From the NCBI RefSeq assembly GCF_000372465.1, contig NZ_AQUZ01000002.1, forward strand, positions 62,160 through 126,159: DNA of 64,000 bases. Direction: 5' to 3'. The stretch is from Kribbella catacumbae DSM 19601 (GTDB taxonomy: Bacteria > Actinomycetota > Actinomycetes > Propionibacteriales > Kribbellaceae). The notes below the pieces were generated by a model. It had not been told where the DNA came from. It did not search any database and was given only the letters and a program-made list of their open reading frames with translations. The position numbers and the translations under genes are program-made. The first letter of the stretch is position 1. Every line of letters begins with the position of its first letter. Shown piece by piece: positions 1-64,000 of the stretch.

Positions 1-1
1 C

Positions 2-286
2 GAGCACTATGCCCAGTTCCTCAACGGCGACCGAACGATCGGTGCCCTCGGCATCTGGGTGCACGTGTCCGCCCCACTGGGCCATCTGGGCCATGGCATC
101 CAGTGGACGCTGGAGATCCGGGTTGCTAAGCCCGTCTGGATCTATCCGGGCATGACGTTCGGAAAGCTCGTCTTCCTGCGGACCTTCGGTCGGGCCGCCA
201 GCTACCAAAACCATGGGCTGAAGTACGCCGCCACCAGTGGCATCGACACCTCCCGCCTCTACGAGGAGATCGGCACCGGCCGATGA
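2..286 (+). CDS. C-terminal part of a dCTP deaminase/dUTPase-fold protein, cut by the window edge
   Basis: The frame is open from base 2 to a TGA at 284-286, so only the last ~94 residues are visible. The segment HVSAPLGHLGHGIQWTLEI followed by PGM-x-FGKLVF resembles the jelly-roll core of the dCTP deaminase/dUTPase superfamily, whose members deaminate dCTP or hydrolyse dUTP in pyrimidine nucleotide metabolism. The N-terminal part is outside the window, so the exact activity cannot be judged. Its TGA overlaps the ATG of the following glycosyltransferase (ATGA), which suggests translational coupling. The superfamily call is fairly safe; the substrate is not. Confidence 0.65.
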   Translation, partial: EHYAQFLNGDRTIGALGIWVHVSAPLGHLGHGIQWTLEIRVAKPVWIYPGMTFGKLVFLRTFGRAASYQNHGLKYAATSGIDTSRLYEEIGTGR

Positions 287-1410
287 CACCTGCAACGACC
301 GATCCGACGCCGTACGTCGCGACCTGTCTCGATCTGCCCGCCGGCAGCCCCGGTGGAAGCGTCGAGCTGTTCCTCGACATCTACACCGGCCCCTCACCGC
401 TGATCCGCGCCGATGCCTTCATGCTCGCCCCCGGCACAGGCAGCCCGCAGGTACCTGGCCTGAGCCAGCTGACCGTGGCAGGCAAGTGCCTCGAAGGGCC
501 TGAGTTTCGGCGGTACGTCGACCGGCTGCGACAGGGTCTGGCCGAGCGGATCGACCCGGGCAAGATCGACATCGTCCACCTGCAGCACCTGGCCTTCGGA
601 GGCACGCCGGCACTCTGCGCGGTGCTGCCTGACCATCCCCAGATCGCCTTGGTGCACGGCACCGATCTGTTGTTCGCCCAGACCCATCCCGACCAGCTGC
701 AGGTGCTGCGCGACACGGCGCAGCACGCGAGCGCGATCGTCGTACCGACCGCGGCGATGGCCGACCGGCTCGTGGGACTGGCACCCGGTACCGACCGGGC
801 GAAGATCCACCAGATTGCCTGGGGCATCCCGGACCATCTCCACGCCCAGACGCCGCCGTCCACGCAGCGACCCGTCGACGAACTGCGGCTCCTGTACGCC
901 GGGCGGCTCACGAGCGAGAAAGGTGGGGACAACCTCATCCGTGTCCTGGCAGGAGTCGGCGGCATCCACCTCAGCATCGCCGCACCAGAAGGTGAGTTCG
1001 ACGCGCTCGCTCCGGGACTGGACAGATCCGGGGTCCCGTTCAGCTATCTGGGCTGGCTCGACCGCCGCCGGCTCTGGGAGATCTTCGCCGACTACGACGT
1101 ACTGCTGATGCCGTCGACCACCTTGGAGGCGATGGGCCTGGTCGCGCTGGAAGCGCAGGCGTGCGGGCTGCCAGTCATCTACCAGCCCGTCCCTGGGCTG
1201 ATCGATGCGCTCGGTGATTCTGCGCTCGCCACGGACTTCACCGACGCGGCCTCGGTGACCAAAGTGATCGACCGTTTCAAGGCGTCGGCTGCGTTGCGCG
1301 CCGAGCTACGCGACCACGGTCGGGCGAATGCCGCCAGGTATCCGTTGTCTCGCACAGCGGCGGCACTTGCTGAGCTCGGTCGCCAGCTGACTAGTTCCTG
1401 CGGCACATGA
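283..1410 (+). CDS. GT4-type glycosyltransferase
   Basis: This 375-residue protein has the two Rossmann-like halves of a GT-B glycosyltransferase. The N-terminal half carries VHLQHLAFGG and LVHGTDLLFAQ, typical of acceptor domains. The C-terminal half has LLYAGRLTSEKGGDNL, the usual family 4 motif around the donor-binding lysine, and later LMPSTTLEAMGLVALEAQAC, where the E-x7-E pair contacts the nucleotide-sugar. It probably transfers a sugar from an NDP-sugar in the cytoplasm; donor and acceptor are unknown. The ATG at 283 overlaps the previous stop codon, so the two genes are probably co-translated. Confidence 0.88.
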   Translation: MTPATTDPTPYVATCLDLPAGSPGGSVELFLDIYTGPSPLIRADAFMLAPGTGSPQVPGLSQLTVAGKCLEGPEFRRYVDRLRQGLAERIDPGKIDIVHLQHLAFGGTPALCAVLPDHPQIALVHGTDLLFAQTHPDQLQVLRDTAQHASAIVVPTAAMADRLVGLAPGTDRAKIHQIAWGIPDHLHAQTPPSTQRPVDELRLLYAGRLTSEKGGDNLIRVLAGVGGIHLSIAAPEGEFDALAPGLDRSGVPFSYLGWLDRRRLWEIFADYDVLLMPSTTLEAMGLVALEAQACGLPVIYQPVPGLIDALGDSALATDFTDAASVTKVIDRFKASAALRAELRDHGRANAARYPLSRTAAALAELGRQLTSSCGT

Positions 1411-1438
1411 CCGCGCCAGATCAGGGATCGAGGACAAG

Positions 1439-1669
1439 GTGAACCGGAAGCGGATGACCGGCGCGGAGCGCGCCATTGCCTCTGCCGAAGATCCGGATGG
1501 CTACTTCGCCATGTGCCAGGCCGAGAGCCGGGCCGCGGCCTTGGCAGAGGTGCGTGCCATGGACCGCAGATGGGCGCGGCACCAGCGGGCTGTTGTTCTC
1601 CGTGTACTGGGTCTTCGGGCGTTGTGGCGGCTTGTTCAACGGATCACGCGCGGCTCCGGGCCCAGCTAG
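1439..1669 (+). CDS. Small basic hypothetical protein
   Basis: A 76-residue protein beginning with GTG at 1439, preceded by AGGACAAG as a plausible ribosome binding site. It is rich in Arg and Ala and probably helical (an AESRAAALAEVRAMDRRWAR segment). There is no signal peptide or clear membrane helix. It lies 28 bases after the glycosyltransferase on the same strand, so it may be the last gene of that operon. I do not recognise the family; the call rests on start signals and position. Confidence 0.45.
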   Translation: MNRKRMTGAERAIASAEDPDGYFAMCQAESRAAALAEVRAMDRRWARHQRAVVLRVLGLRALWRLVQRITRGSGPS

Positions 1670-1767
1670 GAGAAGGGTCTTCTCGGCCGGTGAGGCCGTA
1701 GCAAGTGAAGCTGTCTCAGTCATTAGGGTGATCGCGTGCGATCACCCACTGCGGATAGGACACCTGC

Positions 1768-2805
1768 ATGTTCAGCACTGACCGCGTCGAGGAGCTTCTC
1801 GAGGCCGGCTATCGCGACCAAGCCTATCCTGGTGCGGTCTGGAGCGTAGGTGGCCTGGACGGTGTCCGGAGCGCAGGAGTGGTCGGCGTACTGGATCCCG
1901 CGCAACCGGACAACCCGATGCTGCCCGACACGGTCTTCGACGTAGCCAGCCTGACGAAAGTTCTCGCGGTGTGGGCGTCTATCGGTGTGCAGGTCACGGC
2001 AGGACGACTGCGGCTTGACCAGCGGCTCGACGGGTTCTGGCCCGAGGTCACAGGGCGCCCGCTCGGCCAGGTGACGGCCCATCAGCTCCTGACCCATTCA
2101 GCGGGGCTTCCGCTGCGGGCAAACCTGAAGAACCTGTACGGCACCGACCCCGCGGCAATCAGGGTCGGTGTCTTGGCCGAGGCACTGCAGAGGCCGCCAG
2201 GCGAAGCAGTGGACTATACGGATCGCGCCGCGTTGGTTCTCGGATACCTAGTCGAGTACTTGTCGGGGCAACCACTCGATCGTCTCGTAGCGGACCGGGT
2301 CTGGGATCCGCTCGGAATGGACTCCACGCGGTTCGGGCCGCTTCCGGCCGAGATCGCGGCGCGTTGTGCACCGACCGAGTTCGACGCTGATGCTGGCGTC
2401 CGGATCAAGGGAACGCCTCACGACTACTCCGCTCGGCTGCTCGGTGTCTGCGGCATCGCAGGCGCCTTCTCGACCGCCGCGGACCTGGGCCGATTCCTGC
2501 AGTACATGCTGCAGGCAACCAGTATCCCGGTCGCCAGCTTCGGCGCCGGGTGGGTGACCGCGTCGCTGTCGGTCCAGACCGGCGACCTCGCTCCGCCGCG
2601 TGGTCTGTTCTGGCAGCCGGCACCCGGCAGCGCCCCGGAACACGATGTCTGGGTGCACTATGGCTTCACCGGTACAGCAATGTGGATCTCGCCCTCGCTC
2701 GGCCGCTGGGCAACACTGCTGACGAACAAGCTGTACTACACACGCAACCGCGACCCGCTCATGGGGATTCGCGATCAATTCCGCGAAATCGCCTTCGTAC
2801 GATGA
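1768..2805 (+). CDS. Serine beta-lactamase-like hydrolase (class C/DD-peptidase family)
   Basis: This 345-residue protein has the catalytic motifs of the beta-lactamase/DD-peptidase fold: S-L-T-K (in VASLTKVLAVWA, the nucleophile serine and general-base lysine), Y-T-D as the YxN-type motif, and H-Y-G in place of the KTG/HxG triad. The length is normal for stand-alone esterase, peptidase or beta-lactamase-like members. I see no N-terminal signal sequence, so a cytoplasmic esterase or amidase is as likely as a drug-degrading enzyme. ATG 1768 is preceded by ATAGGA at a suitable distance. Confidence 0.85.
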   Translation: MFSTDRVEELLEAGYRDQAYPGAVWSVGGLDGVRSAGVVGVLDPAQPDNPMLPDTVFDVASLTKVLAVWASIGVQVTAGRLRLDQRLDGFWPEVTGRPLGQVTAHQLLTHSAGLPLRANLKNLYGTDPAAIRVGVLAEALQRPPGEAVDYTDRAALVLGYLVEYLSGQPLDRLVADRVWDPLGMDSTRFGPLPAEIAARCAPTEFDADAGVRIKGTPHDYSARLLGVCGIAGAFSTAADLGRFLQYMLQATSIPVASFGAGWVTASLSVQTGDLAPPRGLFWQPAPGSAPEHDVWVHYGFTGTAMWISPSLGRWATLLTNKLYYTRNRDPLMGIRDQFREIAFVR

Positions 2806-2999
2806 GCACGCTAGCTGCGACGGCGGCACCTTGTACAAAAGGGATCTCCGGATCTCGTCGCAGGGGTCGTCCGGAGTGTGGCGGCCGCCAATGGCGGTGC
2901 AGTGCAACTGGATCAGCCTGCGCTTCTTCGCAGCGGCGGGGCGGGTGAGCGGGCGACACGGGGCATCCATCGAGTGAACCGAGACGGGTCCCCGTGCCG

Positions 3000-3338
3000 A
3001 TGAAGACTAGCGAACTGCGGGCCGAACTCGCGCGTCGCGCGGAGCTGGACCAGGAAGCCCGCAGCGCGGTGGCCGGCTGGTCAGACGACCCTCGAGTGGT
3101 GGGCGTGCTCCAAGAAGTAGACACCGACAACACTCGCTGGCTCCTTGAGGTCGTCACTGAGTCGGGCTGGCCGCAGATTTCCGAGGTCGGTGAGGAAGCG
3201 GCCTCCAACGCATGGCTGTTGGCGCAGCACGCGGACTTGCAGCCGGAGCATCAGCGCATGTTTCACCAGGGGATGGAAGCGGCCATGGCGGCGGGGGAAG
3301 CCGTCCCTGAACTGTTCGCCTATCTAGACGGCCTCTGA
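3000..3338 (+). pseudogene. N-terminal half of an interrupted DUF6624 gene
   Basis: The 112-residue frame (ATG 3000; GTG 2994 also possible) carries the DUF6624 signature, notably SEVGEEAASNAWLLAQHAD and FHQGMEAAMAAGE, and stops right after ELFAYLDGL. As I know the family, members continue for some 60 more residues through a QLYGTQ motif. Exactly that missing half is found in the same orientation at 7483-7684. The gene thus looks split by the intervening ~4.1 kb. A truncated but functional protein cannot be excluded. Confidence 0.65.
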
Positions 3339-3355
3339 CAGACCTGGGCGAAGAC

Positions 3356-3387
3356 TTGCATCTGATACCTAGGTACAGGTTTACAGT
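3356..3387 (+). promoter_or_regulatory. MerR-type promoter/operator with an over-long spacer; probably leaderless mRNA
   Basis: A -35 box TTGCAT (3356-3361) is followed after 19-20 bases by TTACAG/TACAGT as -10. The spacer contains the perfect palindrome TACCTAGGTA at 3366-3375. A stretched 19-20 base spacer with a central dyad is the classic arrangement for MerR-family activators, and a MerR gene lies just downstream. The -10 ends only 6-7 bases before the ATG at 3394, so the transcript is likely leaderless. Confidence 0.75.
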
Positions 3388-3393
3388 CGAAAC

Positions 3394-3753
3394 ATGACCA
3401 CAGAACCTCTCACCCTGTCTCAGGCCGACGACTGGGTCCCGCAGGCGTGCACACTTCCGACGGCCGAGCAGCCGCTGCGCATCGCCGAGTTCGACGACTT
3501 GTTCGCGACCAGCCTTCACGGTCTGGAACGAGTGGCGTCGACCCGGCTGCAGCTGCGCCTGGACGCCCGGACCGAGGCGACCACGCGGGATCTGACCGCC
3601 CGAGAGACGGGCTGCTGCTCGTTCTTCACCTTCGACTATGCCCCAGGCGCCGGTGGGGAGCTCCTGCTGGACGTGTCCGTGCCGCCCGCACACGTCGCCG
3701 TGCTCGACGCCCTGGCAGTTCGGGCGGCCGCGACCGCGGGACTGACACAGTGA
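3394..3753 (+). CDS. Hypothetical cysteine-pair protein of a MerR-linked metal operon
   Basis: A 119-residue cytoplasmic protein with no recognised domain. The notable feature is ETGCCSFFTF in the middle, a vicinal Cys pair that could bind a soft metal. It is the first gene after the MerR-type promoter and its TGA overlaps the GTG of the MerR gene, so it is translationally coupled to the regulator. By context it belongs to a mercury- or thiophilic-metal response. The function is inferred from neighbours only. Confidence 0.7.
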   Translation: MTTEPLTLSQADDWVPQACTLPTAEQPLRIAEFDDLFATSLHGLERVASTRLQLRLDARTEATTRDLTARETGCCSFFTFDYAPGAGGELLLDVSVPPAHVAVLDALAVRAAATAGLTQ

Positions 3754-4238
3754 CCGCAACTGGCCTGCGCAGCGGCCAAGTCGCCGACGCTGCAGGCGTG
3801 AACCTGCAGACACTGCGGTACTACGAGCGCCGTGGCCTGCTGTCCGAACCCGACCGCAGCCCAGGTGGTCACCGCCTCTACTCGCCGGAAACGGTGACGG
3901 TGCTGCGAGTGATCAAGGCCGCCCAGCGGCTCGGGTTCACCCTGGAGGAGATCTCCGACCTGCTCGAAGCAGGCCGTCACCGGCACGGCCAGAATCCCGA
4001 CGCAGGATTGCAGGCGCGGGCCAAAGAAAAGCTTGACGATGTCGAGGCCAAGATCGCCGACCTGACCGTGATCGCAGCATCGCTGCAGTCCGCTCTCGAC
4101 GCCGGCTGCGACGACCTGATCGACTGCGCCCACAGCCCCACCTGCCCGCTGCCGTTCGCCGACCTGGCCTCCGACTCGCCATCCATCACGGTTCTGCCGC
4201 TGGCCGAAGGGCTGGTGAGCAACCGTGGCTGCTGCTGA
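3750..4238 (+). CDS. MerR-family transcriptional regulator, probably metal-responsive
   Basis: The 162-residue protein starts with GTG at 3750 (overlapping the previous stop) and opens with the MerR winged-helix: SGQVADAAGVNLQTLRYYER, then GLL and PGGHRLYSPE. A long dimerisation helix follows. The C-terminal part carries cysteines in a C-x5-C arrangement (IDCAHSPTCPLP) plus a terminal CC, in the region where metal-sensing MerR proteins place ligands. It most likely binds the dyad at 3366-3375 and activates its own operon. Mercury is the best guess because a MerT-like gene follows; other soft metals are possible. Confidence 0.9.
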   Translation: MTATGLRSGQVADAAGVNLQTLRYYERRGLLSEPDRSPGGHRLYSPETVTVLRVIKAAQRLGFTLEEISDLLEAGRHRHGQNPDAGLQARAKEKLDDVEAKIADLTVIAASLQSALDAGCDDLIDCAHSPTCPLPFADLASDSPSITVLPLAEGLVSNRGCC

Positions 4239-4563
4239 ACGCACCAAGGTGTCCAAAACCACCAAGCCCTGGCGGCTGGTCGGTGCGGGTGGTCTCGCGA
4301 TCGGCGCCTGCGCGGTCTGCTGCGCCGGCCCAGTTCTGGCCGTCCTCGGCGGCCTATCGATCGCTTCGCTGGCAGGGGCCGTCTGGATCCCGGCACTGGC
4401 CGTCATCGCGGTGATCACACTGGCGGGGACGGTCTGGGTGCTGCGGAAGCGTCGACGTGCCACCTGCGCCACGCCGACCGAACCAGTCGACCTCGGCATG
4501 CCGGCAATGTCTGCACCGCCCCAGCCGAACCGAGATGCTGACACGCCACTGGATACCTTCTGA
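4225..4563 (+). CDS. MerT-like small membrane protein, putative metal transporter
   Basis: This 112-residue protein has two hydrophobic helices (roughly residues 20-45 and 50-72). A CAVCCAGP motif sits in the first helix, matching the paired cysteines followed by GP in MerT-type mercuric ion transporters. The second half is a short hydrophilic tail. It starts with GTG 4225 inside the end of the merR-like gene, so it is translationally coupled. It would move Hg(II) or a similar ion across the membrane. No mercuric reductase is present nearby, so the detoxification route is incomplete here. Confidence 0.7.
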   Translation: MAAAERTKVSKTTKPWRLVGAGGLAIGACAVCCAGPVLAVLGGLSIASLAGAVWIPALAVIAVITLAGTVWVLRKRRRATCATPTEPVDLGMPAMSAPPQPNRDADTPLDTF

Positions 4564-4566
4564 CCC

Positions 4567-4905
4567 ATGACGATCGTCAAGTCCATCGCGCTGTTCGTAA
4601 TAGCCGCCATCGCCGAGATCGGTGGCGCCTGGTTGATCTGGCAAGGCTGGCGTGAACACCGCGGCCTGTTGTGGATCGCCGGCGGCATCCTTGCTCTGGG
4701 CGCCTACGGCTTCGTGGCGACGTTCCAGCCCGATCCGAACTTCGGCCGGATCCTGGCCGCCTACGGCGGCGTCTTCGTCGCCGGTTCTCTGGCCTGGGGC
4801 ATGCTTGTCGACGGATTCCGCCCCGACCGTTGGGACCTGGCCGGCGCCGCGATCTGCCTGATCGGGGTCGTCGTGATCATGTATGCCCCCCGGAGCGTCT
4901 CGTGA
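4567..4905 (+). CDS. YnfA-family inner membrane protein
   Basis: A 112-residue protein of four membrane helices with the YnfA family pattern: [17 protein letters not shown] at the start and a region around [14 protein letters not shown], ending with a helix and VVIMYAPR. YnfA proteins belong to the small multidrug resistance-like group; substrates are poorly defined. It begins three bases after the MerT-like gene, and its TGA overlaps the GTG of the next gene. It therefore sits within the MerR-controlled operon. Family assignment is confident, transport role inferred. Confidence 0.88.
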
Positions 4906-5339
4906 GCACGCCGGCCGACCTCGCGGCGAACAAAGCCATCGTGCATCGCCTGGTCGACGAAGTGCTCAACGGCGGCCACCTCGACGTGATCGACGACCTC
5001 TACACACCCGACCAGGCCGCGGCGGCCCGGGAGTGGATCACACCGTTCCGGGCGTCGTTCCCCGACGTCCACATGGACGCCGTCGAACTCCTCGCCGAAG
5101 GCGACATCGTGATCGGGCGATTCACCTGCACCGCCACCCACACCGGCACCTGGCTAGGGCACCGGCCCACCGGACGCCGGTTCGTCGCCGTCGACGAGGT
5201 CAACCGCTACCGGATCCGCGACGGCCGCATCGCCGAGTCGTGGGCACTCGAGGACAACCTCGACAGACTCTCCCAACTCGGTCTACTGCCCACCAGCCCC
5301 GGGCCCGATCAACAGATCACTCGTGACGCCACACCTTGA
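4902..5339 (+). CDS. SnoaL-like NTF2-fold protein (putative ester cyclase)
   Basis: The 145-residue protein begins with GTG at 4902, overlapping the YnfA stop. It has the SnoaL/ester cyclase pattern: [20 protein letters not shown] at the start, [19 protein letters not shown] and [11 protein letters not shown]. These are cone-shaped NTF2-like folds that may act as polyketide cyclases, hydratases or isomerases; most genomic members have unknown substrates. It is the last gene of the five-gene run from 3394 and overlaps the end of the convergent exporter gene by 23 bases. Confidence 0.82.
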
Positions 5340-6144
5340 CCGACGACGCCAGCAAGAGCACCACGAGCAGCGGAACGATCACCACGCTCGGAACCACTCC
5401 TAACAGCAATCCTCCAAGCAGGGTTCCCGTCACGGAACCGGCAGTCATCGACAGCACGAAGCCTCTGTTCTGGCGCAAGATCTGGAAGCTCGCGTCCTGG
5501 GAGTAGCGGGCAAAGGCGACCAGCATCGTCGGCAACGAAACCGCCAAGGACAAGCTCCCGGCGAGCTTGATGTCGATGCCGTACAGCAACACGATCGTCG
5601 GGATCAGCAACTCCCCGCCGGCCACGCCCATCAGTGCCGCCACCACCCCGATCACAACCCCGGCGACCAGCCCCCCAACCAGCCGGACCACCCCGGGAAG
5701 GTCCAGCGTCCCGACCGGGCCGAGATGCGACGCCGCCAGAGCAGCAGCAATGACCACCAACAAGGCCCCGAGAACCTTGTACAGGGTTGCCGACCGCATC
5801 TTCGTGGCCCATGTCGCACCCACCCAGGCACCGACGAGGCTGCCCGCCAGCAGGTTCAGCACCACTGCCCACTCCGAAGCAACGTCCGCGATCGGGACCG
5901 CCAGCAGGCGCGCAGGGATCGCGGTGAGAACCACGATCAGGCTCATCGCCTTGTTCACGATCACAGCCTGCAAAGCTATGAACCCGAACAATCCGATCAG
6001 CAACGGCAGTCGGAACTCGGCCCCACCGAGCCCGATCATGCCGCCTAGCAGCCCTACGGCCGCGCCAGCCGAAAAGGCCAACGGCAGAGAACGGACGCCC
6101 CTGACCGGCTCCGTAGCCCGGACACCCCGCTCGACCATCGCCAC
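5317..6144 (-). CDS. TauE/SafE-family membrane permease (275 aa)
   Basis: A 275-residue protein with about eight hydrophobic segments. Both TauE/SafE repeats are visible: AAVGLLGGMIGLGGAEFRLP near the N-terminus and AALMGVAGGELLIP in the second half. These proteins export sulfite, sulfoacetate or related sulfur anions. It lies head to head with the YkvA gene across a 139-base intergenic region, and its 3' end overlaps the SnoaL-like gene on the other strand. A second, dissimilar TauE/SafE gene follows at 6717. Confidence 0.88.
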   Translation of the reverse strand: MAMVERGVRATEPVRGVRSLPLAFSAGAAVGLLGGMIGLGGAEFRLPLLIGLFGFIALQAVIVNKAMSLIVVLTAIPARLLAVPIADVASEWAVVLNLLAGSLVGAWVGATWATKMRSATLYKVLGALLVVIAAALAASHLGPVGTLDLPGVVRLVGGLVAGVVIGVVAALMGVAGGELLIPTIVLLYGIDIKLAGSLSLAVSLPTMLVAFARYSQDASFQILRQNRGFVLSMTAGSVTGTLLGGLLLGVVPSVVIVPLLVVLLLASSVKVWRHE

Positions 6145-6230
6145 ACCCCAAGCTCGATCCGTCGAGCGTCACACTAGACGACCCCGACCCACACCCAGCA
6201 GCTCATCCTCCCGCCCAGGTGCCGACCAAA

Positions 6231-6266
6231 CTTGACGAGTTCAGTGAAAGGGTCGTCGACTGAACC
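6231..6266 (+). promoter_or_regulatory. Dyad with -35-like element upstream of the YkvA gene
   Basis: CTTGAC (6231-6236) looks like a -35 box. Immediately after it TTCAGT (6240-6245) pairs with ACTGAA (6259-6264) across 13 bases. The block CTTGAC-N2-GTTCAGTGAA recurs almost unchanged at 7466-7483, on the far side of the next two genes. It may be an operator or a recombination scar. Confidence 0.4.
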
Positions 6267-6283
6267 ACGAAAAGGAGCCGGAC

Positions 6284-6694
<411 letters not shown>

Positions 6695-6716
6695 TCTCCC
6701 GCGGCTCGGTCTCGTG

Positions 6717-7442
6717 ATGCCTGACTGGTGGCAGGCGGTGCTGGTGTTGGCGGCGGCATTTGGGACCACGTTGCTGTCGGCGGTCGCGGGCTTCGGTGGC
6801 GCGGTGCTGTTACTGCCGATCTTCGTCGCCGTGTTCGGCCCTCGCGACGCCGTCGCCGTCCTCACCATCACCCAGCTCGTCAGCAACGGCAGCCGTGTCT
6901 GGTTCAACCGGCACGACGTCGACCGCCGCCTGGTCTCGATCTTCGCCGCCGGCGCGATCCCGGCCGCCGTCGTCGGGGCGCTGCTGTTGACCCGTGCTCC
7001 GGTTCCCGCGCTCACTCGCGGGATCGGGGTCTTCCTGCTCGCCATGGTCGCCTGGCGCCGACTCCGCCCGAGAGCTGCCATGGTCGGCGATCGTGGGTTC
7101 GCTGCCATCGGAGCTGCCTCGGGCTTCGGCTCGGCACTCGTCGGCAGCGTCGGGCCGATCGTCGCGCCGTTCTTCCTTGCCCGCGGACTCGTCCGCGGTG
7201 CCTACATCGGCACCGAGGCCGCCTCCGCGGTCGTCATGCACCTGACCAAACTCGTCGTGTTCGGCGCCGCAGCCCTCCTGACATGGCGCACTGGCTTGAT
7301 CGGCCTGGCTCTCGTTCCCGCAGCCACAGCGGGAGCCTGGGCAGGTAAGGAGGTCCTCGACCGCCTCCCCACCGCCGTGTTCACCGGCCTCGTGGAGGCA
7401 GGACTGGTCGTGGCAGGGATCCTCCTGCTGCTCACCGGTTGA
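6717..7442 (+). CDS. Second TauE/SafE-family permease
   Basis: About 241 residues and roughly eight hydrophobic segments. The first repeat is visible as LLSAVAGFGGAVLLLPIF and the second as GAASGFGSALVGSVGPI. GTG 6714 and ATG 6717 are both possible starts. The protein differs strongly from the TauE/SafE protein at 5317-6144, so this is not a recent duplication. Substrate is probably an organic or inorganic sulfur anion. It ends about 24 bases before the repeat at 7466 and the DUF6624 C-terminal fragment. Confidence 0.85.
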   Translation: MPDWWQAVLVLAAAFGTTLLSAVAGFGGAVLLLPIFVAVFGPRDAVAVLTITQLVSNGSRVWFNRHDVDRRLVSIFAAGAIPAAVVGALLLTRAPVPALTRGIGVFLLAMVAWRRLRPRAAMVGDRGFAAIGAASGFGSALVGSVGPIVAPFFLARGLVRGAYIGTEAASAVVMHLTKLVVFGAAALLTWRTGLIGLALVPAATAGAWAGKEVLDRLPTAVFTGLVEAGLVVAGILLLLTG

Positions 7443-7465
7443 TAGCCCCGCCATCTCCGACCGGG

Positions 7466-7483
7466 CTTGACTTGTTCAGTGAA
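7466..7483 (+). repeat. Second copy of the CTTGAC-N2-GTTCAGTGAA repeat
   Basis: Sixteen of 18 bases are identical to 6231-6248 (only the two central bases differ), in the same orientation. The two copies bracket the YkvA and second TauE/SafE genes, and this copy touches the start of the DUF6624 C-terminal fragment. It could mark a duplication or recombination junction. Confidence 0.5.
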
Positions 7484-7684
7484 GCCAGGCTCAGCTGTAC
7501 GGAACACAGTTCACTGTTCGCGGCCAGGTCCTCGAAGTAGAACCGATCGAGGATCCTGACGGTTTGGCGGCGCGGCGGGCAGCGATGGGTATGGAGCCGT
7601 TCGAGGAGAACGAGGCGAGGGTGCGTGAGATCTGGAAGCGCGACCGCGCCGCGGATACGGCCGGTCCTGTCGGCGCCCCAGACT
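7483..7684 (+). pseudogene. C-terminal half of the interrupted DUF6624 gene
   Basis: The frame opens right after an in-frame TGA (7480-7482) and has no usable start codon near its beginning. It reads QLYGTQFTVRG, then VEPIEDPDGLAARRAAMG and EPFEENEARVREIW before a TGA at 7682-7684. This is the conserved C-terminal part of DUF6624 proteins and complements the N-terminal half at 3000-3338 without obvious overlap. Together they suggest one ancestral gene broken by insertion of the 3.34-7.48 kb segment. Confidence 0.65.
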
Positions 7685-7780
7685 GAGCCTCGCTGGGTGC
7701 CACAGCTGCCAGTTGACGCGTTCGGCCTGTCTCAGCTGATGGGCGAGGCAGCGTTGGGAAGCCGGGGGGAGCGGCTGGGG

Positions 7781-7960
7781 CTAGGTCAGGATCCGGTGGG
7801 TGTAGCCCGCCTTGACGAGGCGGGCGTAGGCCTCGCCTGGTGTGGCGTCGGTTGCGGAATTGCGAAACCTCGCTCGGCGTAGAGCGTGATCCGCTGGGTC
7901 TCGCCCACGAGCATGTTGAGGACGCGGTCGGCGTCAGTGACGTACTCCTCGAGCGGGAGT
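7781..7960 (-). pseudogene. Frameshifted remnant of an unrecognised gene
   Basis: On the minus strand one frame reads EEYVTDADRVLNMLVGETQ and continues to ITLYAERGF. About there the reading frame changes, and a neighbouring frame reads SATDATPGEAYARLVKAG to HRILT and a TAG at 7781-7783. Both halves look like coding sequence, and one indel near 7880 would join them. No start codon context is visible at the 5' end. I do not recognise the family. The area 7685-8033 otherwise holds no gene. Confidence 0.35.
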
Positions 7961-8033
7961 TACTGTGAGGTGCAGACTGGTTCGACTTCGCGTCGCGGCG
8001 GAAGGCGATCCATGCGTCAGTGAGCCCGATCCG

Positions 8034-8474
8034 TCAGGTGCTGATGAACAGTGGCCGGTTGAATCGCGGCTCCTTGCGATGCAGGTACTTCGTCCAGCCC
8101 AGACTGGTCCAAAACCGATCCGCGTCCTCTGACAGCGCCGCGAAGGTCCGGCCAGGGTAGGCGGCCATCAACAGTTTCACGACGTCGGATCCGTGGCCGG
8201 ACCTCCGCAAGTCCTCGCGGACCTCAAGAAACTCGATCTCTGCGAAGCCCTCAATAGGCGCCTCTACGCCGTATGAACGACCTACCGTGGACATGGGCTC
8301 GAGCTCGATTCTGGCCACCTCGCCATCTGACTCATCGCTGGCCGCGAACCACATGGTCGCCTTGTCGGTGAGCTCTCGCGAGTACCACCAATGCTCGGTG
8401 AAACCAGCCACGTCATCGAATGGAGGATTTATCCCACTCCCCGAAATTTCACGCCGCACAAGCCTTAATGCCAT
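8034..8474 (-). CDS. GNAT-family N-acetyltransferase
   Basis: A 146-residue protein with the GNAT core: the strand EIEFLEVREDLRRSGHGSDV contains the V-x5-R-x-G-x-G variant of motif A that binds acetyl-CoA pyrophosphate, followed by the helix VVKLLMAAYPG. The C-terminal ALSEDADRFWTSLGWTKY fits the usual motif B. Substrate unknown. It is transcribed away from the repaired region and ends at 8034, 30 bases before the tail-to-tail decayed area. Good family match, no specific role. Confidence 0.82.
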   Translation of the reverse strand: MALRLVRREISGSGINPPFDDVAGFTEHWWYSRELTDKATMWFAASDESDGEVARIELEPMSTVGRSYGVEAPIEGFAEIEFLEVREDLRRSGHGSDVVKLLMAAYPGRTFAALSEDADRFWTSLGWTKYLHRKEPRFNRPLFIST

Positions 8475-8503
8475 TGCTGAAGTGTCTCACTAGAACCGGT
8501 CGA

Positions 8504-9661
8504 TCACGCGGACGCGTTTCCAACAATCAGTACCGCAGCGATGCCCAAAGCAAGTACTGCGGCAGTCACCAGACCGGCCGTCCGGAACCGCGGCCACCGA
8601 TTCCACTTTAGCCCGCACAAGGCGAGCAGAAGCGCGGTGCACACAGCCATCCCTGTCGCTGTGATTTGAGCCCAGATCTGGTGTGTTGCCTGGATGACAG
8701 CCGGGACAACCCCGAAGAGACCTATGGCAGCAACGACGAACACGACGATCGGACTAGAGCCAGGGCTAGGAACAGAATCGGGAACTGAGGCTACTGCAGG
8801 CTCAGGATGATTCCGCTGAGGCGAATCCTCGGCATACTTTTTCGGTGACTTGATCGACTGCCTGACATCAGTGCTGTTGATCGCGACGTTCGAAGGGCCG
8901 TGAAAGTGGTTGGTAGTGACGCTGCTTGCAGAAGTCCGCTCAGCCGTCGGGGTACCGGATTGAGATGGAGACTCTGGGCCGAGCCTGAGTGCCCCGGCCA
9001 GCCGATTGTCAGTTGGCTGCGGGCCCGGTGATCCGACGGACTCCGCTCGCTGCTGGGCAGCCTCCTGGCGCTGGCGTGCATGCCAGTATTGCTCGATGGT
9101 TGTGACGTCTCGGTAGAAACGGATGTCGCGGTCGACGCTATATGTCCACAAACCATCGTTGTTGGAGCTGGACGACGTCCAGGGCTCGAAGGAGAGCAGC
9201 ATCGCGGAGCGTCGGCCAAGCTCACGCTTCTCGTCTTCTGGCAAGTCCAGTTCGAGCTCCTCGAGTACCTGGTCGAAGGTCACTTCTACAGGCAGCGCTG
9301 GATCGCCCTTTCTGTACGAATCTGCGCCAAGACGCGCGCCTGTTACCACCACCTCAAGTACTTGGTGAGTGCCGGGACGGTTGGCGCATGCAATCACACC
9401 GGCGACGGTGAGCGAGAGCCTTCCGGCTGGATCGGCCCGCGCTCCGCCCTGCGGCCGGCCTCCGTGCATGAAGAGCGGCGGGATCTGGCCAATGAGTTCC
9501 GCGAGATCGACATCGGCGTCGCGGCTCAGAAGGGTTCGGTCGATCGCCTCGAACGTTGGCCAGTTGCTGGTGCGGTCGAGTTCCTCCCAGACAAGCTGAA
9601 GTAGCTCGGTTGCGTCGTTCGCGAGCGCGGGCAGGCGTGCCGCATCGGAGTCGTCAGTCAT
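8504..9661 (-). CDS. Membrane protein with NHFHG-NVAI motif, partner of the AbiTii gene
   Basis: This 385-residue protein has a soluble N-terminal part (about 1-230), then a Ser/Pro-rich linker containing NHFHGPSNVAINSTDVRQ (N at residue 251). Three closely spaced hydrophobic helices end the protein (roughly residues 302-322, 330-350 and 362-382). The linker motif is nearly the same as one in the neighbouring AbiTii-domain protein, although the rest differs. A soluble sensor-like part joined to terminal membrane helices suits a membrane-acting immune effector. It lies 113 bases after the AbiTii gene on the same strand. No database family comes to mind. Confidence 0.75.
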   Translation of the reverse strand: MTDDSDAARLPALANDATELLQLVWEELDRTSNWPTFEAIDRTLLSRDADVDLAELIGQIPPLFMHGGRPQGGARADPAGRLSLTVAGVIACANRPGTHQVLEVVVTGARLGADSYRKGDPALPVEVTFDQVLEELELDLPEDEKRELGRRSAMLLSFEPWTSSSSNNDGLWTYSVDRDIRFYRDVTTIEQYWHARQRQEAAQQRAESVGSPGPQPTDNRLAGALRLGPESPSQSGTPTAERTSASSVTTNHFHGPSNVAINSTDVRQSIKSPKKYAEDSPQRNHPEPAVASVPDSVPSPGSSPIVVFVVAAIGLFGVVPAVIQATHQIWAQITATGMAVCTALLLALCGLKWNRWPRFRTAGLVTAAVLALGIAAVLIVGNASA

Positions 9662-9774
9662 TCGACCAGTCGATTCGGAAAGCGACTCGGTGTGGTTTCA
9701 GCGCAGGCACGAGGTCAGGATACGTATCGGACACCGGGGGTACAGGCCCGGAGCGCCGCCATGCCGAAGGCTGG

Positions 9775-10680
9775 TCAACCGCCGAGGAATCCGACCGCAG
9801 CAGCCGCCACGGCGCCGCCGATTGCCTCAGTTCCGGCATCTTGGGCTACGTCGGCAAACCATCGACGCACTCGCACCCAACGTCCCTGGCCGGTCCCAGG
9901 ATCTTCTTGGTCCTCTTCGGCTGCGGTACGGAGGTTGGTGATCAGGTCAGGTTTGACGCCCACATCCTGGAGATAGCGGACGAGATCTTCGAGGTCACCC
10001 CTGGCGGGTGGCTTGATCGTCTGCTTGACGCCCGAACTGCCGATCGCCACGTTCGCGGGGCCGTGGAAGTGGTTGGTGATGACCATCGCCGCGAGATTCT
10101 GCTCGGCGTCGGATGTATCTCCCTGGCCGGCATCTGGTACGACCTTCTCCAGCTCCAGGGCGAGGTCGAGTATTCGGTTGCGTACTGCATCGAGTACGCC
10201 GACCAACAGATGCCGGGAGACTGGGATCTTGGCCTCGACGAGGACCATGTCGCCGGTGACAATGCGCTGAACCAAGCCGCTCTGCACGAACTGGTTGTAG
10301 TTCTGAACGATGTTCGCGCTCCACGCCAAAGTGACGTTGTCCTGGGCAGCCATGCTTCCGAGCTCAGCAGCGGATTCGCGCAATTCAATCTCGAACAGGG
10401 AGGCGGCTTCGAGCTTTTTGTCCCAGCCAGAGCTGGGGATCTGCACATTTTGGAGTTCCCTGCCGAATCCGCCCATGAAGTGCCCCAGGACGTGCGCCTG
10501 ATGTGGTCCGCGGTACGGCGGCAGCTCGACGTCAGCTGGGTAGCCGTTGAGCTCATGCTCGATCCATGCGGCGAGGAAAGCTGCGCGGGTTCTGGATGCC
10601 AGAATCTTGACCTGACGGAGCAGACTCGCGACGGACGCTTCACCGCTTGCTCCACTGATCAGGTCATCCAACAGAGTCAT
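9775..10680 (-). CDS. AbiTii-domain protein, probable abortive-infection component
   Basis: A 301-residue protein starting with ATG at 10680, with GAGAGG upstream. The N-terminal half begins MTLLDDLISGASGEASVASL and includes AFLAAWIEHELNGYP, the pattern of the AbiTii domain seen in phage-defence proteins. After residue 200 comes NHFHGPANVAIGSSGVKQ (N at residue 203), a motif repeated in the neighbour. The C-terminus ends in a short Gly/Ala-rich hydrophobic stretch (EAIGGAVAAAAVGFLGG). AbiTii proteins are linked to abortive infection, mechanism unknown. Together with the three-helix protein downstream it makes a plausible two-gene defence unit. Confidence 0.75.
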   Translation of the reverse strand: MTLLDDLISGASGEASVASLLRQVKILASRTRAAFLAAWIEHELNGYPADVELPPYRGPHQAHVLGHFMGGFGRELQNVQIPSSGWDKKLEAASLFEIELRESAAELGSMAAQDNVTLAWSANIVQNYNQFVQSGLVQRIVTGDMVLVEAKIPVSRHLLVGVLDAVRNRILDLALELEKVVPDAGQGDTSDAEQNLAAMVITNHFHGPANVAIGSSGVKQTIKPPARGDLEDLVRYLQDVGVKPDLITNLRTAAEEDQEDPGTGQGRWVRVRRWFADVAQDAGTEAIGGAVAAAAVGFLGG

Positions 10681-10919
10681 TCCGAATCCTCGTCTCTCCA
10701 GCAGCCACCGATAGCGGTCATGGGCGACTGGGCCGCTAGGGCCACTGCAGAGCGTAGTGCGACCGACGGACATCTTCGGCCTGCGATGCTTCCCGAGGCG
10801 GGCAGTCTCGCTTGCCCACGTTTGGGAAGACGGCAGCCCGGTGGCCGTGTCGCCTGTGCCGAATCCTGGTGTGTCGGCTTGCCCGAGCGTCGATCGTAAT
10901 TTGCCGGTAGTTTGAATCG

Positions 10920-12179
10920 GTGACTCGCCGGCCCGCCCCGCAGCCCGGTCAGGATCCAGCGGAACCGAAGGCGACCTACCGCGACGTGTTCGCGGTCGCG
11001 GAATTCCGTGCGTTGTGGTTCGCGCAGCTGGCATCCGTGGCCGGGGATCAACTCGCCCGGGTGGCGCTTGCAGTTCTCGTGTTCGACCGGACTGGATCGG
11101 CTGGGCTGTCGGCGTTGACGTACGCCCTGACCTTCTTGCCCGACCTGCTGGCCGGGCCGTTGCTGTCGGGGCTGGCGGACCGGTTCTCGCGGCGCCGGGT
11201 GATGGTGGTGTGCGACCTGGCTCGGATGGCGCTGGTCGCGGCGATGGCGATCCACGGCATGCCGCTGTGGCTGCTGTGCGTCCTGCTGGTCGTGGCTCAG
11301 CTGTTCGCCGCGCCGTTTCAGGCGGCACGGGCCGCGTTGCTGCCATCGATCCTGACCGGCGAGCAGTACGTGAAGTCGAGCGCGGTGTCGAACATGACTT
11401 CGCAGTTTGCTCAGGTCGCGGGGTTCGTCGCCGGTGGCGCCTTCGTCGCCGCACTCGGGGCGCATCGGACGTTGCTGGTCGACGCGGCCACCTTCGCGGC
11501 CTCGGCAGCACTGGTCGGTTTCGGGATCCGTGACTACCCCCTCGACGGCGACCCGGCGCAGCGCCCTTCCTGGCTGACGCAGATCGCGGCCGGCGCCCGA
11601 CTGGTGTGGAGTGATCGGCGTCTGCGGTACCTGGTAGCGCTGGCCTCGTTGATGGGGTTCTACATCACCGTCGAGGGCCTCGCCGCGCCGTACGCCGCAG
11701 CCTTGCCCAACGGTCCGGTCACCGGTGCGGTAGCGGTCGGCGTGCTCTTGGCGGCCAACCCGGCGGGCACGGTGACAGGGATGCTGCTGCTGACCCGGCA
11801 GGATCCGGAGCTGCGGGTCTGGCTGATCCGGCCAATGGCGATCGGAGCATGCGCGCCCCTGATCGGCTGTGTTTTCCAGCCGGGTCTCGTGGTGACGGTG
11901 CTGTTGTGGTTCGTGTCCGGCCTTTCCTCGGCCTATCAGTTGCAGGCGAACGTGATGTTCGTGCAGAGCATCCCTGACGGGCAGCGGGGCCAGGCGTTCG
12001 GCCTGGCCCGCACCGTGATGATCGTGGCCCAGGGGGTCGGGATCCTCCTGGCAGGGACGGCAGCGGACCGGTGGCGGCCCGCTTATGTGGTTGCAGCGGC
12101 CGGCGTGCTCGGAGTGATCGCCGCGGCCGGTGCAGCCACAGGATTCACCCGGGCACAGCGTGCGCACACGCCGGCCTGA
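10920..12179 (+). CDS. MFS transporter
   Basis: A 419-residue major facilitator with about twelve membrane helices. The loop 2-3 signature appears as SGLADRFSRRRVMVVCDLAR, and VAGDQLARVALAVLVFDRTG in the first helix is characteristic of actinobacterial drug-efflux-like MFS proteins. The start is GTG 10920. It is divergent from the AbiTii gene across 239 bases with no strong ribosome binding site in view. Substrate cannot be predicted. Confidence 0.88.
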   Translation: MTRRPAPQPGQDPAEPKATYRDVFAVAEFRALWFAQLASVAGDQLARVALAVLVFDRTGSAGLSALTYALTFLPDLLAGPLLSGLADRFSRRRVMVVCDLARMALVAAMAIHGMPLWLLCVLLVVAQLFAAPFQAARAALLPSILTGEQYVKSSAVSNMTSQFAQVAGFVAGGAFVAALGAHRTLLVDAATFAASAALVGFGIRDYPLDGDPAQRPSWLTQIAAGARLVWSDRRLRYLVALASLMGFYITVEGLAAPYAAALPNGPVTGAVAVGVLLAANPAGTVTGMLLLTRQDPELRVWLIRPMAIGACAPLIGCVFQPGLVVTVLLWFVSGLSSAYQLQANVMFVQSIPDGQRGQAFGLARTVMIVAQGVGILLAGTAADRWRPAYVVAAAGVLGVIAAAGAATGFTRAQRAHTPA

Positions 12180-12346
12180 CGGGGCGGTTCGCGGGATCGG
12201 GAATAGGGGATGTCAGTGCCACTCGCCGTTGCGCATAGCAGACACCTCCTCCCAAGGGGGGCTCTCCGCATTGCCAGGTGACGGTGACATTCGGTGACGT
12301 GACGCTTACCCTGGCAGTGGGACCTACGTGAGGCGGGGGTTACTCC

Positions 12347-13681
12347 ATGATCAGTATCCGGCATCGGCGGCCCGGCCGCCGCCGCCCGGACCGATCGCGC
12401 GCGCTGCGCAACTGGGAGCTGTGGACGATCCCACCTGTCCTGCTGAGCTATGTCCTGGCTGTCGACGCATTGGCTCTCGCCGCGCCAGTGCTTGCGTCCG
12501 GTGTTGACCCGATCGGATCGGTGGATCTGGTCAGGTTCGTGGCCTTGGCCGTGGGGTCCGCGGTCCATATCGAGGCAGCCAAAGGCATCGAGAAGCTGCG
12601 CGAGCTCGCGGCCGAGGGACTGCCGTACGTCAACCTCAAGGGAATGTGGACCTTCGCCGCGGTCTTGCTATTGCCTCCGCCACTGGCCTTCGCGCTGATC
12701 GTGTCAACCTACCTGCACTCGTGGCTGCGTTTGAACCGCGTCCGCGCTTACCGGCTTGTCTTTACAACGGCAACGGTTGTTCTCGGTTCAGCTGCCGCGG
12801 CGCTCGTCCTGCAGGCACTCTCTCCGGATGGGTATCCCGGCTTCCCCTCCGGCCCGATCGGTCTGGCCGTACTCGTTCTGGCAGGGCTCGCGTATTGGTT
12901 CGTTAACTACGGCCTCGTCATCGGCGCAGTGCTGCTGTCCAGCCCGGAGACCAAGGCCCGCGACATGCTCGGTCGGCTCACCGACCACTTCGTGGGTCTG
13001 GGCTCGCTCGGCCTCGGAGTAGCGGCGGCAGTCCTCCTCCTAGAGCAGCCGTGGGCGAGTCCGCTCCTGCTTGTTCCCGTCCTCGGCCTGCAGTACGGGT
13101 TGCTGGCTGGCCAGTTCCAGACCGCGGCCCGTACCGACACCAAGACCGGCCTGGTGAACGCGGCATTCTGGCACGATATGGCCAGCAAAGAACTCGAGCG
13201 CGCCACCAGTACCAACTCACCGGTGAGCTTGCTGTACGTCGACCTGGACTACTTCAAGCCCATCAACGACACTCACGGCCACGATGCCGGCGACAAAGTC
13301 CTACAGACCGTTGCCGCCGAACTCCAGCAGGTGCTTCAGGCTGTGGCCACCGAGCTCCAGCGAGCCACTAGGGCTGACGACCTCGTCGGTCGGCTCGGCG
13401 GCGAGGAATTCGCCGTACTGCTTCCCAGCACCAGCCCTGTTGACGCGGCGGAGATTGCCGAACGCATCCGGCGCCGTATCGAGGGCCTGTCGGTGCGAGT
13501 GAACAGCCAAGCAGGCCAAACCGAGGTCATCGACAACCTGACCTGTTCCGTCGGGGTTGCCACCTTCCCAGATGCCGCGAGTACCCTGCAGTTGCTCGTC
13601 GAAGCCGCTGACAAAGCCCAGTACGCCGCCAAGGACGCCGGCCGTAACCGGATCGTCGTAGCTCCCGCCAGTTCACGCTAA
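12347..13681 (+). CDS. Membrane-bound diguanylate cyclase with a duplicated helix segment
   Basis: The 444-residue protein has some six to seven N-terminal membrane helices (residues ~20-260) and a C-terminal GGDEF domain. The active-site loop is GGEEF at residues 351-355. The inhibitory I-site RADD lies five residues before it, and the metal-binding DLDYFKPINDTHGHDAGDK is intact. It should make cyclic di-GMP from two GTP and be subject to product inhibition. Between these motifs two 11-residue copies, VLQTVAAELQQ and VLQAVATELQR, sit in tandem (13298-13363), so one helix is longer than usual. Weak ribosome binding site before ATG 12347. Confidence 0.9.
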   Translation: MISIRHRRPGRRRPDRSRALRNWELWTIPPVLLSYVLAVDALALAAPVLASGVDPIGSVDLVRFVALAVGSAVHIEAAKGIEKLRELAAEGLPYVNLKGMWTFAAVLLLPPPLAFALIVSTYLHSWLRLNRVRAYRLVFTTATVVLGSAAAALVLQALSPDGYPGFPSGPIGLAVLVLAGLAYWFVNYGLVIGAVLLSSPETKARDMLGRLTDHFVGLGSLGLGVAAAVLLLEQPWASPLLLVPVLGLQYGLLAGQFQTAARTDTKTGLVNAAFWHDMASKELERATSTNSPVSLLYVDLDYFKPINDTHGHDAGDKVLQTVAAELQQVLQAVATELQRATRADDLVGRLGGEEFAVLLPSTSPVDAAEIAERIRRRIEGLSVRVNSQAGQTEVIDNLTCSVGVATFPDAASTLQLLVEAADKAQYAAKDAGRNRIVVAPASSR

Positions 13682-14156
13682 CTGAACGATTCTCAGCCGG
13701 AACCCACGGGTCGAGGGCGATACTGCCGGGACCTTCACCCCGTGGGTTCGGTCCAACGGCGCACGGGATGGTCGAGTACTGGCGCCTCAGCAGTACCTAC
13801 CACCGCGGGTAGCGGCGACGAGTTGCTGCACAGTCAGTTCGGACGTGCCCAGGTGCAGATCGGTCCGCCGTGGGTCGAGATCAAACTGAGACATTGCTCG
13901 AAACGGCCAGACCTGCGATCCAGGACGGCCAGGGCTGAGTCTGCGGCCTCAGTGGTTGCGGGGATGAGCAAGGCAAGTCGCCGGCTTCTTGAGGACGAAC
14001 GCCAGCCGCGCCGCAAGCGCTCAACCCGGGCCGTCGGGGGCGGTGCGTAGCAAGAACGGTACGGTGAGTTGAAATGCGGCCTGTGCCGCTCGTTCGCGCG
14101 GCTGTTCCGGTCTTTGCCGGTCACTCGCCGTGTGAGACGTGAAGGAGTCAGATCGA
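13682..14156. other. Intergenic region without a supported gene
   Basis: These 475 bases contain no frame with good start signals. An imperfect hairpin lies right after the cyclase gene: GAACCCACGGG (13700-13710) pairs with CCCGTGGGTTC (13739-13749) across a 28-base loop, possibly a weak terminator. The rest presumably holds the promoter of the sigma-like gene at 14157, but I cannot pick one. Confidence 0.5.
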
Positions 14157-14615
14157 ATGGTCAAGACGCTCACCCACAAAAAGACACCGCTCGGCTTGAC
14201 GCAGGGCCGGGCCTCGCTGGCTGAACCTGCGGCGGCAGCGATCTGCGACCAGCACGGTGCGGCGCTGTCTGCCTTGGCCGAGGTCGTGGCCGGTGACTCG
14301 GGCTCGGCGCAGGCCGCGGTAGTCGCGGTGATCGTGGCGGCGTTCCCGGCAACGACAATGGCGGTCCCGATGGCGCCGGTCGAGATGCGCCGACACCTCG
14401 CACGACGGGTGTACCGCCAGTGTGGCTCTGGGCTGGATGACACGGTCTCTCGGGCGGGCCGGGAACGCGTCGTGCTGGCTCTGGCACAACACGGCCGGCT
14501 GACCTATCGCGCTGCTGGCGACCTGCTGGGTTTGCCGGCCTCGGAGACCGCGCAGCTGTTGAACTCTGCGTTGCGGCGGGCATCAGCAACGACTGCGACG
14601 CCCTCCACTCAGTAA
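14157..14615 (+). CDS. Sigma-70 region 4-like regulatory protein
   Basis: The start is set by AAGGAG at 14142-14147, which fits ATG 14157 and not an upstream in-frame GTG. The 152-residue protein ends in a helix-turn-helix: REVV-like region RERVVLALAQHGRLTYRAAG then LLGLPASETAQLLNSALRR, similar to region 4 of ECF-type sigma factors. The N-terminal part is Ala-rich and lacks a convincing region 2, so it may be a sigma-like regulator rather than a full sigma factor. No anti-sigma gene is adjacent. Confidence 0.6.
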   Translation: MVKTLTHKKTPLGLTQGRASLAEPAAAAICDQHGAALSALAEVVAGDSGSAQAAVVAVIVAAFPATTMAVPMAPVEMRRHLARRVYRQCGSGLDDTVSRAGRERVVLALAQHGRLTYRAAGDLLGLPASETAQLLNSALRRASATTATPSTQ

Positions 14616-14683
14616 CAGTGGAGAGCGTCGACGGTGTCGCTATGCGCTAGGTCCGCGCAGGGCGGGCCCTTGGCTGCTTCAGG

Positions 14684-14797
14684 TCAGTTGAAGATGCCGA
14701 GCAGGCCGTGGCCCCAGCCGCCGCCGTGGCCGCTCCAGCGCGAGCTGATCTCGACGTACAGGCCGACGACGATGTTGAGGCCGCTGTGGTAGTCCAT
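14684..14797 (-). CDS. 37-residue peptide behind a SigK-type promoter
   Basis: A tiny gene: ATG at 14797 preceded by AAGGAG at a 6-base distance, TGA at 14684-14686. The peptide begins MDYHSGLNIVVGLYVEISSR and ends in a Gly/His/Trp-rich tail with GHGGGWGHG. It has a short hydrophobic start but no clear signal peptide. About 50 bases upstream is a full copy of the promoter CCATCC-N15-CCGAAG that also precedes the fasciclin and Tat genes, which makes chance unlikely. The His/Gly tail might bind metal. I know no family for it. Confidence 0.7.
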   Translation of the reverse strand: MDYHSGLNIVVGLYVEISSRWSGHGGGWGHGLLGIFN

Positions 14798-14845
14798 GGT
14801 GTTCTCCTTGAAGCTTTGGGGGGAGGGGTTTTGCTTACACATCTA

Positions 14846-14872
14846 CTTCGGCGCTGCGGCGAACCCGGATGG
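14846..14872 (-). promoter_or_regulatory. SigK-type promoter of the 37-residue peptide gene
   Basis: Read on the minus strand: CCATCC (14872-14867), exactly 15 bases, CCGAAG (14851-14846). The start codon of the small gene follows ~48 bases downstream. Same hexamers and spacing as the fasciclin promoter at 18428-18454. Confidence 0.7.
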
Positions 14873-14950
14873 GTCATTCGCTTTATTTCTTGAGAGATTC
14901 CAAGCGCTCGGTTGTCATGGGCAACCGATCCCTCGTGAACTGAAAGTCGC

Positions 14951-15289
14951 TCAGTTGCCGAGCTCGGCGTAGGGCTGGAGGTCTCTGAGCAGTGCAGCTT
15001 TGGGCTTGGCGCCGACGATGGATTTGACCAGCTCGCCGCCGACGTAGACGTTGATGGTCGGGATGCTGATCACGCCGTACATGCCGGGGGTGGCGGGGTT
15101 TTCGTCGATGTTCATCTTCAGGAAGGTGATCTTGTCGCCGTGCTCGCCGGCCAGCGCCTCGAGGATCGGGGTGACCTGCTTGCAGGGGCCGCACCATTCG
15201 GCCCAGAAGTCGACGACGACGGGCTTGTCGCTGGCCAGCACGGCGGTGTCGAAGTCGGCGTCGGTGACATCGGTCAGTTTGTCGCTCAT
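14951..15289 (-). CDS. trxA: Thioredoxin
   Basis: A 112-residue classic thioredoxin. The redox site is VDFWAEWCGPCKQVTP, followed by the conserved cis-proline segment ISIPTINVYVGGE. There is no signal peptide, so it is cytoplasmic and reduces protein disulfides, itself being reduced by thioredoxin reductase, whose gene lies 17 bases upstream. ATG 15289 gives the expected N-terminus (MSDKLTDVTDADF). The order trxB-trxA on the minus strand, next to dipZ, suggests electron supply to an envelope thiol-redox pathway. Confidence 0.96.
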   Translation of the reverse strand: MSDKLTDVTDADFDTAVLASDKPVVVDFWAEWCGPCKQVTPILEALAGEHGDKITFLKMNIDENPATPGMYGVISIPTINVYVGGELVKSIVGAKPKAALLRDLQPYAELGN

Positions 15290-15306
15290 GATCGGGTCCT
15301 TGGGGG

Positions 15307-16281
15307 TCAGGTCAGGCAGGAGATGGGCTGGGTGGCTGCTTCGTATTCGAGGGTGGCCAGGAAGCGTTCGGCGTCGAGGGCTGCGGAGCAGCCGGTGCCG
15401 GCGGCGGTGATCGCTTGGCGGTAGGTGTGGTCGACCAGGTCGCCGGCCGCGAACACCCCCGGCAGATTGGTCCTGGTCGAACCGGACCGGACTAGGACGT
15501 AGCCCTCGTCGTCCAGGTGAACCTGGCCTTTGACGAGTTCGGAGCGGGGGTCGTGGCCGACCGCGATGAACAGGCCTGTGATCGGCAGTTCGCGGGTATG
15601 GCCGGTGACGGTGTCGCGCAAGGTGACGCCGGTGAGCTTGTCGTCGCCGTGGATCTGGGCGACTTCGGCGTTCCAGGCGAAGTCGATCTTCGGGTTGGCG
15701 AAGGCGCGGTCGGCCATGATCTTCGACGCGCGCAGTTCGCCGCGGCGGTGGACGATGGTGACTTTGTCGGCGAACCGGGTCAAGAAGGTGGCTTCCTCGA
15801 TAGCGGTGTCGCCACCGCCGACGACGGCGATCTCGTGGGAGCGGAAGAAGAAGCCGTCGCAGGTCGCGCACCAGGACACGCCGTGTCCGGACAGGCGTTC
15901 CTCGTCGGGCAGGCCGAGTTTGCGGTACCCCGACCCCATGGTCAGGATCACGGTCTTGGCGTGGTGGACAGCGCCGGCCGAGTCGGTGACGGACTTGATG
16001 TCGCCGGTCAGGTCCACCGAGACGATGTCGTCGGCGACGAGTTCGGCGCCGAACCGCTCGGCCTGGGTCCGCATCTGATCCATCAGGGCGGGGCCCATGA
16101 TGCCTTCAGCGAAGCCGGGGTAGTTCTCGACCTCGGTGGTGGTCATCAACGCGCCGCCTGCGGTGACGGAGCCCTCGAAGACCAGCGGCGCGAGCTGTGC
16201 ACGGGCGGCGTAGACCGCGGCGGTGTATCCGGCCGGGCCGGAGCCGATGATGATCACGTTGCGGACGTTGGACTCGTTCAT
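15307..16281 (-). CDS. trxB: Thioredoxin reductase
   Basis: A 324-residue FAD- and NADPH-dependent reductase. The FAD-binding dinucleotide fold is [19 protein letters not shown] at the N-terminus. The redox-active disulfide is CATC (in SWCATCDGF), the NADPH site is [12 protein letters not shown], and the C-terminal FAD motif is [10 protein letters not shown]. It passes electrons from NADPH to thioredoxin in the cytoplasm. It is followed by trxA on the same strand and preceded by dipZ about 100 bases away. Length and motifs are standard. Confidence 0.97.
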
Positions 16282-16385
16282 GAGGGGACTTTCTCGTTGC
16301 AGTGGACGTGGGATGCAGACCGGCCCGGAAGGGGGCTGTCACGGACCGGCCTGCAGCTGGAGGTGCCCGGTCTGGGCAGACCGGC

Positions 16386-18173
16386 TCAGCCGAAGCTGTA
16401 GGTGAAGGCGGACAGACCCGGGCTGTAGACGACGGTCATGGTCTTGCGTTGCTGGCCGGGCAGATCGACCAGCTGGTAGGCGTTCGGCGTACCGGAAACC
16501 TTGATCGTCTTGTCGGGCAGACCGGGGATCGAGACGGTGACGGTGCCTTCGCCGGACAGGACGTGGAAGACCTTGGCCGCGTTGAAGTTCAGCCGGCTCT
16601 GCGAGCCCTCGGTGGAGGTGACGCTCTGAGTGCCGACGACCCAGTTCCCGCCGAGGCTGTAGGTGTCGTCGGGCTGGGCCGCGTTGAGGCCGAAGGCGAC
16701 TGTCTTGTTCGGGGTGAGCTTGCCGCTGCCGTTCAGGTTGGCTGCTCTGGAGTAGCCCAGGTAGGACTCAGGGGTGGTTCCGTCGGCACCGATCGTGTCG
16801 GCCTGGACGCTGCCGTCGACGGGATCCGGGAGCTGGACGTTCGGGTTCGCGTCCTTCAGCAGTTGGCGGATCTGGTCCTCGGTCTGGCCGTAGCTGCCTT
16901 CACCGAACTTGATCGACCGGACGGTGCCCCCGGCATCGATCAGGTACTTGGCCGGCCAGTACTGGTTGCGGTACTCGGTCCACGTCGCCAGGTTGTTGTC
17001 TTGGCCGACCGGGTAGGTGATGCCTTCCTTGCGGATGGCCGACTCGACGTTGCCGGCGCTCTTCTCGAACGCGAACTCCGGCGAGTGGATCCCGACGATC
17101 TCCAGGCCCAGTGACTTGTACGCCTTGTCCCACGCCAGCAGATGCGGTGTGGCGCGCTGGCAGTTGATGCAGGAGTAGGCCCAGAAGTCGACCAGGACGA
17201 CCTTGCCCTTCAGCTCACCCAAGGTGGCGGGCTTGCCGCCGGGAGTGTTGAACCACTTCTGCGTTCCGGTGAACTCCGGCGCCGCGCCGCACATGGTCAG
17301 CTCGGCAGCGCCGGGTGTGCACTTGGCCAGTTCCTGGCCGCCTTGGCCGAGCGCCGGGGCGAGCACGCCTTGGACGGTCTTGTTCTCGGCGACCTTCTTC
17401 TCCAGCCCACTCGTGTACGACGGCAGCGAGCGCTGAATGACGTCGGTGATGTTGAAGGCCAGCGCGATCGCGAGCAGGATCATGACGATCCCGCCGCCGA
17501 TCCGAAAGCCCTTCTGGTGGTTGCGGTAAGCCTTGACTCGTTGGGAGATCCGCGATCCGGCGGAGGCGAAGATCAGCAGCGGGAGTGCGGCGCCCATGGC
17601 GAAGGTGACCGTGAGCACGACGGTGCGCCAGCCGACGTTGCCGGTGGCACCGGCCACGGTGATGGCGGCCAGGACCGGTCCCGCGCACGGGACGTACAGG
17701 GTGCCGAGTCCGAGGCCGAGAACGAAGGCGCCGTTGTTGTTCTTGTTGATCTTCGGCAGCCGGTAGAAGGGCTTCTCGATCCAGTGACCGAGGGCGGGGA
17801 AGATCAGGCCGAGGCCGACCAGGGTCAGGATGGTGAGGCCGCCCCAGCGCAGGAAACTGTCAGGCAGGCCGAGCGCGGACAAGATGACGGATCCGGCCAA
17901 GGTGAAGAGGCTGAAGCTGACGATGATGCCGGCGATGATCTTCAGCGGGCGGAAGTCGCGCCGCGGTTTCACCGTTTCTGCGGAGTCTGGCTCCGCGACA
18001 AGCACGTCGCCGTCTGCCCCGCCGGCGGTTGCAGTCTTGCGGCCGCGCTTGCCGGGGGCTGTCGTTTCGGTCTTGGTTCCGGCGAAGAAAATAATCGGCA
18101 GCATGGGCAGGACGCACGGAGAGACTCCGGTGATCAGCCCGCCCACCAATCCGATAAAGGCCAGCGTCAACAT
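16386..18173 (-). CDS. dipZ: DipZ: CcdA-like membrane domain fused to a thioredoxin-like domain
   Basis: The start at ATG 18173 (GGAG eight bases before) gives 595 residues. The first ~270 are a CcdA/DsbD-beta-like domain with GVSPCVLPMLP and further helices that carry reducing power across the membrane. An extracytoplasmic thioredoxin-like domain follows with FWAYSCINCQRATPHLLAWD, the active-site pair being C-I-N-C. The last ~150 residues match the DipZ C-terminal beta-sandwich domain. Mycobacterial DipZ lies next to the fasciclin proteins MPT70/MPT83 and is SigK-controlled, and here too a fasciclin gene is divergent from it. It likely keeps exported cysteine proteins reduced. Confidence 0.93.
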   Translation of the reverse strand: MLTLAFIGLVGGLITGVSPCVLPMLPIIFFAGTKTETTAPGKRGRKTATAGGADGDVLVAEPDSAETVKPRRDFRPLKIIAGIIVSFSLFTLAGSVILSALGLPDSFLRWGGLTILTLVGLGLIFPALGHWIEKPFYRLPKINKNNNGAFVLGLGLGTLYVPCAGPVLAAITVAGATGNVGWRTVVLTVTFAMGAALPLLIFASAGSRISQRVKAYRNHQKGFRIGGGIVMILLAIALAFNITDVIQRSLPSYTSGLEKKVAENKTVQGVLAPALGQGGQELAKCTPGAAELTMCGAAPEFTGTQKWFNTPGGKPATLGELKGKVVLVDFWAYSCINCQRATPHLLAWDKAYKSLGLEIVGIHSPEFAFEKSAGNVESAIRKEGITYPVGQDNNLATWTEYRNQYWPAKYLIDAGGTVRSIKFGEGSYGQTEDQIRQLLKDANPNVQLPDPVDGSVQADTIGADGTTPESYLGYSRAANLNGSGKLTPNKTVAFGLNAAQPDDTYSLGGNWVVGTQSVTSTEGSQSRLNFNAAKVFHVLSGEGTVTVSIPGLPDKTIKVSGTPNAYQLVDLPGQQRKTMTVVYSPGLSAFTYSFG

Positions 18174-18216
18174 GGGGTCGCTCCAACTCGAAAGAATTTC
18201 AACAGAGACACTCCCA

Positions 18217-18244
18217 CTTCGATTCAAACCAGCTCCACGGATGG
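18217..18244 (-). promoter_or_regulatory. Weak SigK-type promoter candidate for dipZ
   Basis: On the minus strand CCATCC (18244-18239) is followed after 16 bases by TCGAAG (18222-18217). The -35 is perfect, but the -10 and spacing deviate from the seven better sites. The start codon lies 44 bases downstream. Confidence 0.4.
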
Positions 18245-18427
18245 GCCGACAGCGGTATTTGTTTGATTACCGCGGCCTTACCTCAAATGTTTTCGGAGTT
18301 GCGCACCGCTCCCCTGGCGCCGGTGGCCTGTGACCTGAGGGTTCGTCCTGACGGGCGGTCGGCAACCCGTTGAGGGACGCCGCAGATGACCGTGCGGTAG
18401 GAGTGCTGAGAAATTTCGCCGGTGCAC

Positions 18428-18454
18428 CCATCCAGGTCGGGGACAGCGCCGAAG
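18428..18454 (+). promoter_or_regulatory. SigK-type promoter of the fasciclin gene
   Basis: CCATCC (18428-18433), 15 bases, CCGAAG (18449-18454), about 130 bases before the fasciclin start. Hexamers and spacing are the same as at 14846-14872. Confidence 0.7.
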
Positions 18455-18587
18455 TCCCGATGTCAGCTGCGAGACGCACAAAGCGACTCACCAGCAACTG
18501 GTGGCGACAACGCCGGGTAATTGACGGTCTTCGCCGGAATTACCAGTCGCCCCGGCTCAGTCACCTCACCGAAAGAGAGATCTCGTC

Positions 18588-19253
18588 ATGTCCAAGACCA
18601 TCGTCCGCGTCGGCCTCGCCGCGTCCGCACTGTCCCTGCTGTTCGTCACCGCTGCCTGTGGCGGCGGCAACGACGACGCCGGTTCGACCCCCTCGACCAG
18701 CACCTCCACCTCGGCTCCCGCCGAGACGCCGTCGGCCTCCGCCTCGATGGACAACGCGGCCGGCCTGGTCGGCCCGGGCTGCGCCGACTACGCCAAGGCC
18801 AACCCGACCGGCGCCGGTTCGGTCGACGGCATGGCCGCGGCCCCGCTGGCCACCGCCGCCTCCGGCAACCCGCTGCTGAAGACCCTGGTCGCTTCGGTCT
18901 CCGGCAAGCTCAACCCCAAGGTCAACCTGGTCAACACCCTCAACGGCGGCGAGTTCACGGTCTTCGCGCCGGTCGACTCCGCCTTCGCGAAGATCCCGGC
19001 CGCCACGATCGAGACGCTCAAGAAGGACGACGCCCTGCTGTCGAAGATCCTGACCTACCACGTCGTGGCCGGCCAGCTCGACCCGACCGCGGTCGTCGGC
19101 AAGCAGACCACCGTGCAGAAGGGCGCTGTCACCGTCACCGGCTCCGGCGACAACCTGATGGTCAACAACGCCAAGGTCATCTGCGGCGGCGTGAAGACCG
19201 CCAACGCGACCGTGTACCTGATCGACACCGTACTGATGCCGCCGGCGGCCTGA
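18588..19253 (+). CDS. Fasciclin-domain lipoprotein (MPT70/MPT83-like)
   Basis: A 221-residue secreted protein. The signal peptide ends in FVTAACGGG, a lipobox-like site, followed by a Thr/Ser/Pro-rich spacer. The FAS1 domain is evident from [19 protein letters not shown] (H1 motif), [13 protein letters not shown], and [12 protein letters not shown] at the end. FAS1 proteins mediate surface adhesion or protein contacts. MPT70/MPT83 are the mycobacterial counterparts and the main SigK targets. It has AGAGAG-like ribosome binding sequence before ATG 18588, a SigK-type promoter upstream, and a strong hairpin after it. Confidence 0.93.
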
Positions 19254-19334
19254 CGATCCCGTCGACCGGCATCACCGGGCCGGTCTCACCAAGCCAGGAC
19301 ACCAGATCATGGTGACTCCGGCCCAGCAGTAAGC

Positions 19335-19366
19335 GGTGGTGCCTCCCTGGACAGGGAGGCACCACC
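19335..19366 (+). terminator. Strong hairpin after the fasciclin gene
   Basis: A 15-base stem GGTGGTGCCTCCCTG (19335-19349) pairs perfectly with its complement at 19352-19366 with a minimal loop. There is no T-run, as is common in GC-rich actinobacteria. It separates the fasciclin transcript from the anti-sigma-like gene that follows. Confidence 0.75.
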
Positions 19367-19452
19367 GTCCCAGCTCCGCACCACCCCCACACGAGGACAC
19401 GAAACGGCCCGACCGCTCCGAGACCGCGACGGCTCCAGGGAAGCGACACCAC

Positions 19453-20202
19453 GTGACACTGACACCAGACATTCATGCCCTGACCGGCCCCTACGTCCTG
19501 AACGCGGTCGACGCCGACGAGCGCGCCGGCTTCGAGCAGCACCTCGCCATCTGCACCGACTGCACCGCCGATGTTCATGACCTCCGCGAGGCCGTCACCA
19601 AACTCAGCGCGAGCGTCGCCACGCAGCCACCGGCACGGCTCAAAGCCACGGTGATGGCAGCCACTGACCGCGTCCGGCAGCTTCCGCCCGTCATCCCCGC
19701 CCACGCTCATGGCCGGTCCCGTCACGCTCCCAGACAAGTCCTGCGGCGTTCACTGACCCTGGCTGCCGCCTTTCTCGCTATCGCCACCAGTGGAGCAGTC
19801 GCGCTCGACCAGTACCGCGCCAACGCCGAAACGACGGCCGTCAGCACCAAAGCCGCGACAATCCTCGCCCAGTCCGACACCCGAACCGTTCACGGTGCCG
19901 TCACCGGCGGCGGCCAGGCAACCGTGGTCATGTCCCAGCAGCAGGACGCGGCCGTCGTACTCGTCCGCGGCCTCAAACCTCTCACCGGCCGCAAGACGTA
20001 CCAGCTGTGGCTCATCGACGGCTCACGCAACGCCCGGTCCATCGGTCTGACCGACGGAAAGTCCCCGCACCCGACCGTGGTGAATGGAGGCGTGGCCGGC
20101 AAGGTCGCCCTCGGCGTCACCATCGAACCACGCGACGGCTCCACCACTCCCACCCTGCCCAGCGGTGGTGTCCTCCAGCCAGTCGTTCAACTCACCACCT
20201 AG
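19453..20202 (+). CDS. RskA-like anti-sigma factor without an adjacent sigma gene
   Basis: Starting with GTG 19453 (AGGGAAG upstream), 249 residues. The N-terminal part has the zinc-finger-type anti-sigma motif ALTGPYVLNAVDADER and FEQHLAICTDCT (H-x3-C-x2-C). One membrane helix follows (about residue 100-118), then the extracytoplasmic RskA domain with GAVTGGGQATVVMS, KTYQLWLIDGS and VNGGVAGKVALGVTIEP. It is a clear paralogue of the RskA at 23440, but no sigma factor gene is next to it. It may hold the same SigK-like factor, giving a two-lock control, or be a decoy. Confidence 0.88.
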   Translation: MTLTPDIHALTGPYVLNAVDADERAGFEQHLAICTDCTADVHDLREAVTKLSASVATQPPARLKATVMAATDRVRQLPPVIPAHAHGRSRHAPRQVLRRSLTLAAAFLAIATSGAVALDQYRANAETTAVSTKAATILAQSDTRTVHGAVTGGGQATVVMSQQQDAAVVLVRGLKPLTGRKTYQLWLIDGSRNARSIGLTDGKSPHPTVVNGGVAGKVALGVTIEPRDGSTTPTLPSGGVLQPVVQLTT

Positions 20203-20222
20203 CCACCCGCCCCAGCACGAAC

Positions 20223-20264
20223 GAGCCGGTCCCACCCGCAACCAGCGGGTGGGACCGGCTCTTT
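20223..20264 (+). terminator. Strong terminator after the orphan rskA-like gene
   Basis: A perfect 17-base stem (20223-20239 with 20245-20261), loop AACCA, followed by TTT. This is a typical intrinsic terminator, directly before the promoter at 20312. Confidence 0.85.
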
Positions 20265-20311
20265 CGTGGCGTCGGGACGAGGACCGGTCCCGGAAAAAAC
20301 GAACTTTCCAC

Positions 20312-20338
20312 CCATCCACCCGCACAGCTGCACCGAAT
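20312..20338 (+). promoter_or_regulatory. SigK-type promoter of the Tat/DUF4331 operon
   Basis: CCATCC (20312-20317), 15 bases, CCGAAT (20333-20338): the cleanest match to the consensus in the window. It lies between a strong terminator and the small Tat-protein gene at 20462, with ~117 bases of leader. Confidence 0.78.
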
Positions 20339-20461
20339 GGCCTCGTAGCTGTGGTTGTGACCCAGATCACAATACATGCGACTGGGTCGCATCTACAGCC
20401 GAGGTTTCGGGCCCCTGGCGCTCGCCGGGAGCCCAGGCAGGGATGAAGGAGAGGAACAGTC

Positions 20462-20734
20462 ATGAGTGACGCAACACGGCGCGGTTTCCTGGTGTTCGCG
20501 GGAGCGGGAACCGTCGCAGCGGCCGGGGCGATCGCCGCGCCGAAAATCTTCGGCGAGCAGCCGGCCGACGCCGCGACTCAGCTCGAGCAGGCGGATCTGG
20601 CCGGCGCCGAGTCATTCGTCGTCCACGTCAAGGACGTACAGAAGGGCGAGATGGCGATCATGGTCGGCCAGCGCGAGGTGCTGATCACCGACCGGGATCT
20701 GGCCGCTCGTCTCGCGGGTGTGAGGACCGCCTGA
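20462..20734 (+). CDS. Small Tat-exported protein preceding DUF4331
   Basis: A 90-residue protein with a twin-arginine signal, TRRGFLVFAGAGTVAAAGAI, followed by an Ala-rich cleavage region. The mature part is short and acidic (QADLAGAESFVVHVKDVQKG, then MAIMVGQREVLITDRDL). There are no cysteines, so a folded small protein or cofactor chaperone is possible. GAAGGAGAGG lies upstream of ATG 20462. It is the first gene after a SigK-type promoter and is followed by DUF4331 after 76 bases. Family unknown to me; Tat signal is clear. Confidence 0.82.
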   Translation: MSDATRRGFLVFAGAGTVAAAGAIAAPKIFGEQPADAATQLEQADLAGAESFVVHVKDVQKGEMAIMVGQREVLITDRDLAARLAGVRTA

Positions 20735-20810
20735 CCGTCCCGGACCCGGCAGGACCGTCGCTCGGCGGGCCTGTCTTCCTGAGCTCGCCCCCCTAACTGG
20801 AGGAACTTTC

Positions 20811-22190
20811 ATGTCTTCGCATCGCGAAGCGCCGGAGATCTCGAAGGACCCGGTCGCCGACAACACCGACGTGTACGCGTTCGTCAGCCCGGACAAGCCG
20901 GACACGGTGACGCTGATCGCCAACTTCATCCCGTTCCAGAACCCGTTCGGTGGGCCGAACTTCTACGAGTTCGGCGACGACGTGCTGTACCAGATCCACA
21001 TCTCGAACGGTGGTGACGGCAAGGCCGACATCAGCTACCAGTTCCGCTTCCGTGCCGAGATCCGGAACAAGAAGACCTTCCTGTACAACACGGGTCCGAT
21101 CACGTCGATCAAGGACAGCACCTGGAACCGGCCGCAGTACTACTCGGTCACCCGGGTCGAGAACGGCCGCTCGCGGATCCTGGCCCGCGACCTTGCCGCG
21201 CCGCCGGTGAACGTCGGCCCGCGCAGTACGCCGAACTACGCCAAGCTGGCAGGCGAGGCGATTCACACCATCGGCACGAACCGCAAGGTGTTCGCCGGCC
21301 AGCGCGCCGACGGGTTCTTCGCCGACCTCGGTTCGATCTTCGACCTCGGTACGCTGCGTCCGTTCCAGGCGGCCCACCTGATCCCGTCCGCCGCGGCGAT
21401 GGGCGTCAACGGTCTGCAGGGCTCGAACGTGCACACCATCGCTCTGCAGGTCCCGATCTCGGACCTGACCCGCGACGGCAAGAAGCCGACCGACGTGCTG
21501 GACCCGAAGTCGGTCATCGGCGTCTACGCCACCGCGAGCCGCCAGCAGTCGAAGATCTTCGACGTCCTGCTCGGGATCTCGCTGTGGCACGGTCCGCACA
21601 AGCAGGTCTCGCGACTGGGCAACCCGTTGTTCAACGAGGTCATCGTGCCGATGGCCGAGAAGGACAAGTGGAACAGCCGGCCGCCGTCGGAGGACAAGAA
21701 GTACGCGCAGTACGTGACCAAGCCGGAGCTGGCCGGACTGCTGCCGGCGCTCTACCCGGGTGTGTTCCCGAACTTGGCGGCCTACAAGAAGCCTCGCGCC
21801 GACCTCGCTGCGATCCTGCTGACTGGGATTCCGAAGGGCGTCGTACCGGGGTTCCAGAACTACACCGGTCCGGTGCAGGCCGACATGCTGCGGCTCAACG
21901 TCGCCGTACCGCCGGCGAAGACGCCGAACCCGCTCGGTCTGGTGGCGGGCGACGCGGCCGGATTCCCGAACGGACGAAGGGTTTTCGACGACGTCGTCAC
22001 GGTCGAGATCCGGGCGATCGCCGGTCTGACGATCCCGTTGGTCGACCCATCGTACAAGCCCGACGGCGCCGCCTCGGCGGTCAAGGACGGGACGTCGAAC
22101 ACGAACTCCGACTACCTGAAGGTGTTCCCGTACCTCGGGACGCCGGGTGGCGGCTATCAGTCCAAGCCGGGTATCGCGGCTGCGTCATGA
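20811..22190 (+). CDS. DUF4331 family protein
   Basis: The 459-residue protein starts with the hallmark SSHREAPEISKDPVADNTDVYAF near residue 2; the family is recognised by the SSHREAP and NTDVY elements (written here in pieces: SSHREAP at 2-8, DNTDVYAF at 18-25). No signal peptide is visible, unlike many secreted relatives, which is odd next to a Tat-exported partner; the small Tat protein before it could in principle carry it out. Its role is unknown. An AGGAGG-like sequence lies before ATG 20811, and its stop overlaps the next start (ATGA). Confidence 0.9.
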   Translation: MSSHREAPEISKDPVADNTDVYAFVSPDKPDTVTLIANFIPFQNPFGGPNFYEFGDDVLYQIHISNGGDGKADISYQFRFRAEIRNKKTFLYNTGPITSIKDSTWNRPQYYSVTRVENGRSRILARDLAAPPVNVGPRSTPNYAKLAGEAIHTIGTNRKVFAGQRADGFFADLGSIFDLGTLRPFQAAHLIPSAAAMGVNGLQGSNVHTIALQVPISDLTRDGKKPTDVLDPKSVIGVYATASRQQSKIFDVLLGISLWHGPHKQVSRLGNPLFNEVIVPMAEKDKWNSRPPSEDKKYAQYVTKPELAGLLPALYPGVFPNLAAYKKPRADLAAILLTGIPKGVVPGFQNYTGPVQADMLRLNVAVPPAKTPNPLGLVAGDAAGFPNGRRVFDDVVTVEIRAIAGLTIPLVDPSYKPDGAASAVKDGTSNTNSDYLKVFPYLGTPGGGYQSKPGIAAAS

Positions 22191-22639
22191 CCGCGCCAGT
22201 CACCAAGCCGCTGACCAATGCCGAGGAGAATCCCCATGCGGGCAAAGGCTCCTCGGTGCTGCTTGACATTGGCGACGGTGTCGGCGCGATCGTGCTGACC
22301 ATGCCGGCCGAGCTGGACGACGTCGAGATCGAACGGCGACCGGCCGGCTGGACAGCCGAGGAACCCTTGGCCGCTCGCCACCGGCGCAGCGACGAGCACG
22401 GTCATGGGCATGGTCACGGTCATGGGCATGGTGAGCACAGCCATGGTGAGCACAGCCATGGGTTCCCGCACGTGGCGGTCGTTCCCCGGTCATCGCCTGA
22501 GGGGGAGACGGTCTACTCGGCAGTCTTCTTCGACGTCCCCGAGGGCAGCTACGAGCTGTACGTGATGCCCGACGGCCCCGTCCAGTTGACCGTCGACGTG
22601 GTCGGCGGCAAGGTCACCGAGGCCGACTGGCAGCAGTAA
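22187..22639 (+). CDS. Protein with His/Gly repeat, putative metal-binding partner of DUF4331
   Basis: A 150-residue protein translationally coupled to DUF4331 (ATG inside its stop). Residues ~66-90 are an alternating His-Gly tract (DEHGHGHGHGHGHGEHSHG), a typical Ni/Zn/Co or Cu buffering sequence. The flanking parts (VGAIVLTMPAELDDVEIER and VYSAVFFDVPEGSYELYVM) look like a small beta domain. It has no signal peptide. Within this operon it may supply or sense metal for the exported components. Unknown family; the His tract is the only functional clue. Confidence 0.8.
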   Translation: MTAPVTKPLTNAEENPHAGKGSSVLLDIGDGVGAIVLTMPAELDDVEIERRPAGWTAEEPLAARHRRSDEHGHGHGHGHGHGEHSHGEHSHGFPHVAVVPRSSPEGETVYSAVFFDVPEGSYELYVMPDGPVQLTVDVVGGKVTEADWQQ

Positions 22640-22654
22640 CCGGCCCGCCGGGCC
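22640..22654 (+). terminator. Possible weak terminator after the His-rich gene
   Basis: CGGCCC (22640-22645) pairs with GGGCCG (22649-22654) around a three-base loop directly after the stop codon. It is short and lacks a T-run, so its strength is doubtful. Confidence 0.35.
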
Positions 22655-22829
22655 GCAGCGGACCGTCGGGAGTGGTCACAGGGGCCACGCCCGCCGGTCC
22701 GTTCGCGCTCGAGCCAGCGCCCTGCTGGTCTGAGCGCAGCCGACGTCTGAGTGGCCGGATGGAGTCCAGCTCGCGCCGTGATAGAAATCAGCCACCGCTC
22801 ACAGTTTTCGTCGAGCAGAGAGATTGACA

Positions 22830-23432
22830 GTGACCGAGCCCACAGCAGTGCCCTGGCCTGCTGGCCCACAAGAGCAGCGGTCGGGCGCCCTCGACAGCGA
22901 ACTGATGACCCTGGTAGCGCGCGGCGACACCGCCGCCTACTCCCAGCTTTTCGACCTGGTCAGCCCTCGGGTCTACGGGCTGGTCCGGCGCGTGCTGCGC
23001 AATCCGGCCCAGTCCGAAGAGGTCACCCAGGAAGTGATGATCGAGGTGTGGCGCCTCGCATCACGCTACGACGCGACCCGCGGCACGGTGACCTCGTGGA
23101 TCCTGACCATGGCGCACCGCCGCGCGATCGACCGGGTCAGGGCCGAACAAGCCTCCACCAACCGCGACCACGCCGTCGCGGTGCAGTCGATCGAGACCGA
23201 CTTCGACCAGGTCACCGACACCGTCATCGGGCAGCTCGACGCCGAGCGGGTCCGCCACTGTCTTGGTTCGCTGACAGAGCTGCAGCGCGAATCGATCACG
23301 TTGGCGTACTACGGCGGCAACACCTACACCGAGGTAGCGACCCTGCTGGACGCCAAACTGCCCACCATCAAGGCGAGAATGCGTGACGGCCTGCTTCGGC
23401 TCCGCGACTGTCTCGGAACCGCGGAGAGGTAA
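22830..23432 (+). CDS. sigK: ECF sigma factor of the SigK type
   Basis: A 200-residue ECF sigma factor (GTG 22830; TTG 22824 also in frame). Region 2 is LFDLVSPRVYGLVRRVLRNP with EEVTQEVMIEVWRLASRYD, and region 4 is SLTELQRESITLAYYGG then YTEVATLLDAKLPTIKARM. It is followed after seven bases by an RskA-type anti-sigma gene, the SigK/RskA arrangement known from mycobacteria. The promoter motif found before nearby envelope genes is most simply its target. No copy of that motif is visible before its own operon, so the operon may not be autoregulated. Confidence 0.9.
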   Translation: MTEPTAVPWPAGPQEQRSGALDSELMTLVARGDTAAYSQLFDLVSPRVYGLVRRVLRNPAQSEEVTQEVMIEVWRLASRYDATRGTVTSWILTMAHRRAIDRVRAEQASTNRDHAVAVQSIETDFDQVTDTVIGQLDAERVRHCLGSLTELQRESITLAYYGGNTYTEVATLLDAKLPTIKARMRDGLLRLRDCLGTAER

Positions 23433-23439
23433 CGACCCG

Positions 23440-24183
23440 ATGTCATCGACTGAATTCCATACCCTCACCGGCCCGTACGTGCTGGACGCTCTGGGCCCCG
23501 ACGAGCAGGCCGCGTTCGAGCAGCACCTGGCCGGCTGCCCCGAATGCATCGTCGAGGTCGCCGAGTTGCGCGAAGCAACCACCAAGCTGTCAGCCGAGGT
23601 GGCGATGGCTCCGCCGCCGAAGCTCAAGGCCGACGTGATGGCAGCGATCAGCCAGGTCCAGCAGCTCCCACCGCTGGACCTCGAACCGGCGGCCGGTGCA
23701 CCCGTCACGGTCTTGCAGCCGCGCCGGTTCACCCGGCGTTCCGCGCTGGCCCTGGCCGCCGCGGCACTGGCGGTCGCGACCAGCGGCGGTATCGCCATCG
23801 ATCAGTACCGAAGCAACACCGCCACCCAGCAGAGGAACGACCAGATCGCCGCAGTACTGGCCGAGCCCGATGCCCGGACAGTTCACGGCGCCGTCACCGG
23901 AGGCGGGCAGGCGACCGTGGTCGCCTCGAACCGCAAAGACGCCGCGATCGTCGTCCTGCGCGACCTGCGGCAGCTGCCGGCTGACCAGACGTACCAGCTG
24001 TGGCTCATCGACCCTTCCAAGACAGCACACTCCATCGGGCTCGCAGGCCACGCGACACACGACCAGACCACGATCATCGCTAGCGGTGTGACCGGCAAAG
24101 TCGCCTTCGGTCTCACCGTGGAGCCGGCCGGCGGATCAGCAAAACCAACGATGCCCGCCGCCGCGATCCTCGCACTGGCCTGA
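23440..24183 (+). CDS. rskA: RskA-type membrane anti-sigma factor
   Basis: A 247-residue protein starting at ATG 23440 with GGAGAGG upstream. The cytoplasmic part has TLTGPYVLDALGPDEQAAFE and HLAGCPEC (H-x3-C-x2-C). One membrane helix follows (near residues 100-120), then the extracytoplasmic RskA domain with GAVTGGGQATVVASN, QTYQLWLIDPS and VTGKVAFGLTVEP. It should bind the SigK-like factor encoded just upstream and release it after regulated proteolysis. The orphan homologue at 19453 shares these motifs. Confidence 0.93.
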   Translation: MSSTEFHTLTGPYVLDALGPDEQAAFEQHLAGCPECIVEVAELREATTKLSAEVAMAPPPKLKADVMAAISQVQQLPPLDLEPAAGAPVTVLQPRRFTRRSALALAAAALAVATSGGIAIDQYRSNTATQQRNDQIAAVLAEPDARTVHGAVTGGGQATVVASNRKDAAIVVLRDLRQLPADQTYQLWLIDPSKTAHSIGLAGHATHDQTTIIASGVTGKVAFGLTVEPAGGSAKPTMPAAAILALA

Positions 24184-24770
24184 CCCCACACCCCAGACGC
24201 AGCCATAGGCGTGCTGCAACGCTGCTCGCAGCGATGTAGCGGGCAGGCCCCGCCCGGGCAACGGAGGCCTCGTGTTGAGCAGCCAGCACGAGGCACTCAG
24301 CGTCAGCGCGATCGGTGGCTTCGGCCAGCGAGCGGCACGGTGGCGTTGAGATCAGTTCCTCGATCCGCGCAGCAGTCGCTAATGTCGAAGTCGCTCGCGC
24401 GACTCTCCGACTCGTCTGCAAAGCAACCGGGTTCGACGGTACGGGCTGCTCATCGCCACCGCCGCTCGGACCTGGTCGCTGCATCAGGCTGTTGTTTGCT
24501 GTTGGCAACACATGGGTGCCGGTCAGCTGAGGGTGAACAGGGCGCTGGGCGGTGCTCCACCGTTTCAAGCCACCTGGCAATCGCTGGTACCGAGGGTGCA
24601 TGGGCCGGTTGCGCGCCTACCGCGCGGTATGCGCGCGCTTTGGTCACGGTCTGCGGTGACCCGATGGCGGGAGTTGACAGCGGGCAGGATGCAAGGTGAT
24701 GTGTCCACGCTGAAGTCGACTGGCTGCAGCGTCATAGCCTGTCGAGCTCCCGAAGATAAGGTAACAGCTT
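24184..24770. other. Intergenic region without a supported gene
   Basis: About 590 bases. GCCTCGTG (24267-24274) pairs with CACGAGGC (24287-24294) around a 12-base loop, a likely terminator for the sigK-rskA transcript. The remaining sequence has lower coding quality in all frames and no convincing start site. It must hold the promoter of the GAF-ANTAR gene. Confidence 0.5.
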
Positions 24771-25559
24771 GTGGTGACTGAAGCCTTGGTGCCGGCCGAG
24801 GACGACGTGCGCCTGGCCGCGCTGCATCGGTACGACATCCTGGACACCCCTCCGGACGGTTCCTTCGACCGAGTGACCGCGCTGGCGGCCAGGTACCTGC
24901 GGGTGCCCATCTCGATCGTGAGCCTGGTCGATCGTGACCGGATCTGGTTCAAATCCCGCCAGGGCCTCGACGATGTCGAGCAGATCGACCGCGACCCCCG
25001 ACTGTGCGCCTCCGCGATCCTGCAGGACGAGCCCTGGCACGTAGCCGATGCCGCACTCGACCCCAGAACACTGGTCAATCCACTGGTTACCGGGCCGCTG
25101 GGGCTGCGCTTCTACCTGCGCATCCCATTGACGACCTACGACGGGCACAATCTCGGCACGCTGTGCGTGATCGACCGCGAACCCCGTACTGCGACCGACG
25201 ACCAGATCGCCACGTTGAGCGACCTGGCCGGCATGGTGATGGACCAACTGGAACTGCGCCTGGCCGCCCGGCGCATCATTGCCCTCGAGGAACAAGCCCG
25301 CCACCACGCCGAAGAATGGGCCGTCGCCGCCCAGCGAAACGCCGACACGCTCCAAGACGGCATCGCCAGCAACCGGCTGATCGGGCAGGCGCTGGGATTG
25401 CTGATGGAGCGTTTCGACCTCGACGCTGATCGCGCGTTCGTGGTGCTGAAGCGCTACTCCCAAGACAACAACCGCAAACTCAACGAGGTCGCGCTAGAAC
25501 TGGTCACCACCCGCAAACTGCCGTCACCCGATGCGATACCGCGCCGCTCATCTCGATAG
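24771..25559 (+). CDS. GAF-ANTAR domain regulator
   Basis: A 262-residue protein: a GAF domain (residues ~15-165, with YDILDTPPDGSFDRVTALAA and LCVIDREPRTATDDQ), a coiled-coil linker, and a C-terminal ANTAR domain (LIGQALGLLMERFDLDADRA and FVVLKRYSQDNNRKL). ANTAR domains bind paired hairpins in nascent RNA and prevent termination, so this is probably an antitermination regulator responding to a small molecule or redox signal sensed by GAF. GTG 24771 or 24774 is the start, with AAGGT upstream. Confidence 0.9.
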   Translation: MVTEALVPAEDDVRLAALHRYDILDTPPDGSFDRVTALAARYLRVPISIVSLVDRDRIWFKSRQGLDDVEQIDRDPRLCASAILQDEPWHVADAALDPRTLVNPLVTGPLGLRFYLRIPLTTYDGHNLGTLCVIDREPRTATDDQIATLSDLAGMVMDQLELRLAARRIIALEEQARHHAEEWAVAAQRNADTLQDGIASNRLIGQALGLLMERFDLDADRAFVVLKRYSQDNNRKLNEVALELVTTRKLPSPDAIPRRSSR

Positions 25560-25738
25560 GCCCCCGCGCCAGCCACAGCGAGGTGGAGCTGCTTCGCCCG
25601 TGGCAGCCCGTGCAGAACGGGACACTGGTGTGTGATCGGATCTGCACTCAGCGAGCACCGGACGAGACCGCGCGTCGTCGGCATCTTGACCCAACGATGA
25701 CCTCGCCGCAGGACGGCTCGCCGAGCGTGGGTGGCGGA

Positions 25739-25762
25739 GGCCGGCCGCCCGTGCGGCCGGCC
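25739..25762 (-). terminator. Hairpin terminator of the ferritin-like gene
   Basis: GGCCGGCCGC (25739-25748) and GCGGCCGGCC (25753-25762) form a perfect 10-base stem with loop CCGT just downstream (minus strand) of the stop codon at 25774. Confidence 0.75.
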
Positions 25763-25773
25763 CGTGAGGTTGG

Positions 25774-26763
25774 TCAGGCGTTGGCGCGGCTGGTGTTGAT
25801 CTGGCCGTTGACGCCGGCGGGGAAGAAGCCGCCCTTGGTGGCCTTCTTCGGAGTCAGGTAGACGACGTTGAGGACCTGGTCGGCGCCGCGGCTGAAGGCG
25901 ATGCCGTTGGCGTCGGTCGGCACGATGTTGGTCTTGCCCTTGTACTTCGTGCCCTGGTCGAGGTCCGCTTTGCCGTCGAGGCTGTCGCGTGCGTTGGAGA
26001 TCGCCACCGAGGGGACCTCCAGGCCGCGGGAAACGAGCGTGGTGCGGATGTTGGCCGCGTGGTAGGCCTCGACGGCGAGGATGCCCGCTGCCGCTTCGAG
26101 GTAGGTCTTGTTGCTGATCAGCGGTGCCGCCCCCTTGTAGGCGGTGACGCCTACGTCTTCGAAGACGTAGGCGGCGAGCAGGAAGTTGTTCTCTCCTGCG
26201 TAGGCATCGAACTTCTGGCCGGGCTTGATCAGCCCGGCGGCCAGTGCTGCTGAGGTGAAGGCGGCGTCGATGTCGATCGCCGGGCGCGCGACCGCCGCCG
26301 TACCCAGAGCCTTACGCAGGAACCTCACGTGGGCGAGTTCGTCGGCGGCGATCTCCTCGGCATAGGCCTTGACGATCTTGGACTGGAACTTGACCTTGCG
26401 GCCGCCCTTGACCCCGCCCGGCTTGCCCTTGCCGTAGACCTCGGCGGCAGACAGGCCGTAACCACGAACCGCGCGGAGGTAGAACTCCGCCTCGAGGTAC
26501 TCCAGGTTGAGCGCGAAGTTCAGTACGGCACCGTCGCTGGGCTTGGCGTAGTTGGGGTCCTTGTCGTGGCCGAGACCGAGGTCCAGTCCAGAACCTGCGG
26601 TGTCAGCGGCCGCTGGGTTGAGGACTGCGCCGGCGAGCAGGCCGCCGCCGGCCAGTCCGGCACCGACGGTGGTGACACCGGCGGCTCGGAGGAACTTGCG
26701 TCGGTCGACGCCGTTCTCCGCACTTCGGTCGATCGCGTTGCGGATGAAGAGCTTGTCGAACAT
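25774..26763 (-). CDS. Tat-exported ferritin-like domain protein (329 aa)
   Basis: Starting at ATG 26763, it has a twin-arginine signal: [20 protein letters not shown] around residue 20. The mature part is a ferritin-like four-helix protein. [16 protein letters not shown] and [16 protein letters not shown] carry the E...ExxH ligand pattern, with [13 protein letters not shown] in the second half. Such proteins bind a diiron or similar metal centre outside the membrane, in the cell envelope, possibly against peroxide or for iron storage. It is preceded by a SigK-type promoter (26863-26889) and divergent from mntH. Confidence 0.9.
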
Positions 26764-26862
26764 GTTCGTCTCCAGAGTCGAGTTCCCACCCGGTCGGTCG
26801 ACCGCGGCGGGCACAGCGAGCCGTCTCAAGGAGCGGTTGTCGGCGACCAGCCATCCGGACTC

Positions 26863-26889
26863 ATTCGGTGCGGCGACGCGAGCGGATCG
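26863..26889 (-). promoter_or_regulatory. SigK-type promoter of the Tat ferritin-like gene
   Basis: Minus strand: CGATCC (26889-26884), 15 bases, CCGAAT (26868-26863). One mismatch in the -35 hexamer; leader about 95 bases. Confidence 0.6.
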
Positions 26890-27033
26890 GTCAAGACCGC
26901 GTGTCGCCCGATCCGGAAACTCGTGAGGCCTCAGACCTATCCGCAGTGCTGAGCGTTCCGAAGTGAATGCCGGGAGCAATGTCTGCTGCGGGATGCTTTC
27001 TCCATAGCCCGGATCCGGGCAGTTTCGAACGGA

Positions 27034-27057
27034 TCCGGACAGCGCCCCGTGTCCGGA
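27034..27057. repeat. Inverted repeat TCCGGACA/TGTCCGGA
   Basis: TCCGGACA (27034-27041) and TGTCCGGA (27050-27057) surround eight bases in the divergent region between the ferritin-like gene and mntH. The size suits a regulator operator, for example a metal-responsive one. Confidence 0.4.
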
Positions 27058-27100
27058 CTTGATCCCTGATCGGTCAGTTACCTCACATCGATCGATCACC

Positions 27101-27158
27101 TGTCTCACTGCCGCTCGTGCGGTGTTCTGAGTGCGCTGCCACGGACGGCAGTGAGACA
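27101..27158. repeat. 13-base inverted repeat with a 32-base centre upstream of mntH
   Basis: TGTCTCACTGCCG (27101-27113) is matched perfectly by CGGCAGTGAGACA (27146-27158). It lies about 140 bases before the putative mntH promoter, so it is not part of that mRNA leader. It may form an upstream regulatory element or a transcript of its own. Confidence 0.5.
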
Positions 27159-27298
27159 ACCTCCAGAGGGTTCCCCCGGTGCTGGCCCGAAAGGGTCCCC
27201 CCGTCCCGGGCCGGTACCGGGACGGCCGGATCCAGACCGTGCGATGCGCAGACCTCAAGCGGTCACCAGCGCCGGGGAAGCCTCCTTCCTGGCCACAC

Positions 27299-27325
27299 CC
27301 ATCTGGTGATGCGGTGGCTCCGAAC
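27299..27325 (+). promoter_or_regulatory. SigK-type promoter of mntH
   Basis: CCATCT (27299-27304), 15 bases, CCGAAC (27320-27325), with the ATG of mntH 38 bases beyond. One mismatch in the -35 and a C at the last -10 position, as in the sortase promoter. Confidence 0.6.
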
Positions 27326-27362
27326 GATTCACGTCCCGCCCCGTCGAGCGAGAGGCTGGCGC

Positions 27363-28598
27363 ATGTATGCACCGGCTCCACTAAAACGTCAGCTGAACCG
27401 ATCGGGTCTGGTGTTGCTCGGGCCGGCTTTCGTTGCTGCGGTCGCCTACGTCGACCCGGGCAACTTCGCCACCAATATCGCGGCCGGTACGACGTACGGC
27501 TATCTACTCTGTTGGGTGGTGGTCGGAGCCAACTTAATGGCCGTCCTGGTCCAGTACCTCGCGGCCAAGGCCAGCATCGCCACTGGGCGGACCTTGCCGC
27601 AGCTATGTCGGGAACAGTTCAAGCGATCCACCTCGACCGGGCTCTGGGCGCAGGCGGAGCTGGTCGCGATCGCCACCGATCTGGCCGAGGTCGTCGGCGG
27701 CGCGATTGCGCTGAATCTGCTCTTCGGAGTTCCGCTGTTGCTGGGCGGCGTGATCACCGGGCTGGTGTCGTTCGCGTTGCTGATCTACCAGTCGAAGCGT
27801 GGCCAGCGGCCGTTCGAGGCAGCGATCGTGGGACTGCTCGCGGTGGTGCTGATCGGATTCGTGGTGTCGACGGTGCAGTCGCATCCGTCGGGTTCGGCGG
27901 TCATCGGCGGCCTGGTACCGCGGCTGGAGGGCACCGACTCACTGGTCCTGGCCGCGGGCATGCTCGGCGCGACGGTGATGCCGCACGCGATCTGGCTGCA
28001 CGGTGCGCTCGTCACCGATCGGCACGGTAAGACGCTGCGGTCGACGGTCGGGAAACTGCAGGTGCTCAAGGCAACGAGGTTGGATGTCGGGATCGCGATG
28101 GCGCTGGCCGGTGCGGTCAACCTGGCCATGGTCGTGGTCGCCGCCGCCGCGCTGCAGGGATCGGGCGCCAACACGTTGGAGGCAGCACATCAGGCGTTCG
28201 GCGACAACCTCGGCCGGATGCCCGCACTGCTGTTCGCCCTCGCACTGCTCGCGTCGGGCTTCGCCTCGTCATCGGTCGGCACGTACGCCGGATCTGTGAT
28301 CCTGGAGGGCTTCTGGAAGCGCCACGTTCCGCTGGCAGTCCGCCGATTGATCACCCTGCTGCCCGCGCTCGTGATCCTCGCCATCGGGATCGACCCGAGC
28401 CGGGCGCTGGTGGTCTCGCAGGTGGTGTTGAGCTTCGGCATCCCGTGCGCATTGTGGCCGCTGGTTCGCATCACCGCGTCGAAGGCCGTGATGGGCGAGT
28501 TCGTCAACCGCTGGCAGACCACCGTGATCGCCTGCCTGGTGGCGACGGCGATCACCACGTTGAACGTCGTACTGATCGTCCTCACCTTGCGCGGTTGA
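27363..28598 (+). CDS. mntH: Nramp-family manganese/iron transporter
   Basis: A 411-residue Nramp protein. The metal-binding motif of helix 1 is [12 protein letters not shown] (DPGN) and that of helix 6 is [15 protein letters not shown] (MPH), both needed for Mn(II)/Fe(II) coordination. Eleven or so helices, normal length. It should import Mn2+ or Fe2+ with protons. ATG 27363 follows GAGAGGC. Open sequence continues upstream in the same frame but lacks Nramp features and is not coding. Location beside ferritin-like genes and a SigK-type promoter suggests Mn uptake as part of an oxidative or metal stress response. Confidence 0.94.
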
Positions 28599-28676
28599 AA
28601 GAACTCCACCAGCTGGTGAACGCGGAGCCGGACGGCGCCGTACTCACTCGCATCAATCACTGATTCGAGGAGCTTG

Positions 28677-29558
28677 ATGATGAAGAGATCGTTGGCAGCC
28701 GCTGTTGCCTTTGGCGTCGTGCTCACCGCGGGCCTGACCGCAGTACCGGCCGCGTCGGCAACCGGTCGTGGTGCGGCCCCCGACATCTACCTGCTCGAAA
28801 GCAACGGGACCTTGAGCATCAGGGATTCGCAGCGGCCGTTGCTGGCCGAGCACCGGGTCAAGGTCCGCGGTCTCAAGGCGCACGACCGCCTGGTGGGCAT
28901 CGACGTCCGCCCGGCCACCGGACAGCTCTACGCGATCGCCAAGTCCGGGCAGCTGTACACGCTGGACATCAGGTCAGGTCGCGCCTCAGCAGTCGGTACT
29001 GCGGCCGCCGGCGCGGTGGGCAGCACGGTCGGCTTCGACTTCAACCCCACGGTGGACCGGATCAGACTGGTCGCGAGCAGCGGCCGCAACCTCAGGCTGC
29101 ATCCCGACACCGGCGCGGTCGCGGCGGTCGACGGCACGCTTGCCTACGCCGCGGGTGGTTCGGCACCCAAGGTCGCGGCGGCGGCCTACACGGACAGCTT
29201 CGCCGGCGCGACGACCACCGGCTTGTACGGTCTCGACGCTCGCCGCGACACGCTGGTCACCCAGGGCACCCTGCCGGGGACGACGCCTGCTGTGTCGCCG
29301 AACACCGGGCAGCTGTTCACCGTCGGCCGCCTCGGTAAGGACATCTCGGCAGTCAACGGCTTCGACATCAAGGGCAAGGGTCGCCAGGCCGGCTCGTACA
29401 ACCCGCGCGACTACGACGCCATCGCCGCAGTACAAGGCGACTACGGCCTGTACGGCGGCTCGAAGCTGGTCCGGGTCGACCTGCGGACCGGCCGGACCAC
29501 GCCCTTGCTGGCGCTCGGGCTGGGCGAGGTCGTGGGACTCACCTACGCCGCTCGCTGA
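28677..29558 (+). CDS. Secreted DUF4394 protein
   Basis: A ~293-residue protein with a signal peptide (KRSLAAAVAFGVVLTAG, ending at an ASA-like site near residue 27). The mature part is a DUF4394 beta-repeat domain: LVGIDVRPATGQLYAIA, VGFDFNPTVDRIRLVASSG and LHPDTGAVAAVDGTLAYA are characteristic. The family is of unknown function. GAGGAG lies upstream; ATG 28677 or 28680 can start. A strong hairpin follows, then an ECF sigma/anti-sigma pair on the same strand. Confidence 0.9.
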   Translation: MMKRSLAAAVAFGVVLTAGLTAVPAASATGRGAAPDIYLLESNGTLSIRDSQRPLLAEHRVKVRGLKAHDRLVGIDVRPATGQLYAIAKSGQLYTLDIRSGRASAVGTAAAGAVGSTVGFDFNPTVDRIRLVASSGRNLRLHPDTGAVAAVDGTLAYAAGGSAPKVAAAAYTDSFAGATTTGLYGLDARRDTLVTQGTLPGTTPAVSPNTGQLFTVGRLGKDISAVNGFDIKGKGRQAGSYNPRDYDAIAAVQGDYGLYGGSKLVRVDLRTGRTTPLLALGLGEVVGLTYAAR

Positions 29559-29564
29559 CTTCAC

Positions 29565-29590
29565 GGGCCGCCGGGACATCCCGGCGGCCC
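29565..29590 (+). terminator. Hairpin after the DUF4394 gene
   Basis: A perfect 12-base stem GGGCCGCCGGGA/TCCCGGCGGCCC (29565-29576 with 29579-29590) right after the stop codon. It probably ends or attenuates transcription before the sigma factor gene. Confidence 0.7.
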
Positions 29591-29613
29591 CTGCCTGCGC
29601 GAGGAGACGATCA

Positions 29614-30171
29614 GTGCCAGGATCACCGCCACGGCGACCGCTGCGGACCGAGCACGACCTCAGCCGTGACGACGGCATCGGGGCGGCGTACTCCGAACAC
29701 GGTGCCGAGCTGTACCGGTTCGCGCTGCGGCAGCTCGACGACGAAGGCGCCGCGACCGACGTCGTACAAGAGACCTTCGTCCGGGCGTGGCGAGCGGCTG
29801 ATCGCTTCGATCCGTCGGTCGCGAGTCTGCGGGTCTGGCTGTTCGCCATCGCCCGCAATCTCGTGGTCGACGAGACGCGCCGCCGCGCTGCCCGGCCGGT
29901 GACACCGCAGCCGCCGGATCTGTTGACCGAGCTCGGTCCGGTCACGGACAACGCCGACGACAAGGCGGTGCTGAGCTGGCTGGTCGAGGAGGCCTTGCAA
30001 CGGGTCAGGCCCGAGGCGCGTTCGGCCCTGGTCGAGACCTACCTGCGCGGCCGCCCGTACGCCGAGGTCGCGGCCGAGCAGGGCGTTCCGGTCGGTACGT
30101 TGCGCAGCAGGGTCTTCTACGGGCTGAAGGCGCTGCGCCTGGCGATGGACGAGATGGGAGTTGAACTGTGA
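29614..30171 (+). CDS. Second ECF sigma factor
   Basis: A 185-residue sigma factor starting at GTG 29614 with GAGGAG seven bases before. Region 2: AYSEHGAELYRFALRQLDDE and AATDVVQETFVRAWRAADRF; region 4: ALVETYLRGRPYAEVAAEQG then VPVGTLRSRVFYGLKALR. It belongs to the common actinobacterial group paired with a zinc-finger anti-sigma protein (the next gene, overlapping by GTGA). Differs clearly from the SigK-like factor at 22830. Its regulon is not visible; the DUF4394 gene is the obvious candidate target. Confidence 0.9.
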   Translation: MPGSPPRRPLRTEHDLSRDDGIGAAYSEHGAELYRFALRQLDDEGAATDVVQETFVRAWRAADRFDPSVASLRVWLFAIARNLVVDETRRRAARPVTPQPPDLLTELGPVTDNADDKAVLSWLVEEALQRVRPEARSALVETYLRGRPYAEVAAEQGVPVGTLRSRVFYGLKALRLAMDEMGVEL

Positions 30172-30827
30172 ACAGCGAAGAGCATCGCCGGCTGCGCGAA
30201 TTGCTGGGCGCCTTTGCTCTCGGCCAGTTGACTGAGACCGAGCACACCGCAGTACAGGCCCATCTCGACGGCTGCGCGACCTGCCGTGCCGAACTGGCGA
30301 CGATCGAGCCACTGGCCGACGCACTCGAGCTGGTGGACCCTGCTCGTTTGGACCGGCTCCCGGCCGCGCCGCCGTACTGGCTCGAAGAGTCCGTTCTCGC
30401 TGCCGTGAGGGCCGAGCCCAGGCGGATCCATCCTTGGCGCAGGCGGCTGGTGACGGCAGCGGCCGTCCTGGTGATCGGCGCGGCCGGTACCGGGTTGGGC
30501 TACGCGCTTGCTCCCGATCCACCGAAGATCCCGCTCGAACCGGTCCAGGTGACCACGGTGGCGGCCGGCGTACGGTCTACGGCGCAGGTGGTTCCGCACA
30601 CCTGGGGCATGGAGATCAAGCTGGCCGGTACGGGCTTCGTCGCCGGCCAGCGCTACCACGTGACCGTAGTCGGCGTCGACGGCCGGATCGCAGCGGCGGG
30701 GGAGTTCATCGGTACCGGTACCAAGCCCATGCTGTGCAACCTGAACTCGTCCGTACTGCGGGCCGAGGCCCAATCCTTCGAGGTCCGCGACGAAACAGAC
30801 CAGGTCGTGCTCAGAGGCCAGGTCTGA
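30168..30827 (+). CDS. Zinc-finger anti-sigma factor
   Basis: A 219-residue membrane protein whose start (GTG 30168) overlaps the sigma stop. The N-terminal zf-HC2 type domain has AFALGQLTETEHTAVQAHLD followed by GCATCRAEL, giving H-x3-C-x2-C. A membrane helix (about residue 98-117) separates it from an extracytoplasmic beta domain ending with EVRDETDQVVLRGQV. It should sequester the adjacent sigma factor. Unlike the two RskA proteins, it does not have the GGGQATVV/YQLWLID domain. Confidence 0.88.
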   Translation: MNSEEHRRLRELLGAFALGQLTETEHTAVQAHLDGCATCRAELATIEPLADALELVDPARLDRLPAAPPYWLEESVLAAVRAEPRRIHPWRRRLVTAAAVLVIGAAGTGLGYALAPDPPKIPLEPVQVTTVAAGVRSTAQVVPHTWGMEIKLAGTGFVAGQRYHVTVVGVDGRIAAAGEFIGTGTKPMLCNLNSSVLRAEAQSFEVRDETDQVVLRGQV

Positions 30828-30828
30828 A

Positions 30829-30870
30829 CAGAGCGGGCCGGTCTCCCTCAGGGAAGGCCGGCCCGCTCTG
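30829..30870. terminator. Bidirectional terminator between convergent operons
   Basis: CAGAGCGGGCCGG (30829-30841) pairs with CCGGCCCGCTCTG (30858-30870), enclosing a nested smaller hairpin. It sits between the anti-sigma gene and the convergent ferritin-like gene and can serve both. Confidence 0.8.
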
Positions 30871-30878
30871 TGTTCGGG

Positions 30879-31508
30879 TCAGTAGGTGATCGCGGCAACC
30901 ACCTTGTTCGGGTCGACGAGGAACGGCGCGACCGCCGTCAGCACGTCGGCTTTGGCGATGCCCTTCTCGAACGAGCCCTGATACACGCCGCCCTCAGCCT
31001 TCAGGCCGAGCAGGTTGCCGACGACCGCAGCATGCCTGGCCTCGACACCGAAGATGCCGGCCGCGGCCTGCAGGATCATCTTGTCCTTCACGAACCCTGC
31101 CGCCCCGAGATAGGCGCCGACACCCTTGTTCTCGAAGACGTGTGCCGTGGTCAGGTAGCTCTTCCGGTTCTCGAAGGCACCGCCGAAGTCGACCGCCGGC
31201 GCGCCGATCGGCGTACCGCCGAGCTTCTGGATCGTCGCCGTCAGCGTCGCAACGTGCGAGGCCTCGTCCGCGCCGATCTGCATCAGGTACTGCTTCTCCT
31301 TGCCTTTGACCAGATCGGCCTTGTTGCCCTGGCGGTAGAACTCCGCCTCCAGGTACTCCAGCGCGAGCGCGTAGTTCAGCACCTCGATGTCGTTCCTGAA
31401 GTCCTTTGCACTGGCGAGCGCGAATCCGTTGTTCAGGGCGCCGATCGCGACCCCGGCCGGAACCGCGGAGGCGTTGCCGTGGATCAGGTCTGCTGTCGTG
31501 TCTGTCAT
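30879..31508 (-). CDS. Ferritin-like domain protein without a Tat signal (209 aa)
   Basis: The 209-residue protein has ferritin-like helices: [37 protein letters not shown] (E...ExxH), and GIFGVEARHAAVVGNLLGL with a second E-x2-H. No signal peptide or twin arginine is seen, unlike the gene before it. It begins 12 bases after the Tat-signal ferritin-like gene on the same strand, so the two could form a complex and be exported together. Function presumably metal binding in the envelope or cytoplasm. Confidence 0.88.
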   Translation of the reverse strand: MTDTTADLIHGNASAVPAGVAIGALNNGFALASAKDFRNDIEVLNYALALEYLEAEFYRQGNKADLVKGKEKQYLMQIGADEASHVATLTATIQKLGGTPIGAPAVDFGGAFENRKSYLTTAHVFENKGVGAYLGAAGFVKDKMILQAAAGIFGVEARHAAVVGNLLGLKAEGGVYQGSFEKGIAKADVLTAVAPFLVDPNKVVAAITY

Positions 31509-31520
31509 CAGCTGTTCCTC

Positions 31521-32183
31521 CTACTTTGCCAGAAAGGGCATGGCGGCCTTGAGGACCGGCCCCATCGGGAGATTGGCCTCGATCGGCGCTGGGAACGGGT
31601 TCCCGCCGGTGATCTGGGCGATGATTGCGGCGTGCCGGGACTCGACTCCGGCAATGGAGGCAGCGGCGCCCAGGATCTCAGGGCTCTTCACCAGCGTGAC
31701 CTGCCCGTGGTAGGCCTTCACGCCGAGTTCCTCGAAGGTTCCGGCCAGTTTCAGGAAGTTGGCCCGGTTGGAGAACGTGCCGGCCGGGAACTTCACCTTC
31801 GGCTGTGCGACCGCCTTGCCGCCGAGGTCGGTGATCGTGGTGCGGACAGCCTTGACGTGGTCGGCTTCGTGCTGCTGGATCGGGTCGACCAGCTCGAGCT
31901 CGCGACCCTTCAGGAGGTTCGCCTTCAGGCCGGCCGTGTAGAAGGCGGCCTCGAGGTACTCCAGGGTCAACGCGTAGTTGAGGATGTCCAGATCGCTCGC
32001 GTTCGCGTCGTTCGCGCCGTAGCCACGATCGGCGGTGCCGAATGCCAGCGGGTCGCCGACCCGGGTCGCGACGTACGTGACGCCGACGCCGACCAGTGCG
32101 GCGTTGCGCAGGAAGCTGCGCCGGCTGTTCTCGTCTGCGAACTCGAGGACCGGACGGCCCCCGAAGATTGCCTTGATACCCAT
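31521..32183 (-). CDS. Tat-exported ferritin-like domain protein (220 aa)
   Basis: A 220-residue protein with a twin-arginine signal, NSRRSFLRNAALVGVGV (residues ~19-35). The mature part has LNYALTLEYLEAAFYTAG, PIQQHEADHVKAVRTTI and SIAGVESRHAAIIAQIT, repeating the E...ExxH pattern of ferritin-like proteins. It probably binds iron or manganese outside the membrane. The order sortase, this gene, then the 209-residue ferritin-like gene on the minus strand suggests one operon driven from the SigK-type promoter at 33006-33032. Confidence 0.9.
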   Translation of the reverse strand: MGIKAIFGGRPVLEFADENSRRSFLRNAALVGVGVTYVATRVGDPLAFGTADRGYGANDANASDLDILNYALTLEYLEAAFYTAGLKANLLKGRELELVDPIQQHEADHVKAVRTTITDLGGKAVAQPKVKFPAGTFSNRANFLKLAGTFEELGVKAYHGQVTLVKSPEILGAAASIAGVESRHAAIIAQITGGNPFPAPIEANLPMGPVLKAAMPFLAK

Positions 32184-32251
32184 GACTCTCCTTGAAGCTT
32201 GCGAAGGTGTGCATCAGGTTCGTGCTGGGTTCAGGGGAACTATCGACCTCC

Positions 32252-32965
32252 TCAGCCGGCGCGCGCCTGCACGACGATGCGCTGGTAGTGGGCAGTGAGG
32301 GGATTGCAGGCGAACAGGGTGAGAACCCTGTCGCTCGCCTTGGTGGGCTGACGCAGTACGAACTTCACGTACTGCGACTCCGGCACGATCGTGGTCTTGA
32401 AGACCTTGTACGTCGTGCTTTTCGCGCCGACGGTGACCTTGATCGGATCACCGGGGCGGAGCTTGTCGAGATGCAGGAACGGCTTCTCGTTCGTACTGCG
32501 ATGGCCGCTGATGACAGAGTTCCCCGCGACGCCGGGCAGCGGCGTACCTGGCCAGTGTCCGACACCCTTGACCAGTGCAGCCTCATCGACGCCGTTGTTC
32601 AGCTCGTCATCGAGTTCCAACCGGGGAATCGCGAGCCGGCCGAGCCGTAACTGCTCACCAGCCTTGGCCTTGATAGCCTCGATCGGTACACCGGCCGCCG
32701 GATTCTCCTCGCCCGGTGCGATCTGCGACTCGACCGGCTCACCGTTGCGAAGCTGGTCGAGCATTCGGTTCACCAACGCGTCCGGTTCCGGGCCACCAGT
32801 TGCGGCCACGGAGGGCTTCGCCAATGGCGTGATCACGCTCTGCGTACTACCGGCCGAACTCGCTTGCTCGCCGTCCGGCCCGAAGATCACCACGCCGGCT
32901 GCGACAAGAGCCGCGAAGCCGGTACTTGCCGCCAGCCACCGATAAATCGGTTTCCAGGTCTTCAT
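32252..32965 (-). CDS. Class E-like sortase
   Basis: A 237-residue sortase (ATG 32965; an ATG four codons upstream is also possible). An N-terminal membrane anchor (residues ~8-28) is followed by a linker and the sortase barrel. The catalytic residues are visible: His in NSVISGHRST, Cys in VLTLFACNP and Arg in HYQRIVVQ. It joins surface proteins with a C-terminal sorting motif to the cell wall. No LPxTG- or LAxTG-type substrate is encoded nearby. First gene of an operon with two ferritin-like genes. Confidence 0.9.
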   Translation of the reverse strand: MKTWKPIYRWLAASTGFAALVAAGVVIFGPDGEQASSAGSTQSVITPLAKPSVAATGGPEPDALVNRMLDQLRNGEPVESQIAPGEENPAAGVPIEAIKAKAGEQLRLGRLAIPRLELDDELNNGVDEAALVKGVGHWPGTPLPGVAGNSVISGHRSTNEKPFLHLDKLRPGDPIKVTVGAKSTTYKVFKTTIVPESQYVKFVLRQPTKASDRVLTLFACNPLTAHYQRIVVQARAG

Positions 32966-33005
32966 ACCGCTGACCATCTCCTCACGAAGCGGTGCATCAG
33001 CGATG

Positions 33006-33032
33006 GTTCGGAGGCAACCGGTCTGCGGATAG
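33006..33032 (-). promoter_or_regulatory. SigK-type promoter of the sortase/ferritin operon
   Basis: Minus strand: CTATCC (33032-33027), 15 bases, CCGAAC (33011-33006). The start of the sortase lies ~41 bases downstream. It is back to back with the tatA promoter at 33064-33090. Confidence 0.6.
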
Positions 33033-33063
33033 GTGACGCGGCAGTATTCGTCCGGCGGCTGAC

Positions 33064-33090
33064 CCATCCCCACGCCAGAGGGCACCGAAT
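33064..33090 (+). promoter_or_regulatory. SigK-type promoter of tatA-tatB
   Basis: CCATCC (33064-33069), 15 bases, CCGAAT (33085-33090), a perfect match to the site at 20312-20338. ATG of tatA follows 36 bases later. Confidence 0.75.
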
Positions 33091-33125
33091 TCCGAGTGAC
33101 CGTTGATCAAGGAAATGGAGTCGAC

Positions 33126-33338
33126 ATGCTGACACTGCTCGGGATGCCGCAAGGGGCCGAATGGCTCATCATCCTCGGCATCGTGGTGCTGCTCTTCGGC
33201 TCCGCCAAACTCCCGGCCCTCGTCAAGCAACTCGGAAAATCGAAGAAGATCTGGGAAGAAGAAATCGGTCCGCGAGACAAGGCGGACGCCGAGCTCGCTG
33301 CAAAAACACGCCTGGTGGAGCGCGGTCCGGAGTCCTGA
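33126..33338 (+). CDS. tatA: TatA-family twin-arginine translocase subunit
   Basis: A 70-residue protein starting at ATG 33126 (AAGGAAATGGAG upstream; an upstream GTG lacks such a site). It has one membrane helix, then the short hinge: GAEWLIILGIVVLLFGSAKL then P-A-L-V-K-Q-L-G-K, the TatA/E pattern FG-x-x-KLP followed by an amphipathic helix. It would form the pore of a Tat system exporting folded, cofactor-loaded proteins. The next gene encodes a TatB-like subunit; tatC is not in the window. Confidence 0.92.
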   Translation: MLTLLGMPQGAEWLIILGIVVLLFGSAKLPALVKQLGKSKKIWEEEIGPRDKADAELAAKTRLVERGPES

Positions 33339-33339
33339 C

Positions 33340-33660
33340 ATGTTCGGCATCGGGTTGCCCGAGATGCTGGTGATCGGCCTGATCGCAATCCTTGCCTTCG
33401 GCCCCGATAGGCTCCCAGAGTTCGTCCGTACCGCGGCGCGCCTGCTCAACCAGGCGCGGGGCATTGTCGCCAACGCACAAATGGATCTCCGCGAGGAACT
33501 CGGACCGCAGTTCGCCGACCTCGAGACGAGAGAACTCGACCCGCACACCTTCGTGCGCAAACACCTCTTCGACGGTCTCGACGACGAGGCCACCACGAAG
33601 GTGGCACGAGAAGCCTGGCCGGTCGTATCGCTGCCGCCCTACGACAACGAAGCGACCTAG
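33340..33660 (+). CDS. tatB: TatB-family twin-arginine translocase subunit
   Basis: A 106-residue protein beginning MFGIGLPEMLVIGLIAILAF, then GPDRLPEFVRTAARLL. This is the TatB signature (GxPE in the first residues, FGPDRLPE hinge). The long amphipathic and acidic tail (DPHTFVRKHLFDGLDDE) resembles actinobacterial TatB. It recognises Tat signals together with TatC. One base separates it from the tatA stop. A TatA/TatB set beside three Tat substrate genes and behind the same promoter type suggests a dedicated export line. Confidence 0.9.
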   Translation: MFGIGLPEMLVIGLIAILAFGPDRLPEFVRTAARLLNQARGIVANAQMDLREELGPQFADLETRELDPHTFVRKHLFDGLDDEATTKVAREAWPVVSLPPYDNEAT

Positions 33661-33824
33661 ACCTACCCGTCGTACAGCGGGCGACCCGCGTCCGGCGCAC
33701 CTTACGGCGAAGCGGACAGCCGCCGCCGGCTACCGGTCGCTGCGGCTGGTGACGTTTCTACCGCTATCCCGATGGGTGGCACCTTGTCGTTCGGAGCGTC
33801 TTTGGCTGCGGATAGGCGAGACCG

Positions 33825-34808
33825 GTGGTGATTTCCGTGGGTATGGGTCGCACCGATCCACTGCCTGCCCTGTCCCGAACACCAGGCATGACCTTTGACG
33901 TCGCCACCTACGCGGCCACCGCTCAAGCATTGCGGTGGGACGATCTGGACCTGGACGAGTTTCGCAGCGCTCCGCTGTCGCCCGATGCGCTGCGCTGCCT
34001 GCGCTACATGAGCGATGTCGAGACGCACACCGTCTGCTACCTGCGGGACCTACTCGTCACGCCCTCGCACACCGACCCCGAGGTCACCACCTTCCTCACG
34101 ATGTGGAACTGGGAGGAATACTGGCACGGAGAGGTGCTCGACGACGTGCTCGCGGTCCACGGCGTACCGACCGGCCCCGAGCACACCCGGGCCCTGCGCA
34201 AGCGACTCGGCTGGCAGGACCGGATCTCACCGATCGTCCAATCGGTGATCGCGAACGTGCTGGGCGCCGATTTCGTGGCGACGCACATGACCTGGGGCGC
34301 GATCAACGAGTGGTGCACCCACGCCGGCTACTCCCGCTTCATCGAGGTCGAAGACAGCCCGATGCTGACCGAGATCCTGCGCCGCATCGCCAAGCAAGAG
34401 ACCCGCCACATCTCCTTCTACAACAGCCAGGCCCGCGCCCGCCTGGAGAACAATCCCCGCGCCCAGCGCATCACCCGCTTCGCCCTGAAACACAAATGGG
34501 GCATCGTCGGCTCCGGCGTGATGCCCGCCGGCGACGTACGCCATCTACTGACCTACCTGTTCGGCGGCGCCGACGGTCTGGTCCAGGCGCGCAAGATCGA
34601 CACCAAAATCGATACCCTCCCAGGTCTTCGGGGCCTGCACCTGGTCGAACGGGAACTACACCGCTACGGCATCATCGAGCACCCGTCCGGACTCAGCACA
34701 GCCGAACCCAGCCCGAGGCCACATCGGCGGCCGCATTCAGCAGCTGCTCGCGCAAACGGACTGACTAAAAGCAACCGCCTACGTCGGTTGTTCACGCTTC
34801 TCCGCTGA
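33825..34808 (+). CDS. Ferritin-superfamily diiron protein, acyl-ACP desaturase-like
   Basis: A protein of up to 327 residues (GTG 33825 with AGGCGAG upstream; ATG 33888 is an alternative). Diiron ligands are visible as TMWNWEEYWHGEVLDD (ExxH) and IAKQETRHISFYNSQ (E-x2-H), the pattern of type 2 (soluble) fatty acid desaturases and related ferritin-like oxygenases. It would introduce a double bond or another oxidation using O2. It follows tatB after 164 bases; no Tat signal. The family is fairly clear, the substrate is not. Confidence 0.8.
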   Translation: MVISVGMGRTDPLPALSRTPGMTFDVATYAATAQALRWDDLDLDEFRSAPLSPDALRCLRYMSDVETHTVCYLRDLLVTPSHTDPEVTTFLTMWNWEEYWHGEVLDDVLAVHGVPTGPEHTRALRKRLGWQDRISPIVQSVIANVLGADFVATHMTWGAINEWCTHAGYSRFIEVEDSPMLTEILRRIAKQETRHISFYNSQARARLENNPRAQRITRFALKHKWGIVGSGVMPAGDVRHLLTYLFGGADGLVQARKIDTKIDTLPGLRGLHLVERELHRYGIIEHPSGLSTAEPSPRPHRRPHSAAARANGLTKSNRLRRLFTLLR

Positions 34809-34813
34809 GATCT

Positions 34814-36463
34814 TCAAACACCGTCAGAACCTTCACAGGCAGTGTCGGCCGCCTCGGCGTCCGCACTTTCGGCTTGCAGTAGCTCGCGAGCAGCGGCGGC
34901 GTAGCGGATGGCGGTGGGCGCAGTGACGCCGAAGACGGCTGCTAGGTGGAGTGGGTCGAAGCCGCGGACGAGCGCTTCGTCGAGCTGTCTGTCTTGGCGA
35001 AGTCGTTCAATCGTGGCGGTGAGTCCCCGGACGGGCTGGTTGAGCCAGCTGGACGTGACCGGGCTCGTTTTCATGGCCGTTTGGCGGCTGATGATCAGGT
35101 GCGGGTTGGTGCTGCGTGGCCACAGCTTGGTCCGGTAGTCGAGCCAGTCCCTGATGGCCTGGTAGGTGAGGTCGTCGACGGGACGTGTGAGACCTGCGAT
35201 GGTGATCCGCCGGTTGCCGAGGTCGACGTTGTCGAGCTGGAGGGTGCGGATGTCGCCGGTGCGGGCGGCGTGGACCGCGGCGAGGGTGAGAACGAGTCGC
35301 GGTAGCGGGGTGCTGGTGTCGTTGACCTTGGAGACGGCGTCGGTGATGTCGTCGGGCTGCAGCGGGATGAGGGTTCGGTAGCTCCAGATGCCTTTGGGGA
35401 GCTTGGTGGTGGGATCTCGGAAGATGGTGCCGGTGCGTTTGCAATGGCCGAACAGGGAACGCAGCGCGGTACGGGTCCGACCTTGCTTGTTGCCCTGGAG
35501 CGGGCTGGTGCCGTCGGCGCCGTTGAAGAGGTCGAGGAGGTCTTCGGTGGAGACTTCGCGTAGGTGGGAGTAGCGCTGAGACCATGCGGTAAGAGCCGGC
35601 AGCAGGGTGCGGAGGTAGCTGCGCACGGACTCTGGGGCGCGTGGGCGGCTGCGTGGTCCACCGTCGCGCAGCCGTAGGTGCCAGGCCGTGACGTCGTCGC
35701 GGATTCCGGGGGCGAGTAACGCGACCTTGCGCTCGAGCCAGCGGTCCTGCGTGGGGACTCGATCGTCGTCCAGGAGCCCGATCGCAGCGAGCACGGCGGT
35801 CGTGCGTTCGACCGGGATCCGGCGAGACCGCAGAGCCGGGAAGAGCTCGCTGTGCCGAACAGCCTCGCCGTGCTTGTTGGTTGACAGCACGATCACGAGA
35901 CCGACGTTGACCTCGCGGAGCGCCAGCGGTGACCAGCCGCGGCGCTCGGCGAGATCCTGAGCTGTGTGGAAGGCCCAGTTCAGCCAAGGGTTGTCGGACT
36001 CGAAGTGGAAGTAGCGCCGATCGACTCGCTCTGGCAGTACGGCTCGGGTGTAATCGCGAGCCATGTCGAACAACCGCAGCTGCGTACCCCCGATACAGTG
36101 GCGGCTCGGTATGGTCAGCGGCGGGAGCCGCTGACCATACGTTCGCCGGTCGGCTGGCCGTGAGGGCTTTGGGTCGGTTTTGCGGGGGCGCTGCATGTGC
36201 GCGAAGAACAGTTGGTGGTAGCGGGTGTCGGTCATGTGTGGAGTCAAGCCCCAGTGTGGTGTGCCCCGCATCCGGTCGCTGGCACATACCCAGCACAATC
36301 GGCAAAAGCCCTTGCTGAGCGCGATCGTGCGCGCGCAACCGCCGCAGACCCCAACGGGATGGTAGAAGCTGAAGCGATGGCACGGGCTGCACCGGCGGCC
36401 TGGTAATCGCCCCCAGGCGAAGCAGTCCACGCAGCTCGACGGTGGTTTTCTGGTCAACCTCAA
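34814..36463 (-). CDS. Recombinase-like protein with N-terminal zinc ribbons
   Basis: A 549-residue protein (TTG 36463, GAAGGG upstream). The N-terminal 60 residues have three C-x2-C pairs (SSCVDC, RRCSPC, GVCGGC and FCRLCWVC). The C-terminal half resembles a tyrosine recombinase: VHAARTGDIRTLQLDNVDLG contains the catalytic arginine region, but no clear HxxR follows. The end is FDPLHLAAVFGVTAPTAIRY, more like a helix-turn-helix. Last of three co-directional genes with an XRE regulator and a full tyrosine integrase. Probably a partner recombinase of a multi-protein site-specific system. Confidence 0.7.
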   Translation of the reverse strand: MRLTRKPPSSCVDCFAWGRLPGRRCSPCHRFSFYHPVGVCGGCARTIALSKGFCRLCWVCASDRMRGTPHWGLTPHMTDTRYHQLFFAHMQRPRKTDPKPSRPADRRTYGQRLPPLTIPSRHCIGGTQLRLFDMARDYTRAVLPERVDRRYFHFESDNPWLNWAFHTAQDLAERRGWSPLALREVNVGLVIVLSTNKHGEAVRHSELFPALRSRRIPVERTTAVLAAIGLLDDDRVPTQDRWLERKVALLAPGIRDDVTAWHLRLRDGGPRSRPRAPESVRSYLRTLLPALTAWSQRYSHLREVSTEDLLDLFNGADGTSPLQGNKQGRTRTALRSLFGHCKRTGTIFRDPTTKLPKGIWSYRTLIPLQPDDITDAVSKVNDTSTPLPRLVLTLAAVHAARTGDIRTLQLDNVDLGNRRITIAGLTRPVDDLTYQAIRDWLDYRTKLWPRSTNPHLIISRQTAMKTSPVTSSWLNQPVRGLTATIERLRQDRQLDEALVRGFDPLHLAAVFGVTAPTAIRYAAAARELLQAESADAEAADTACEGSDGV

Positions 36464-36482
36464 GTCGCCCTTCGGATCCCCG

Positions 36483-36818
36483 TCAGAGTGGTGGTAGGGA
36501 TCGTCCGTCGCGGCGCTTGGGTGTTATGGCTGGCGACGCGCCGCCATGTCCGGATGCCTGCGCAGACGGCTTCTCTGCGTCGTCTGATTGCGCGATGACC
36601 TTGTCGGGCTCGGGGAGTAGCAGTTCGTTGACCGGGCATTGCAGCACGGCGCAGATCACGTCTAGGTCGTCGAGTTTGATACTTGCAGGCTGACCGGACC
36701 ACAGGTTCGACATCTTGCCCGCGGAGATAACCAGGCCGTGATCTGCGAGCATCCGCTGCAACTCGCTGGCCTTCCAGATGCTGCGATTGGCAGCGGCGAG
36801 CCGCAGATTCCACTTCAT
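36483..36818 (-). CDS. XRE-family helix-turn-helix regulator
   Basis: A 111-residue protein with a Cro/CI-type HTH: ASELQRMLADHGLVISAGKM then SNLWSGQPASIKLDDLDVIC and ALQCPVNELLLPE. The C-terminal tail is polar and disordered. Its ATG overlaps the stop of the integrase (TCAT on the plus strand), so the two are coupled, and 19 bases separate it from the third gene. It probably controls the element's recombinase genes or acts as a recombination directionality factor. Confidence 0.85.
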   Translation of the reverse strand: MKWNLRLAAANRSIWKASELQRMLADHGLVISAGKMSNLWSGQPASIKLDDLDVICAVLQCPVNELLLPEPDKVIAQSDDAEKPSAQASGHGGASPAITPKRRDGRSLPPL

Positions 36819-37924
36819 GACAGTGTTCCTTCCTGGAGTCCGTTCAGTCGATCGGCGGCCCGCTGGCTGCCAGCGATCCAGGCGTCCTCGATCCGGGTTC
36901 GGTGGACGTGGACGTAACGCATCGTGGTGAGGATCCAGGAGTGACCGAGTAGCTCTTGGATTGCGAGCAGATCCATCCCCGACAGGTAGAGCTGGCTCGC
37001 GCAGAAATGCCTCAGTACATGTGGAGTGAGCTTGCCCGCCCAGGCCGGCAGGTGTGCCGCCGTCGCCTTGACCAGACCGCGCCGCAGTGCATCGTCACCC
37101 ACCCGCGCACAGCTCCCGTCGAGGTTCTTGCGTTCGGACGGAAAGAGCGGCGCACCAGGCCGCAGGTGATCGTCATCGAACTGGCCCCAGACGTCCTCGA
37201 TGAACCAGCGCAATGTACGGTCGGCGCCGTTGATCAATGGCACCAGCCGCTCCCTGGGCCCGCTGCCTCGGCTGCCTTTGCCCCAGCGAACGTGCAGCTT
37301 GCCGAATCGGCCCAGGTCCCAGCGCACATCGGCCAGATCCAGACAGCGGACCTCGTTGACACGCAGACCAACCTTCGACATCAACCGGGATGCGGCGAAG
37401 TCTCGTGCCACCGGAGCGAACTTTCGGCACCCGGCAAGTTCGTCGCGCCAGCCCCCGAACAGCGCTTCCAGCTCCAGCTCGGTCGGCGGTATCCGCAACG
37501 AGGCCGCGGTGACCGCTCGCGGCCGGTTCAGCTCGTCCAGCGGGCACTCGACCATCCGCCCTGTCAGCTGATGGATCTCGACCTTGTGTCGCAGCTCGAG
37601 ATACTCGAAGAACACGCTCAACGAGCTGGCCCGGCTGGCCCGGGTCGTCTTCGGGCTGCTGCGCAGGACCCGCCCGAAGTAGGCGTCGGCGTCAGCCGGC
37701 TCCATCTCCCACAGCGGACGACCAAACCATGCCCGAACATGCTCCAGCCGGGCGACGTCGGCCTGGATCGATGAATCCAGCAACCCCGCAGACGCTCGCG
37801 CCAACACGAACCCAGCCAGGACATCGGTCTCGTAGCCAGCCAGCTCCTCCGGCCCAGCCAAACCACGGCGATCCCGCAGGTCACGAACCACAGCCAGGCT
37901 CAAGTCCCCCACCTTCGACTTCAC
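36815..37924 (-). CDS. Tyrosine recombinase (integrase)
   Basis: A 369-residue protein with SAM-like N-terminal domain (residues ~25-115) and an intact catalytic domain: SKVGLRVNEVRCLDLADVRW (Arg I), TPHVLRHFCASQL (H-x2-R), LLGHSW (His/Trp) and TTMRYVHVH (Tyr nucleophile). It cuts and rejoins DNA at attachment sites. It starts with GTG 37924 and is the first gene of the trio down to 34814. The giant STAND gene diverges on the other side. No attachment site or tRNA could be found in the window. Confidence 0.9.
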   Translation of the reverse strand: MKSKVGDLSLAVVRDLRDRRGLAGPEELAGYETDVLAGFVLARASAGLLDSSIQADVARLEHVRAWFGRPLWEMEPADADAYFGRVLRSSPKTTRASRASSLSVFFEYLELRHKVEIHQLTGRMVECPLDELNRPRAVTAASLRIPPTELELEALFGGWRDELAGCRKFAPVARDFAASRLMSKVGLRVNEVRCLDLADVRWDLGRFGKLHVRWGKGSRGSGPRERLVPLINGADRTLRWFIEDVWGQFDDDHLRPGAPLFPSERKNLDGSCARVGDDALRRGLVKATAAHLPAWAGKLTPHVLRHFCASQLYLSGMDLLAIQELLGHSWILTTMRYVHVHRTRIEDAWIAGSQRAADRLNGLQEGTLS

Positions 37925-38246
37925 TCGAGGCAGGAATTTGTCATTGCTGCCGATGCTTCTTCAGAATTACTGAAGCTGCATCATGTCGAGGTGCCATGGT
38001 CAGAGGCAAGGCAACACGCCAGGTCACAGCTACGCGGCCGCAACGAGCTTCAACTCCGGACTCGAGAAACCCACGGGATATTGGACTAGCTCCTACCGCA
38101 AGATCCTGACCGCGGAGGACGCACTCCACGAGTGACAGCCATGCATAGCTGCGGTCGCCTCCAGCAGGTCGGCTGGTGGCTGCGGCGTGCCTCCACAACG
38201 AGTGAAGCAGTCGTTCGACTTCTGCGTCGAACCCCGTTGCCTTAAC

Positions 38247-38263
38247 CCGTTCCATCGGAACGG
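38247..38263. promoter_or_regulatory. Palindrome upstream of the STAND gene
   Basis: CCGTTCC (38247-38253) and GGAACGG (38257-38263) form a short dyad about 70 bases before the ATG of the giant gene. It could be an operator. The 405-base region 37925-38329 otherwise has no gene I trust. Confidence 0.4.
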
Positions 38264-38329
38264 TCCGACTTTGTCGCCGCAGCCCGGCATGATGGAGCGA
38301 AACTGCTCAAGACGAACGGCGCGTACACC

Positions 38330-41300
38330 ATGTCATCCACCTCATCAAAGGACCCGATCCCCAGCGACGGCGAACGGAACGCACTGGTTGGCTACAGCGC
38401 CCAGTTCGGGCTGGCAGCAAAGCTCGTCGAGCGCTATATACCCACGCTGGAGTGGATACGCGTCGCAGATCCCAGCGCGGGTGTGGCGGACGACTTCCAA
38501 TTCGTTTCGGCAGGGCGCCGGCACGCGCTGCAGGTCAAGTGGTCACAGTTCCCGACCACGTTGAACTTCAGCGACCTGTTCGGCAGCGTCAAAGGAAAGC
38601 CATCTCTGTTCGCAGGGCTCGCGGGCGCCTGGAAGCGTATCCGCAAAGAGTGGACCGGACCCCTGACGGTTCATCTGTGCACGAACAACAGTCCCTCGAT
38701 CGCGAAGCCAACGGCTGGCACTGCCCTGGCGACCGCTCTAGTCACCACCCGGCATTTCGCGGCGTTCCTGTCGCAGTCGTTCATCCCAGTGCGAGACGCA
38801 CTCCGGCTCAACCCGACTGACGAGTGGTCACAGATCGCCTCCCACGACCTGGTCACTTCCTGGTCGGACACGTGGTTGGCCATCAAGGACGCCAGCGGGC
38901 TGGCTGAGGACGAGTTTGCGGACTTCCTCCGTGACTTCGATTTGGCCCTCATCCCACTCGACCACTCAGACCTGCTGCCGCCGCGCGCCATCAAGGACCA
39001 GAACCACCTCGCAGCGACCCTCCAGCAAATCGTCGTCGACCCCGCCAAAATCGTCCAGCTCAACCGATTTCAACTCATGGCCAGACTCGGCTGGTCTTTA
39101 CGAACCCGCTACCAGAATCCACATCGCTTCCCTGTCCCCGATACCTACACCGCGAACAGCGCCGCACGCACTGCGCTCGAGGCTGCGATAGCCGGCCACT
39201 CGCACGGATACCTCGCAATCATCGGACCGCCAGGCTCCGGAAAGTCGACCCTCGTGGAGAAGATCTCCATCACCGGTCGCCTCATCAGGTACTACGCGTT
39301 CGTTCCAGATGCTCCGGACCCGTTAAGTGGTCGCGGCGAGGCACAAAGCTTCCTGCATGACCTTTCCCTGGCACTCGAGGAAGCCGGTATCTACCGCGAC
39401 GGTTTCGGCACCGACATCGTCGGCCAACGAGAGGTGCTGTTCGCCCAGCTCACGCGAGCCGGCGATGCCTACGCCAAGGACGGCACCCGAACCACGATCG
39501 TCATCGACGGGCTCGACCACATCCCGCGCGAACAGAACCCGACCCGGTCCCTAATAGACGAACTTCCTCCCCCTGCCGCGTTACCTGCAGGAGTATGTGT
39601 CGTCCTAGGCTCACAGACCACCTCGATATTGCCCACGCCGGTCCGAGAAGCCTTGAAGGACGACCAGGATGGCGCGCGCGTCGTCGAGGTCCCACCCCTC
39701 TCGGACGACGAGGTCGAGTCGATCGCGAATCTGGCCGGACTGGACGACTGGCTGTTGCCTGGACAGATACGCGATCTGGTGGACGTCAGCGAAGGCCACC
39801 CGTTGGTGCTCACTTACCTGATCCAAGATCTACGCAGTCTTGAGACCGGGCCAGACGAAGAAGCACGTCGTAACGTCGCCGGGCACACGCTCACGGCCGC
39901 AGCCGAATACCGCGGTAGCATCGACCAGCGATATAGCCACTACCTCGGGTCTCTGGCGGAAGACGACGACGACGTCTTCGCCATCCTCGGAACAGTGTGC
40001 CGACTTCGGATCCCAATCGACCTCGAGTGGCTGGAGACCTGGGTCGAAGCCGCCGCAGTCACGCGGTTCGCAAACCTGACGCACACGTTCTTCCGCCGCG
40101 AAGACAATGAGTGGACCTTCATCCACAACAGCTTCCGTCGATTCCTGGTCGACCAGACCGCGATGGTCGGCGGCCAAATTCGCGACTCGAGGTCACGCCA
40201 ACTTCACGAGCACCTCGCCGACCGGTGCGCCGCAAGCACGGACTGGCCCCAGTACCAAGATGAGGAACTCGGGCAGCGCTACCTCGCCGGACAGTTCCAG
40301 CAGGTCCTCGACGCCGCCACACCTGCGCATCTCCGTGGGAGCCTGATCGCGGGCCGACCCTACGGAGTCGTCCGTGACCAGGCCGTCGTCGTTCTTCGAG
40401 CCGCAGCAGAAGCTCACGACTACCGAGCCCTGAACCGCTCACTCATGTTCATCAACGAACTGCACCAACGTGACTACGTTATCGACGCCGACACGATGGC
40501 AAAGACCATGAGCTATGTGGACCCAGCGCGAGCTGTAGAACACGTTGTTCAGGGAAGAAGCCTCCGGATCGGGGCTCCTGCAGCTCTGGAGATCGCTGCC
40601 GGTCTGGCCGCAGACAACTCGCTTGAATCGGCCGAATCGATTGTACGCGCCGCCGGCGGGCTCCAAGGCCTGACCGCTGACCTGGGCCGTTCCCACGCGC
40701 GCCCGCACGAATGGAGGCCGAGCCTCGCAGACTGGGCCGAAGTCACCTGGTACCGCTCAGGACTCGACCGTGTACTCGACGAGTTGGACCACCTTCTTCC
40801 GCTCCCTGGACCGATCATCGAGGCAAACAGCACTGGAACCAGCGACGACGATGACGACCTCAGCATCAGTGCCGGACAGCCGATCGCAGATTCCGCCCAG
40901 GTAAGTGCCGGTGGGGACCAGGTTGGCGACGCCCTTGTGAAGGCGTCCGATGGACAGACCGGTGACCCGATCGATGCGGCCGATGAAGGCGATGCCGAGA
41001 CGACCGATGACACCACCGAGGCCACGGACCCCGGCAGCACCGGGCCGATGGTTGGGGATTACCGGCGGAAAGCCGAGCACGAAGCACGCCTGGCGAGAGA
41101 AGCGCGGGCTGCGGTTGTATCGGCACGAAACGCGGTTCATGCCCGTTGCTTCGACCTCGCCGACAGCGTCCGCGACGGCGAAGCGTTGTCGCGCCTGGCC
41201 GAAAGGATCAACGCCGAGTCCGGTTTTGACTGGCGCGCGCGTATGCACGTCGTCGCCGCTCGCACGGCGAACCAAGATGGAGATCCCGTCGAAGTACTAC

Positions 41301-44300
41301 GCCAAGTCCGGCTGCTTCTATCGATCGAGAGCCCCGTCAACCCTCAGTCGTCAGGCTCGAGCACAGCCGACGCAGCCAACACGGCCACCGAGCAGCCGGA
41401 CGAGCAAGCCTCGGCTGACCCGCTCGTCGACGTCCTCCCCATGGCCGATGCCGACCACAGCGATCCCTCTATTGCCGGTGCTGCGGCGCTCGACGCTGAC
41501 GACACGGAAGTAGACGACGAGGAGGCAACTCCTCCGAGGCACCGCCTGTCCCTCAATCTCCGAGTCACCGCAGCCAATGCGCTCGCGTTGTCCGGCCAGG
41601 CGCATGCTGAGGAGTTCCGTGAGCTCCTGCCACCTGAAACCAAACCAGCCTGGCCGGACTTTGGCGGTTCCTCGTACGGTCTGAGTACCTATCGGACGAT
41701 TCAACTCGTGCTCCGCATGCGCGAGCTGCATCACCTGATCGGCATCTACGACACGATCCCTGCAGCCGGCCTCGAGGTCCCTGCCTCGGCAACCGACCCG
41801 GCCCGCACGAAGTTCGTTGCGGCAATGACCGATGTCGCCCGGCTCGAAGCACAGGCAATGGCGTCCTCGATGGGTCTCGCCGCGCTCCCCGATGTTCCGG
41901 CATTCGCGGAATCCGTTATTCGCCTCTTGGAAGTGCCGGAGGCAACGACACGACATTGGACGGGCTGGTACCGGATCCCGGAAGCAGGCATCGAGCTAAT
42001 CGCCGGGTTGGTGCCGCTGGCGTACCGGTGTGGAGGCCAGACGCACCTCGACCGGATACTCGCGAAGTTCAAGGCCGCGTGGAAGCACCCTGAGCGAGCA
42101 AGCTACTGGCCTGCACGCAGACGCGTCGCGATCATCCGCGCCGCGGCCGCCTACGACGAAGCCATCGAATGGTGTCGCACAGAACTAGACAACGCCGAGG
42201 GACTCCTCGAGGGCGATCCTCACACCCGATCCGCCACCTGGCTCGAGTTCGCCAAAGCACGAGCCGACATCGCAGACCACCCGAACGCGATAGCAGCAGT
42301 CGGGCACGCCCACCGAGACGGGTGGAGCCCAGGACAACACGACGACGACCGCCAGCTGGTGACCTGGCTATCCTGGCTGACCGCGACAGCAGACATTGCC
42401 GGAATCGACCAGAGCGCTTTCCTGGAAGACGCCTGCATCTACGCCTCTCGTCTCGTCGCAGCGACTGGCGAAGGAGGCCATCAGGTCAGCGAAGCTGCCG
42501 GTGACCTTATCGCCGCGGTATTTCAGCGCGACGCTGGACTTGCCACCAGCATGGCCGAAACCTTGTGTGACCGCGGCGTCATCAAAGAACAAGACATGAT
42601 CACGGCCCTCCTGCAGGGTGCAGCTCGGCGAACGGACGTCGCCCCGGAGCTGGTCGGATCCTTGCTGACTGAACTGCTCATGCCGCTCACGCCAGATACT
42701 CCGGACGACCTCGAAGAGACCCTTCTCGATCGGTGCACGAACACGGCGGCAATGACCGAACAGTTCGCGCGCGCTCGCTTGCTCTGGTCGGTTTCTACCC
42801 CTCGAACTGCCGACGAGGACACGACCCCGCCACCCCCAGCCGGGGCGACCATCACGGAAGAGGGCCCTGTCCTGCCGCTCGCCGCAGCCCTAGGCCAGAT
42901 GCGGTCCCACAACGATCTCGCCGTCGCAGCAGACACAGCGCAACGCTGGTCGCGCTCGATCGAGCAGTTCACTGGAGCGGCTCATCGGCCGCTTGCGCTA
43001 GCTGTCCTGGAGCAGGTGCAGCGAATCCAGTTGGGCGACCTCGACGTGGCACGAGCTGCAGGGATCGCATCACGTGCCGGCGCGACGGACGAGGCCCGAG
43101 AAGCGCTCAGTCACGTCCTTGCCCGAACCACCCCCTTCGGTTGGAAGCGCAACTGGGATGGCGGAAGCCGCCTCAAACTGTTCGAGGCCGCGATCCGCGA
43201 CAGCACAGACGACCTCGTCGACCTCGCAGCCCGCGACCTGGCCGGCCTGGTTGCGTCGAACGCTATCGCCGGAGACTTCTTCCCAGGCGACCTCAGACGC
43301 TTCGCTGAACTGTTCGGGGGGACGGACCTGGTCGCGCAGTGCTGGGCTGACATCCGTGACTACCTCGACGTCTTCGCGCCGGCTAACGAAAAGCTCGCTG
43401 GGCTGCAGCCCAACATCGCGGACCAGCCCGAACTTGAACTCATCACCTGGACGTCAAAATCCCTCGCCCACCCGGTCAGGATTATCGACTTCGGGGCCCG
43501 CCGAGTACTCGCCCACAACTACACCCAGCACCGAACCGATGTTGAGCTGGCTCTCGCGGAATCAGTTGCAGCCGGCGGTTGGTTTGCCGAGGCGGCTCTG
43601 CACGTCCTCGTCCGGGTCAGTGCCGAAACCGCTACCTCCACAGCAAACCCCACGACGTCCCAGACCACCCCTGCAGGTCTATCACCCGCACTGATAGCCG
43701 CCCTCCAAGAGGCAGCTATCAGTGATGATGCCCTCAACCGCCACCTCGCATCCCAGGCTCTGAGTCTCAACGGACTTCGACCTGCGATAGCTGCTACGGC
43801 CGACCTCCCGGCGTTCTACAGAATCGAACTGCCGCCACTACCCGAACGTGATGTGCCTGCCCTCAACCGAAATGGCGTTCCGTTCGTCGACACCACTAAC
43901 CCGCAACAAGTCATCGCTCCCTACGACGAACTACTCGCCGGCGTCGCCGGCGCTGTCAGGATCGAGGCCAATACCCTGTACCACCGCGCGGCATCACTGG
44001 GACAAGCCAAACCCGATCGATGGACCGAGGGCGGCCACAAGGCACACTCTGAGCGGCTAACGAGAAGAGGCAACCGGCACTTCTATCGACCCTGGGCCTA
44101 CATGATCGGCCGCCGCGCCAGCGCACGCGTCCTAGCAGAACTGATCGACGCCCATGTCCTGCCCCACGGGCTGCACTCCCCTTGGTTCGCCGTCCTCTTC
44201 GACGACATCTTGAACTGGATCACTCCACACCCACTCGACTACACGACGCCGTTGCCGTGGCGTTCACCCGAGGGAAAGGATTACGCCTCAAAGGAGTGGT

Positions 44301-44941
44301 GCGACGAAGCCCAACCGGCAGCCGAACACTACGCAGAGACATTCGCTGGCAACCACGTACTCAGCGAGAACTCCGAGTGGCGGTGGCTTACATGGGAGAC
44401 CCCCAAGGAAATCCGTCGTGTACGAACCCGATACGGCAGACCCACCACAACACTCCTAACCACTGAGCCTGCATCTACCACAGAAATGACCGCCTACGAC
44501 GCAACGGGCTACCCCGCCCTGCGCGACCTGACCTGGTCCCACGAAGAACTAGTCGTCCGCGGAAGCTCGTATGACTCTGACACCGAGCGCCTCCATTGGC
44601 TCGCGCTGCATCCCGCAGCCGCGCACGCTCTAGGTTGGATCAAAAGCGACACTACGTTCGAGTGGATCGGCGGCGACGGCGACTGGCGAGCCCGAAGCGT
44701 TTTCCGCATTCGAGGACAGCTCAGCCATCGGCCGCCCGCGAAGGCCACCTGTGCTGAGGTCTGGCAAGTCATCCTCAGCGACCAGGGATGGTCAGAACTG
44801 ACCACGAGGTTCCCGAATCTCGAACGCACCGTCAAGGTGAACCGCGTGATCGAGGAGGACCAACGAAAGCAACGGGGCCGGGTCGAGTCGAGCGCTACGG
44901 CGACCATCGCTGACGTCCCCCACGTAGAGCCGCCAGTCTAA
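38330..44941 (+). CDS. Giant STAND NTPase with Cap4-like nuclease domain (Avs-like antiphage protein)
   Basis: A 2203-residue single protein. Residues ~15-75 have the DUF4297/Cap4 PD-(D/E)xK pattern: GYxxQ at 21-25, D54/D55, then LQVKW with Q68 and K70. The NTPase has Walker A GPPGSGKST at 299-307 and Walker B TTIVIDGLDH with Asp393, followed by a helical STAND region. Behind it lies a long helical-repeat-like part with two acidic low-complexity linkers (near residues 835-905 and 1005-1065) and a distinct C-terminal region. This matches Avs proteins, which sense phage proteins and then cut DNA. ATG 38330 has no strong ribosome binding site. Confidence 0.85.
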   Translation: MSSTSSKDPIPSDGERNALVGYSAQFGLAAKLVERYIPTLEWIRVADPSAGVADDFQFVSAGRRHALQVKWSQFPTTLNFSDLFGSVKGKPSLFAGLAGAWKRIRKEWTGPLTVHLCTNNSPSIAKPTAGTALATALVTTRHFAAFLSQSFIPVRDALRLNPTDEWSQIASHDLVTSWSDTWLAIKDASGLAEDEFADFLRDFDLALIPLDHSDLLPPRAIKDQNHLAATLQQIVVDPAKIVQLNRFQLMARLGWSLRTRYQNPHRFPVPDTYTANSAARTALEAAIAGHSHGYLAIIGPPGSGKSTLVEKISITGRLIRYYAFVPDAPDPLSGRGEAQSFLHDLSLALEEAGIYRDGFGTDIVGQREVLFAQLTRAGDAYAKDGTRTTIVIDGLDHIPREQNPTRSLIDELPPPAALPAGVCVVLGSQTTSILPTPVREALKDDQDGARVVEVPPLSDDEVESIANLAGLDDWLLPGQIRDLVDVSEGHPLVLTYLIQDLRSLETGPDEEARRNVAGHTLTAAAEYRGSIDQRYSHYLGSLAEDDDDVFAILGTVCRLRIPIDLEWLETWVEAAAVTRFANLTHTFFRREDNEWTFIHNSFRRFLVDQTAMVGGQIRDSRSRQLHEHLADRCAASTDWPQYQDEELGQRYLAGQFQQVLDAATPAHLRGSLIAGRPYGVVRDQAVVVLRAAAEAHDYRALNRSLMFINELHQRDYVIDADTMAKTMSYVDPARAVEHVVQGRSLRIGAPAALEIAAGLAADNSLESAESIVRAAGGLQGLTADLGRSHARPHEWRPSLADWAEVTWYRSGLDRVLDELDHLLPLPGPIIEANSTGTSDDDDDLSISAGQPIADSAQVSAGGDQVGDALVKASDGQTGDPIDAADEGDAETTDDTTEATDPGSTGPMVGDYRRKAEHEARLAREARAAVVSARNAVHARCFDLADSVRDGEALSRLAERINAESGFDWRARMHVVAARTANQDGDPVEVLRQVRLLLSIESPVNPQSSGSSTADAANTATEQPDEQASADPLVDVLPMADADHSDPSIAGAAALDADDTEVDDEEATPPRHRLSLNLRVTAANALALSGQAHAEEFRELLPPETKPAWPDFGGSSYGLSTYRTIQLVLRMRELHHLIGIYDTIPAAGLEVPASATDPARTKFVAAMTDVARLEAQAMASSMGLAALPDVPAFAESVIRLLEVPEATTRHWTGWYRIPEAGIELIAGLVPLAYRCGGQTHLDRILAKFKAAWKHPERASYWPARRRVAIIRAAAAYDEAIEWCRTELDNAEGLLEGDPHTRSATWLEFAKARADIADHPNAIAAVGHAHRDGWSPGQHDDDRQLVTWLSWLTATADIAGIDQSAFLEDACIYASRLVAATGEGGHQVSEAAGDLIAAVFQRDAGLATSMAETLCDRGVIKEQDMITALLQGAARRTDVAPELVGSLLTELLMPLTPDTPDDLEETLLDRCTNTAAMTEQFARARLLWSVSTPRTADEDTTPPPPAGATITEEGPVLPLAAALGQMRSHNDLAVAADTAQRWSRSIEQFTGAAHRPLALAVLEQVQRIQLGDLDVARAAGIASRAGATDEAREALSHVLARTTPFGWKRNWDGGSRLKLFEAAIRDSTDDLVDLAARDLAGLVASNAIAGDFFPGDLRRFAELFGGTDLVAQCWADIRDYLDVFAPANEKLAGLQPNIADQPELELITWTSKSLAHPVRIIDFGARRVLAHNYTQHRTDVELALAESVAAGGWFAEAALHVLVRVSAETATSTANPTTSQTTPAGLSPALIAALQEAAISDDALNRHLASQALSLNGLRPAIAATADLPAFYRIELPPLPERDVPALNRNGVPFVDTTNPQQVIAPYDELLAGVAGAVRIEANTLYHRAASLGQAKPDRWTEGGHKAHSERLTRRGNRHFYRPWAYMIGRRASARVLAELIDAHVLPHGLHSPWFAVLFDDILNWITPHPLDYTTPLPWRSPEGKDYASKEWCDEAQPAAEHYAETFAGNHVLSENSEWRWLTWETPKEIRRVRTRYGRPTTTLLTTEPASTTEMTAYDATGYPALRDLTWSHEELVVRGSSYDSDTERLHWLALHPAAAHALGWIKSDTTFEWIGGDGDWRARSVFRIRGQLSHRPPAKATCAEVWQVILSDQGWSELTTRFPNLERTVKVNRVIEEDQRKQRGRVESSATATIADVPHVEPPV

Positions 44942-45106
44942 GTCCGCACGTCGAGCACATACCGCGACGAGTTGCGTCGTCGGCCCATCAGCGATGATCG
45001 ATGCCCAGCTCGGATGCTGTTCCGTGTGCCAGCGGCCCGAGCTGCTCAGGGCTTCGTCGTGCAGGATGATGACTACGTACAAGGCGTGTAGCGCCAGGAG
45101 GTCGTA

Positions 45107-46384
45107 GTGCTTGTTGTACCAGACGCCAACGTACTCATGGCAGATCCCCTTTGCCGCGGCATCGCGTGGAAGATTGTGGCCCACGCGCCGTCCCGGTGGA
45201 ATCTACGGGTGTTCGTCCTCGAGGCCATAGTTCGCGAAGCAGTGGCTGGCCACGCTCGGTCCGTTGTCGAAGGGCAGGCCGCACTGCGTCGCTGGTCGAG
45301 GAAGTTTCATCAGGACCGGATCTATAGAGATGCACTCCCGAGGCTCGCCCAGGCGGAAGAAGGCTACGAGCAGCAACTACGCCTCGCCCTTGAGCAATTG
45401 GGGGCAACGATCGCACAGCCGGCCGACATCCCTCACCTTCAGATCATCGACCGTGCAATCAATCGCCGTCGTCCGTGCGACGCCAAGGGGGATGGCTACC
45501 GCGACACCTTGAACTGGCTTACGGTCCTGGATCTGGCGCAGCGCCACCCGCACGAGAAGGTGGTGTGGGTCAGTAACGACAGAGATTTCACCGACAACGA
45601 CATAACGGTGTTGCACCCGCACCTCATCGAAGATCTCGATGAGCGCGGCCTGCAGGGCCGCGTCCTCTTGGCCAATACGCTCGCCAACGTCGTCTTGGCG
45701 ACCGCGGCTGAGAACTTCAGCCAGCCGGTCACCAACCTGCGAGACCTGCTGGAGCAGGTTGAGTACGAGACTGTCGTCGAGCTCGTGCTGAGTGAGATTG
45801 CGGGTGAGGCGCTGGGTGCTCATGTTGATCCTGCGAGTTGTGCACTACCGCTGGCGTCCTACGACGCAGTGCTCACAGGCTTCGTGCCGCCCGCCGCGTT
45901 CGTCAGTCTTGAGGTGAAAGGCTCCGACGCTGATGGCCAGGCGATCGCCGAGTTCGCCGTAACCATGCTGTGCAAGGTCACCTTCGCTTCAGGCGTGCCA
46001 CCACGTGACGACGAGATCTACGAGGGACCGTTCACCACTTCGAGCATCACCAAGCCGCTCGTGATCCGGGGCCTCGTAACCCTTGGCGCCTCATATCGGA
46101 GACCTGACGGTGTAGAGGCCATTAGCGTGACGGCGCCTCCTAACGACCCAGGCCATGCTGCCTGGCAGCTCGTGGACTTCAGTTCGGGAGCCCAGGCAGT
46201 TACTGAAGTTGTTACCAAGGATTGGCGGCAGCGCCTTCAGAGCCGAGGGCTGGCCGAGCTTGATTCGCAGGTCCTGCAGGCCGCGGTTGCTGAGCTGGCC
46301 GAACCGATGTGGCAGCGGTTTCAGGCCGATTCGCTCGCTGAGCCCCCGCAACACGACCAGGAGCCGGAGACCCGCAGCTCCTGA
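45107..46384 (+). CDS. PIN-domain nuclease (DUF4935-like)
   Basis: A 425-residue protein starting at GTG 45107 with AGGAGG upstream. The N-terminal 190 residues form a PIN domain: VVPDANVLMADP (first Asp), KGDGYRDTLNW (central acidic cluster) and VVWVSNDRDF (third Asp). PIN domains are Mg-dependent RNases or DNases. The second half (~220 residues) has no recognisable domain. It lies 165 bases after the STAND gene, same strand, so it may be a co-selected defence nuclease. A toxin role is possible but no antitoxin is next to it. Confidence 0.8.
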   Translation: MLVVPDANVLMADPLCRGIAWKIVAHAPSRWNLRVFVLEAIVREAVAGHARSVVEGQAALRRWSRKFHQDRIYRDALPRLAQAEEGYEQQLRLALEQLGATIAQPADIPHLQIIDRAINRRRPCDAKGDGYRDTLNWLTVLDLAQRHPHEKVVWVSNDRDFTDNDITVLHPHLIEDLDERGLQGRVLLANTLANVVLATAAENFSQPVTNLRDLLEQVEYETVVELVLSEIAGEALGAHVDPASCALPLASYDAVLTGFVPPAAFVSLEVKGSDADGQAIAEFAVTMLCKVTFASGVPPRDDEIYEGPFTTSSITKPLVIRGLVTLGASYRRPDGVEAISVTAPPNDPGHAAWQLVDFSSGAQAVTEVVTKDWRQRLQSRGLAELDSQVLQAAVAELAEPMWQRFQADSLAEPPQHDQEPETRSS

Positions 46385-46473
46385 CGTCGGGTGCCGGCGT
46401 GTCCCTTCGGTTAACCCCTGTGAGCTGCTTGGGTCGTTGGACCGCAGCGCGGGCCACAGAACATGCGGTCAGC

Positions 46474-46953
46474 TCAGCTGGCATCAAGGTGGTGGCAGAG
46501 GTCCCGAGACTGATAGCCGCCAAGGACACCTCCTCCGGCTGCAGCCCAGAAGAGGCGCGAATCGGGCAGATGGCTGCCGAGAGTGTGCCAACTCGGCCCA
46601 GGATTCTCTTGCCGCAACGACATGAGACCGGCCGTCGCGAGTCCGCCACGCTGAAGATCTTCGCGTGTGTAGGGCTGCTCGACCCAGCCCAGTCCACAGG
46701 GCCGGCAAATCCGGTAGTCCACGGCGAAGGCAAAGTCGCCGTCCGGTTGTGCAGGATCGTTGGCGGCGCGCTCTCGCCAGCCACGGCGCTCACCGGACAT
46801 GGTGTCTTGCCAAGGGCTGTTGAGCCGTGGAGTCTGCGGCCAGCCCGCAGCTCGCCCGAGGCGCCCGCGACTGACTCGTTGGAGGAGATCACGGACCGGA
46901 TGACGACCGGAAACACGGGCGACAAGGTCCGTCGATGCGACCAGTTGGCGCAC
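46474..46953 (-). CDS. Hypothetical protein with acetyltransferase-like C-terminus
   Basis: A 159-residue frame from GTG 46953. The C-terminal part reads RPCGLGWVEQPYTREDLQRG, then GLATAGLMSLRQENPG and HTLGSHLPDSRLFWAAAG. This resembles the end of actinobacterial GNAT-like hypotheticals with a Cys-x2-Cys pair. The N-terminal part is Arg-rich and less convincing, so the gene may be truncated. The start is uncertain because an upstream ATG would run into the cutA gene. Moderate support from the coherent C-terminus. Confidence 0.5.
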   Translation of the reverse strand: MRQLVASTDLVARVSGRHPVRDLLQRVSRGRLGRAAGWPQTPRLNSPWQDTMSGERRGWRERAANDPAQPDGDFAFAVDYRICRPCGLGWVEQPYTREDLQRGGLATAGLMSLRQENPGPSWHTLGSHLPDSRLFWAAAGGGVLGGYQSRDLCHHLDAS

Positions 46954-46990
46954 TACGCCCGCCCGCTCCGGATCGAGTTCTGATCTGGAG

Positions 46991-47329
46991 CTATTCACCG
47001 TGCGAGTCCAGATCGATGGCACGATGGATCGAAGTCTCGTAATCGGCAGCGATCGAATCAACTCGCACGCCCGTCACCTGCGGCTGGTCGCGCGTGTGCT
47101 TGTCCAAGAGCAGATCGTGCAGGCCGTCGAGTCGGTTCTCGATAGTGATGAAGGTAAGCCGCCACTCCTCGATCTCGACATACGAACCTTGGCGCCACAT
47201 CATCGTCGTCGCCGGTCCCAGAATCTGCCCGCTCGCTGCGAGCCCGTCCTGCACGGCGAGGCGGGCCAACCTCACGGCGTCATCGCGGGTATCTACCGCC
47301 GTGTAGACCTGCCAGGTCGTCGACATCAT
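46991..47329 (-). CDS. cutA: CutA-like divalent ion tolerance protein
   Basis: The 112-residue protein fits the CutA1 fold: WQVYTAVDTRDDAVRLARLA, VQDGLAASGQILGPATTMM then VEIEEWRLTFITIENRLD. CutA proteins are trimeric signal-transduction-like proteins first linked to Cu tolerance; the actual role is unclear. Two consecutive ATGs (47329, 47326) both follow CAGGAG; the second has better spacing. It is a stand-alone gene in a degraded region, so it may be chromosomal cargo. Confidence 0.8.
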   Translation of the reverse strand: MMSTTWQVYTAVDTRDDAVRLARLAVQDGLAASGQILGPATTMMWRQGSYVEIEEWRLTFITIENRLDGLHDLLLDKHTRDQPQVTGVRVDSIAADYETSIHRAIDLDSHGE

Positions 47330-47444
47330 CGCTCCTGTTTATTGTTGAAATCCATCTATGCGTCGCTACTTTCGTACGCGCACCGCCCGGACCACCGCGA
47401 TCTTTGTGCCGGACATAAGCGCTGGTGCCGTTATCGCTGACTGA

Positions 47445-47723
47445 TCACTCGTGATGATCGGCAAGCTCGGGCGCCGTGCCGCGTGGCCGCAGCCCGAGCC
47501 GTCGGCGAGCTTCGTCGTGCGGGATGGCGACAGCGTTCCCGGAGGCCTTGAGGGCGTCCCATGCCTGGAACGCGCGGGCGTCCTCGGCCTCGGTGACCAC
47601 CCGTTCCATTTCCGCGTTGGCTTCGTCCGCGGGGATCCACCTGGGTCCTCCCCGGCCGAGGATAGCGGCGATCTCGGAGTATGCCTCGGTGTCATCCGTG
47701 GGGTCTGGAGTGTCTGTCGGCAT
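47445..47723 (-). CDS. Antitoxin-like small acidic protein
   Basis: A 92-residue acidic protein with DDTEAYSEIAAILGRGGP then WIPADEANAEMERVVTEAED and AIPHDEARRRLGL. The AIPHDEARRRLG tail is typical of actinobacterial RelB/prevent-host-death type antitoxins. The expected toxin gene downstream is missing: 47341-47440 has no matching frame. Possibly an orphan antitoxin left by decay. Start signals are weak. Confidence 0.5.
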   Translation of the reverse strand: MPTDTPDPTDDTEAYSEIAAILGRGGPRWIPADEANAEMERVVTEAEDARAFQAWDALKASGNAVAIPHDEARRRLGLRPRGTAPELADHHE

Positions 47724-47858
47724 CGGACCATGATGCCCCGAAAACCCCGGCCGGACTCGAGCCTCACCTGGAGATGCGTGGTCGAGATTGATGTATCTCG
47801 GGCTTGACCCGCCGAATCGTCACTTTGCTGAGCAGGCCCGAGATGACGGTGATCGTTG

Positions 47859-48425
47859 CTAGTTGCAGGTCAGGGTCAGGGCCGTATCGACGATCGCCGC
47901 TCGGTCGATGCCGTGGATCTTGTATGCGTCTGTCAGGTCGGAGGACTGGCCGAACTCGGTGACGCCGAGGTCCGGGTGCGGCCGCCGCGCAGGCCGGCCA
48001 GGACGGCGAGCGCGCGCGGGTGACCGTCCATGACCGTCACCAATGGGCCGGGGAAGCTGCTGGGAACAAGGTCGACGCGATGTCGCTGCCGCGTCCCTGT
48101 GCTGATCGGAAAAGCAGATCAGGGCTTATCAAGCAGATCACGACGGCATTGATCCCTAGCTCGGTGAGCTTGTCGGCTGCTGCGATGACCTCCGGCATGA
48201 TCGCGCCGACACCGACCAGCGGGGCGTCGTCAGCGACGGCGGGGCGCAGCGTCAGGCGGTAGCCGCCGGCGGTGGCGCCGATTCCCACCGCGTCGGTGGA
48301 GAAGTCGACCGTGTCCGGGTCTTCAGTCGACTGGGGTAGGACTGCAAACCGCCTTTGGTACGCAGGGTCGTCATGTACTCGGCCTCGAGATCTCCGAGCA
48401 GATAGTTGATCGCGTGCGTACGGGG
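47859..48425 (-). pseudogene. Decayed transketolase/pyruvate dehydrogenase E1-type gene
   Basis: Minus-strand fragments in shifting frames match a TPP enzyme: HAINYLLGDLEAEYMTTLRT and GGLQSYPS, then EDPDTVDFST-AVGIGATA, a deletion, then APLVGVGAIMPEVIAAADKL, SPDLLFRSAQGR, VMDGHPRALAVLAGL and GVTEFGQSSDL-DAYKIHGID to a TAG. At least two frameshifts, a stop and a large internal deletion between the TPP-binding and C-terminal parts are evident. The remnant cannot make an enzyme. Confidence 0.75.
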
Positions 48426-48534
48426 GAGACATGAGCCCGGCTGTGTTGGGCCGTGCCAACCACCAATGAACCCGCTGATCCTCGTGTCCGTCTTGCGGTC
48501 CTGGAGCCGGCAGTCGGCGGCCGGGACGGCTATC

Positions 48535-49434
48535 GTGCAGAGCGTGCCGGGACTACGGAGGATCCTCACCGACGGTGAATCGAAGGTTGACCGTGTCCTC
48601 GACGAGTACGCGCGTGACAACGGTTACCGCTTGCTCCTCAAGCCTCGCTTCCGCGACATCCTCGACGTCGACGACATGCGCCTGACCGGGCGCGAGCGGA
48701 ACTTCACCTTCACGGCACACTTCGACTTCGTAGCCGCCGACGCCGCAACCGGCCTGCCGATTCTTGCGATTGAGTACGACGATGCGCGCCATCGGACGGA
48801 TCCGCAGCAGCTGGAGTGCGACAAGATCAAGGATCGGCTTTGTCAGGCCGCTGGTCTGCCTATGCTGCGGGTCGATAGCCAGTTCGCCCGTCGCGAGGGC
48901 CGTTGGCGGGTGCTCGGCTACATCTTGGAGATGCACGAGGTCGGCAAGGCTTTCCACGCGGCCCAGCAAGCTGGGCAGGTTCCGTGGGACGAGCCTTTCA
49001 TGCACAACCTGATCATCGACACGAGCAACTCCAGGCGTCCGACATTCACCGGCCTCGATCAGGCTGCGTTAGAGCGGCTCAGCGACCTGCGCGCTGCCGG
49101 TGTGATCGGGCGCTACGGGGGGTGGTGGCGCGACGTCGACGGACAGATCGAGGCGTGCTGTGTGCTCGATCTGCCGAACGGCCAGTTCATCTCCTCGCTG
49201 GTCTCGATCCGCAAGTTCGCGATCGAGGGCATCTCGGCTCACGCGGTCGCCGACGAACTAGCGACCGCCGAACTCGGCTGGCTGATGCAGCGCTACGAGG
49301 CCGGGGAGCCGGTCGCGCTCAGCGCCCAGCAGGGCAATGCGCTGCTGGATCGGCTCGGACGCGACATTCGTCGTGCCTGGTCTCCAGAGGGCTGGATGAT
49401 GCGCTGGGGCTCGATGCCGTCATCGGAGCCCTGA
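48535..49434 (+). CDS. DUF2726-type PD-(D/E)xK nuclease-fold protein
   Basis: About 299 residues from GTG 48535 (start uncertain; ATG 48466 is open too). The first part reads TDGESKVDRVLDEYARDNGY, then FTAHFDFVAADAATGLPILA followed by IEYDDARHR. This is the D...E-x-D pattern of DUF2726, a PD-(D/E)xK nuclease-like domain. The C-terminal ~150 residues are unknown, with an RRPTFTGLDQAALERLSDLR part. Accessory, possibly defence-linked, but many such proteins have no known role. Confidence 0.7.
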   Translation: MQSVPGLRRILTDGESKVDRVLDEYARDNGYRLLLKPRFRDILDVDDMRLTGRERNFTFTAHFDFVAADAATGLPILAIEYDDARHRTDPQQLECDKIKDRLCQAAGLPMLRVDSQFARREGRWRVLGYILEMHEVGKAFHAAQQAGQVPWDEPFMHNLIIDTSNSRRPTFTGLDQAALERLSDLRAAGVIGRYGGWWRDVDGQIEACCVLDLPNGQFISSLVSIRKFAIEGISAHAVADELATAELGWLMQRYEAGEPVALSAQQGNALLDRLGRDIRRAWSPEGWMMRWGSMPSSEP

Positions 49435-49449
49435 GGGCGACAGGCGACG

Positions 49450-49620
49450 CCGAACTCGACCAGGGCGGAGTACGTCGGCATAGAAGACGGAGGTAGGGCG
49501 GAGGACGTTGTCCTTGACGGAGTACTGGCCCATGCGCCAGAGGGGTGCGCTGTAGGCGTGGACGGTGACGGAGCCGGGGTCGCGGACTACCAGGGCTCGC
49601 TGACCGGTGCTCCGTGCTGT
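49450..49620 (-). pseudogene. Short coding remnant of an unrecognised gene
   Basis: One minus-strand frame reads LDVGTARSTGQRALVVRDPG then SVTVHAYSAPLWRMGQYSVK and VLRPTSVFYADVLRP, which looks like true coding sequence. It lacks a start codon and runs into unrelated sequence near 49450. I do not recognise the family. With the transketolase pseudogene it indicates repeated insertion and decay in 47.8-49.7 kb. Confidence 0.3.
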
Positions 49621-49658
49621 GCCAACGTCGAGGCTGCAAGTCAGCTGCGGGGGTCATG

Positions 49659-49964
49659 CTAGTACCGCGTTCCGCCTGCCGCCTTATACCTGGCCAACGC
49701 CCGGTTCGCTTGACTCGGCGGCTGCGATTCAACTGGTCGAAGGTGTGCCTGTGCGAACCAGGCCTCTACCGACTCGGTGCGCTTCGGATCAGGCACGTAC
49801 ACGACTCGCGCAGCCCATCCTCCCCCGTTGGCCGCGCGCCACTCGTGGATCAATCCAGGGCACCACCGCTCGGACTCGCCGACGCGCGCGCGAACCCAGC
49901 AGTGCCGCTGCCGGTTATCCGGCGGCGGCTCTGGAGGTGTGTAAACGCGACCTCGCGTCCCCAT
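49659..49964 (-). CDS. Hypothetical protein, Trp-rich
   Basis: A 101-residue protein: MGTRGRVYTPPEPPPDNRQR then HCWVRARVGESERWCPGLIH and RVVYVPDPKRTESVEAWFAQ. The middle resembles a small beta-barrel (SH3-like) domain found in actinobacterial hypotheticals, ending with HLRPVES. No ribosome binding site stands out. Coding character supports a real gene; no function can be given. Confidence 0.5.
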   Translation of the reverse strand: MGTRGRVYTPPEPPPDNRQRHCWVRARVGESERWCPGLIHEWRAANGGGWAARVVYVPDPKRTESVEAWFAQAHLRPVESQPPSQANRALARYKAAGGTRY

Positions 49965-50101
49965 GGACTCATAATAGAACAGGGGTTCGAAACGCCAGTA
50001 GGTGGCCGTTCAGCAGGCCGTGTTATGTCGCAGGCCGTCAGCAGGCTGGGCTGTTGGGCGTTGATGGTCGTAAGAACGGCGCCGACGGTTTTGGTCCGCG
50101 G

Positions 50102-50335
50102 TCACTGCTCCTCGTCCATGATGAGGGGTGTGAAGCCTCCCAGCGCCTGAGGCGATAAGCACATCGTGCAGACCGCGAGCCCCTCCTCTACGCACAACAG
50201 CAGGTCGTCGCGACTGCGCCCGGTGTGAAAATCACCTGTGATGTGATCTCGAGCCGGTGATACACCGCAGTAGGGGAGTAGGTCGCCGGCGCGGACATAC
50301 AGGTGGTGGACAAGGCTCGAGGGCATGGGCCACAT
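50102..50335 (-). CDS. Small cysteine-containing protein, possible zinc-binding fold
   Basis: A 77-residue protein from ATG 50335 (ATG 50326 also possible, GAGAG upstream). It reads VHHLYVRAGDLLPYCGVSPA, DHITGDFHTGRSRDD and ends AVCTMCLSP. The Cys-Gly near the start with the terminal C-x2-C and a His suits a zinc ribbon-like fold. I recall similar small actinobacterial hypotheticals. Function unknown. Confidence 0.45.
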   Translation of the reverse strand: MWPMPSSLVHHLYVRAGDLLPYCGVSPARDHITGDFHTGRSRDDLLLCVEEGLAVCTMCLSPQALGGFTPLIMDEEQ

Positions 50336-50498
50336 GGTGCCATCTCTCGTCGCCGGTTCGCGCACGGGCAACAACCACCTCGTTCCGACCCTGTGGCGAC
50401 GCGCTGTGGGCTCCCGAAAGTGTGCTTGTGAAACAATGGCATCGCAGAGCAGCGGGCCACGGGGGCGCGCGCCGAACAGGCACGAGGAGGCCGACAGC

Positions 50499-50900
50499 AT
50501 GATCGCAACGAGCGTCCGACTCCGCAGACAGGCCCTGAGGGTTCCGGGCACGGCGGTTCTAGCGGCTGTTGCACTCGTGCTAGCCGGCTGCAGCAGCTCC
50601 GACGGTCTGAGCGGCGAGTACTACGACAAGGACGGCCAGCTCGTGATCAAAGCGAGTTCAGTCTCGTATTACGAGTTTGGCTGCGACAAGGCCCGAAAGG
50701 GCGAAGCGGTCATCGACAGCGAGCCGACGTCGTCCGGTGAGCTCAGCAAAGAAGGCGACCAGGTCATCTGGGCGAACGGCAAGGGCACCGGCAAAGTGAC
50801 TACGAGCAAGAGCGGTGACACCGTCGATATCGACGGGAAGCAGTACACCAAGATGGACAAGGACAAGGCGCTGCAGTCGTACCAGCCAATGTGTAGCTGA
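50499..50900 (+). CDS. Small lipoprotein of unknown function
   Basis: A 133-residue protein starting at ATG 50499 with GAGGAGG eight bases upstream. The signal peptide ends in VALVLAGCSSS, a clear lipobox (LAGC). The mature domain has GEYYDKDGQLVIKASSVSYY, GKVTTSKSGDTVDIDGKQYT and MDKDKALQSYQPMC, with an internal Cys pair that might form a disulfide. The fold resembles small beta-rich lipoproteins without known role. A strong terminator follows, then the convergent conjugation operon. Confidence 0.85.
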   Translation: MIATSVRLRRQALRVPGTAVLAAVALVLAGCSSSDGLSGEYYDKDGQLVIKASSVSYYEFGCDKARKGEAVIDSEPTSSGELSKEGDQVIWANGKGTGKVTTSKSGDTVDIDGKQYTKMDKDKALQSYQPMCS

Positions 50901-50930
50901 TAGCGATCTGAGGGCAGCGGCCCCAAACAA

Positions 50931-50969
50931 GAAGAACCCCTTGGAGCTTTTTGCTCCAAGGGGTTCTTC
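50931..50969. terminator. Bidirectional terminator
   Basis: A perfect 17-base stem (50931-50947 with 50953-50969) around TTTTT. It ends the lipoprotein transcript on one side and the leftward conjugation operon on the other, its stop codon being at 50972. Confidence 0.9.
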
Positions 50970-50971
50970 AG

Positions 50972-53900
50972 TTACTCACTCGACGAGTCCTTCCTCCTGT
51001 CCCGGCGCTTCGGTACCTCCGGGGCGGGCCGCGCTGGCTTGTCTTGCTGGGCCGGCTGCGGTGCGGGTGCGGATTCCCGGATACGGGGAGCTGAGCCCGG
51101 TTTCCTGACTTGCTGCGGGGATGTGCTCATAGGTGAGCTAGGTGCGCGCTCGACATGTGGTGAGCGTGTGGGACGGGGGATGCGCGGCGACTCGCCCTTG
51201 CTGGGCATCGTCGTTGCTTTGCTGTTGCTCGGACCAGGGCCCTGTGGAGGCATGCTCGGGGGCCTGCTAGCGCCGTCCGGCTGGCCGTGGGCGTTGCCCG
51301 CCGAGCTGTCGTTACTTCTGCCGTTGGGCCTGCTGATTTTCTGAGCTGTTGATGGACCCGTCTGGCCAGGGGATCTGCGATGGTTCCGGTTCTGTGGTCC
51401 GACGCCCAGATCTGTCAGGCCGCCTTGGTGAGTGACGGTTTCGGCGAGGTCGCGGTCTTTCTGTGAGCGATTGGGGCGCGTGCCTGGCTTGTTGTCGCTG
51501 GTCGCGATCGGTGAACCGGTGTCAGCCACGGATGAGTGGCTGTCACCGGTCCTGCCGTTACCTGCACCGTCGGTGCCGTTGCGCGCATCAGCTCCACCGG
51601 CGCTTCCGGTCCCTCCGGCACCGGCCACATCTGCCCCAACTGGCAACTCGCGGCCCGAAGCCGGGCCGCCGCGGCCGCCTGGAACTCTGGGGCCAACAGG
51701 GTTGCCTGCGGGTCCGCCGTCGCCGGGCGGGAGCATCGGTCCGGGCGAGCGGCCCTCGAGTTCGCCTGGACCACCGCCAGTAAGCTCGCCCCGCTGCTTG
51801 CCTGCTAGCGACAGGCCACCGTTGGTGCCGCCGGCATTTGTCGTGGCCCTGCCCGGCTGGCCGGTGTTGGTGGGCTTATGAGGACCTGTCTTCGGTGGCT
51901 TGCCGCCCAGTTTGCCCATCATGCCGGAGGCCGCGGCCATGCCTGCCCCCGCGCCCAGGCCGTTGGCGATCGCAGGCATCAGGCCGCCGTTGCTCTGCCT
52001 GGGCGGGGTGGTCGTGTCCAGAAACTTGTCGACCAGTTTGGTCACCGCCTCGTCGAGTGCCTTGAGGACCGTCTTGCGTACCCGCAGCAGGGTGAAGGTC
52101 ACCCCGATGATGAGGATGATCGACACGACCGTCATCACGACCACGGCGATCGAGCCGAGCACCGGGTTGCTGAAGATGTTCGCGAAACCGCGGCCTGAGC
52201 CGGTCGGGTTGCTGCTGACCAGCTTCGCGATCGGGCCCTCGATGATCTGTGGAAGCGAGACCAGGAGCTCCGAGACGAACTGGTAGAGGAACAGCGTGAC
52301 CAGCACTTCGAGGATCATGGCAATCGAGTAGATGACGACCTTGGCGATGCCGGCCATCACGCCCAAAGTGGCGAAAGGAACTGCCGCGACGGTGCCGAAG
52401 GTCCGGCGCAGCGCACCGGTGAGCATTCCGACGCCGTAGAAGATTCCGATGAGTGTGATCGAACTGAGCAGGGTGAAGGTGTTGGCCCAGTACATGAACG
52501 ACGCCGGCCCGTTGCCGATCTGAGCCACCGACGAGTGGAACGAACGCGTGAAGCCCGAGGTCACCTTGTTGGACGAGAAGATCGTCATCGAGTCCGTGTT
52601 GAACTCGGTGTTCAAGTAGTTGTAGGCGCTGAGCGGGGACAAGTTGCAGTCGGCCGGTTTACCGTCGGTGTTCGGCTCGACGACCGTGAAGCCGCACTTG
52701 GTGTTGCCACTGGCCGAGGTGAACTCGGTGCTTTCGCCGTCGGTTCGGGCTGTCAGGCCGGACCCGCTCGTCGCGAGTAGCGGGTGTTCGTTGGGAGGCA
52801 CGGGCTTGTTGCCGTCGCCGAAGTCCTGGGAGTCCTTATAGCTCTTGCCGAGGAACCAGTCCTTCTTCAAGTCCCAGTCCACATCCTTCGGGTCGATCGC
52901 GGTCACCGACCCCTGGATGTTCGATTCGAAGTCCGACGCGTTCACCGTCTGGCCCTGGAGGTAGCGGCCGAGCATGCCCAGTGTGGCGAACACGGCGTTC
53001 TTGTCGGTGTCGTTGTCCTTCAGCCGCGGGGTGCTGTTGGCCCAGGCGCTGCCGGCGTCGCTGATCTTCTCGCCAGCGCTGATTCCGGGGAACTGCCCGG
53101 TCTGCGCGTTGATCGCGAGTGCGGAGTTCCGGGCCGAGAACACCGAGACAGGTTGGGCGTGGCCGGTGCTTGCGTCCCAGGTGATCGAGGCGTTCGCCGG
53201 CACCTGGAGGCGGTTCGTGTTCATCCATGCGTCGAAGTCGACATAGGTCGAGAGCACGACCTTCGTTGGGCCCGAGCTCTGTGAGAGCAGCGAGTCGTCG
53301 AACTGGTTGAGGATCGAGGTGTACATCCCGCCGATGAGAGGAAGCCCGACGCCGATGAAGACGATGCGTACGGCAACCTTCTTGATGGCGCTGCCGCGCT
53401 CCATCTTCTTGAAGAAGACCAACCCGAGCAGCAGGAAGCCGATAAAGAGCGGCACCAGCACTCCCCACGACAGCGACACGAGCGCGCCGTACCACTGGGA
53501 CACGAAGCTCGACAGGCCCGAGAGGGCTTCCGGTGTCGTGTTGACGCCCGACGATGTGGTCACCATGCCGTCGGCCCATGTCTTGTAGGTCGGGGACACT
53601 GCCGCGATGCCGTCATGGAACCAGAGGAAGGGGTTCAGGAGCTTCAGGATCTGGATGAAGATCCAGAACAGCAACGAGACCCCCATGGCCAGCGCGTAGA
53701 CCAGCCAGATCAGCGAGCCGCCAACCGCGTGGATCATCGGGTCGAAACCCGCGGACGACATCATGGCGTCGAAGCCGAGGTCGTGTGCGGCTGCTCCGAA
53801 GTGGGCGTAGTCCTTCATGCCGGAGGCTTGTGCGCTGTCGAGCGCGTCGTACTTGATCGTCTGTGACGAGCCCGAGATCGTTGAGAACAGCCATTTCACG

Positions 53901-54253
53901 AAGCCGTCGTCGTCGGCGTAACCGAGCATCGAGCCGGCCTGGGCAGGGTTGGCGACAACAGTCTTCCAGGAGTTGCCTACTCCTTTACCGCCGTTCTCAG
54001 GGGCGCTCTTCTCACTGAAGTACACGCTTGCGTTCGAGGCGAGGTGGTAGAGGCTGTAGTCCTTCTGATCCTTGTTGCTCGGGTCGTCGGCCTGCGCCAG
54101 CGGCGCTACCGCGAGCACGATGAGCAACGCGAGCAGAGCCGCGAGCAGCCCGCCTGCGACGGTCCGCATCCAGGACGGCCGCGCGTCGGCGGCTGCGATG
54201 ACTCGTCCACGCAGCCACATGACGGATATCGTCGGCGTGCTGTGTCGAGTCAT
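50972..54253 (-). CDS. TrbL/VirB6-like conjugation membrane protein with disordered C-terminus
   Basis: A 1093-residue protein. It starts with a signal/anchor (TVAGGLLAALLALLIVLAV) and has an extracellular region, several membrane helices (for example ALAMGVSLLFWIFIQILKLL and WGVLVPLFIGFLLLGLVFF, and later LLSSITLIGIFYGVGMLTG), and a Pro/Gly-rich hydrophilic tail of over 300 residues ending in basic residues. This layout fits the channel protein (VirB6/TrbL) of actinobacterial type IV secretion. Its start overlaps the end of the VirB4-like gene by four bases. Last gene of the leftward operon. Confidence 0.75.
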   Translation of the reverse strand: MTRHSTPTISVMWLRGRVIAAADARPSWMRTVAGGLLAALLALLIVLAVAPLAQADDPSNKDQKDYSLYHLASNASVYFSEKSAPENGGKGVGNSWKTVVANPAQAGSMLGYADDDGFVKWLFSTISGSSQTIKYDALDSAQASGMKDYAHFGAAAHDLGFDAMMSSAGFDPMIHAVGGSLIWLVYALAMGVSLLFWIFIQILKLLNPFLWFHDGIAAVSPTYKTWADGMVTTSSGVNTTPEALSGLSSFVSQWYGALVSLSWGVLVPLFIGFLLLGLVFFKKMERGSAIKKVAVRIVFIGVGLPLIGGMYTSILNQFDDSLLSQSSGPTKVVLSTYVDFDAWMNTNRLQVPANASITWDASTGHAQPVSVFSARNSALAINAQTGQFPGISAGEKISDAGSAWANSTPRLKDNDTDKNAVFATLGMLGRYLQGQTVNASDFESNIQGSVTAIDPKDVDWDLKKDWFLGKSYKDSQDFGDGNKPVPPNEHPLLATSGSGLTARTDGESTEFTSASGNTKCGFTVVEPNTDGKPADCNLSPLSAYNYLNTEFNTDSMTIFSSNKVTSGFTRSFHSSVAQIGNGPASFMYWANTFTLLSSITLIGIFYGVGMLTGALRRTFGTVAAVPFATLGVMAGIAKVVIYSIAMILEVLVTLFLYQFVSELLVSLPQIIEGPIAKLVSSNPTGSGRGFANIFSNPVLGSIAVVVMTVVSIILIIGVTFTLLRVRKTVLKALDEAVTKLVDKFLDTTTPPRQSNGGLMPAIANGLGAGAGMAAASGMMGKLGGKPPKTGPHKPTNTGQPGRATTNAGGTNGGLSLAGKQRGELTGGGPGELEGRSPGPMLPPGDGGPAGNPVGPRVPGGRGGPASGRELPVGADVAGAGGTGSAGGADARNGTDGAGNGRTGDSHSSVADTGSPIATSDNKPGTRPNRSQKDRDLAETVTHQGGLTDLGVGPQNRNHRRSPGQTGPSTAQKISRPNGRSNDSSAGNAHGQPDGASRPPSMPPQGPGPSNSKATTMPSKGESPRIPRPTRSPHVERAPSSPMSTSPQQVRKPGSAPRIRESAPAPQPAQQDKPARPAPEVPKRRDRRKDSSSE

Positions 54254-56568
54254 GGCGCTCTCCGGTCTGGTTGTCTCGTCATCGAGGTCTGCGTTTTCTG
54301 GAACCCCGGATCGCCGGGATGGGTTCTCGGCTGCGATCCGGCACCGAGGAACTTCTTCCGCAGCCGCGCTGGCACCGCACCGTCCTTCGGGATTGTCGTG
54401 TCCTTTCCCGAGCCGTTGCCGCCGCCTGCTTGGGTGATGTTGGCGCCCGGGACCGGTGGGTCGGTCATGACGGCGTCGAATCTGGCGGCGTCCGTGGCTT
54501 GTCGCGCGGCGCGCTGCATCGTGCGGCGTTGCTTCTCGCGGTTCGGATTGATGCCCAGCGCCAGGTCGAGGTGGAACACGACGTTGGAGACTCCACGCCG
54601 CAGGTAGCTCAGGTTCTCGCCCTTGCGGGTGATGAGCTGGGCCAGGTCGGGTGGGATTCGCTGGTGCAGCAGTTCCTGGTAGTCGGCCACGGTTTTGTCC
54701 CGCATCGAGCCGAAGATCGTGTAGTCGGCGGCGTCGAATTTGTTGAACTTCACGCAGGCGAGCATCTTGTCGATGTCGTTGTAGCTGAACACGACCCTGC
54801 CGCCGCGCTGGTAGAGCTGCTCGAGCTGCATCTCGATGTACGCCGTGACGCGGTCGTCGATGTTCTCCGCGCCGTGGATGACGACCGTATCGCCGCGCTC
54901 GAGTTTTCCGACCGCGAAGCCGACGATGTTGACGAGCTGCGCCATCGCGACGCCCCGGCCGCGACGCAGGAGCTTCGAGAAGTCGTAGATTACGCGCTTG
55001 GCGTCTCGGATACCGTCGACCGCGGCGGCTGTGTGGTTGTTGAACAGGTCACCGTTGTTGTCGAGCAGGTTCTTCGCGACGCTCTTGAGTACGTTGTACG
55101 CGCGCAGTTGGTCGGGGTCGTTCTTGTCGGAGTTCAGCAGGGCCTTGTGCTCGGTGTCCAGGTAGGAGACAAACATCTGTAGGCGCGGCACCTGCTCGTG
55201 TGGAATGCCCACGACGCGCAGGCGATGCCGCTGGGCTTTGGCATTTCGTACCCACATGCGCTGGTCGACGTAGAACTGTGTCGCTGTCTTCTCCAGTTCG
55301 TTGCGGATGATCGACCCGACTCCGCCATCGGCAGATTCGTAAAGCTGCTCGAACATCAGCGCGAGCTTCTGCATCTGTGCCGCGAAGACCGGCAGTTCGT
55401 CGGCCTCTTCACCGAACATCTCGAACATGTTCACGTCACCTGTGTTCAGGTCGACGCGAGACGTCAAGGCGTCGAAGCGTGGCCCCAGCGTGTCTAGTTC
55501 CGCGCCGTCGAGCACCAGGTGCACCACGTGCCCGTTGTTCAGCAGGCACGACTGCGAGAGCTTCGAGCACCACAGGTCGGAGATCTGTGCGCGGTCCAGA
55601 TAGTCCGAGGTCGCACCGTCGGCGATGACTACGTGGTGGTCGTAGCCGTTGGAATCGAAGAGCACCGCGGAGTTGTTTACGTCGCCGACCATGTAGCCGA
55701 CGTACTCGCCGCTGCGGTCGTTGAGGCCGTTCGTGACGAGCGAGTACGAACCGGCGAACTCCGTGGAGGTGAAGTGGAATCCGCGGCCGCGCTTCTTGTC
55801 GTTCTTCTTCAGCAGCCCTGACAGCTCCTGGCGCTGCTCGCCAGCGTAGGCCGCGGCCTGGAGCGTCCCGAAACGGTCGATGTAGAGCCGCGAGATCCGA
55901 TCGATGCTGTCTTCCAGGATTGCCAGGTCTGGGGCTTTGAGCAGCAGCCTGTTCTGCACCGACAGGTATGCCGCCCCGTTTTGGATCTCGCTGATCGTGG
56001 CCTCGAGGTCGCCGGCGACCTTCCTCGCCTTGAGCTTCGAGGACGTCGTACCACCGTCGGCCAGCTCGCCCGCCTCCAGGTTGTCGAGCTTCTCGGACTG
56101 CTTCGTGTACTGGTCGATCCACTTGTCGGTCATCCGTGCGACCTGTTCGAGTACGACAGCGGTCACCCGTTCGTCGAGGCCATCGGGGATGCGCCCGATG
56201 CCCCAGAACGGGCCGAAGCTGTCGTGGGCGGCCATGTCGTGGAAGAACGCCAGGACGCAGCCGACCGAGGCGTCGACCTGGAAGTAATCCGACCGGAAGA
56301 GGTACTTCTCCTTGGGCTTCAGCGCGAGCAGGTGTGGGTACGACTCGAACTCGCCCTCGAGACGCTTCGCCTCCTGGCGGCGCCGCCACCAGCCGAGCCT
56401 GGCCTCCGAGACTGTTTGATCGGCGATTCCGCCGGCCGGATCCTGGCCGCTCGCCATGGATACGGCAGTTGCCGGCGCGTCGGACGAGAATTCGTCGGTG
56501 AGCTCGGGACGCGCTTCATCCTTGTTCGGGGTCCCGAGTGAGGTTCGAAGCTTGGTGAGCAGTGCCAT
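54250..56568 (-). CDS. VirB4-like protein with degenerate ATPase motifs
   Basis: A 772-residue protein with the VirB4/TraC-type C-terminal domain layout (FDSNGYDHHVVIADGATSDY then LNNGHVVHLVLDGAE; FEMFGEEADELP; and a late RKGENLSYLRRGVSNVVFHL). Where Walker A should be, the sequence is ADGATSDYLD, without GxxGxGK(S/T). The Walker B-like strand is TVVIHGAENID, without the DE pair. It thus should not hydrolyse ATP. It may be a structural partner of a true ATPase lying outside the window. N-terminal ~250 residues contain helices and a coiled coil. Confidence 0.7.
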   Translation of the reverse strand: MALLTKLRTSLGTPNKDEARPELTDEFSSDAPATAVSMASGQDPAGGIADQTVSEARLGWWRRRQEAKRLEGEFESYPHLLALKPKEKYLFRSDYFQVDASVGCVLAFFHDMAAHDSFGPFWGIGRIPDGLDERVTAVVLEQVARMTDKWIDQYTKQSEKLDNLEAGELADGGTTSSKLKARKVAGDLEATISEIQNGAAYLSVQNRLLLKAPDLAILEDSIDRISRLYIDRFGTLQAAAYAGEQRQELSGLLKKNDKKRGRGFHFTSTEFAGSYSLVTNGLNDRSGEYVGYMVGDVNNSAVLFDSNGYDHHVVIADGATSDYLDRAQISDLWCSKLSQSCLLNNGHVVHLVLDGAELDTLGPRFDALTSRVDLNTGDVNMFEMFGEEADELPVFAAQMQKLALMFEQLYESADGGVGSIIRNELEKTATQFYVDQRMWVRNAKAQRHRLRVVGIPHEQVPRLQMFVSYLDTEHKALLNSDKNDPDQLRAYNVLKSVAKNLLDNNGDLFNNHTAAAVDGIRDAKRVIYDFSKLLRRGRGVAMAQLVNIVGFAVGKLERGDTVVIHGAENIDDRVTAYIEMQLEQLYQRGGRVVFSYNDIDKMLACVKFNKFDAADYTIFGSMRDKTVADYQELLHQRIPPDLAQLITRKGENLSYLRRGVSNVVFHLDLALGINPNREKQRRTMQRAARQATDAARFDAVMTDPPVPGANITQAGGGNGSGKDTTIPKDGAVPARLRKKFLGAGSQPRTHPGDPGFQKTQTSMTRQPDRRAP

Positions 56569-56615
56569 CGTCTCGTTTTCTCCTGCGTATGTGCAGGGGT
56601 CGTGGTGCTGTCGGG

Positions 56616-57497
56616 TCAGCCCAGGAGGCTGTCGGTGGTGCCCTGGTAGAGGATCCGGAGCATCTGATGGGACTCGTCGCGGCCGAGCATCGTGACCTCC
56701 TTGATCATGAGAGAGGAACCCTCAACCTCGGCCTGCAGGACCAGGTGTCCTTGGCGCAGCGCGTCGACGCTCTTGCCCTTGAGCAGGACGTATTGATGGA
56801 TGGAGGTGAACTTGCCACCCACATGGCCGGTGAGGATGTCGTACTGCTCGTTCTGCAGCTCCAGGAGATCCGGATCCCGTACCTGGAGCGCCTGGTTGCG
56901 GCGTTCGAGATTGGCCACCTGGTGGTAGATCCGCTGCGGCTCTTTCGTGGTGATGAAGATGTGCTCGCAACTGGTCGGCACTTTCCTCCAGAACGAATCG
57001 ACGCGATCCAGGATCGAGGTCTGGTCCTCGTCGAACAGCAGGTAGCTCGCCGAACCGACGACGAGGTATAGCTGGCCGAGGCTGCCGTCGGAGAAGCTGA
57101 TCGCGCCGTTTTCGGTCACGTCGTCGACACCGACGATCGAGTAGAAGCCGCTTGGATCAGCACTGCGCCGCGTGAGCACCAGCCGGGCCTTTCTCGGCAG
57201 GTAGGCCAGCAGTGCCGGCACGGTCATGAAGCGCAGTTCTCTGGTCCTGGTCAGGCCGCCGAGGTAGAACACGGTGATGAGCGACCAGACGACGAACAGC
57301 ACGATGAGCGCCGGGCCGGCCGACTTGATGAACGTTGTCGTTGCCGCCCACAGGGTGACGAGGACGCCGCCGCCCAGGAACAGGATCTGCTTCATGGGAG
57401 ACGGCGGGACTTGCCAGCCGCCGACGCTGAACGAGATCTCGTGGTCGAGGAAGGACCTGTTCAGTGGTGCTGGGATCTTGTAGGAGTGGCGGGCCAT
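56616..57497 (-). CDS. PrgI-like membrane protein with VirB4-N-like domain
   Basis: A 293-residue protein. Two membrane helices (about residues 36-56 and 63-83) in the N-terminal third, preceded by FLDHEISFSVGGWQVPPSP, resemble PrgI/VirB3-type proteins of Gram-positive type IV secretion. The following cytoplasmic part (FYSIVGVDDVTENGAISFSD and LDRVDSFWRKVPTSCEHIFI) resembles the N-terminal domain of VirB4/TraC. It may dock the VirB4-like protein, the next gene in the operon, to the membrane. Confidence 0.65.
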   Translation of the reverse strand: MARHSYKIPAPLNRSFLDHEISFSVGGWQVPPSPMKQILFLGGGVLVTLWAATTTFIKSAGPALIVLFVVWSLITVFYLGGLTRTRELRFMTVPALLAYLPRKARLVLTRRSADPSGFYSIVGVDDVTENGAISFSDGSLGQLYLVVGSASYLLFDEDQTSILDRVDSFWRKVPTSCEHIFITTKEPQRIYHQVANLERRNQALQVRDPDLLELQNEQYDILTGHVGGKFTSIHQYVLLKGKSVDALRQGHLVLQAEVEGSSLMIKEVTMLGRDESHQMLRILYQGTTDSLLG

Positions 57498-57545
57498 AGT
57501 TGCTGTCCTTACTGCCGGGTCATCGGGCCAGGGAGTCCTCGGCTG

Positions 57546-58430
57546 TCACGGTGCCTCGAGGAGGGGGACGGGACCGCGCAGATCGAGGACCGCGAAGCAT
57601 CCGGGTGTCCGCTCGCGGTCGAGGATTTCCTGGCGGATAGGGACCGGCTGAGTCGCACCGTCTGCCGTTCCGCGCCGAAGGATCGTGCGCTCGGAGTGGC
57701 GCAGGTGATAGCGGCCGCTGACGGTGAGCGTTTCCTTGCCCGGGTCGAGCACCGAGAGCACGCGTTCGGTGTGTTCGCGCTGCGCTGTCCGCGCGTACGT
57801 CAGGTCGCTCGGGTCCCAGCCCGCGCCGTCGCCCAGGTAGGCGAGCAGCCCCGGAGTGGCCAGAGCCTCATGCGCGAGCACGACGTCAGGACCGATCGGC
57901 GACGACAACAGTCCCTGCGCCTGCGCATCAGTCGTGAGCTCCGCGGGCCACCAGTTCCTGCCCGGGACACGCAGGCTGCGGTCGAGGCTGGCTGCTCCCG
58001 ACAGCCAGCCGATCGCGTGGACGGGATCGGCGAGGCCGCCGTTGCCTGCGAGGATCACGCCGGAGCGGGGCAACAGATCGATATGGGAGAAGATCTGAGC
58101 AGTGCCGTTGGCGTCGCGGGGGAGAGCGTCGATCAGGTCGTAGTTCTCGAGGCTGCCGAGCACCACGTAGAGCCGGAGCCCCACCTTGGCGAGGAAGCTG
58201 TTGAGCTCGTCGAGGGCGCGTGACTCGGCGCGGGTGCCGCTCCAGATCAGCCCGAAGTTGCCGAGCTGTACCAGCGAAGTGCACCCGCGCTGAGCCAGAA
58301 TCGCCGCGGCTCCTCGCAGAAAGCAGGCGTCGCCGTGCGCGTCGCCGATCAGCCCGACGAGTCCGCCCAGGACCGGGTCCGATGCCAGCTGCGCAGGGGC
58401 TACAGCCCTCGAAGGATGAACGGTGGTCAT
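57546..58430 (-). CDS. Metallophosphoesterase-like protein with altered active site
   Basis: A 294-residue protein from ATG 58430 (AAGGA upstream). The fold is clear: LVGLIGDAHGD (motif I, D30 and H32 intact). Motif II LVQLGNFG has N58 for the usual Asp, motif III VVLGSLENYD has Ser-Leu where GNHE/D is expected (92-96), and the last motif is GRYH instead of GHxH. Several metal ligands are thus lost. It could be a pseudoenzyme or have altered metal use. Position inside the conjugation operon suggests a structural or regulatory role. Confidence 0.7.
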   Translation of the reverse strand: MTTVHPSRAVAPAQLASDPVLGGLVGLIGDAHGDACFLRGAAAILAQRGCTSLVQLGNFGLIWSGTRAESRALDELNSFLAKVGLRLYVVLGSLENYDLIDALPRDANGTAQIFSHIDLLPRSGVILAGNGGLADPVHAIGWLSGAASLDRSLRVPGRNWWPAELTTDAQAQGLLSSPIGPDVVLAHEALATPGLLAYLGDGAGWDPSDLTYARTAQREHTERVLSVLDPGKETLTVSGRYHLRHSERTILRRGTADGATQPVPIRQEILDRERTPGCFAVLDLRGPVPLLEAP

Positions 58431-58462
58431 CAAGGAAGTCCTTTCCGTTGCTGCCGCGGAGT

Positions 58463-60889
58463 TCATGCGAAGGCCGGCACGATCCTTTTCCTGCCGTCCT
58501 CGTTCTTCCAGGTGAGGTCCGCGTCGAACTTCCTGCCTCTGGCCGAGGTCAGGCCCTTCACATGGATGCTCGTCCCGCTGGCCAGCGCGGTGCGCTCGTC
58601 GTCGGTGAAGACGTGCTGGCACCAACTCGTCGGCGGGAGCGAGGTGTCGAAGTCGGGGACGATCTTCTTGCCTTCGCCGGGCTTGTCTTCCTTGAACCAG
58701 ACCTTGCACTGGAAGGCGTTGCCCTGCTTGCTGAGGAAGTCGCCTGCCTCGACCGATCCACCGGCCGCGAGCTGTTTTAGCTCGGCGGGTGTGAACACGT
58801 GGGAGCACCACTCCTTGGGTGGCTGGGCAGCGCCGCTGGCGTCGCGGCGGCCGAGGCCGAGCTTGCTGAAGCCGACAAACTTGTTGCCTTTGAACGTCTG
58901 TTCGGCCAGCTCGCCGAACACGTCGTAGGCCTTGCCCTGCTGGCTCCTGGCCTCGAACTCGATTGTCTCGGCGGCCAGCAACTGCTGTACTTCCTGGTCG
59001 CTGAAACGGTGGCCACCCCACGCACGGGCAAATGTCACTGACTGGCCGGTCTTCACCCAGATACCAGCCGCACGCTCCTTGTGCGTGCCTGCGGTGCCTT
59101 GCGGACCGACTTTTGCCTCGATTGCCGCGGCGTTCTTCTCCATCTGCGCGATGTCCTCCCGCACCCAGTCCGCGACGACGGCGAGGCGTTCCTCGGCGGT
59201 CGCGGCTCCGGCGGCGATGTCGCGCATGTCGGCATAGATCTTCTCTGTGAGATCCAGGCTGCCGATCCGTGTGCCGGGCAGCAGTAGCCAGCTCAACTGG
59301 CCCGCGTCGGCGAGGGTGAGCTTGCGGCCGCGCTCCACGAGCAGTGGGTACTTCACGCTCGTAGAAGTCACCTCGCTGTAGGTCGAGGTCCGCGTCGCGC
59401 CTGTGCCGACGTCGCGCTTCTCGAGCTGCTTCATGAGCCACTTCATGCTCGGGTGCTCGGGGCGCTTGTTCGCACCTTCGAAGACGAACGGCTCGGCGCT
59501 GCGGCCGAGTCCTTTGCTGGTCTCAGTCGCCACCGGGTCTGCCGTAGCGGAGTTGTCTGCAGGATTGTCACCGGAGTCCGGATCGAACACAGCCTTCCAG
59601 CCAGCGCTCTTGGGAACGTTCGCGATCCCGACGAACTCCGGGTAGCGCTGCACGTGGCCCTTCTGCTGCTCGTAGACGTAGTCCTCGGCCAGCATGGCCA
59701 GGTAATTCTTGGCCAGGGTCTCGTAGATGAGGCGGCCGGTCTGGCCGAACCGCTGCGCGACGTCGTCCAGCGACGCAGGCACCTTCGGTCCCGGCCGGTT
59801 CGCACCGTGCGCGCCTTGCGGTTTGACGTGCGTTCGGCGTGGCTTGCGGTGCGTCAAAAGAGCAATGTCGACACCGGTGACCGCGGCGATGCTGTCGGCG
59901 AGCGGCGCGAGCTCGTTGAACTGCTCCGGGGTGATCGTTTTGTCCTCGGTGCGCGGGTAGCTGACGACCTGTGCCTCGTACATCTTCTGGTACGTCTCGA
60001 GTACGAGCTTGGCCTTCACACCCTTGCCCACCAGCATCGACGACAGCGCCGCGAGGTCGAGCAGCCGCGGCGGCGCGGTCTGCTTCGTCACCGTGGCGCC
60101 GAGCACGACCGGCGATGCCGAGTACCGCTGCGGCACCTGAGCCTTCTGCCCGAATCGCGGCTCGTTCGGGTTCGTGTACATGACGTCGTTCTCGTCGCGG
60201 AAGCGGTTCTGGAAGAACGGCTGCCTGACGTAGTCGCCGTACGCCTTCAGCTGGTCCCCGACCAGCTTGACCATCGCGGACTTCAGCCGGCCCTGCCGCA
60301 GCACCGTGTCCCGGCCGCGGGAGCGCGCGATGCTGGTTGCGCAACGGGTCCACTGCATCGACAGGAAGTCGAACTTGGAGCGGTAGATCGCCTTGGCGTA
60401 CTCGTCGAAGTGCTGCAGCGAAGCGATCGTCTTACGCGACGAGAACGCCTTCTGCAGCGACACCGGTGCCTCGTCGGTGAAATACATGCGCGACCACGAC
60501 TTCGGCCGCAGCCCCAGCTCAAGGAACGCATTCACGGCAATCATGCCGCCCTCACCCGTCGGGTCCACATCGGTCGCGATCACGATCTCGTCGCAGCCGG
60601 CCAGCGTCTGCTTCACCTCCTGCGCCACCTTGGCGGCGCCCTTCATGAGCTCCAAATCCCAGGTGAGGTCGCGCGGATTCCACGGAAGATTCGCCAGGTC
60701 CCACTGGTGATACCTGCCTGCCAGAGCGGGATCGGACACCATCTGGTGCGGGTCGACGAACTCATATAGGTGCCCACGCGCGTGGGCGATGACGAACCGC
60801 TCGCCGTTGTAACTGCCGCTCTTGCCTCCCAGCGCCGCTGCGAAGTGGCGCGCGGCCGACGGCTTCTCGGTCAGGATCCCCACAGTCAT
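58463..60889 (-). CDS. Element-encoded type IA DNA topoisomerase (TopB-like) with C-terminal repeats
   Basis: An 808-residue protein. The Toprim motifs are EKPSAARHFA near the start and ATDVDPTGEGG (D107, D109, E113). The catalytic tyrosine is Y311 in VVSYPRTEDKT. It relaxes negatively supercoiled DNA and can resolve replication or transfer intermediates. After residue ~600 three repeats appear: GGHRFSDQEVQQLLAAE, CSHVFTPAELKQLAAGGSVE and CQHVFTDDERTALASGTSI. They resemble DUF3945-type modules, each with W/C-x-H-x-F(T/S) and a small beta unit. Typical of conjugative elements rather than chromosomes. Confidence 0.88.
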   Translation of the reverse strand: MTVGILTEKPSAARHFAAALGGKSGSYNGERFVIAHARGHLYEFVDPHQMVSDPALAGRYHQWDLANLPWNPRDLTWDLELMKGAAKVAQEVKQTLAGCDEIVIATDVDPTGEGGMIAVNAFLELGLRPKSWSRMYFTDEAPVSLQKAFSSRKTIASLQHFDEYAKAIYRSKFDFLSMQWTRCATSIARSRGRDTVLRQGRLKSAMVKLVGDQLKAYGDYVRQPFFQNRFRDENDVMYTNPNEPRFGQKAQVPQRYSASPVVLGATVTKQTAPPRLLDLAALSSMLVGKGVKAKLVLETYQKMYEAQVVSYPRTEDKTITPEQFNELAPLADSIAAVTGVDIALLTHRKPRRTHVKPQGAHGANRPGPKVPASLDDVAQRFGQTGRLIYETLAKNYLAMLAEDYVYEQQKGHVQRYPEFVGIANVPKSAGWKAVFDPDSGDNPADNSATADPVATETSKGLGRSAEPFVFEGANKRPEHPSMKWLMKQLEKRDVGTGATRTSTYSEVTSTSVKYPLLVERGRKLTLADAGQLSWLLLPGTRIGSLDLTEKIYADMRDIAAGAATAEERLAVVADWVREDIAQMEKNAAAIEAKVGPQGTAGTHKERAAGIWVKTGQSVTFARAWGGHRFSDQEVQQLLAAETIEFEARSQQGKAYDVFGELAEQTFKGNKFVGFSKLGLGRRDASGAAQPPKEWCSHVFTPAELKQLAAGGSVEAGDFLSKQGNAFQCKVWFKEDKPGEGKKIVPDFDTSLPPTSWCQHVFTDDERTALASGTSIHVKGLTSARGRKFDADLTWKNEDGRKRIVPAFA

Positions 60890-60934
60890 ATCGACTCCAC
60901 CTCAGATGTCGCCATCGCGGACACTGAGCAGCCT

Positions 60935-60977
60935 ATCCTGATAGTCATTCAATAGTCTATTGAATGACTATCTGGAT
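60935..60977. promoter_or_regulatory. Long AT-rich palindrome upstream of the topoisomerase gene
   Basis: GATAGTCATTCAATAG (60940-60955) and its exact complement (60957-60972) flank a single T. One mismatch outward (60939/60973), the symmetry continues for ATCC/GGAT to 60935 and 60977. This 43-base dyad in GC-rich DNA sits between the topoisomerase start (60889) and the end of the accessory gene (61084). Candidate operator of the ribbon-helix-helix protein or part of oriT. Confidence 0.7.
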
Positions 60978-61083
60978 GGTTCGAGTGTTGAGGTGAGGAC
61001 GTGGATCGGTCGCGACTACTGCGGTCGGAGCTTCCATGCGCCGGATGCTGATCTCGTGCTGCCGGCCGGCCGCGGCTCCGTGC

Positions 61084-62244
61084 TCACCGGATTGGCCTTC
61101 CGTCCCGGTCGTCCTCGAACTTGCTGCGTTTCCGCGTCTCATCCCGGGCTCTGTCGCGAATATAGATCGCGTCCTGGTGCGTGATCGGCGCGTCATGGAT
61201 GTTGTGCGAACCGCGCAGGAAGTTCACGGTGCGATCGGCGATCGAGTACGCCACCGATTGCTCGATGACAGCGCTGGTCCGCTGAATGGCTGTCGCCATC
61301 GCGTGCAGACGCTCCAGCTGGGCGGTGCGCTCGTGCTCCAGTTGCTCGAGGGTATCGATGCGCCTGGCAATCGAACCGAGCAACGGGTCCTGTGAGCGGA
61401 ACAGCTCGACGGCCGCTTGCGTCGCCGGGTCCGCTTCCATGCGCACGTCCAGCTGGGCCAGCAAGAATGCCGTCACCAGAGCACCCTGGCTCAGCCGCCG
61501 GCTGAACGCCTCGGCCACCTTGTCGCTGACACGTCGCTCGCGTATGGCCGCGGAGCGAAGCTGCAGGCGCAGCGCATCCACGAGCGGGCGAGGAAGGTTC
61601 CGCACCATGGGCTGGCTCGCCAGACCGATGATCCGGAAACCTGACTCCGGCAGGGATTCGGCAGTACCGCTGCCGCAGCCCCTTGTCCCGGTTGCCGCCT
61701 GGATCGCGTCCTGCTGGTCGGTCTTGCGGTGCGCTGACACCGCGGACACGGTCAGGTGATCGAGGTTCCGCTCGTCCTCGGCGTCCAGCACCGCATCGAG
61801 CTCCTGAGGTGCTCTGATCTCTGGCCGTGGACCACTCGTATCTGTGCCATCCGATCGGGGAGACGTCGCGGCTGGTTGCTGTGGGTCCGGTAGGGGCGCC
61901 GATGTACCGCCGCCCGACGAGCTGCTGCGGCGCGGGCTACCGCCGTGGTTCGTCGGACTTCCCGCGCCCACTGCCTCAAGCCCATCGTGCGCCGCTCTCT
62001 CGGGGGTGGGCTTGTCGGGCACCGGCTCGGACGCCGGGGGGCCGGCTGCCTGCCCAACATGAGTGGCATCTTCAATCGGTGGTTCGGCAACGTCGAAGGT
62101 CGGCTCGTCGTATCCGGCTCCCTCGGCCGGCGGAGGGGTTCCCGCGCCGGTCCGCCGGAACTCGTCGAGGAAGGATGTGTCGACCTCCATGGAGTCGTTG
62201 GCCTTCGCGTCATCGAGCAGGTCCTGAAAACTGCCGCCACCCAT
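61084..62244 (-). CDS. Conjugation accessory protein of unknown family
   Basis: A 386-residue protein. ATG 62244 is supported by GGGGAG eight bases upstream; it follows the ribbon-helix-helix gene with overlapping signals. The first ~150 residues are Pro/Ser-rich and probably disordered (start MGGGSFQDLLDDAKANDSME). The C-terminal half is helical, with IGLASQPMVRNLPRPLVDAL, and a coiled coil in TLEQLEHERTAQLERLHAMA. It ends with charged DRARDETRKRSKFEDDRDGR. It might be a relaxosome or coupling component. Confidence 0.6.
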   Translation of the reverse strand: MGGGSFQDLLDDAKANDSMEVDTSFLDEFRRTGAGTPPPAEGAGYDEPTFDVAEPPIEDATHVGQAAGPPASEPVPDKPTPERAAHDGLEAVGAGSPTNHGGSPRRSSSSGGGTSAPLPDPQQPAATSPRSDGTDTSGPRPEIRAPQELDAVLDAEDERNLDHLTVSAVSAHRKTDQQDAIQAATGTRGCGSGTAESLPESGFRIIGLASQPMVRNLPRPLVDALRLQLRSAAIRERRVSDKVAEAFSRRLSQGALVTAFLLAQLDVRMEADPATQAAVELFRSQDPLLGSIARRIDTLEQLEHERTAQLERLHAMATAIQRTSAVIEQSVAYSIADRTVNFLRGSHNIHDAPITHQDAIYIRDRARDETRKRSKFEDDRDGRPIR

Positions 62245-62246
62245 GA

Positions 62247-62585
62247 TCACAACTCCCCGTCCTCGGCATCGAGCAGATAGTTGTCGCCTCGAGTGAGGCC
62301 GATGAGGGAGTCGAAGCCCTGTGTGACAACCCGCTCGAGATTCGCGCTGTTCGTCGACAAAGCCTTGACCTCGTCGACCAGCTGATTGAGCCGGGCGATC
62401 TCAAGGGTCGGCAGGTCGTAGTCCAGGTTCTCGCGCCGGATCTTCTCGTCGACAGCCTCGGCCATGTACTCGTTGACCGACGTGTAGCCGCGGCGCTGGG
62501 CCCAGTACTCCGCCCGCTGCTTGACGTCCGGATGGAGGCGCACGACCGCGCGCTCCCGGCGATCCTGGTTGACGACTGCCGACAT
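62247..62585 (-). CDS. Ribbon-helix-helix DNA-binding protein
   Basis: A 112-residue protein with a RHH fold at the N-terminus: RAVVRLHPDVKQRAEYWAQR then GYTSVNEYMAEAVDEKI, i.e. a short beta strand followed by two helices. The C-terminal part is helical (LNQLVDEVKALSTNSANLER). Such proteins act as relaxosome (MobC/TraM-like) factors or autoregulators in conjugative elements. GGGGAGG lies six bases before ATG 62585. The palindrome at 60935-60977 and the AT-rich region upstream (62610-62670) are candidate targets. Confidence 0.8.
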   Translation of the reverse strand: MSAVVNQDRRERAVVRLHPDVKQRAEYWAQRRGYTSVNEYMAEAVDEKIRRENLDYDLPTLEIARLNQLVDEVKALSTNSANLERVVTQGFDSLIGLTRGDNYLLDAEDGEL

Positions 62586-62868
62586 GCTGAACCTCCCCGG
62601 TGAGCATCCACGTCCTTTATGAATACATCATACTAAGCCATTTAGATACCCATGTAATGTCGATCTGATGGTTCATTGTGCCTGCGGGTCGGCTTGGGCT
62701 AGTGAGATCGACAGAGTCGATCCGGGATCTCAGCGAAGAAGAAACCTGGTTGGTTGCAGGGCGCCCGGTTGAGTCCGGGCGCCGGAACCCGCAGCACTAC
62801 GCGTGCGCAGGACCTCCAATGACCACTGCAGGTCTCATCCATCGACACGACATTGAGGACCATCTGCC
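62586..62868. other. Divergent AT-rich promoter region
   Basis: 283 bases between the leftward conjugation operon and the rightward small genes. Around 62620-62660 the base composition drops to AT-rich. On the minus strand TTACAT and TAGTAT spaced 16 bases could serve as -35/-10 for the ribbon-helix-helix operon. No gene seen. Confidence 0.45.
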
Positions 62869-63138
62869 ATGCCCACAAAGACCATGACCCGAATCGACGC
62901 CGGACTGATCACCCTGAACCTTCCGGTGAGCTCAGACGGCGGAACCTGGTACCAGATCCCGTTCAAAGGCGAGAGCGCCACGTACGTCGACCGCCAGGCA
63001 GCCGCATACGTCATCGCCTACGGGGACCGGGTGGACATCGCCATCGACGAGAACACCGACTGGTCACGATTCCCGACAACCTTTGACGCCCTGTGCGCCA
63101 ACGTGCCCGTCTACGCAGTGGAGTACGCGCAGGCCTGA
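62869..63138 (+). CDS. Small hypothetical protein of the element
   Basis: An 89-residue protein: MPTKTMTRIDAGLITLNLPV, then GGTWYQIPFKGESATYVDRQ and AYGDRVDIAIDENTDW. GAGGACC lies upstream of ATG 62869. No cysteines or membrane segments. Its position at the head of a rightward group of small genes beside the conjugation operon is all that hints at a role. Unknown family. Confidence 0.55.
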   Translation: MPTKTMTRIDAGLITLNLPVSSDGGTWYQIPFKGESATYVDRQAAAYVIAYGDRVDIAIDENTDWSRFPTTFDALCANVPVYAVEYAQA

Positions 63139-63185
63139 TCCACGTACTCGCTCACCCACGTCCCGAAGCGGGAGCACCGATCACC

Positions 63186-63659
63186 ATGTCATTCCTCGAA
63201 CGCATCGGCTACCTCGAGACCAAGGGACAGGAGCAGGCGCGACTCGCCCAGTCCCCCGAGGGCTCGACCAACCACTACCTGTCCACGCTGCCGATCACTC
63301 TTGCCGACTGGCCCCAAGACATGCTGGTCGAGCTGCCCTGGAAGCCGCCGCGCACCACGGAACCGCACCGTGTCGTCGTTGTCCCCCTCGACTACCGGCC
63401 GGACTCGCGGCCTGGTCGCGTTGACAAGGAGCCGTTGCCGCGCAAGCGCAACAGCGGTGCGTGGAGCTGTGCTGTGGTCTCGTCCGACCACCCGAGCTAT
63501 CCGGCCGGCGGCTATCGCATCGTCGTGTCAGCCGCCGAGATCGCGCGCGGCCGCAGGGTCGACCTCGCCGGCGTCCTGGTCAGTCCGAAACCGACCCCAG
63601 CGATAGCCACGTGCAAAAGCACGGCTGGGCGGTCCAATGGAAGTGGGATGCCGTCATGA
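63186..63659 (+). CDS. Hypothetical protein of the element
   Basis: A 157-residue protein starting at ATG 63186 with GGGAG upstream. It reads MSFLERIGYLETKGQEQARL, with EPHRVVVVPLDYRPD in the middle and GAWSCAVVSSDHPSYPAGGY, then IVVSAAEIARGRRVDLAGVL. It is soluble and basic. Its stop overlaps the start of the next gene (ATGA), so both are coupled. Unknown function. Confidence 0.6.
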   Translation: MSFLERIGYLETKGQEQARLAQSPEGSTNHYLSTLPITLADWPQDMLVELPWKPPRTTEPHRVVVVPLDYRPDSRPGRVDKEPLPRKRNSGAWSCAVVSSDHPSYPAGGYRIVVSAAEIARGRRVDLAGVLVSPKPTPAIATCKSTAGRSNGSGMPS

Positions 63660-63964
63660 GCACCGCTACTTTCACCGACAAGCTCGGCGCCACCGGCCGC
63701 ACCGGAGAGCAGGTGATCGTGCCGATCTGCAACGACGACGGGCTGCCTCAGCTCGCGATCGCCGAGGTGGTCGAAGTTGTCGTGCGGGAGCCCAATCCAT
63801 TCGCTTCCGAACTGAGCGTGCGCACGCGCGTCGGCGACGACGAAAGCTGCGTCTACGAGCCCGACGAGATCGTCATTCTCGCTGCGGCCGGCACCGCGCC
63901 ATGGGGTACGGCTATCGGTCCGGCGGCGAGACAAGCCAGCTCGCTGACAACGACTTCTCGATGA
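63656..63964 (+). CDS. Small acidic hypothetical protein of the element
   Basis: A 102-residue protein coupled to the preceding gene by ATGA overlap. It reads MSTATFTDKLGATGRTGEQV, LPQLAIAEVVEVVVREPNPF and VYEPDEIVILAAAGTAPWG. The beta-rich middle and acidic charge suggest a small soluble domain; no known family. The last ~36 bases of the window after its stop hold a GAGGAG and may lead into another gene outside the window. Confidence 0.55.
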   Translation: MSTATFTDKLGATGRTGEQVIVPICNDDGLPQLAIAEVVEVVVREPNPFASELSVRTRVGDDESCVYEPDEIVILAAAGTAPWGTAIGPAARQASSLTTTSR

Positions 63965-64000
63965 CGTGCATGAGGAGCACCTGCAACACCATCCCTGTGC

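What the first reader, a model, noticed from the sequence alone, without database searches (positions are those of the whole stretch)
38330..44941. 2203-residue Avs-like STAND protein with Cap4-type nuclease and acidic linkers
The nuclease (E/D...QxK at 41-70), P-loop (299-307) and Walker B (Asp393) are intact, and the remainder is a very long repeat-like sensor region. At 2203 residues it is larger than most described Avs proteins, and the two highly acidic insertions plus a C-terminal region with WxW/WITPHP-like sequence are unusual. It lies beside recombinase genes, as in mobile defence islands. The phage trigger is unknown.
Basis: partly seen in the sequence, partly recalled or inferred. 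Interest (0 to 1): 0.75.

Follow-up and report, generated by a model that had tools for sequence, protein, structure and literature searches.

The report
Terminase-sensor-like Avs nuclease (Cap4–STAND)
This actinobacterial gene encodes one giant protein that very probably detects a conserved phage protein inside the cell and then switches on a DNA-cutting domain, like the known bacterial immune receptor Avs3; it belongs to a widespread but poorly named family, so it is a new member of a known kind and not a new kind of system.

Summary
The ORF at 38330-44941 is a real 2203-residue gene. It carries a Cap4-type nuclease (invariant D47, D54, D55, K70; Q68 in 73/75), a STAND/NACHT ATPase (GPPGSGKST 299-307, DGLDHI 393-398, HNSFR 599-603), a long helical sensor and a β-rich C-terminal domain. 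Two AlphaFold2 models are confident (pLDDT 88 and 83). Both have the cryo-EM Avs3–terminase complex (8dgc) as top Foldseek hit. For the sensor half 8dgc is the only structure below E 1e-3, and VIA-align gives Z 17.2 over 851 residues, colinear to the C-terminus, against 8.8 for the next structure. By sequence the ATPase and sensor are homologous to Avs1b, but the protease and companion genes of Avs1 are absent. A further 134 relatives (about 2,040 aa, single gene, many phyla) keep the catalytic residues. Their neighbours match many known defence models, whereas control genes match few. Best reading: a stand-alone Avs (AVAST) receptor with Avs3-like architecture, probably triggered by the phage large terminase and acting by DNA cleavage. 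Curated libraries name the family only as sub-threshold 'Avs1b'.

The parts
38330..44941 (+). Complete gene, 2203 aa, Cap4-type nuclease - STAND ATPase - helical sensor - C-terminal domain (Avs3-like)
   Evidence: ORF; homologues; structure
38360..38950 (+). Residues 11-207: Cap4-type PD-(D/E)xK nuclease; D47, D54, D55, Q68, K70
   Evidence: Conservation; Pfam Cap4_nuclease in 4 of 48 relatives, best E 5e-4, but not in the window protein itself; Foldseek Avs3 and Cap4
39119..40249 (+). Residues 264-640: STAND/NACHT ATPase with winged-helix part; Walker A 299-307, Walker B D393, HNSFR 599-603
   Evidence: Pfam NACHT/AAA_16/AAA_22 E ~2e-5; PADLOC Avs1b 5e-19 over 280-773; VIA Z 20.8 MalT, 19.6 Apaf-1
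40250..44329 (+). Residues 641-2000: helical repeat (TPR/HEAT-like) sensor, interrupted by the two linkers
   Evidence: AF2; Avs3 as unique close structural match; profile homology to Avs1b
40805..41074 (+). Residues 826-915: acidic disordered linker, present in <20% of relatives
41339..41533 (+). Residues 1004-1068: acidic disordered linker without K/R, present in <20% of relatives
44330..44938 (+). Residues 2001-2203: conserved alpha/beta C-terminal domain (family consensus WLAxNPxxAxxLGW)
   Evidence: consensus; strands; aligned to Avs3 up to residue 2077
34814..37924 (-). Upstream recombinase trio: tyrosine recombinase 36815-37924, HTH protein 36483-36818, second tyrosine-recombinase-like gene 34814-36463 (mobile context, not part of the receptor)
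   Evidence: Pfam

Best explanation
A single-protein antiviral STAND (Avs/AVAST) receptor of Avs3-like architecture. At rest the ATPase holds the N-terminal nuclease monomeric and inactive (inferred). During infection the C-terminal helical solenoid and terminal domain bind a conserved phage protein, most likely the large terminase subunit (TerL) (inferred from the full-length structural match to Avs3 in its terminase-bound form). ATP-bound receptors then oligomerise, probably as tetramers (inferred from Avs3/Avs4), which dimerises the Cap4-type nuclease domains. These cut double-stranded DNA of phage and host and abort the infection (inferred). Shown here: the gene is intact; the nuclease and ATPase catalytic residues are conserved across phyla; the predicted fold matches Avs3 over the whole length; the ATPase and sensor are homologous to Avs1b; relatives sit among defence genes; and there is no recurring partner gene. 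Approximate likelihoods: Avs-type nuclease receptor 0.88; terminase as trigger 0.6.
For: Confident AF2 models (pLDDT 87.9, pTM 0.82; pLDDT 82.9, pTM 0.81). N-half Foldseek top hit Avs3 8dgc_A E 5.4e-18 over 904 columns, with Avs4 8dgf E 1.7e-4 and Cap4 7yib E 5e-4. C-half: only 8dgc below E 1e-3 (1.2e-11). VIA: 8dgc_A Z 17.2, 851 residues, rmsd 9.7, model 66-1198 vs Avs3 878-2077, next entry Z 8.8; N-half 8dgc_A Z 17.6 over 630 residues. Avs1b relation: PADLOC 5e-19 for the window protein, all 8 members, best 2e-38; hhalign ATPase 7.6e-36, 640-1000 1.7e-9, 1069-1450 1.2e-7, all colinear. Avs1b searched back against plasmids finds only Avs1b and this family. Invariant catalytic residues in 75 homologues. 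Neighbours of relatives match 137 PADLOC families at E <=1e-10 (Lamassu, R-M, Thoeris, Dsr1, PD-T4-6), control genes 10. Published: Avs proteins form tetramers on phage-protein recognition and activate the N-terminal nuclease (PMC12198126); Avs1-Avs4 recognise terminase, portal or Ksap1 (PMC12931631).
Against: No assay exists for this protein, and no held paper names the six relatives looked up by accession. No sequence-level hit to Avs3 (8dgc) or Avs4 (8dgf) in the PDB sequence searches (one search lists only the best 60 of 223 matches), so the Avs3 link rests on predicted structure. A shared sensor fold does not prove a shared ligand. VIA rmsd is large (9.7-24.7 A), probably because domain orientations differ. 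The window protein alone does not reach Pfam Cap4_nuclease.
Confidence: 0.82

Rival explanations
1. Avs-type nuclease receptor whose trigger is not terminase (portal, a replication or structural protein, or several phage proteins).
For: Avs4 uses portal, Ksap1 is another activator, and Avs5 and Avs2 respond to other or several proteins (PMC12931631). The sensor is the least conserved half (27% mean column identity vs 39%).
Against: The sensor half matches only terminase-bound Avs3 among solved structures below E 1e-3; Avs4 is matched only by the N-half.
Confidence: 0.3
2. An Avs1-type system in which the protease was replaced by a nuclease, possibly working with a separate effector.
For: ATPase and proximal sensor closest to Avs1b by sequence and colinear.
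Against: N-terminal 265 residues unrelated to the Avs1b protease domain. No metallo-hydrolase or avs1c-like neighbour was found in the window (PADLOC, Pfam). No gene recurs beside relatives (at most 7 of 89 loci).
Confidence: 0.1
3. A STAND protein with a non-immune regulatory role (MalT- or Apaf-1-like signalling) that happens to have a nuclease-like domain.
For: The ATPase core is as close to MalT and Apaf-1 as to Avs3.
Against: Conserved nuclease residues, defence-gene neighbourhoods, plasmid carriage, patchy distribution (1 of 38 genomes of the genus).
Confidence: 0.04

Closest known systems
Avs3 (AVAST type 3; cryo-EM 8dgc with phage PhiV-1 terminase)
   Same: Whole-length colinear architecture and fold: nuclease, STAND ATPase, helical sensor, C-terminal domain; similar length (2028 modelled residues vs 2203 here)
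   Different: No detectable HMMER sequence similarity; two extra acidic linkers; host phylum; ligand untested
Avs1b (AVAST type 1, NF041810 / PDLC02159)
   Same: Closest by sequence: ATPase and sensor homologous and colinear
   Different: Avs1b has a trypsin-like protease at the N-terminus and works with Avs1a (MBL nuclease) and Avs1c; here a Cap4-type nuclease and no such neighbours
Cap4 (CBASS nuclease-SAVED; 7yib, 7yia)
   Same: N-terminal nuclease fold and D...QxK motif
   Different: No SAVED/cyclic-nucleotide sensor; activated here by a STAND ATPase (inferred)
Avs4 (8dgf with phage portal)
   Same: STAND receptor with nuclease effector; weak N-half match (E 1.7e-4)
   Different: Not among the C-half matches listed
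Unnamed family annotated 'ATP-binding protein' (e.g. E. coli WP_072643907.1, Rhodococcus WP_213570944.1, Nitrosococcus WP_013028141.1)
   Same: Same full-length architecture; 22-43% identity to these plasmid members, up to about 50% in the N-half of other actinobacterial members
   Different: The window member is longer because of two linkers

Membership tests
STAND/NACHT NTPase superfamily | Walker A, Walker B with second acid, winged-helix region | tested here: met
   Motifs 299-307, 393-396, 599-603 invariant or nearly so; NACHT E 1.7e-5, just under its curated cut-off (25.1 vs 26.7 bits); VIA to MalT Z 20.8, 390 aligned, rmsd 7.2
Cap4-type nuclease | PD-(D/E)xK fold with D...QxK | tested here: met
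   AF2 fold, Foldseek Cap4 and Avs3, invariant D47/D54/D55/K70, Pfam hit in 4 of 48 relatives; activity not tested
Avs3 | Nuclease-STAND-helical sensor-CTD with full-length Avs3 fold | tested here: met
Avs3 | Sequence membership by curated model or detectable homology | tested here: inconclusive
   No Avs3 model named among PADLOC/NCBIfam matches and no 8dgc hit by HMMER; an Avs3 sequence could not be fetched for profile comparison
Avs3 | Activation by phage large terminase; tetramerisation | not testable with these tools
   needs experiment or multi-chain folding
Avs1 (AVAST type 1) | STAND ATPase and sensor homologous to Avs1b | tested here: met
   but 50 bits against the NF041810 cut-off of 1500
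Avs1 (AVAST type 1) | N-terminal trypsin-like protease plus Avs1a MBL nuclease and Avs1c | tested here: not met
   N-terminal domain is nuclease, no similarity to Avs1b N-terminus, no such neighbours found
Avs2 | Sequence homology to Avs2 | tested here: inconclusive
   Weak profile match in the ATPase only (8.8e-7), none in the sensor
Anti-phage defence gene | Located among known defence genes in relatives | tested here: met
   137 vs 10 PADLOC families among 111 neighbours and 104 control genes
Anti-phage defence gene | Confers phage resistance | not testable with these tools
   no assay

The most novel reading that the evidence does not exclude
The family is a distinct, unnamed Avs type that combines a Cap4-type effector with an Avs1/Avs3-grade sensor. 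It has spread across many bacterial phyla, and apparently some archaea, as a one-gene system, and it recognises a conserved phage protein other than terminase or a terminase surface not used by Avs1-3.
Probability: 0.25. Interest if true: 0.6.

Novelty: new member of a known kind. Interest (0 to 1): 0.4.

Why it matters
It shows that a full-length Avs3-like receptor exists in Actinomycetota and in a wide, patchily distributed family that the curated libraries searched here label only through a sub-threshold Avs1b match. A model for this family would annotate many genes now called 'ATP-binding protein', including some on E. coli, Klebsiella, Salmonella and Vibrio plasmids. The combination of Avs1b-like sequence with an Avs3-like fold and a Cap4-type effector suggests effector exchange on a common sensor, which can be tested directly.

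Tried and rejected
A search of genome contigs and viral contigs with the single protein found no relative; an alignment was needed. The order-level genome search failed twice on the server and then worked with fewer genomes. Six family searches meant to fetch an Avs3 sequence gave Avs2 (76, 80, 82, 86), Avs5 (84) and an unrelated family (85), so no Avs3 profile comparison was possible. PDB sequence searches with whole and split alignments gave mostly P-loop, helical-repeat and other chance hits. Idea that the acidic insertions are functional modules: rejected as default, because they are absent in over 80% of relatives and predicted disordered. Idea of an obligate partner gene (for example the PIN_12 gene downstream): rejected, no neighbour recurs. 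Idea that the WITPHP region is a special motif: rejected, it is part of the common C-terminal domain. The gene was not found in phage records. No tRNA or direct repeats that would mark element ends. A literature search for a 'trio' mobile element gave nothing decisive.

Full report
Observation. The ORF is intact, 2203 aa, ATG at 38330, stop ending at 44941, and the other strand is not coding there.

A family, not a singleton. The gene is absent from the 37 other genomes of its genus, and no full-length relative was found in the other 147 genomes sampled from the order (one weak partial hit). tblastn against plasmids finds relatives in Rhodococcus (88% coverage, 41.5% identity), Rhizobium, Vibrio, Nitrosococcus, E. 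coli, Klebsiella and Salmonella. An alignment of eight members then pulled 134 relatives from one-per-species genomes, of which 80 were kept. Of 81 loci inspected, 67 are full length (median 2036 aa from the match start, range 1928-2168), 6 run off contigs and 8 are interrupted. A tree places the window protein with other Actinomycetota members (branch support 100/100) on a long branch of its own. In E. coli the gene is rare (11 of 5426 genomes by near-identity search, 9 on chromosomes and 2 on plasmids) and in two chromosomes inspected sits beside hipAB with two site-specific integrases.

Architecture. AlphaFold2 on 51-sequence alignments gave confident models for residues 1-860 (pLDDT 87.9, pTM 0.82) and 1004-2203 (pLDDT 82.9, pTM 0.81). 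The first contains a nuclease domain (helix 11-34, strands 40-45, 56-60, 63-70), a linker and a STAND ATPase with winged-helix and the first helical repeats. The second is a long helical solenoid ending in an alpha/beta domain (about 2001-2203).

Structural comparison. Foldseek against the PDB ranks Avs3 bound to phage terminase (8dgc) first for both halves: E 5.4e-18 over 904 columns and E 1.2e-11 over 1305 columns. For the sensor half nothing else passes 1e-3. VIA-align gives 8dgc_A Z 17.2 with 851 residues aligned (rmsd 9.7), model 66-1198 against Avs3 878-2077; the next entry, a HEAT-repeat phosphatase subunit, has Z 8.8. The N-half aligns to Avs3 2-751 over 630 residues (Z 17.6; the large rmsd of 24.7 probably reflects domain orientation), with MalT and Apaf-1 higher for the ATPase core alone. 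Cap4 structures also appear.

Sequence relations. PADLOC and NCBIfam recognise essentially only the Avs1b model, far below the NCBIfam cut-off. Profile-profile comparison with four Avs1b sequences is strong for the ATPase (7.6e-36) and significant and colinear for residues 640-1000 and 1069-1450; it fades beyond and is absent for the N-terminal 265 residues. Avs1b searched against all plasmids returns only Avs1b and this family. Avs2 matches weakly, in the ATPase only, and Avs5 not. So the receptor part is an Avs1/Avs3-grade sensor while the effector is a Cap4-type nuclease, not the Avs1 protease whose mechanism (activating an MBL nuclease) is published (PMC12799240).

Surroundings. Upstream lies a minus-strand recombinase trio (34814-37924); downstream a PIN_12 gene and other genes without known defence families. 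No neighbour recurs among 89 family loci (best cluster 7), so this looks like a one-gene system. The neighbours of relatives match 137 PADLOC families at E <=1e-10, including Lamassu, type I and II R-M, Thoeris, Dsr1 and PD-T4-6, against 10 for a similar number of control genes from family-bearing genomes, and most of those 10 look like housekeeping cross-matches. The control is modest: 12 regions, naive ORF calling, related PADLOC models counted apart, and the test set covers more genomes than the control.

The acidic stretches 826-915 and 1004-1068 (net charge -17 each) are present in under 20% of relatives and predicted disordered; relatives have shorter variable stretches at the same places. 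Removing them leaves 2048 aa, the family norm and close to Avs3. The C-terminal tryptophan-rich stretch belongs to the shared C-terminal domain.

Mechanism. Published work has Avs proteins tetramerising on phage-protein recognition, with the ATPase dimerising the nuclease domains (PMC12198126), and Avs1-4 recognising terminase, portal or Ksap1 (PMC12931631). Given the full-length match to terminase-bound Avs3, TerL is the most likely trigger (about 0.6); this is inference, not shown.

Verdict. It is a new member of a known kind: a stand-alone Avs-type nuclease receptor of Avs3-like fold, interesting mainly because the family is wide and poorly named.

Noticed in passing
45107-46384 (+): 425-aa protein with a PIN_12 domain (E 5.8e-17) about 165 bp downstream on the same strand, followed 14 bp later by a 194-aa ORF (46399-46983); it could be cotranscribed but has no counterpart beside relatives.
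   Followed up: partly
34814-37924 (-): Recombinase trio: tyrosine recombinase (369 aa), HTH_26 protein (111 aa), second recombinase-like protein (549 aa), closely packed; resembles Tn554-like TnpABC sets from memory. Element ends were not found.
   Followed up: partly
50972-60889 (-): Minus-strand group of genes: 1093-aa and 772-aa proteins with no Pfam match, a 293-aa protein, and an 808-aa type I topoisomerase (58463-60889); suggests an integrated conjugative or plasmid-like element.
   Followed up: partly
48406-49434 (+): 342-aa protein with DUF2726 (E 8.9e-14) near the receptor gene.
   Followed up: no
L100 11621-14683; L101 11621-14683; L006 5591-8653: In E. coli the relative is preceded by a DEAD/DEAH-box helicase gene; on the chromosomes it lies in an element next to hipAB carrying two integrases (in ECCHD184 also a 788-aa and a 148-aa gene).
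   Followed up: partly
L005 7306-11112: In Nitrosococcus halophilus plasmid pNHAL01 the relative lies near the annotated defence sirtuin Dsr1.
   Followed up: no
L022, L070: Relatives on contigs assigned to Archaeoglobales (35% identity) and Hodarchaeota (28%); both are metagenome bins, so contamination is possible.
   Followed up: no
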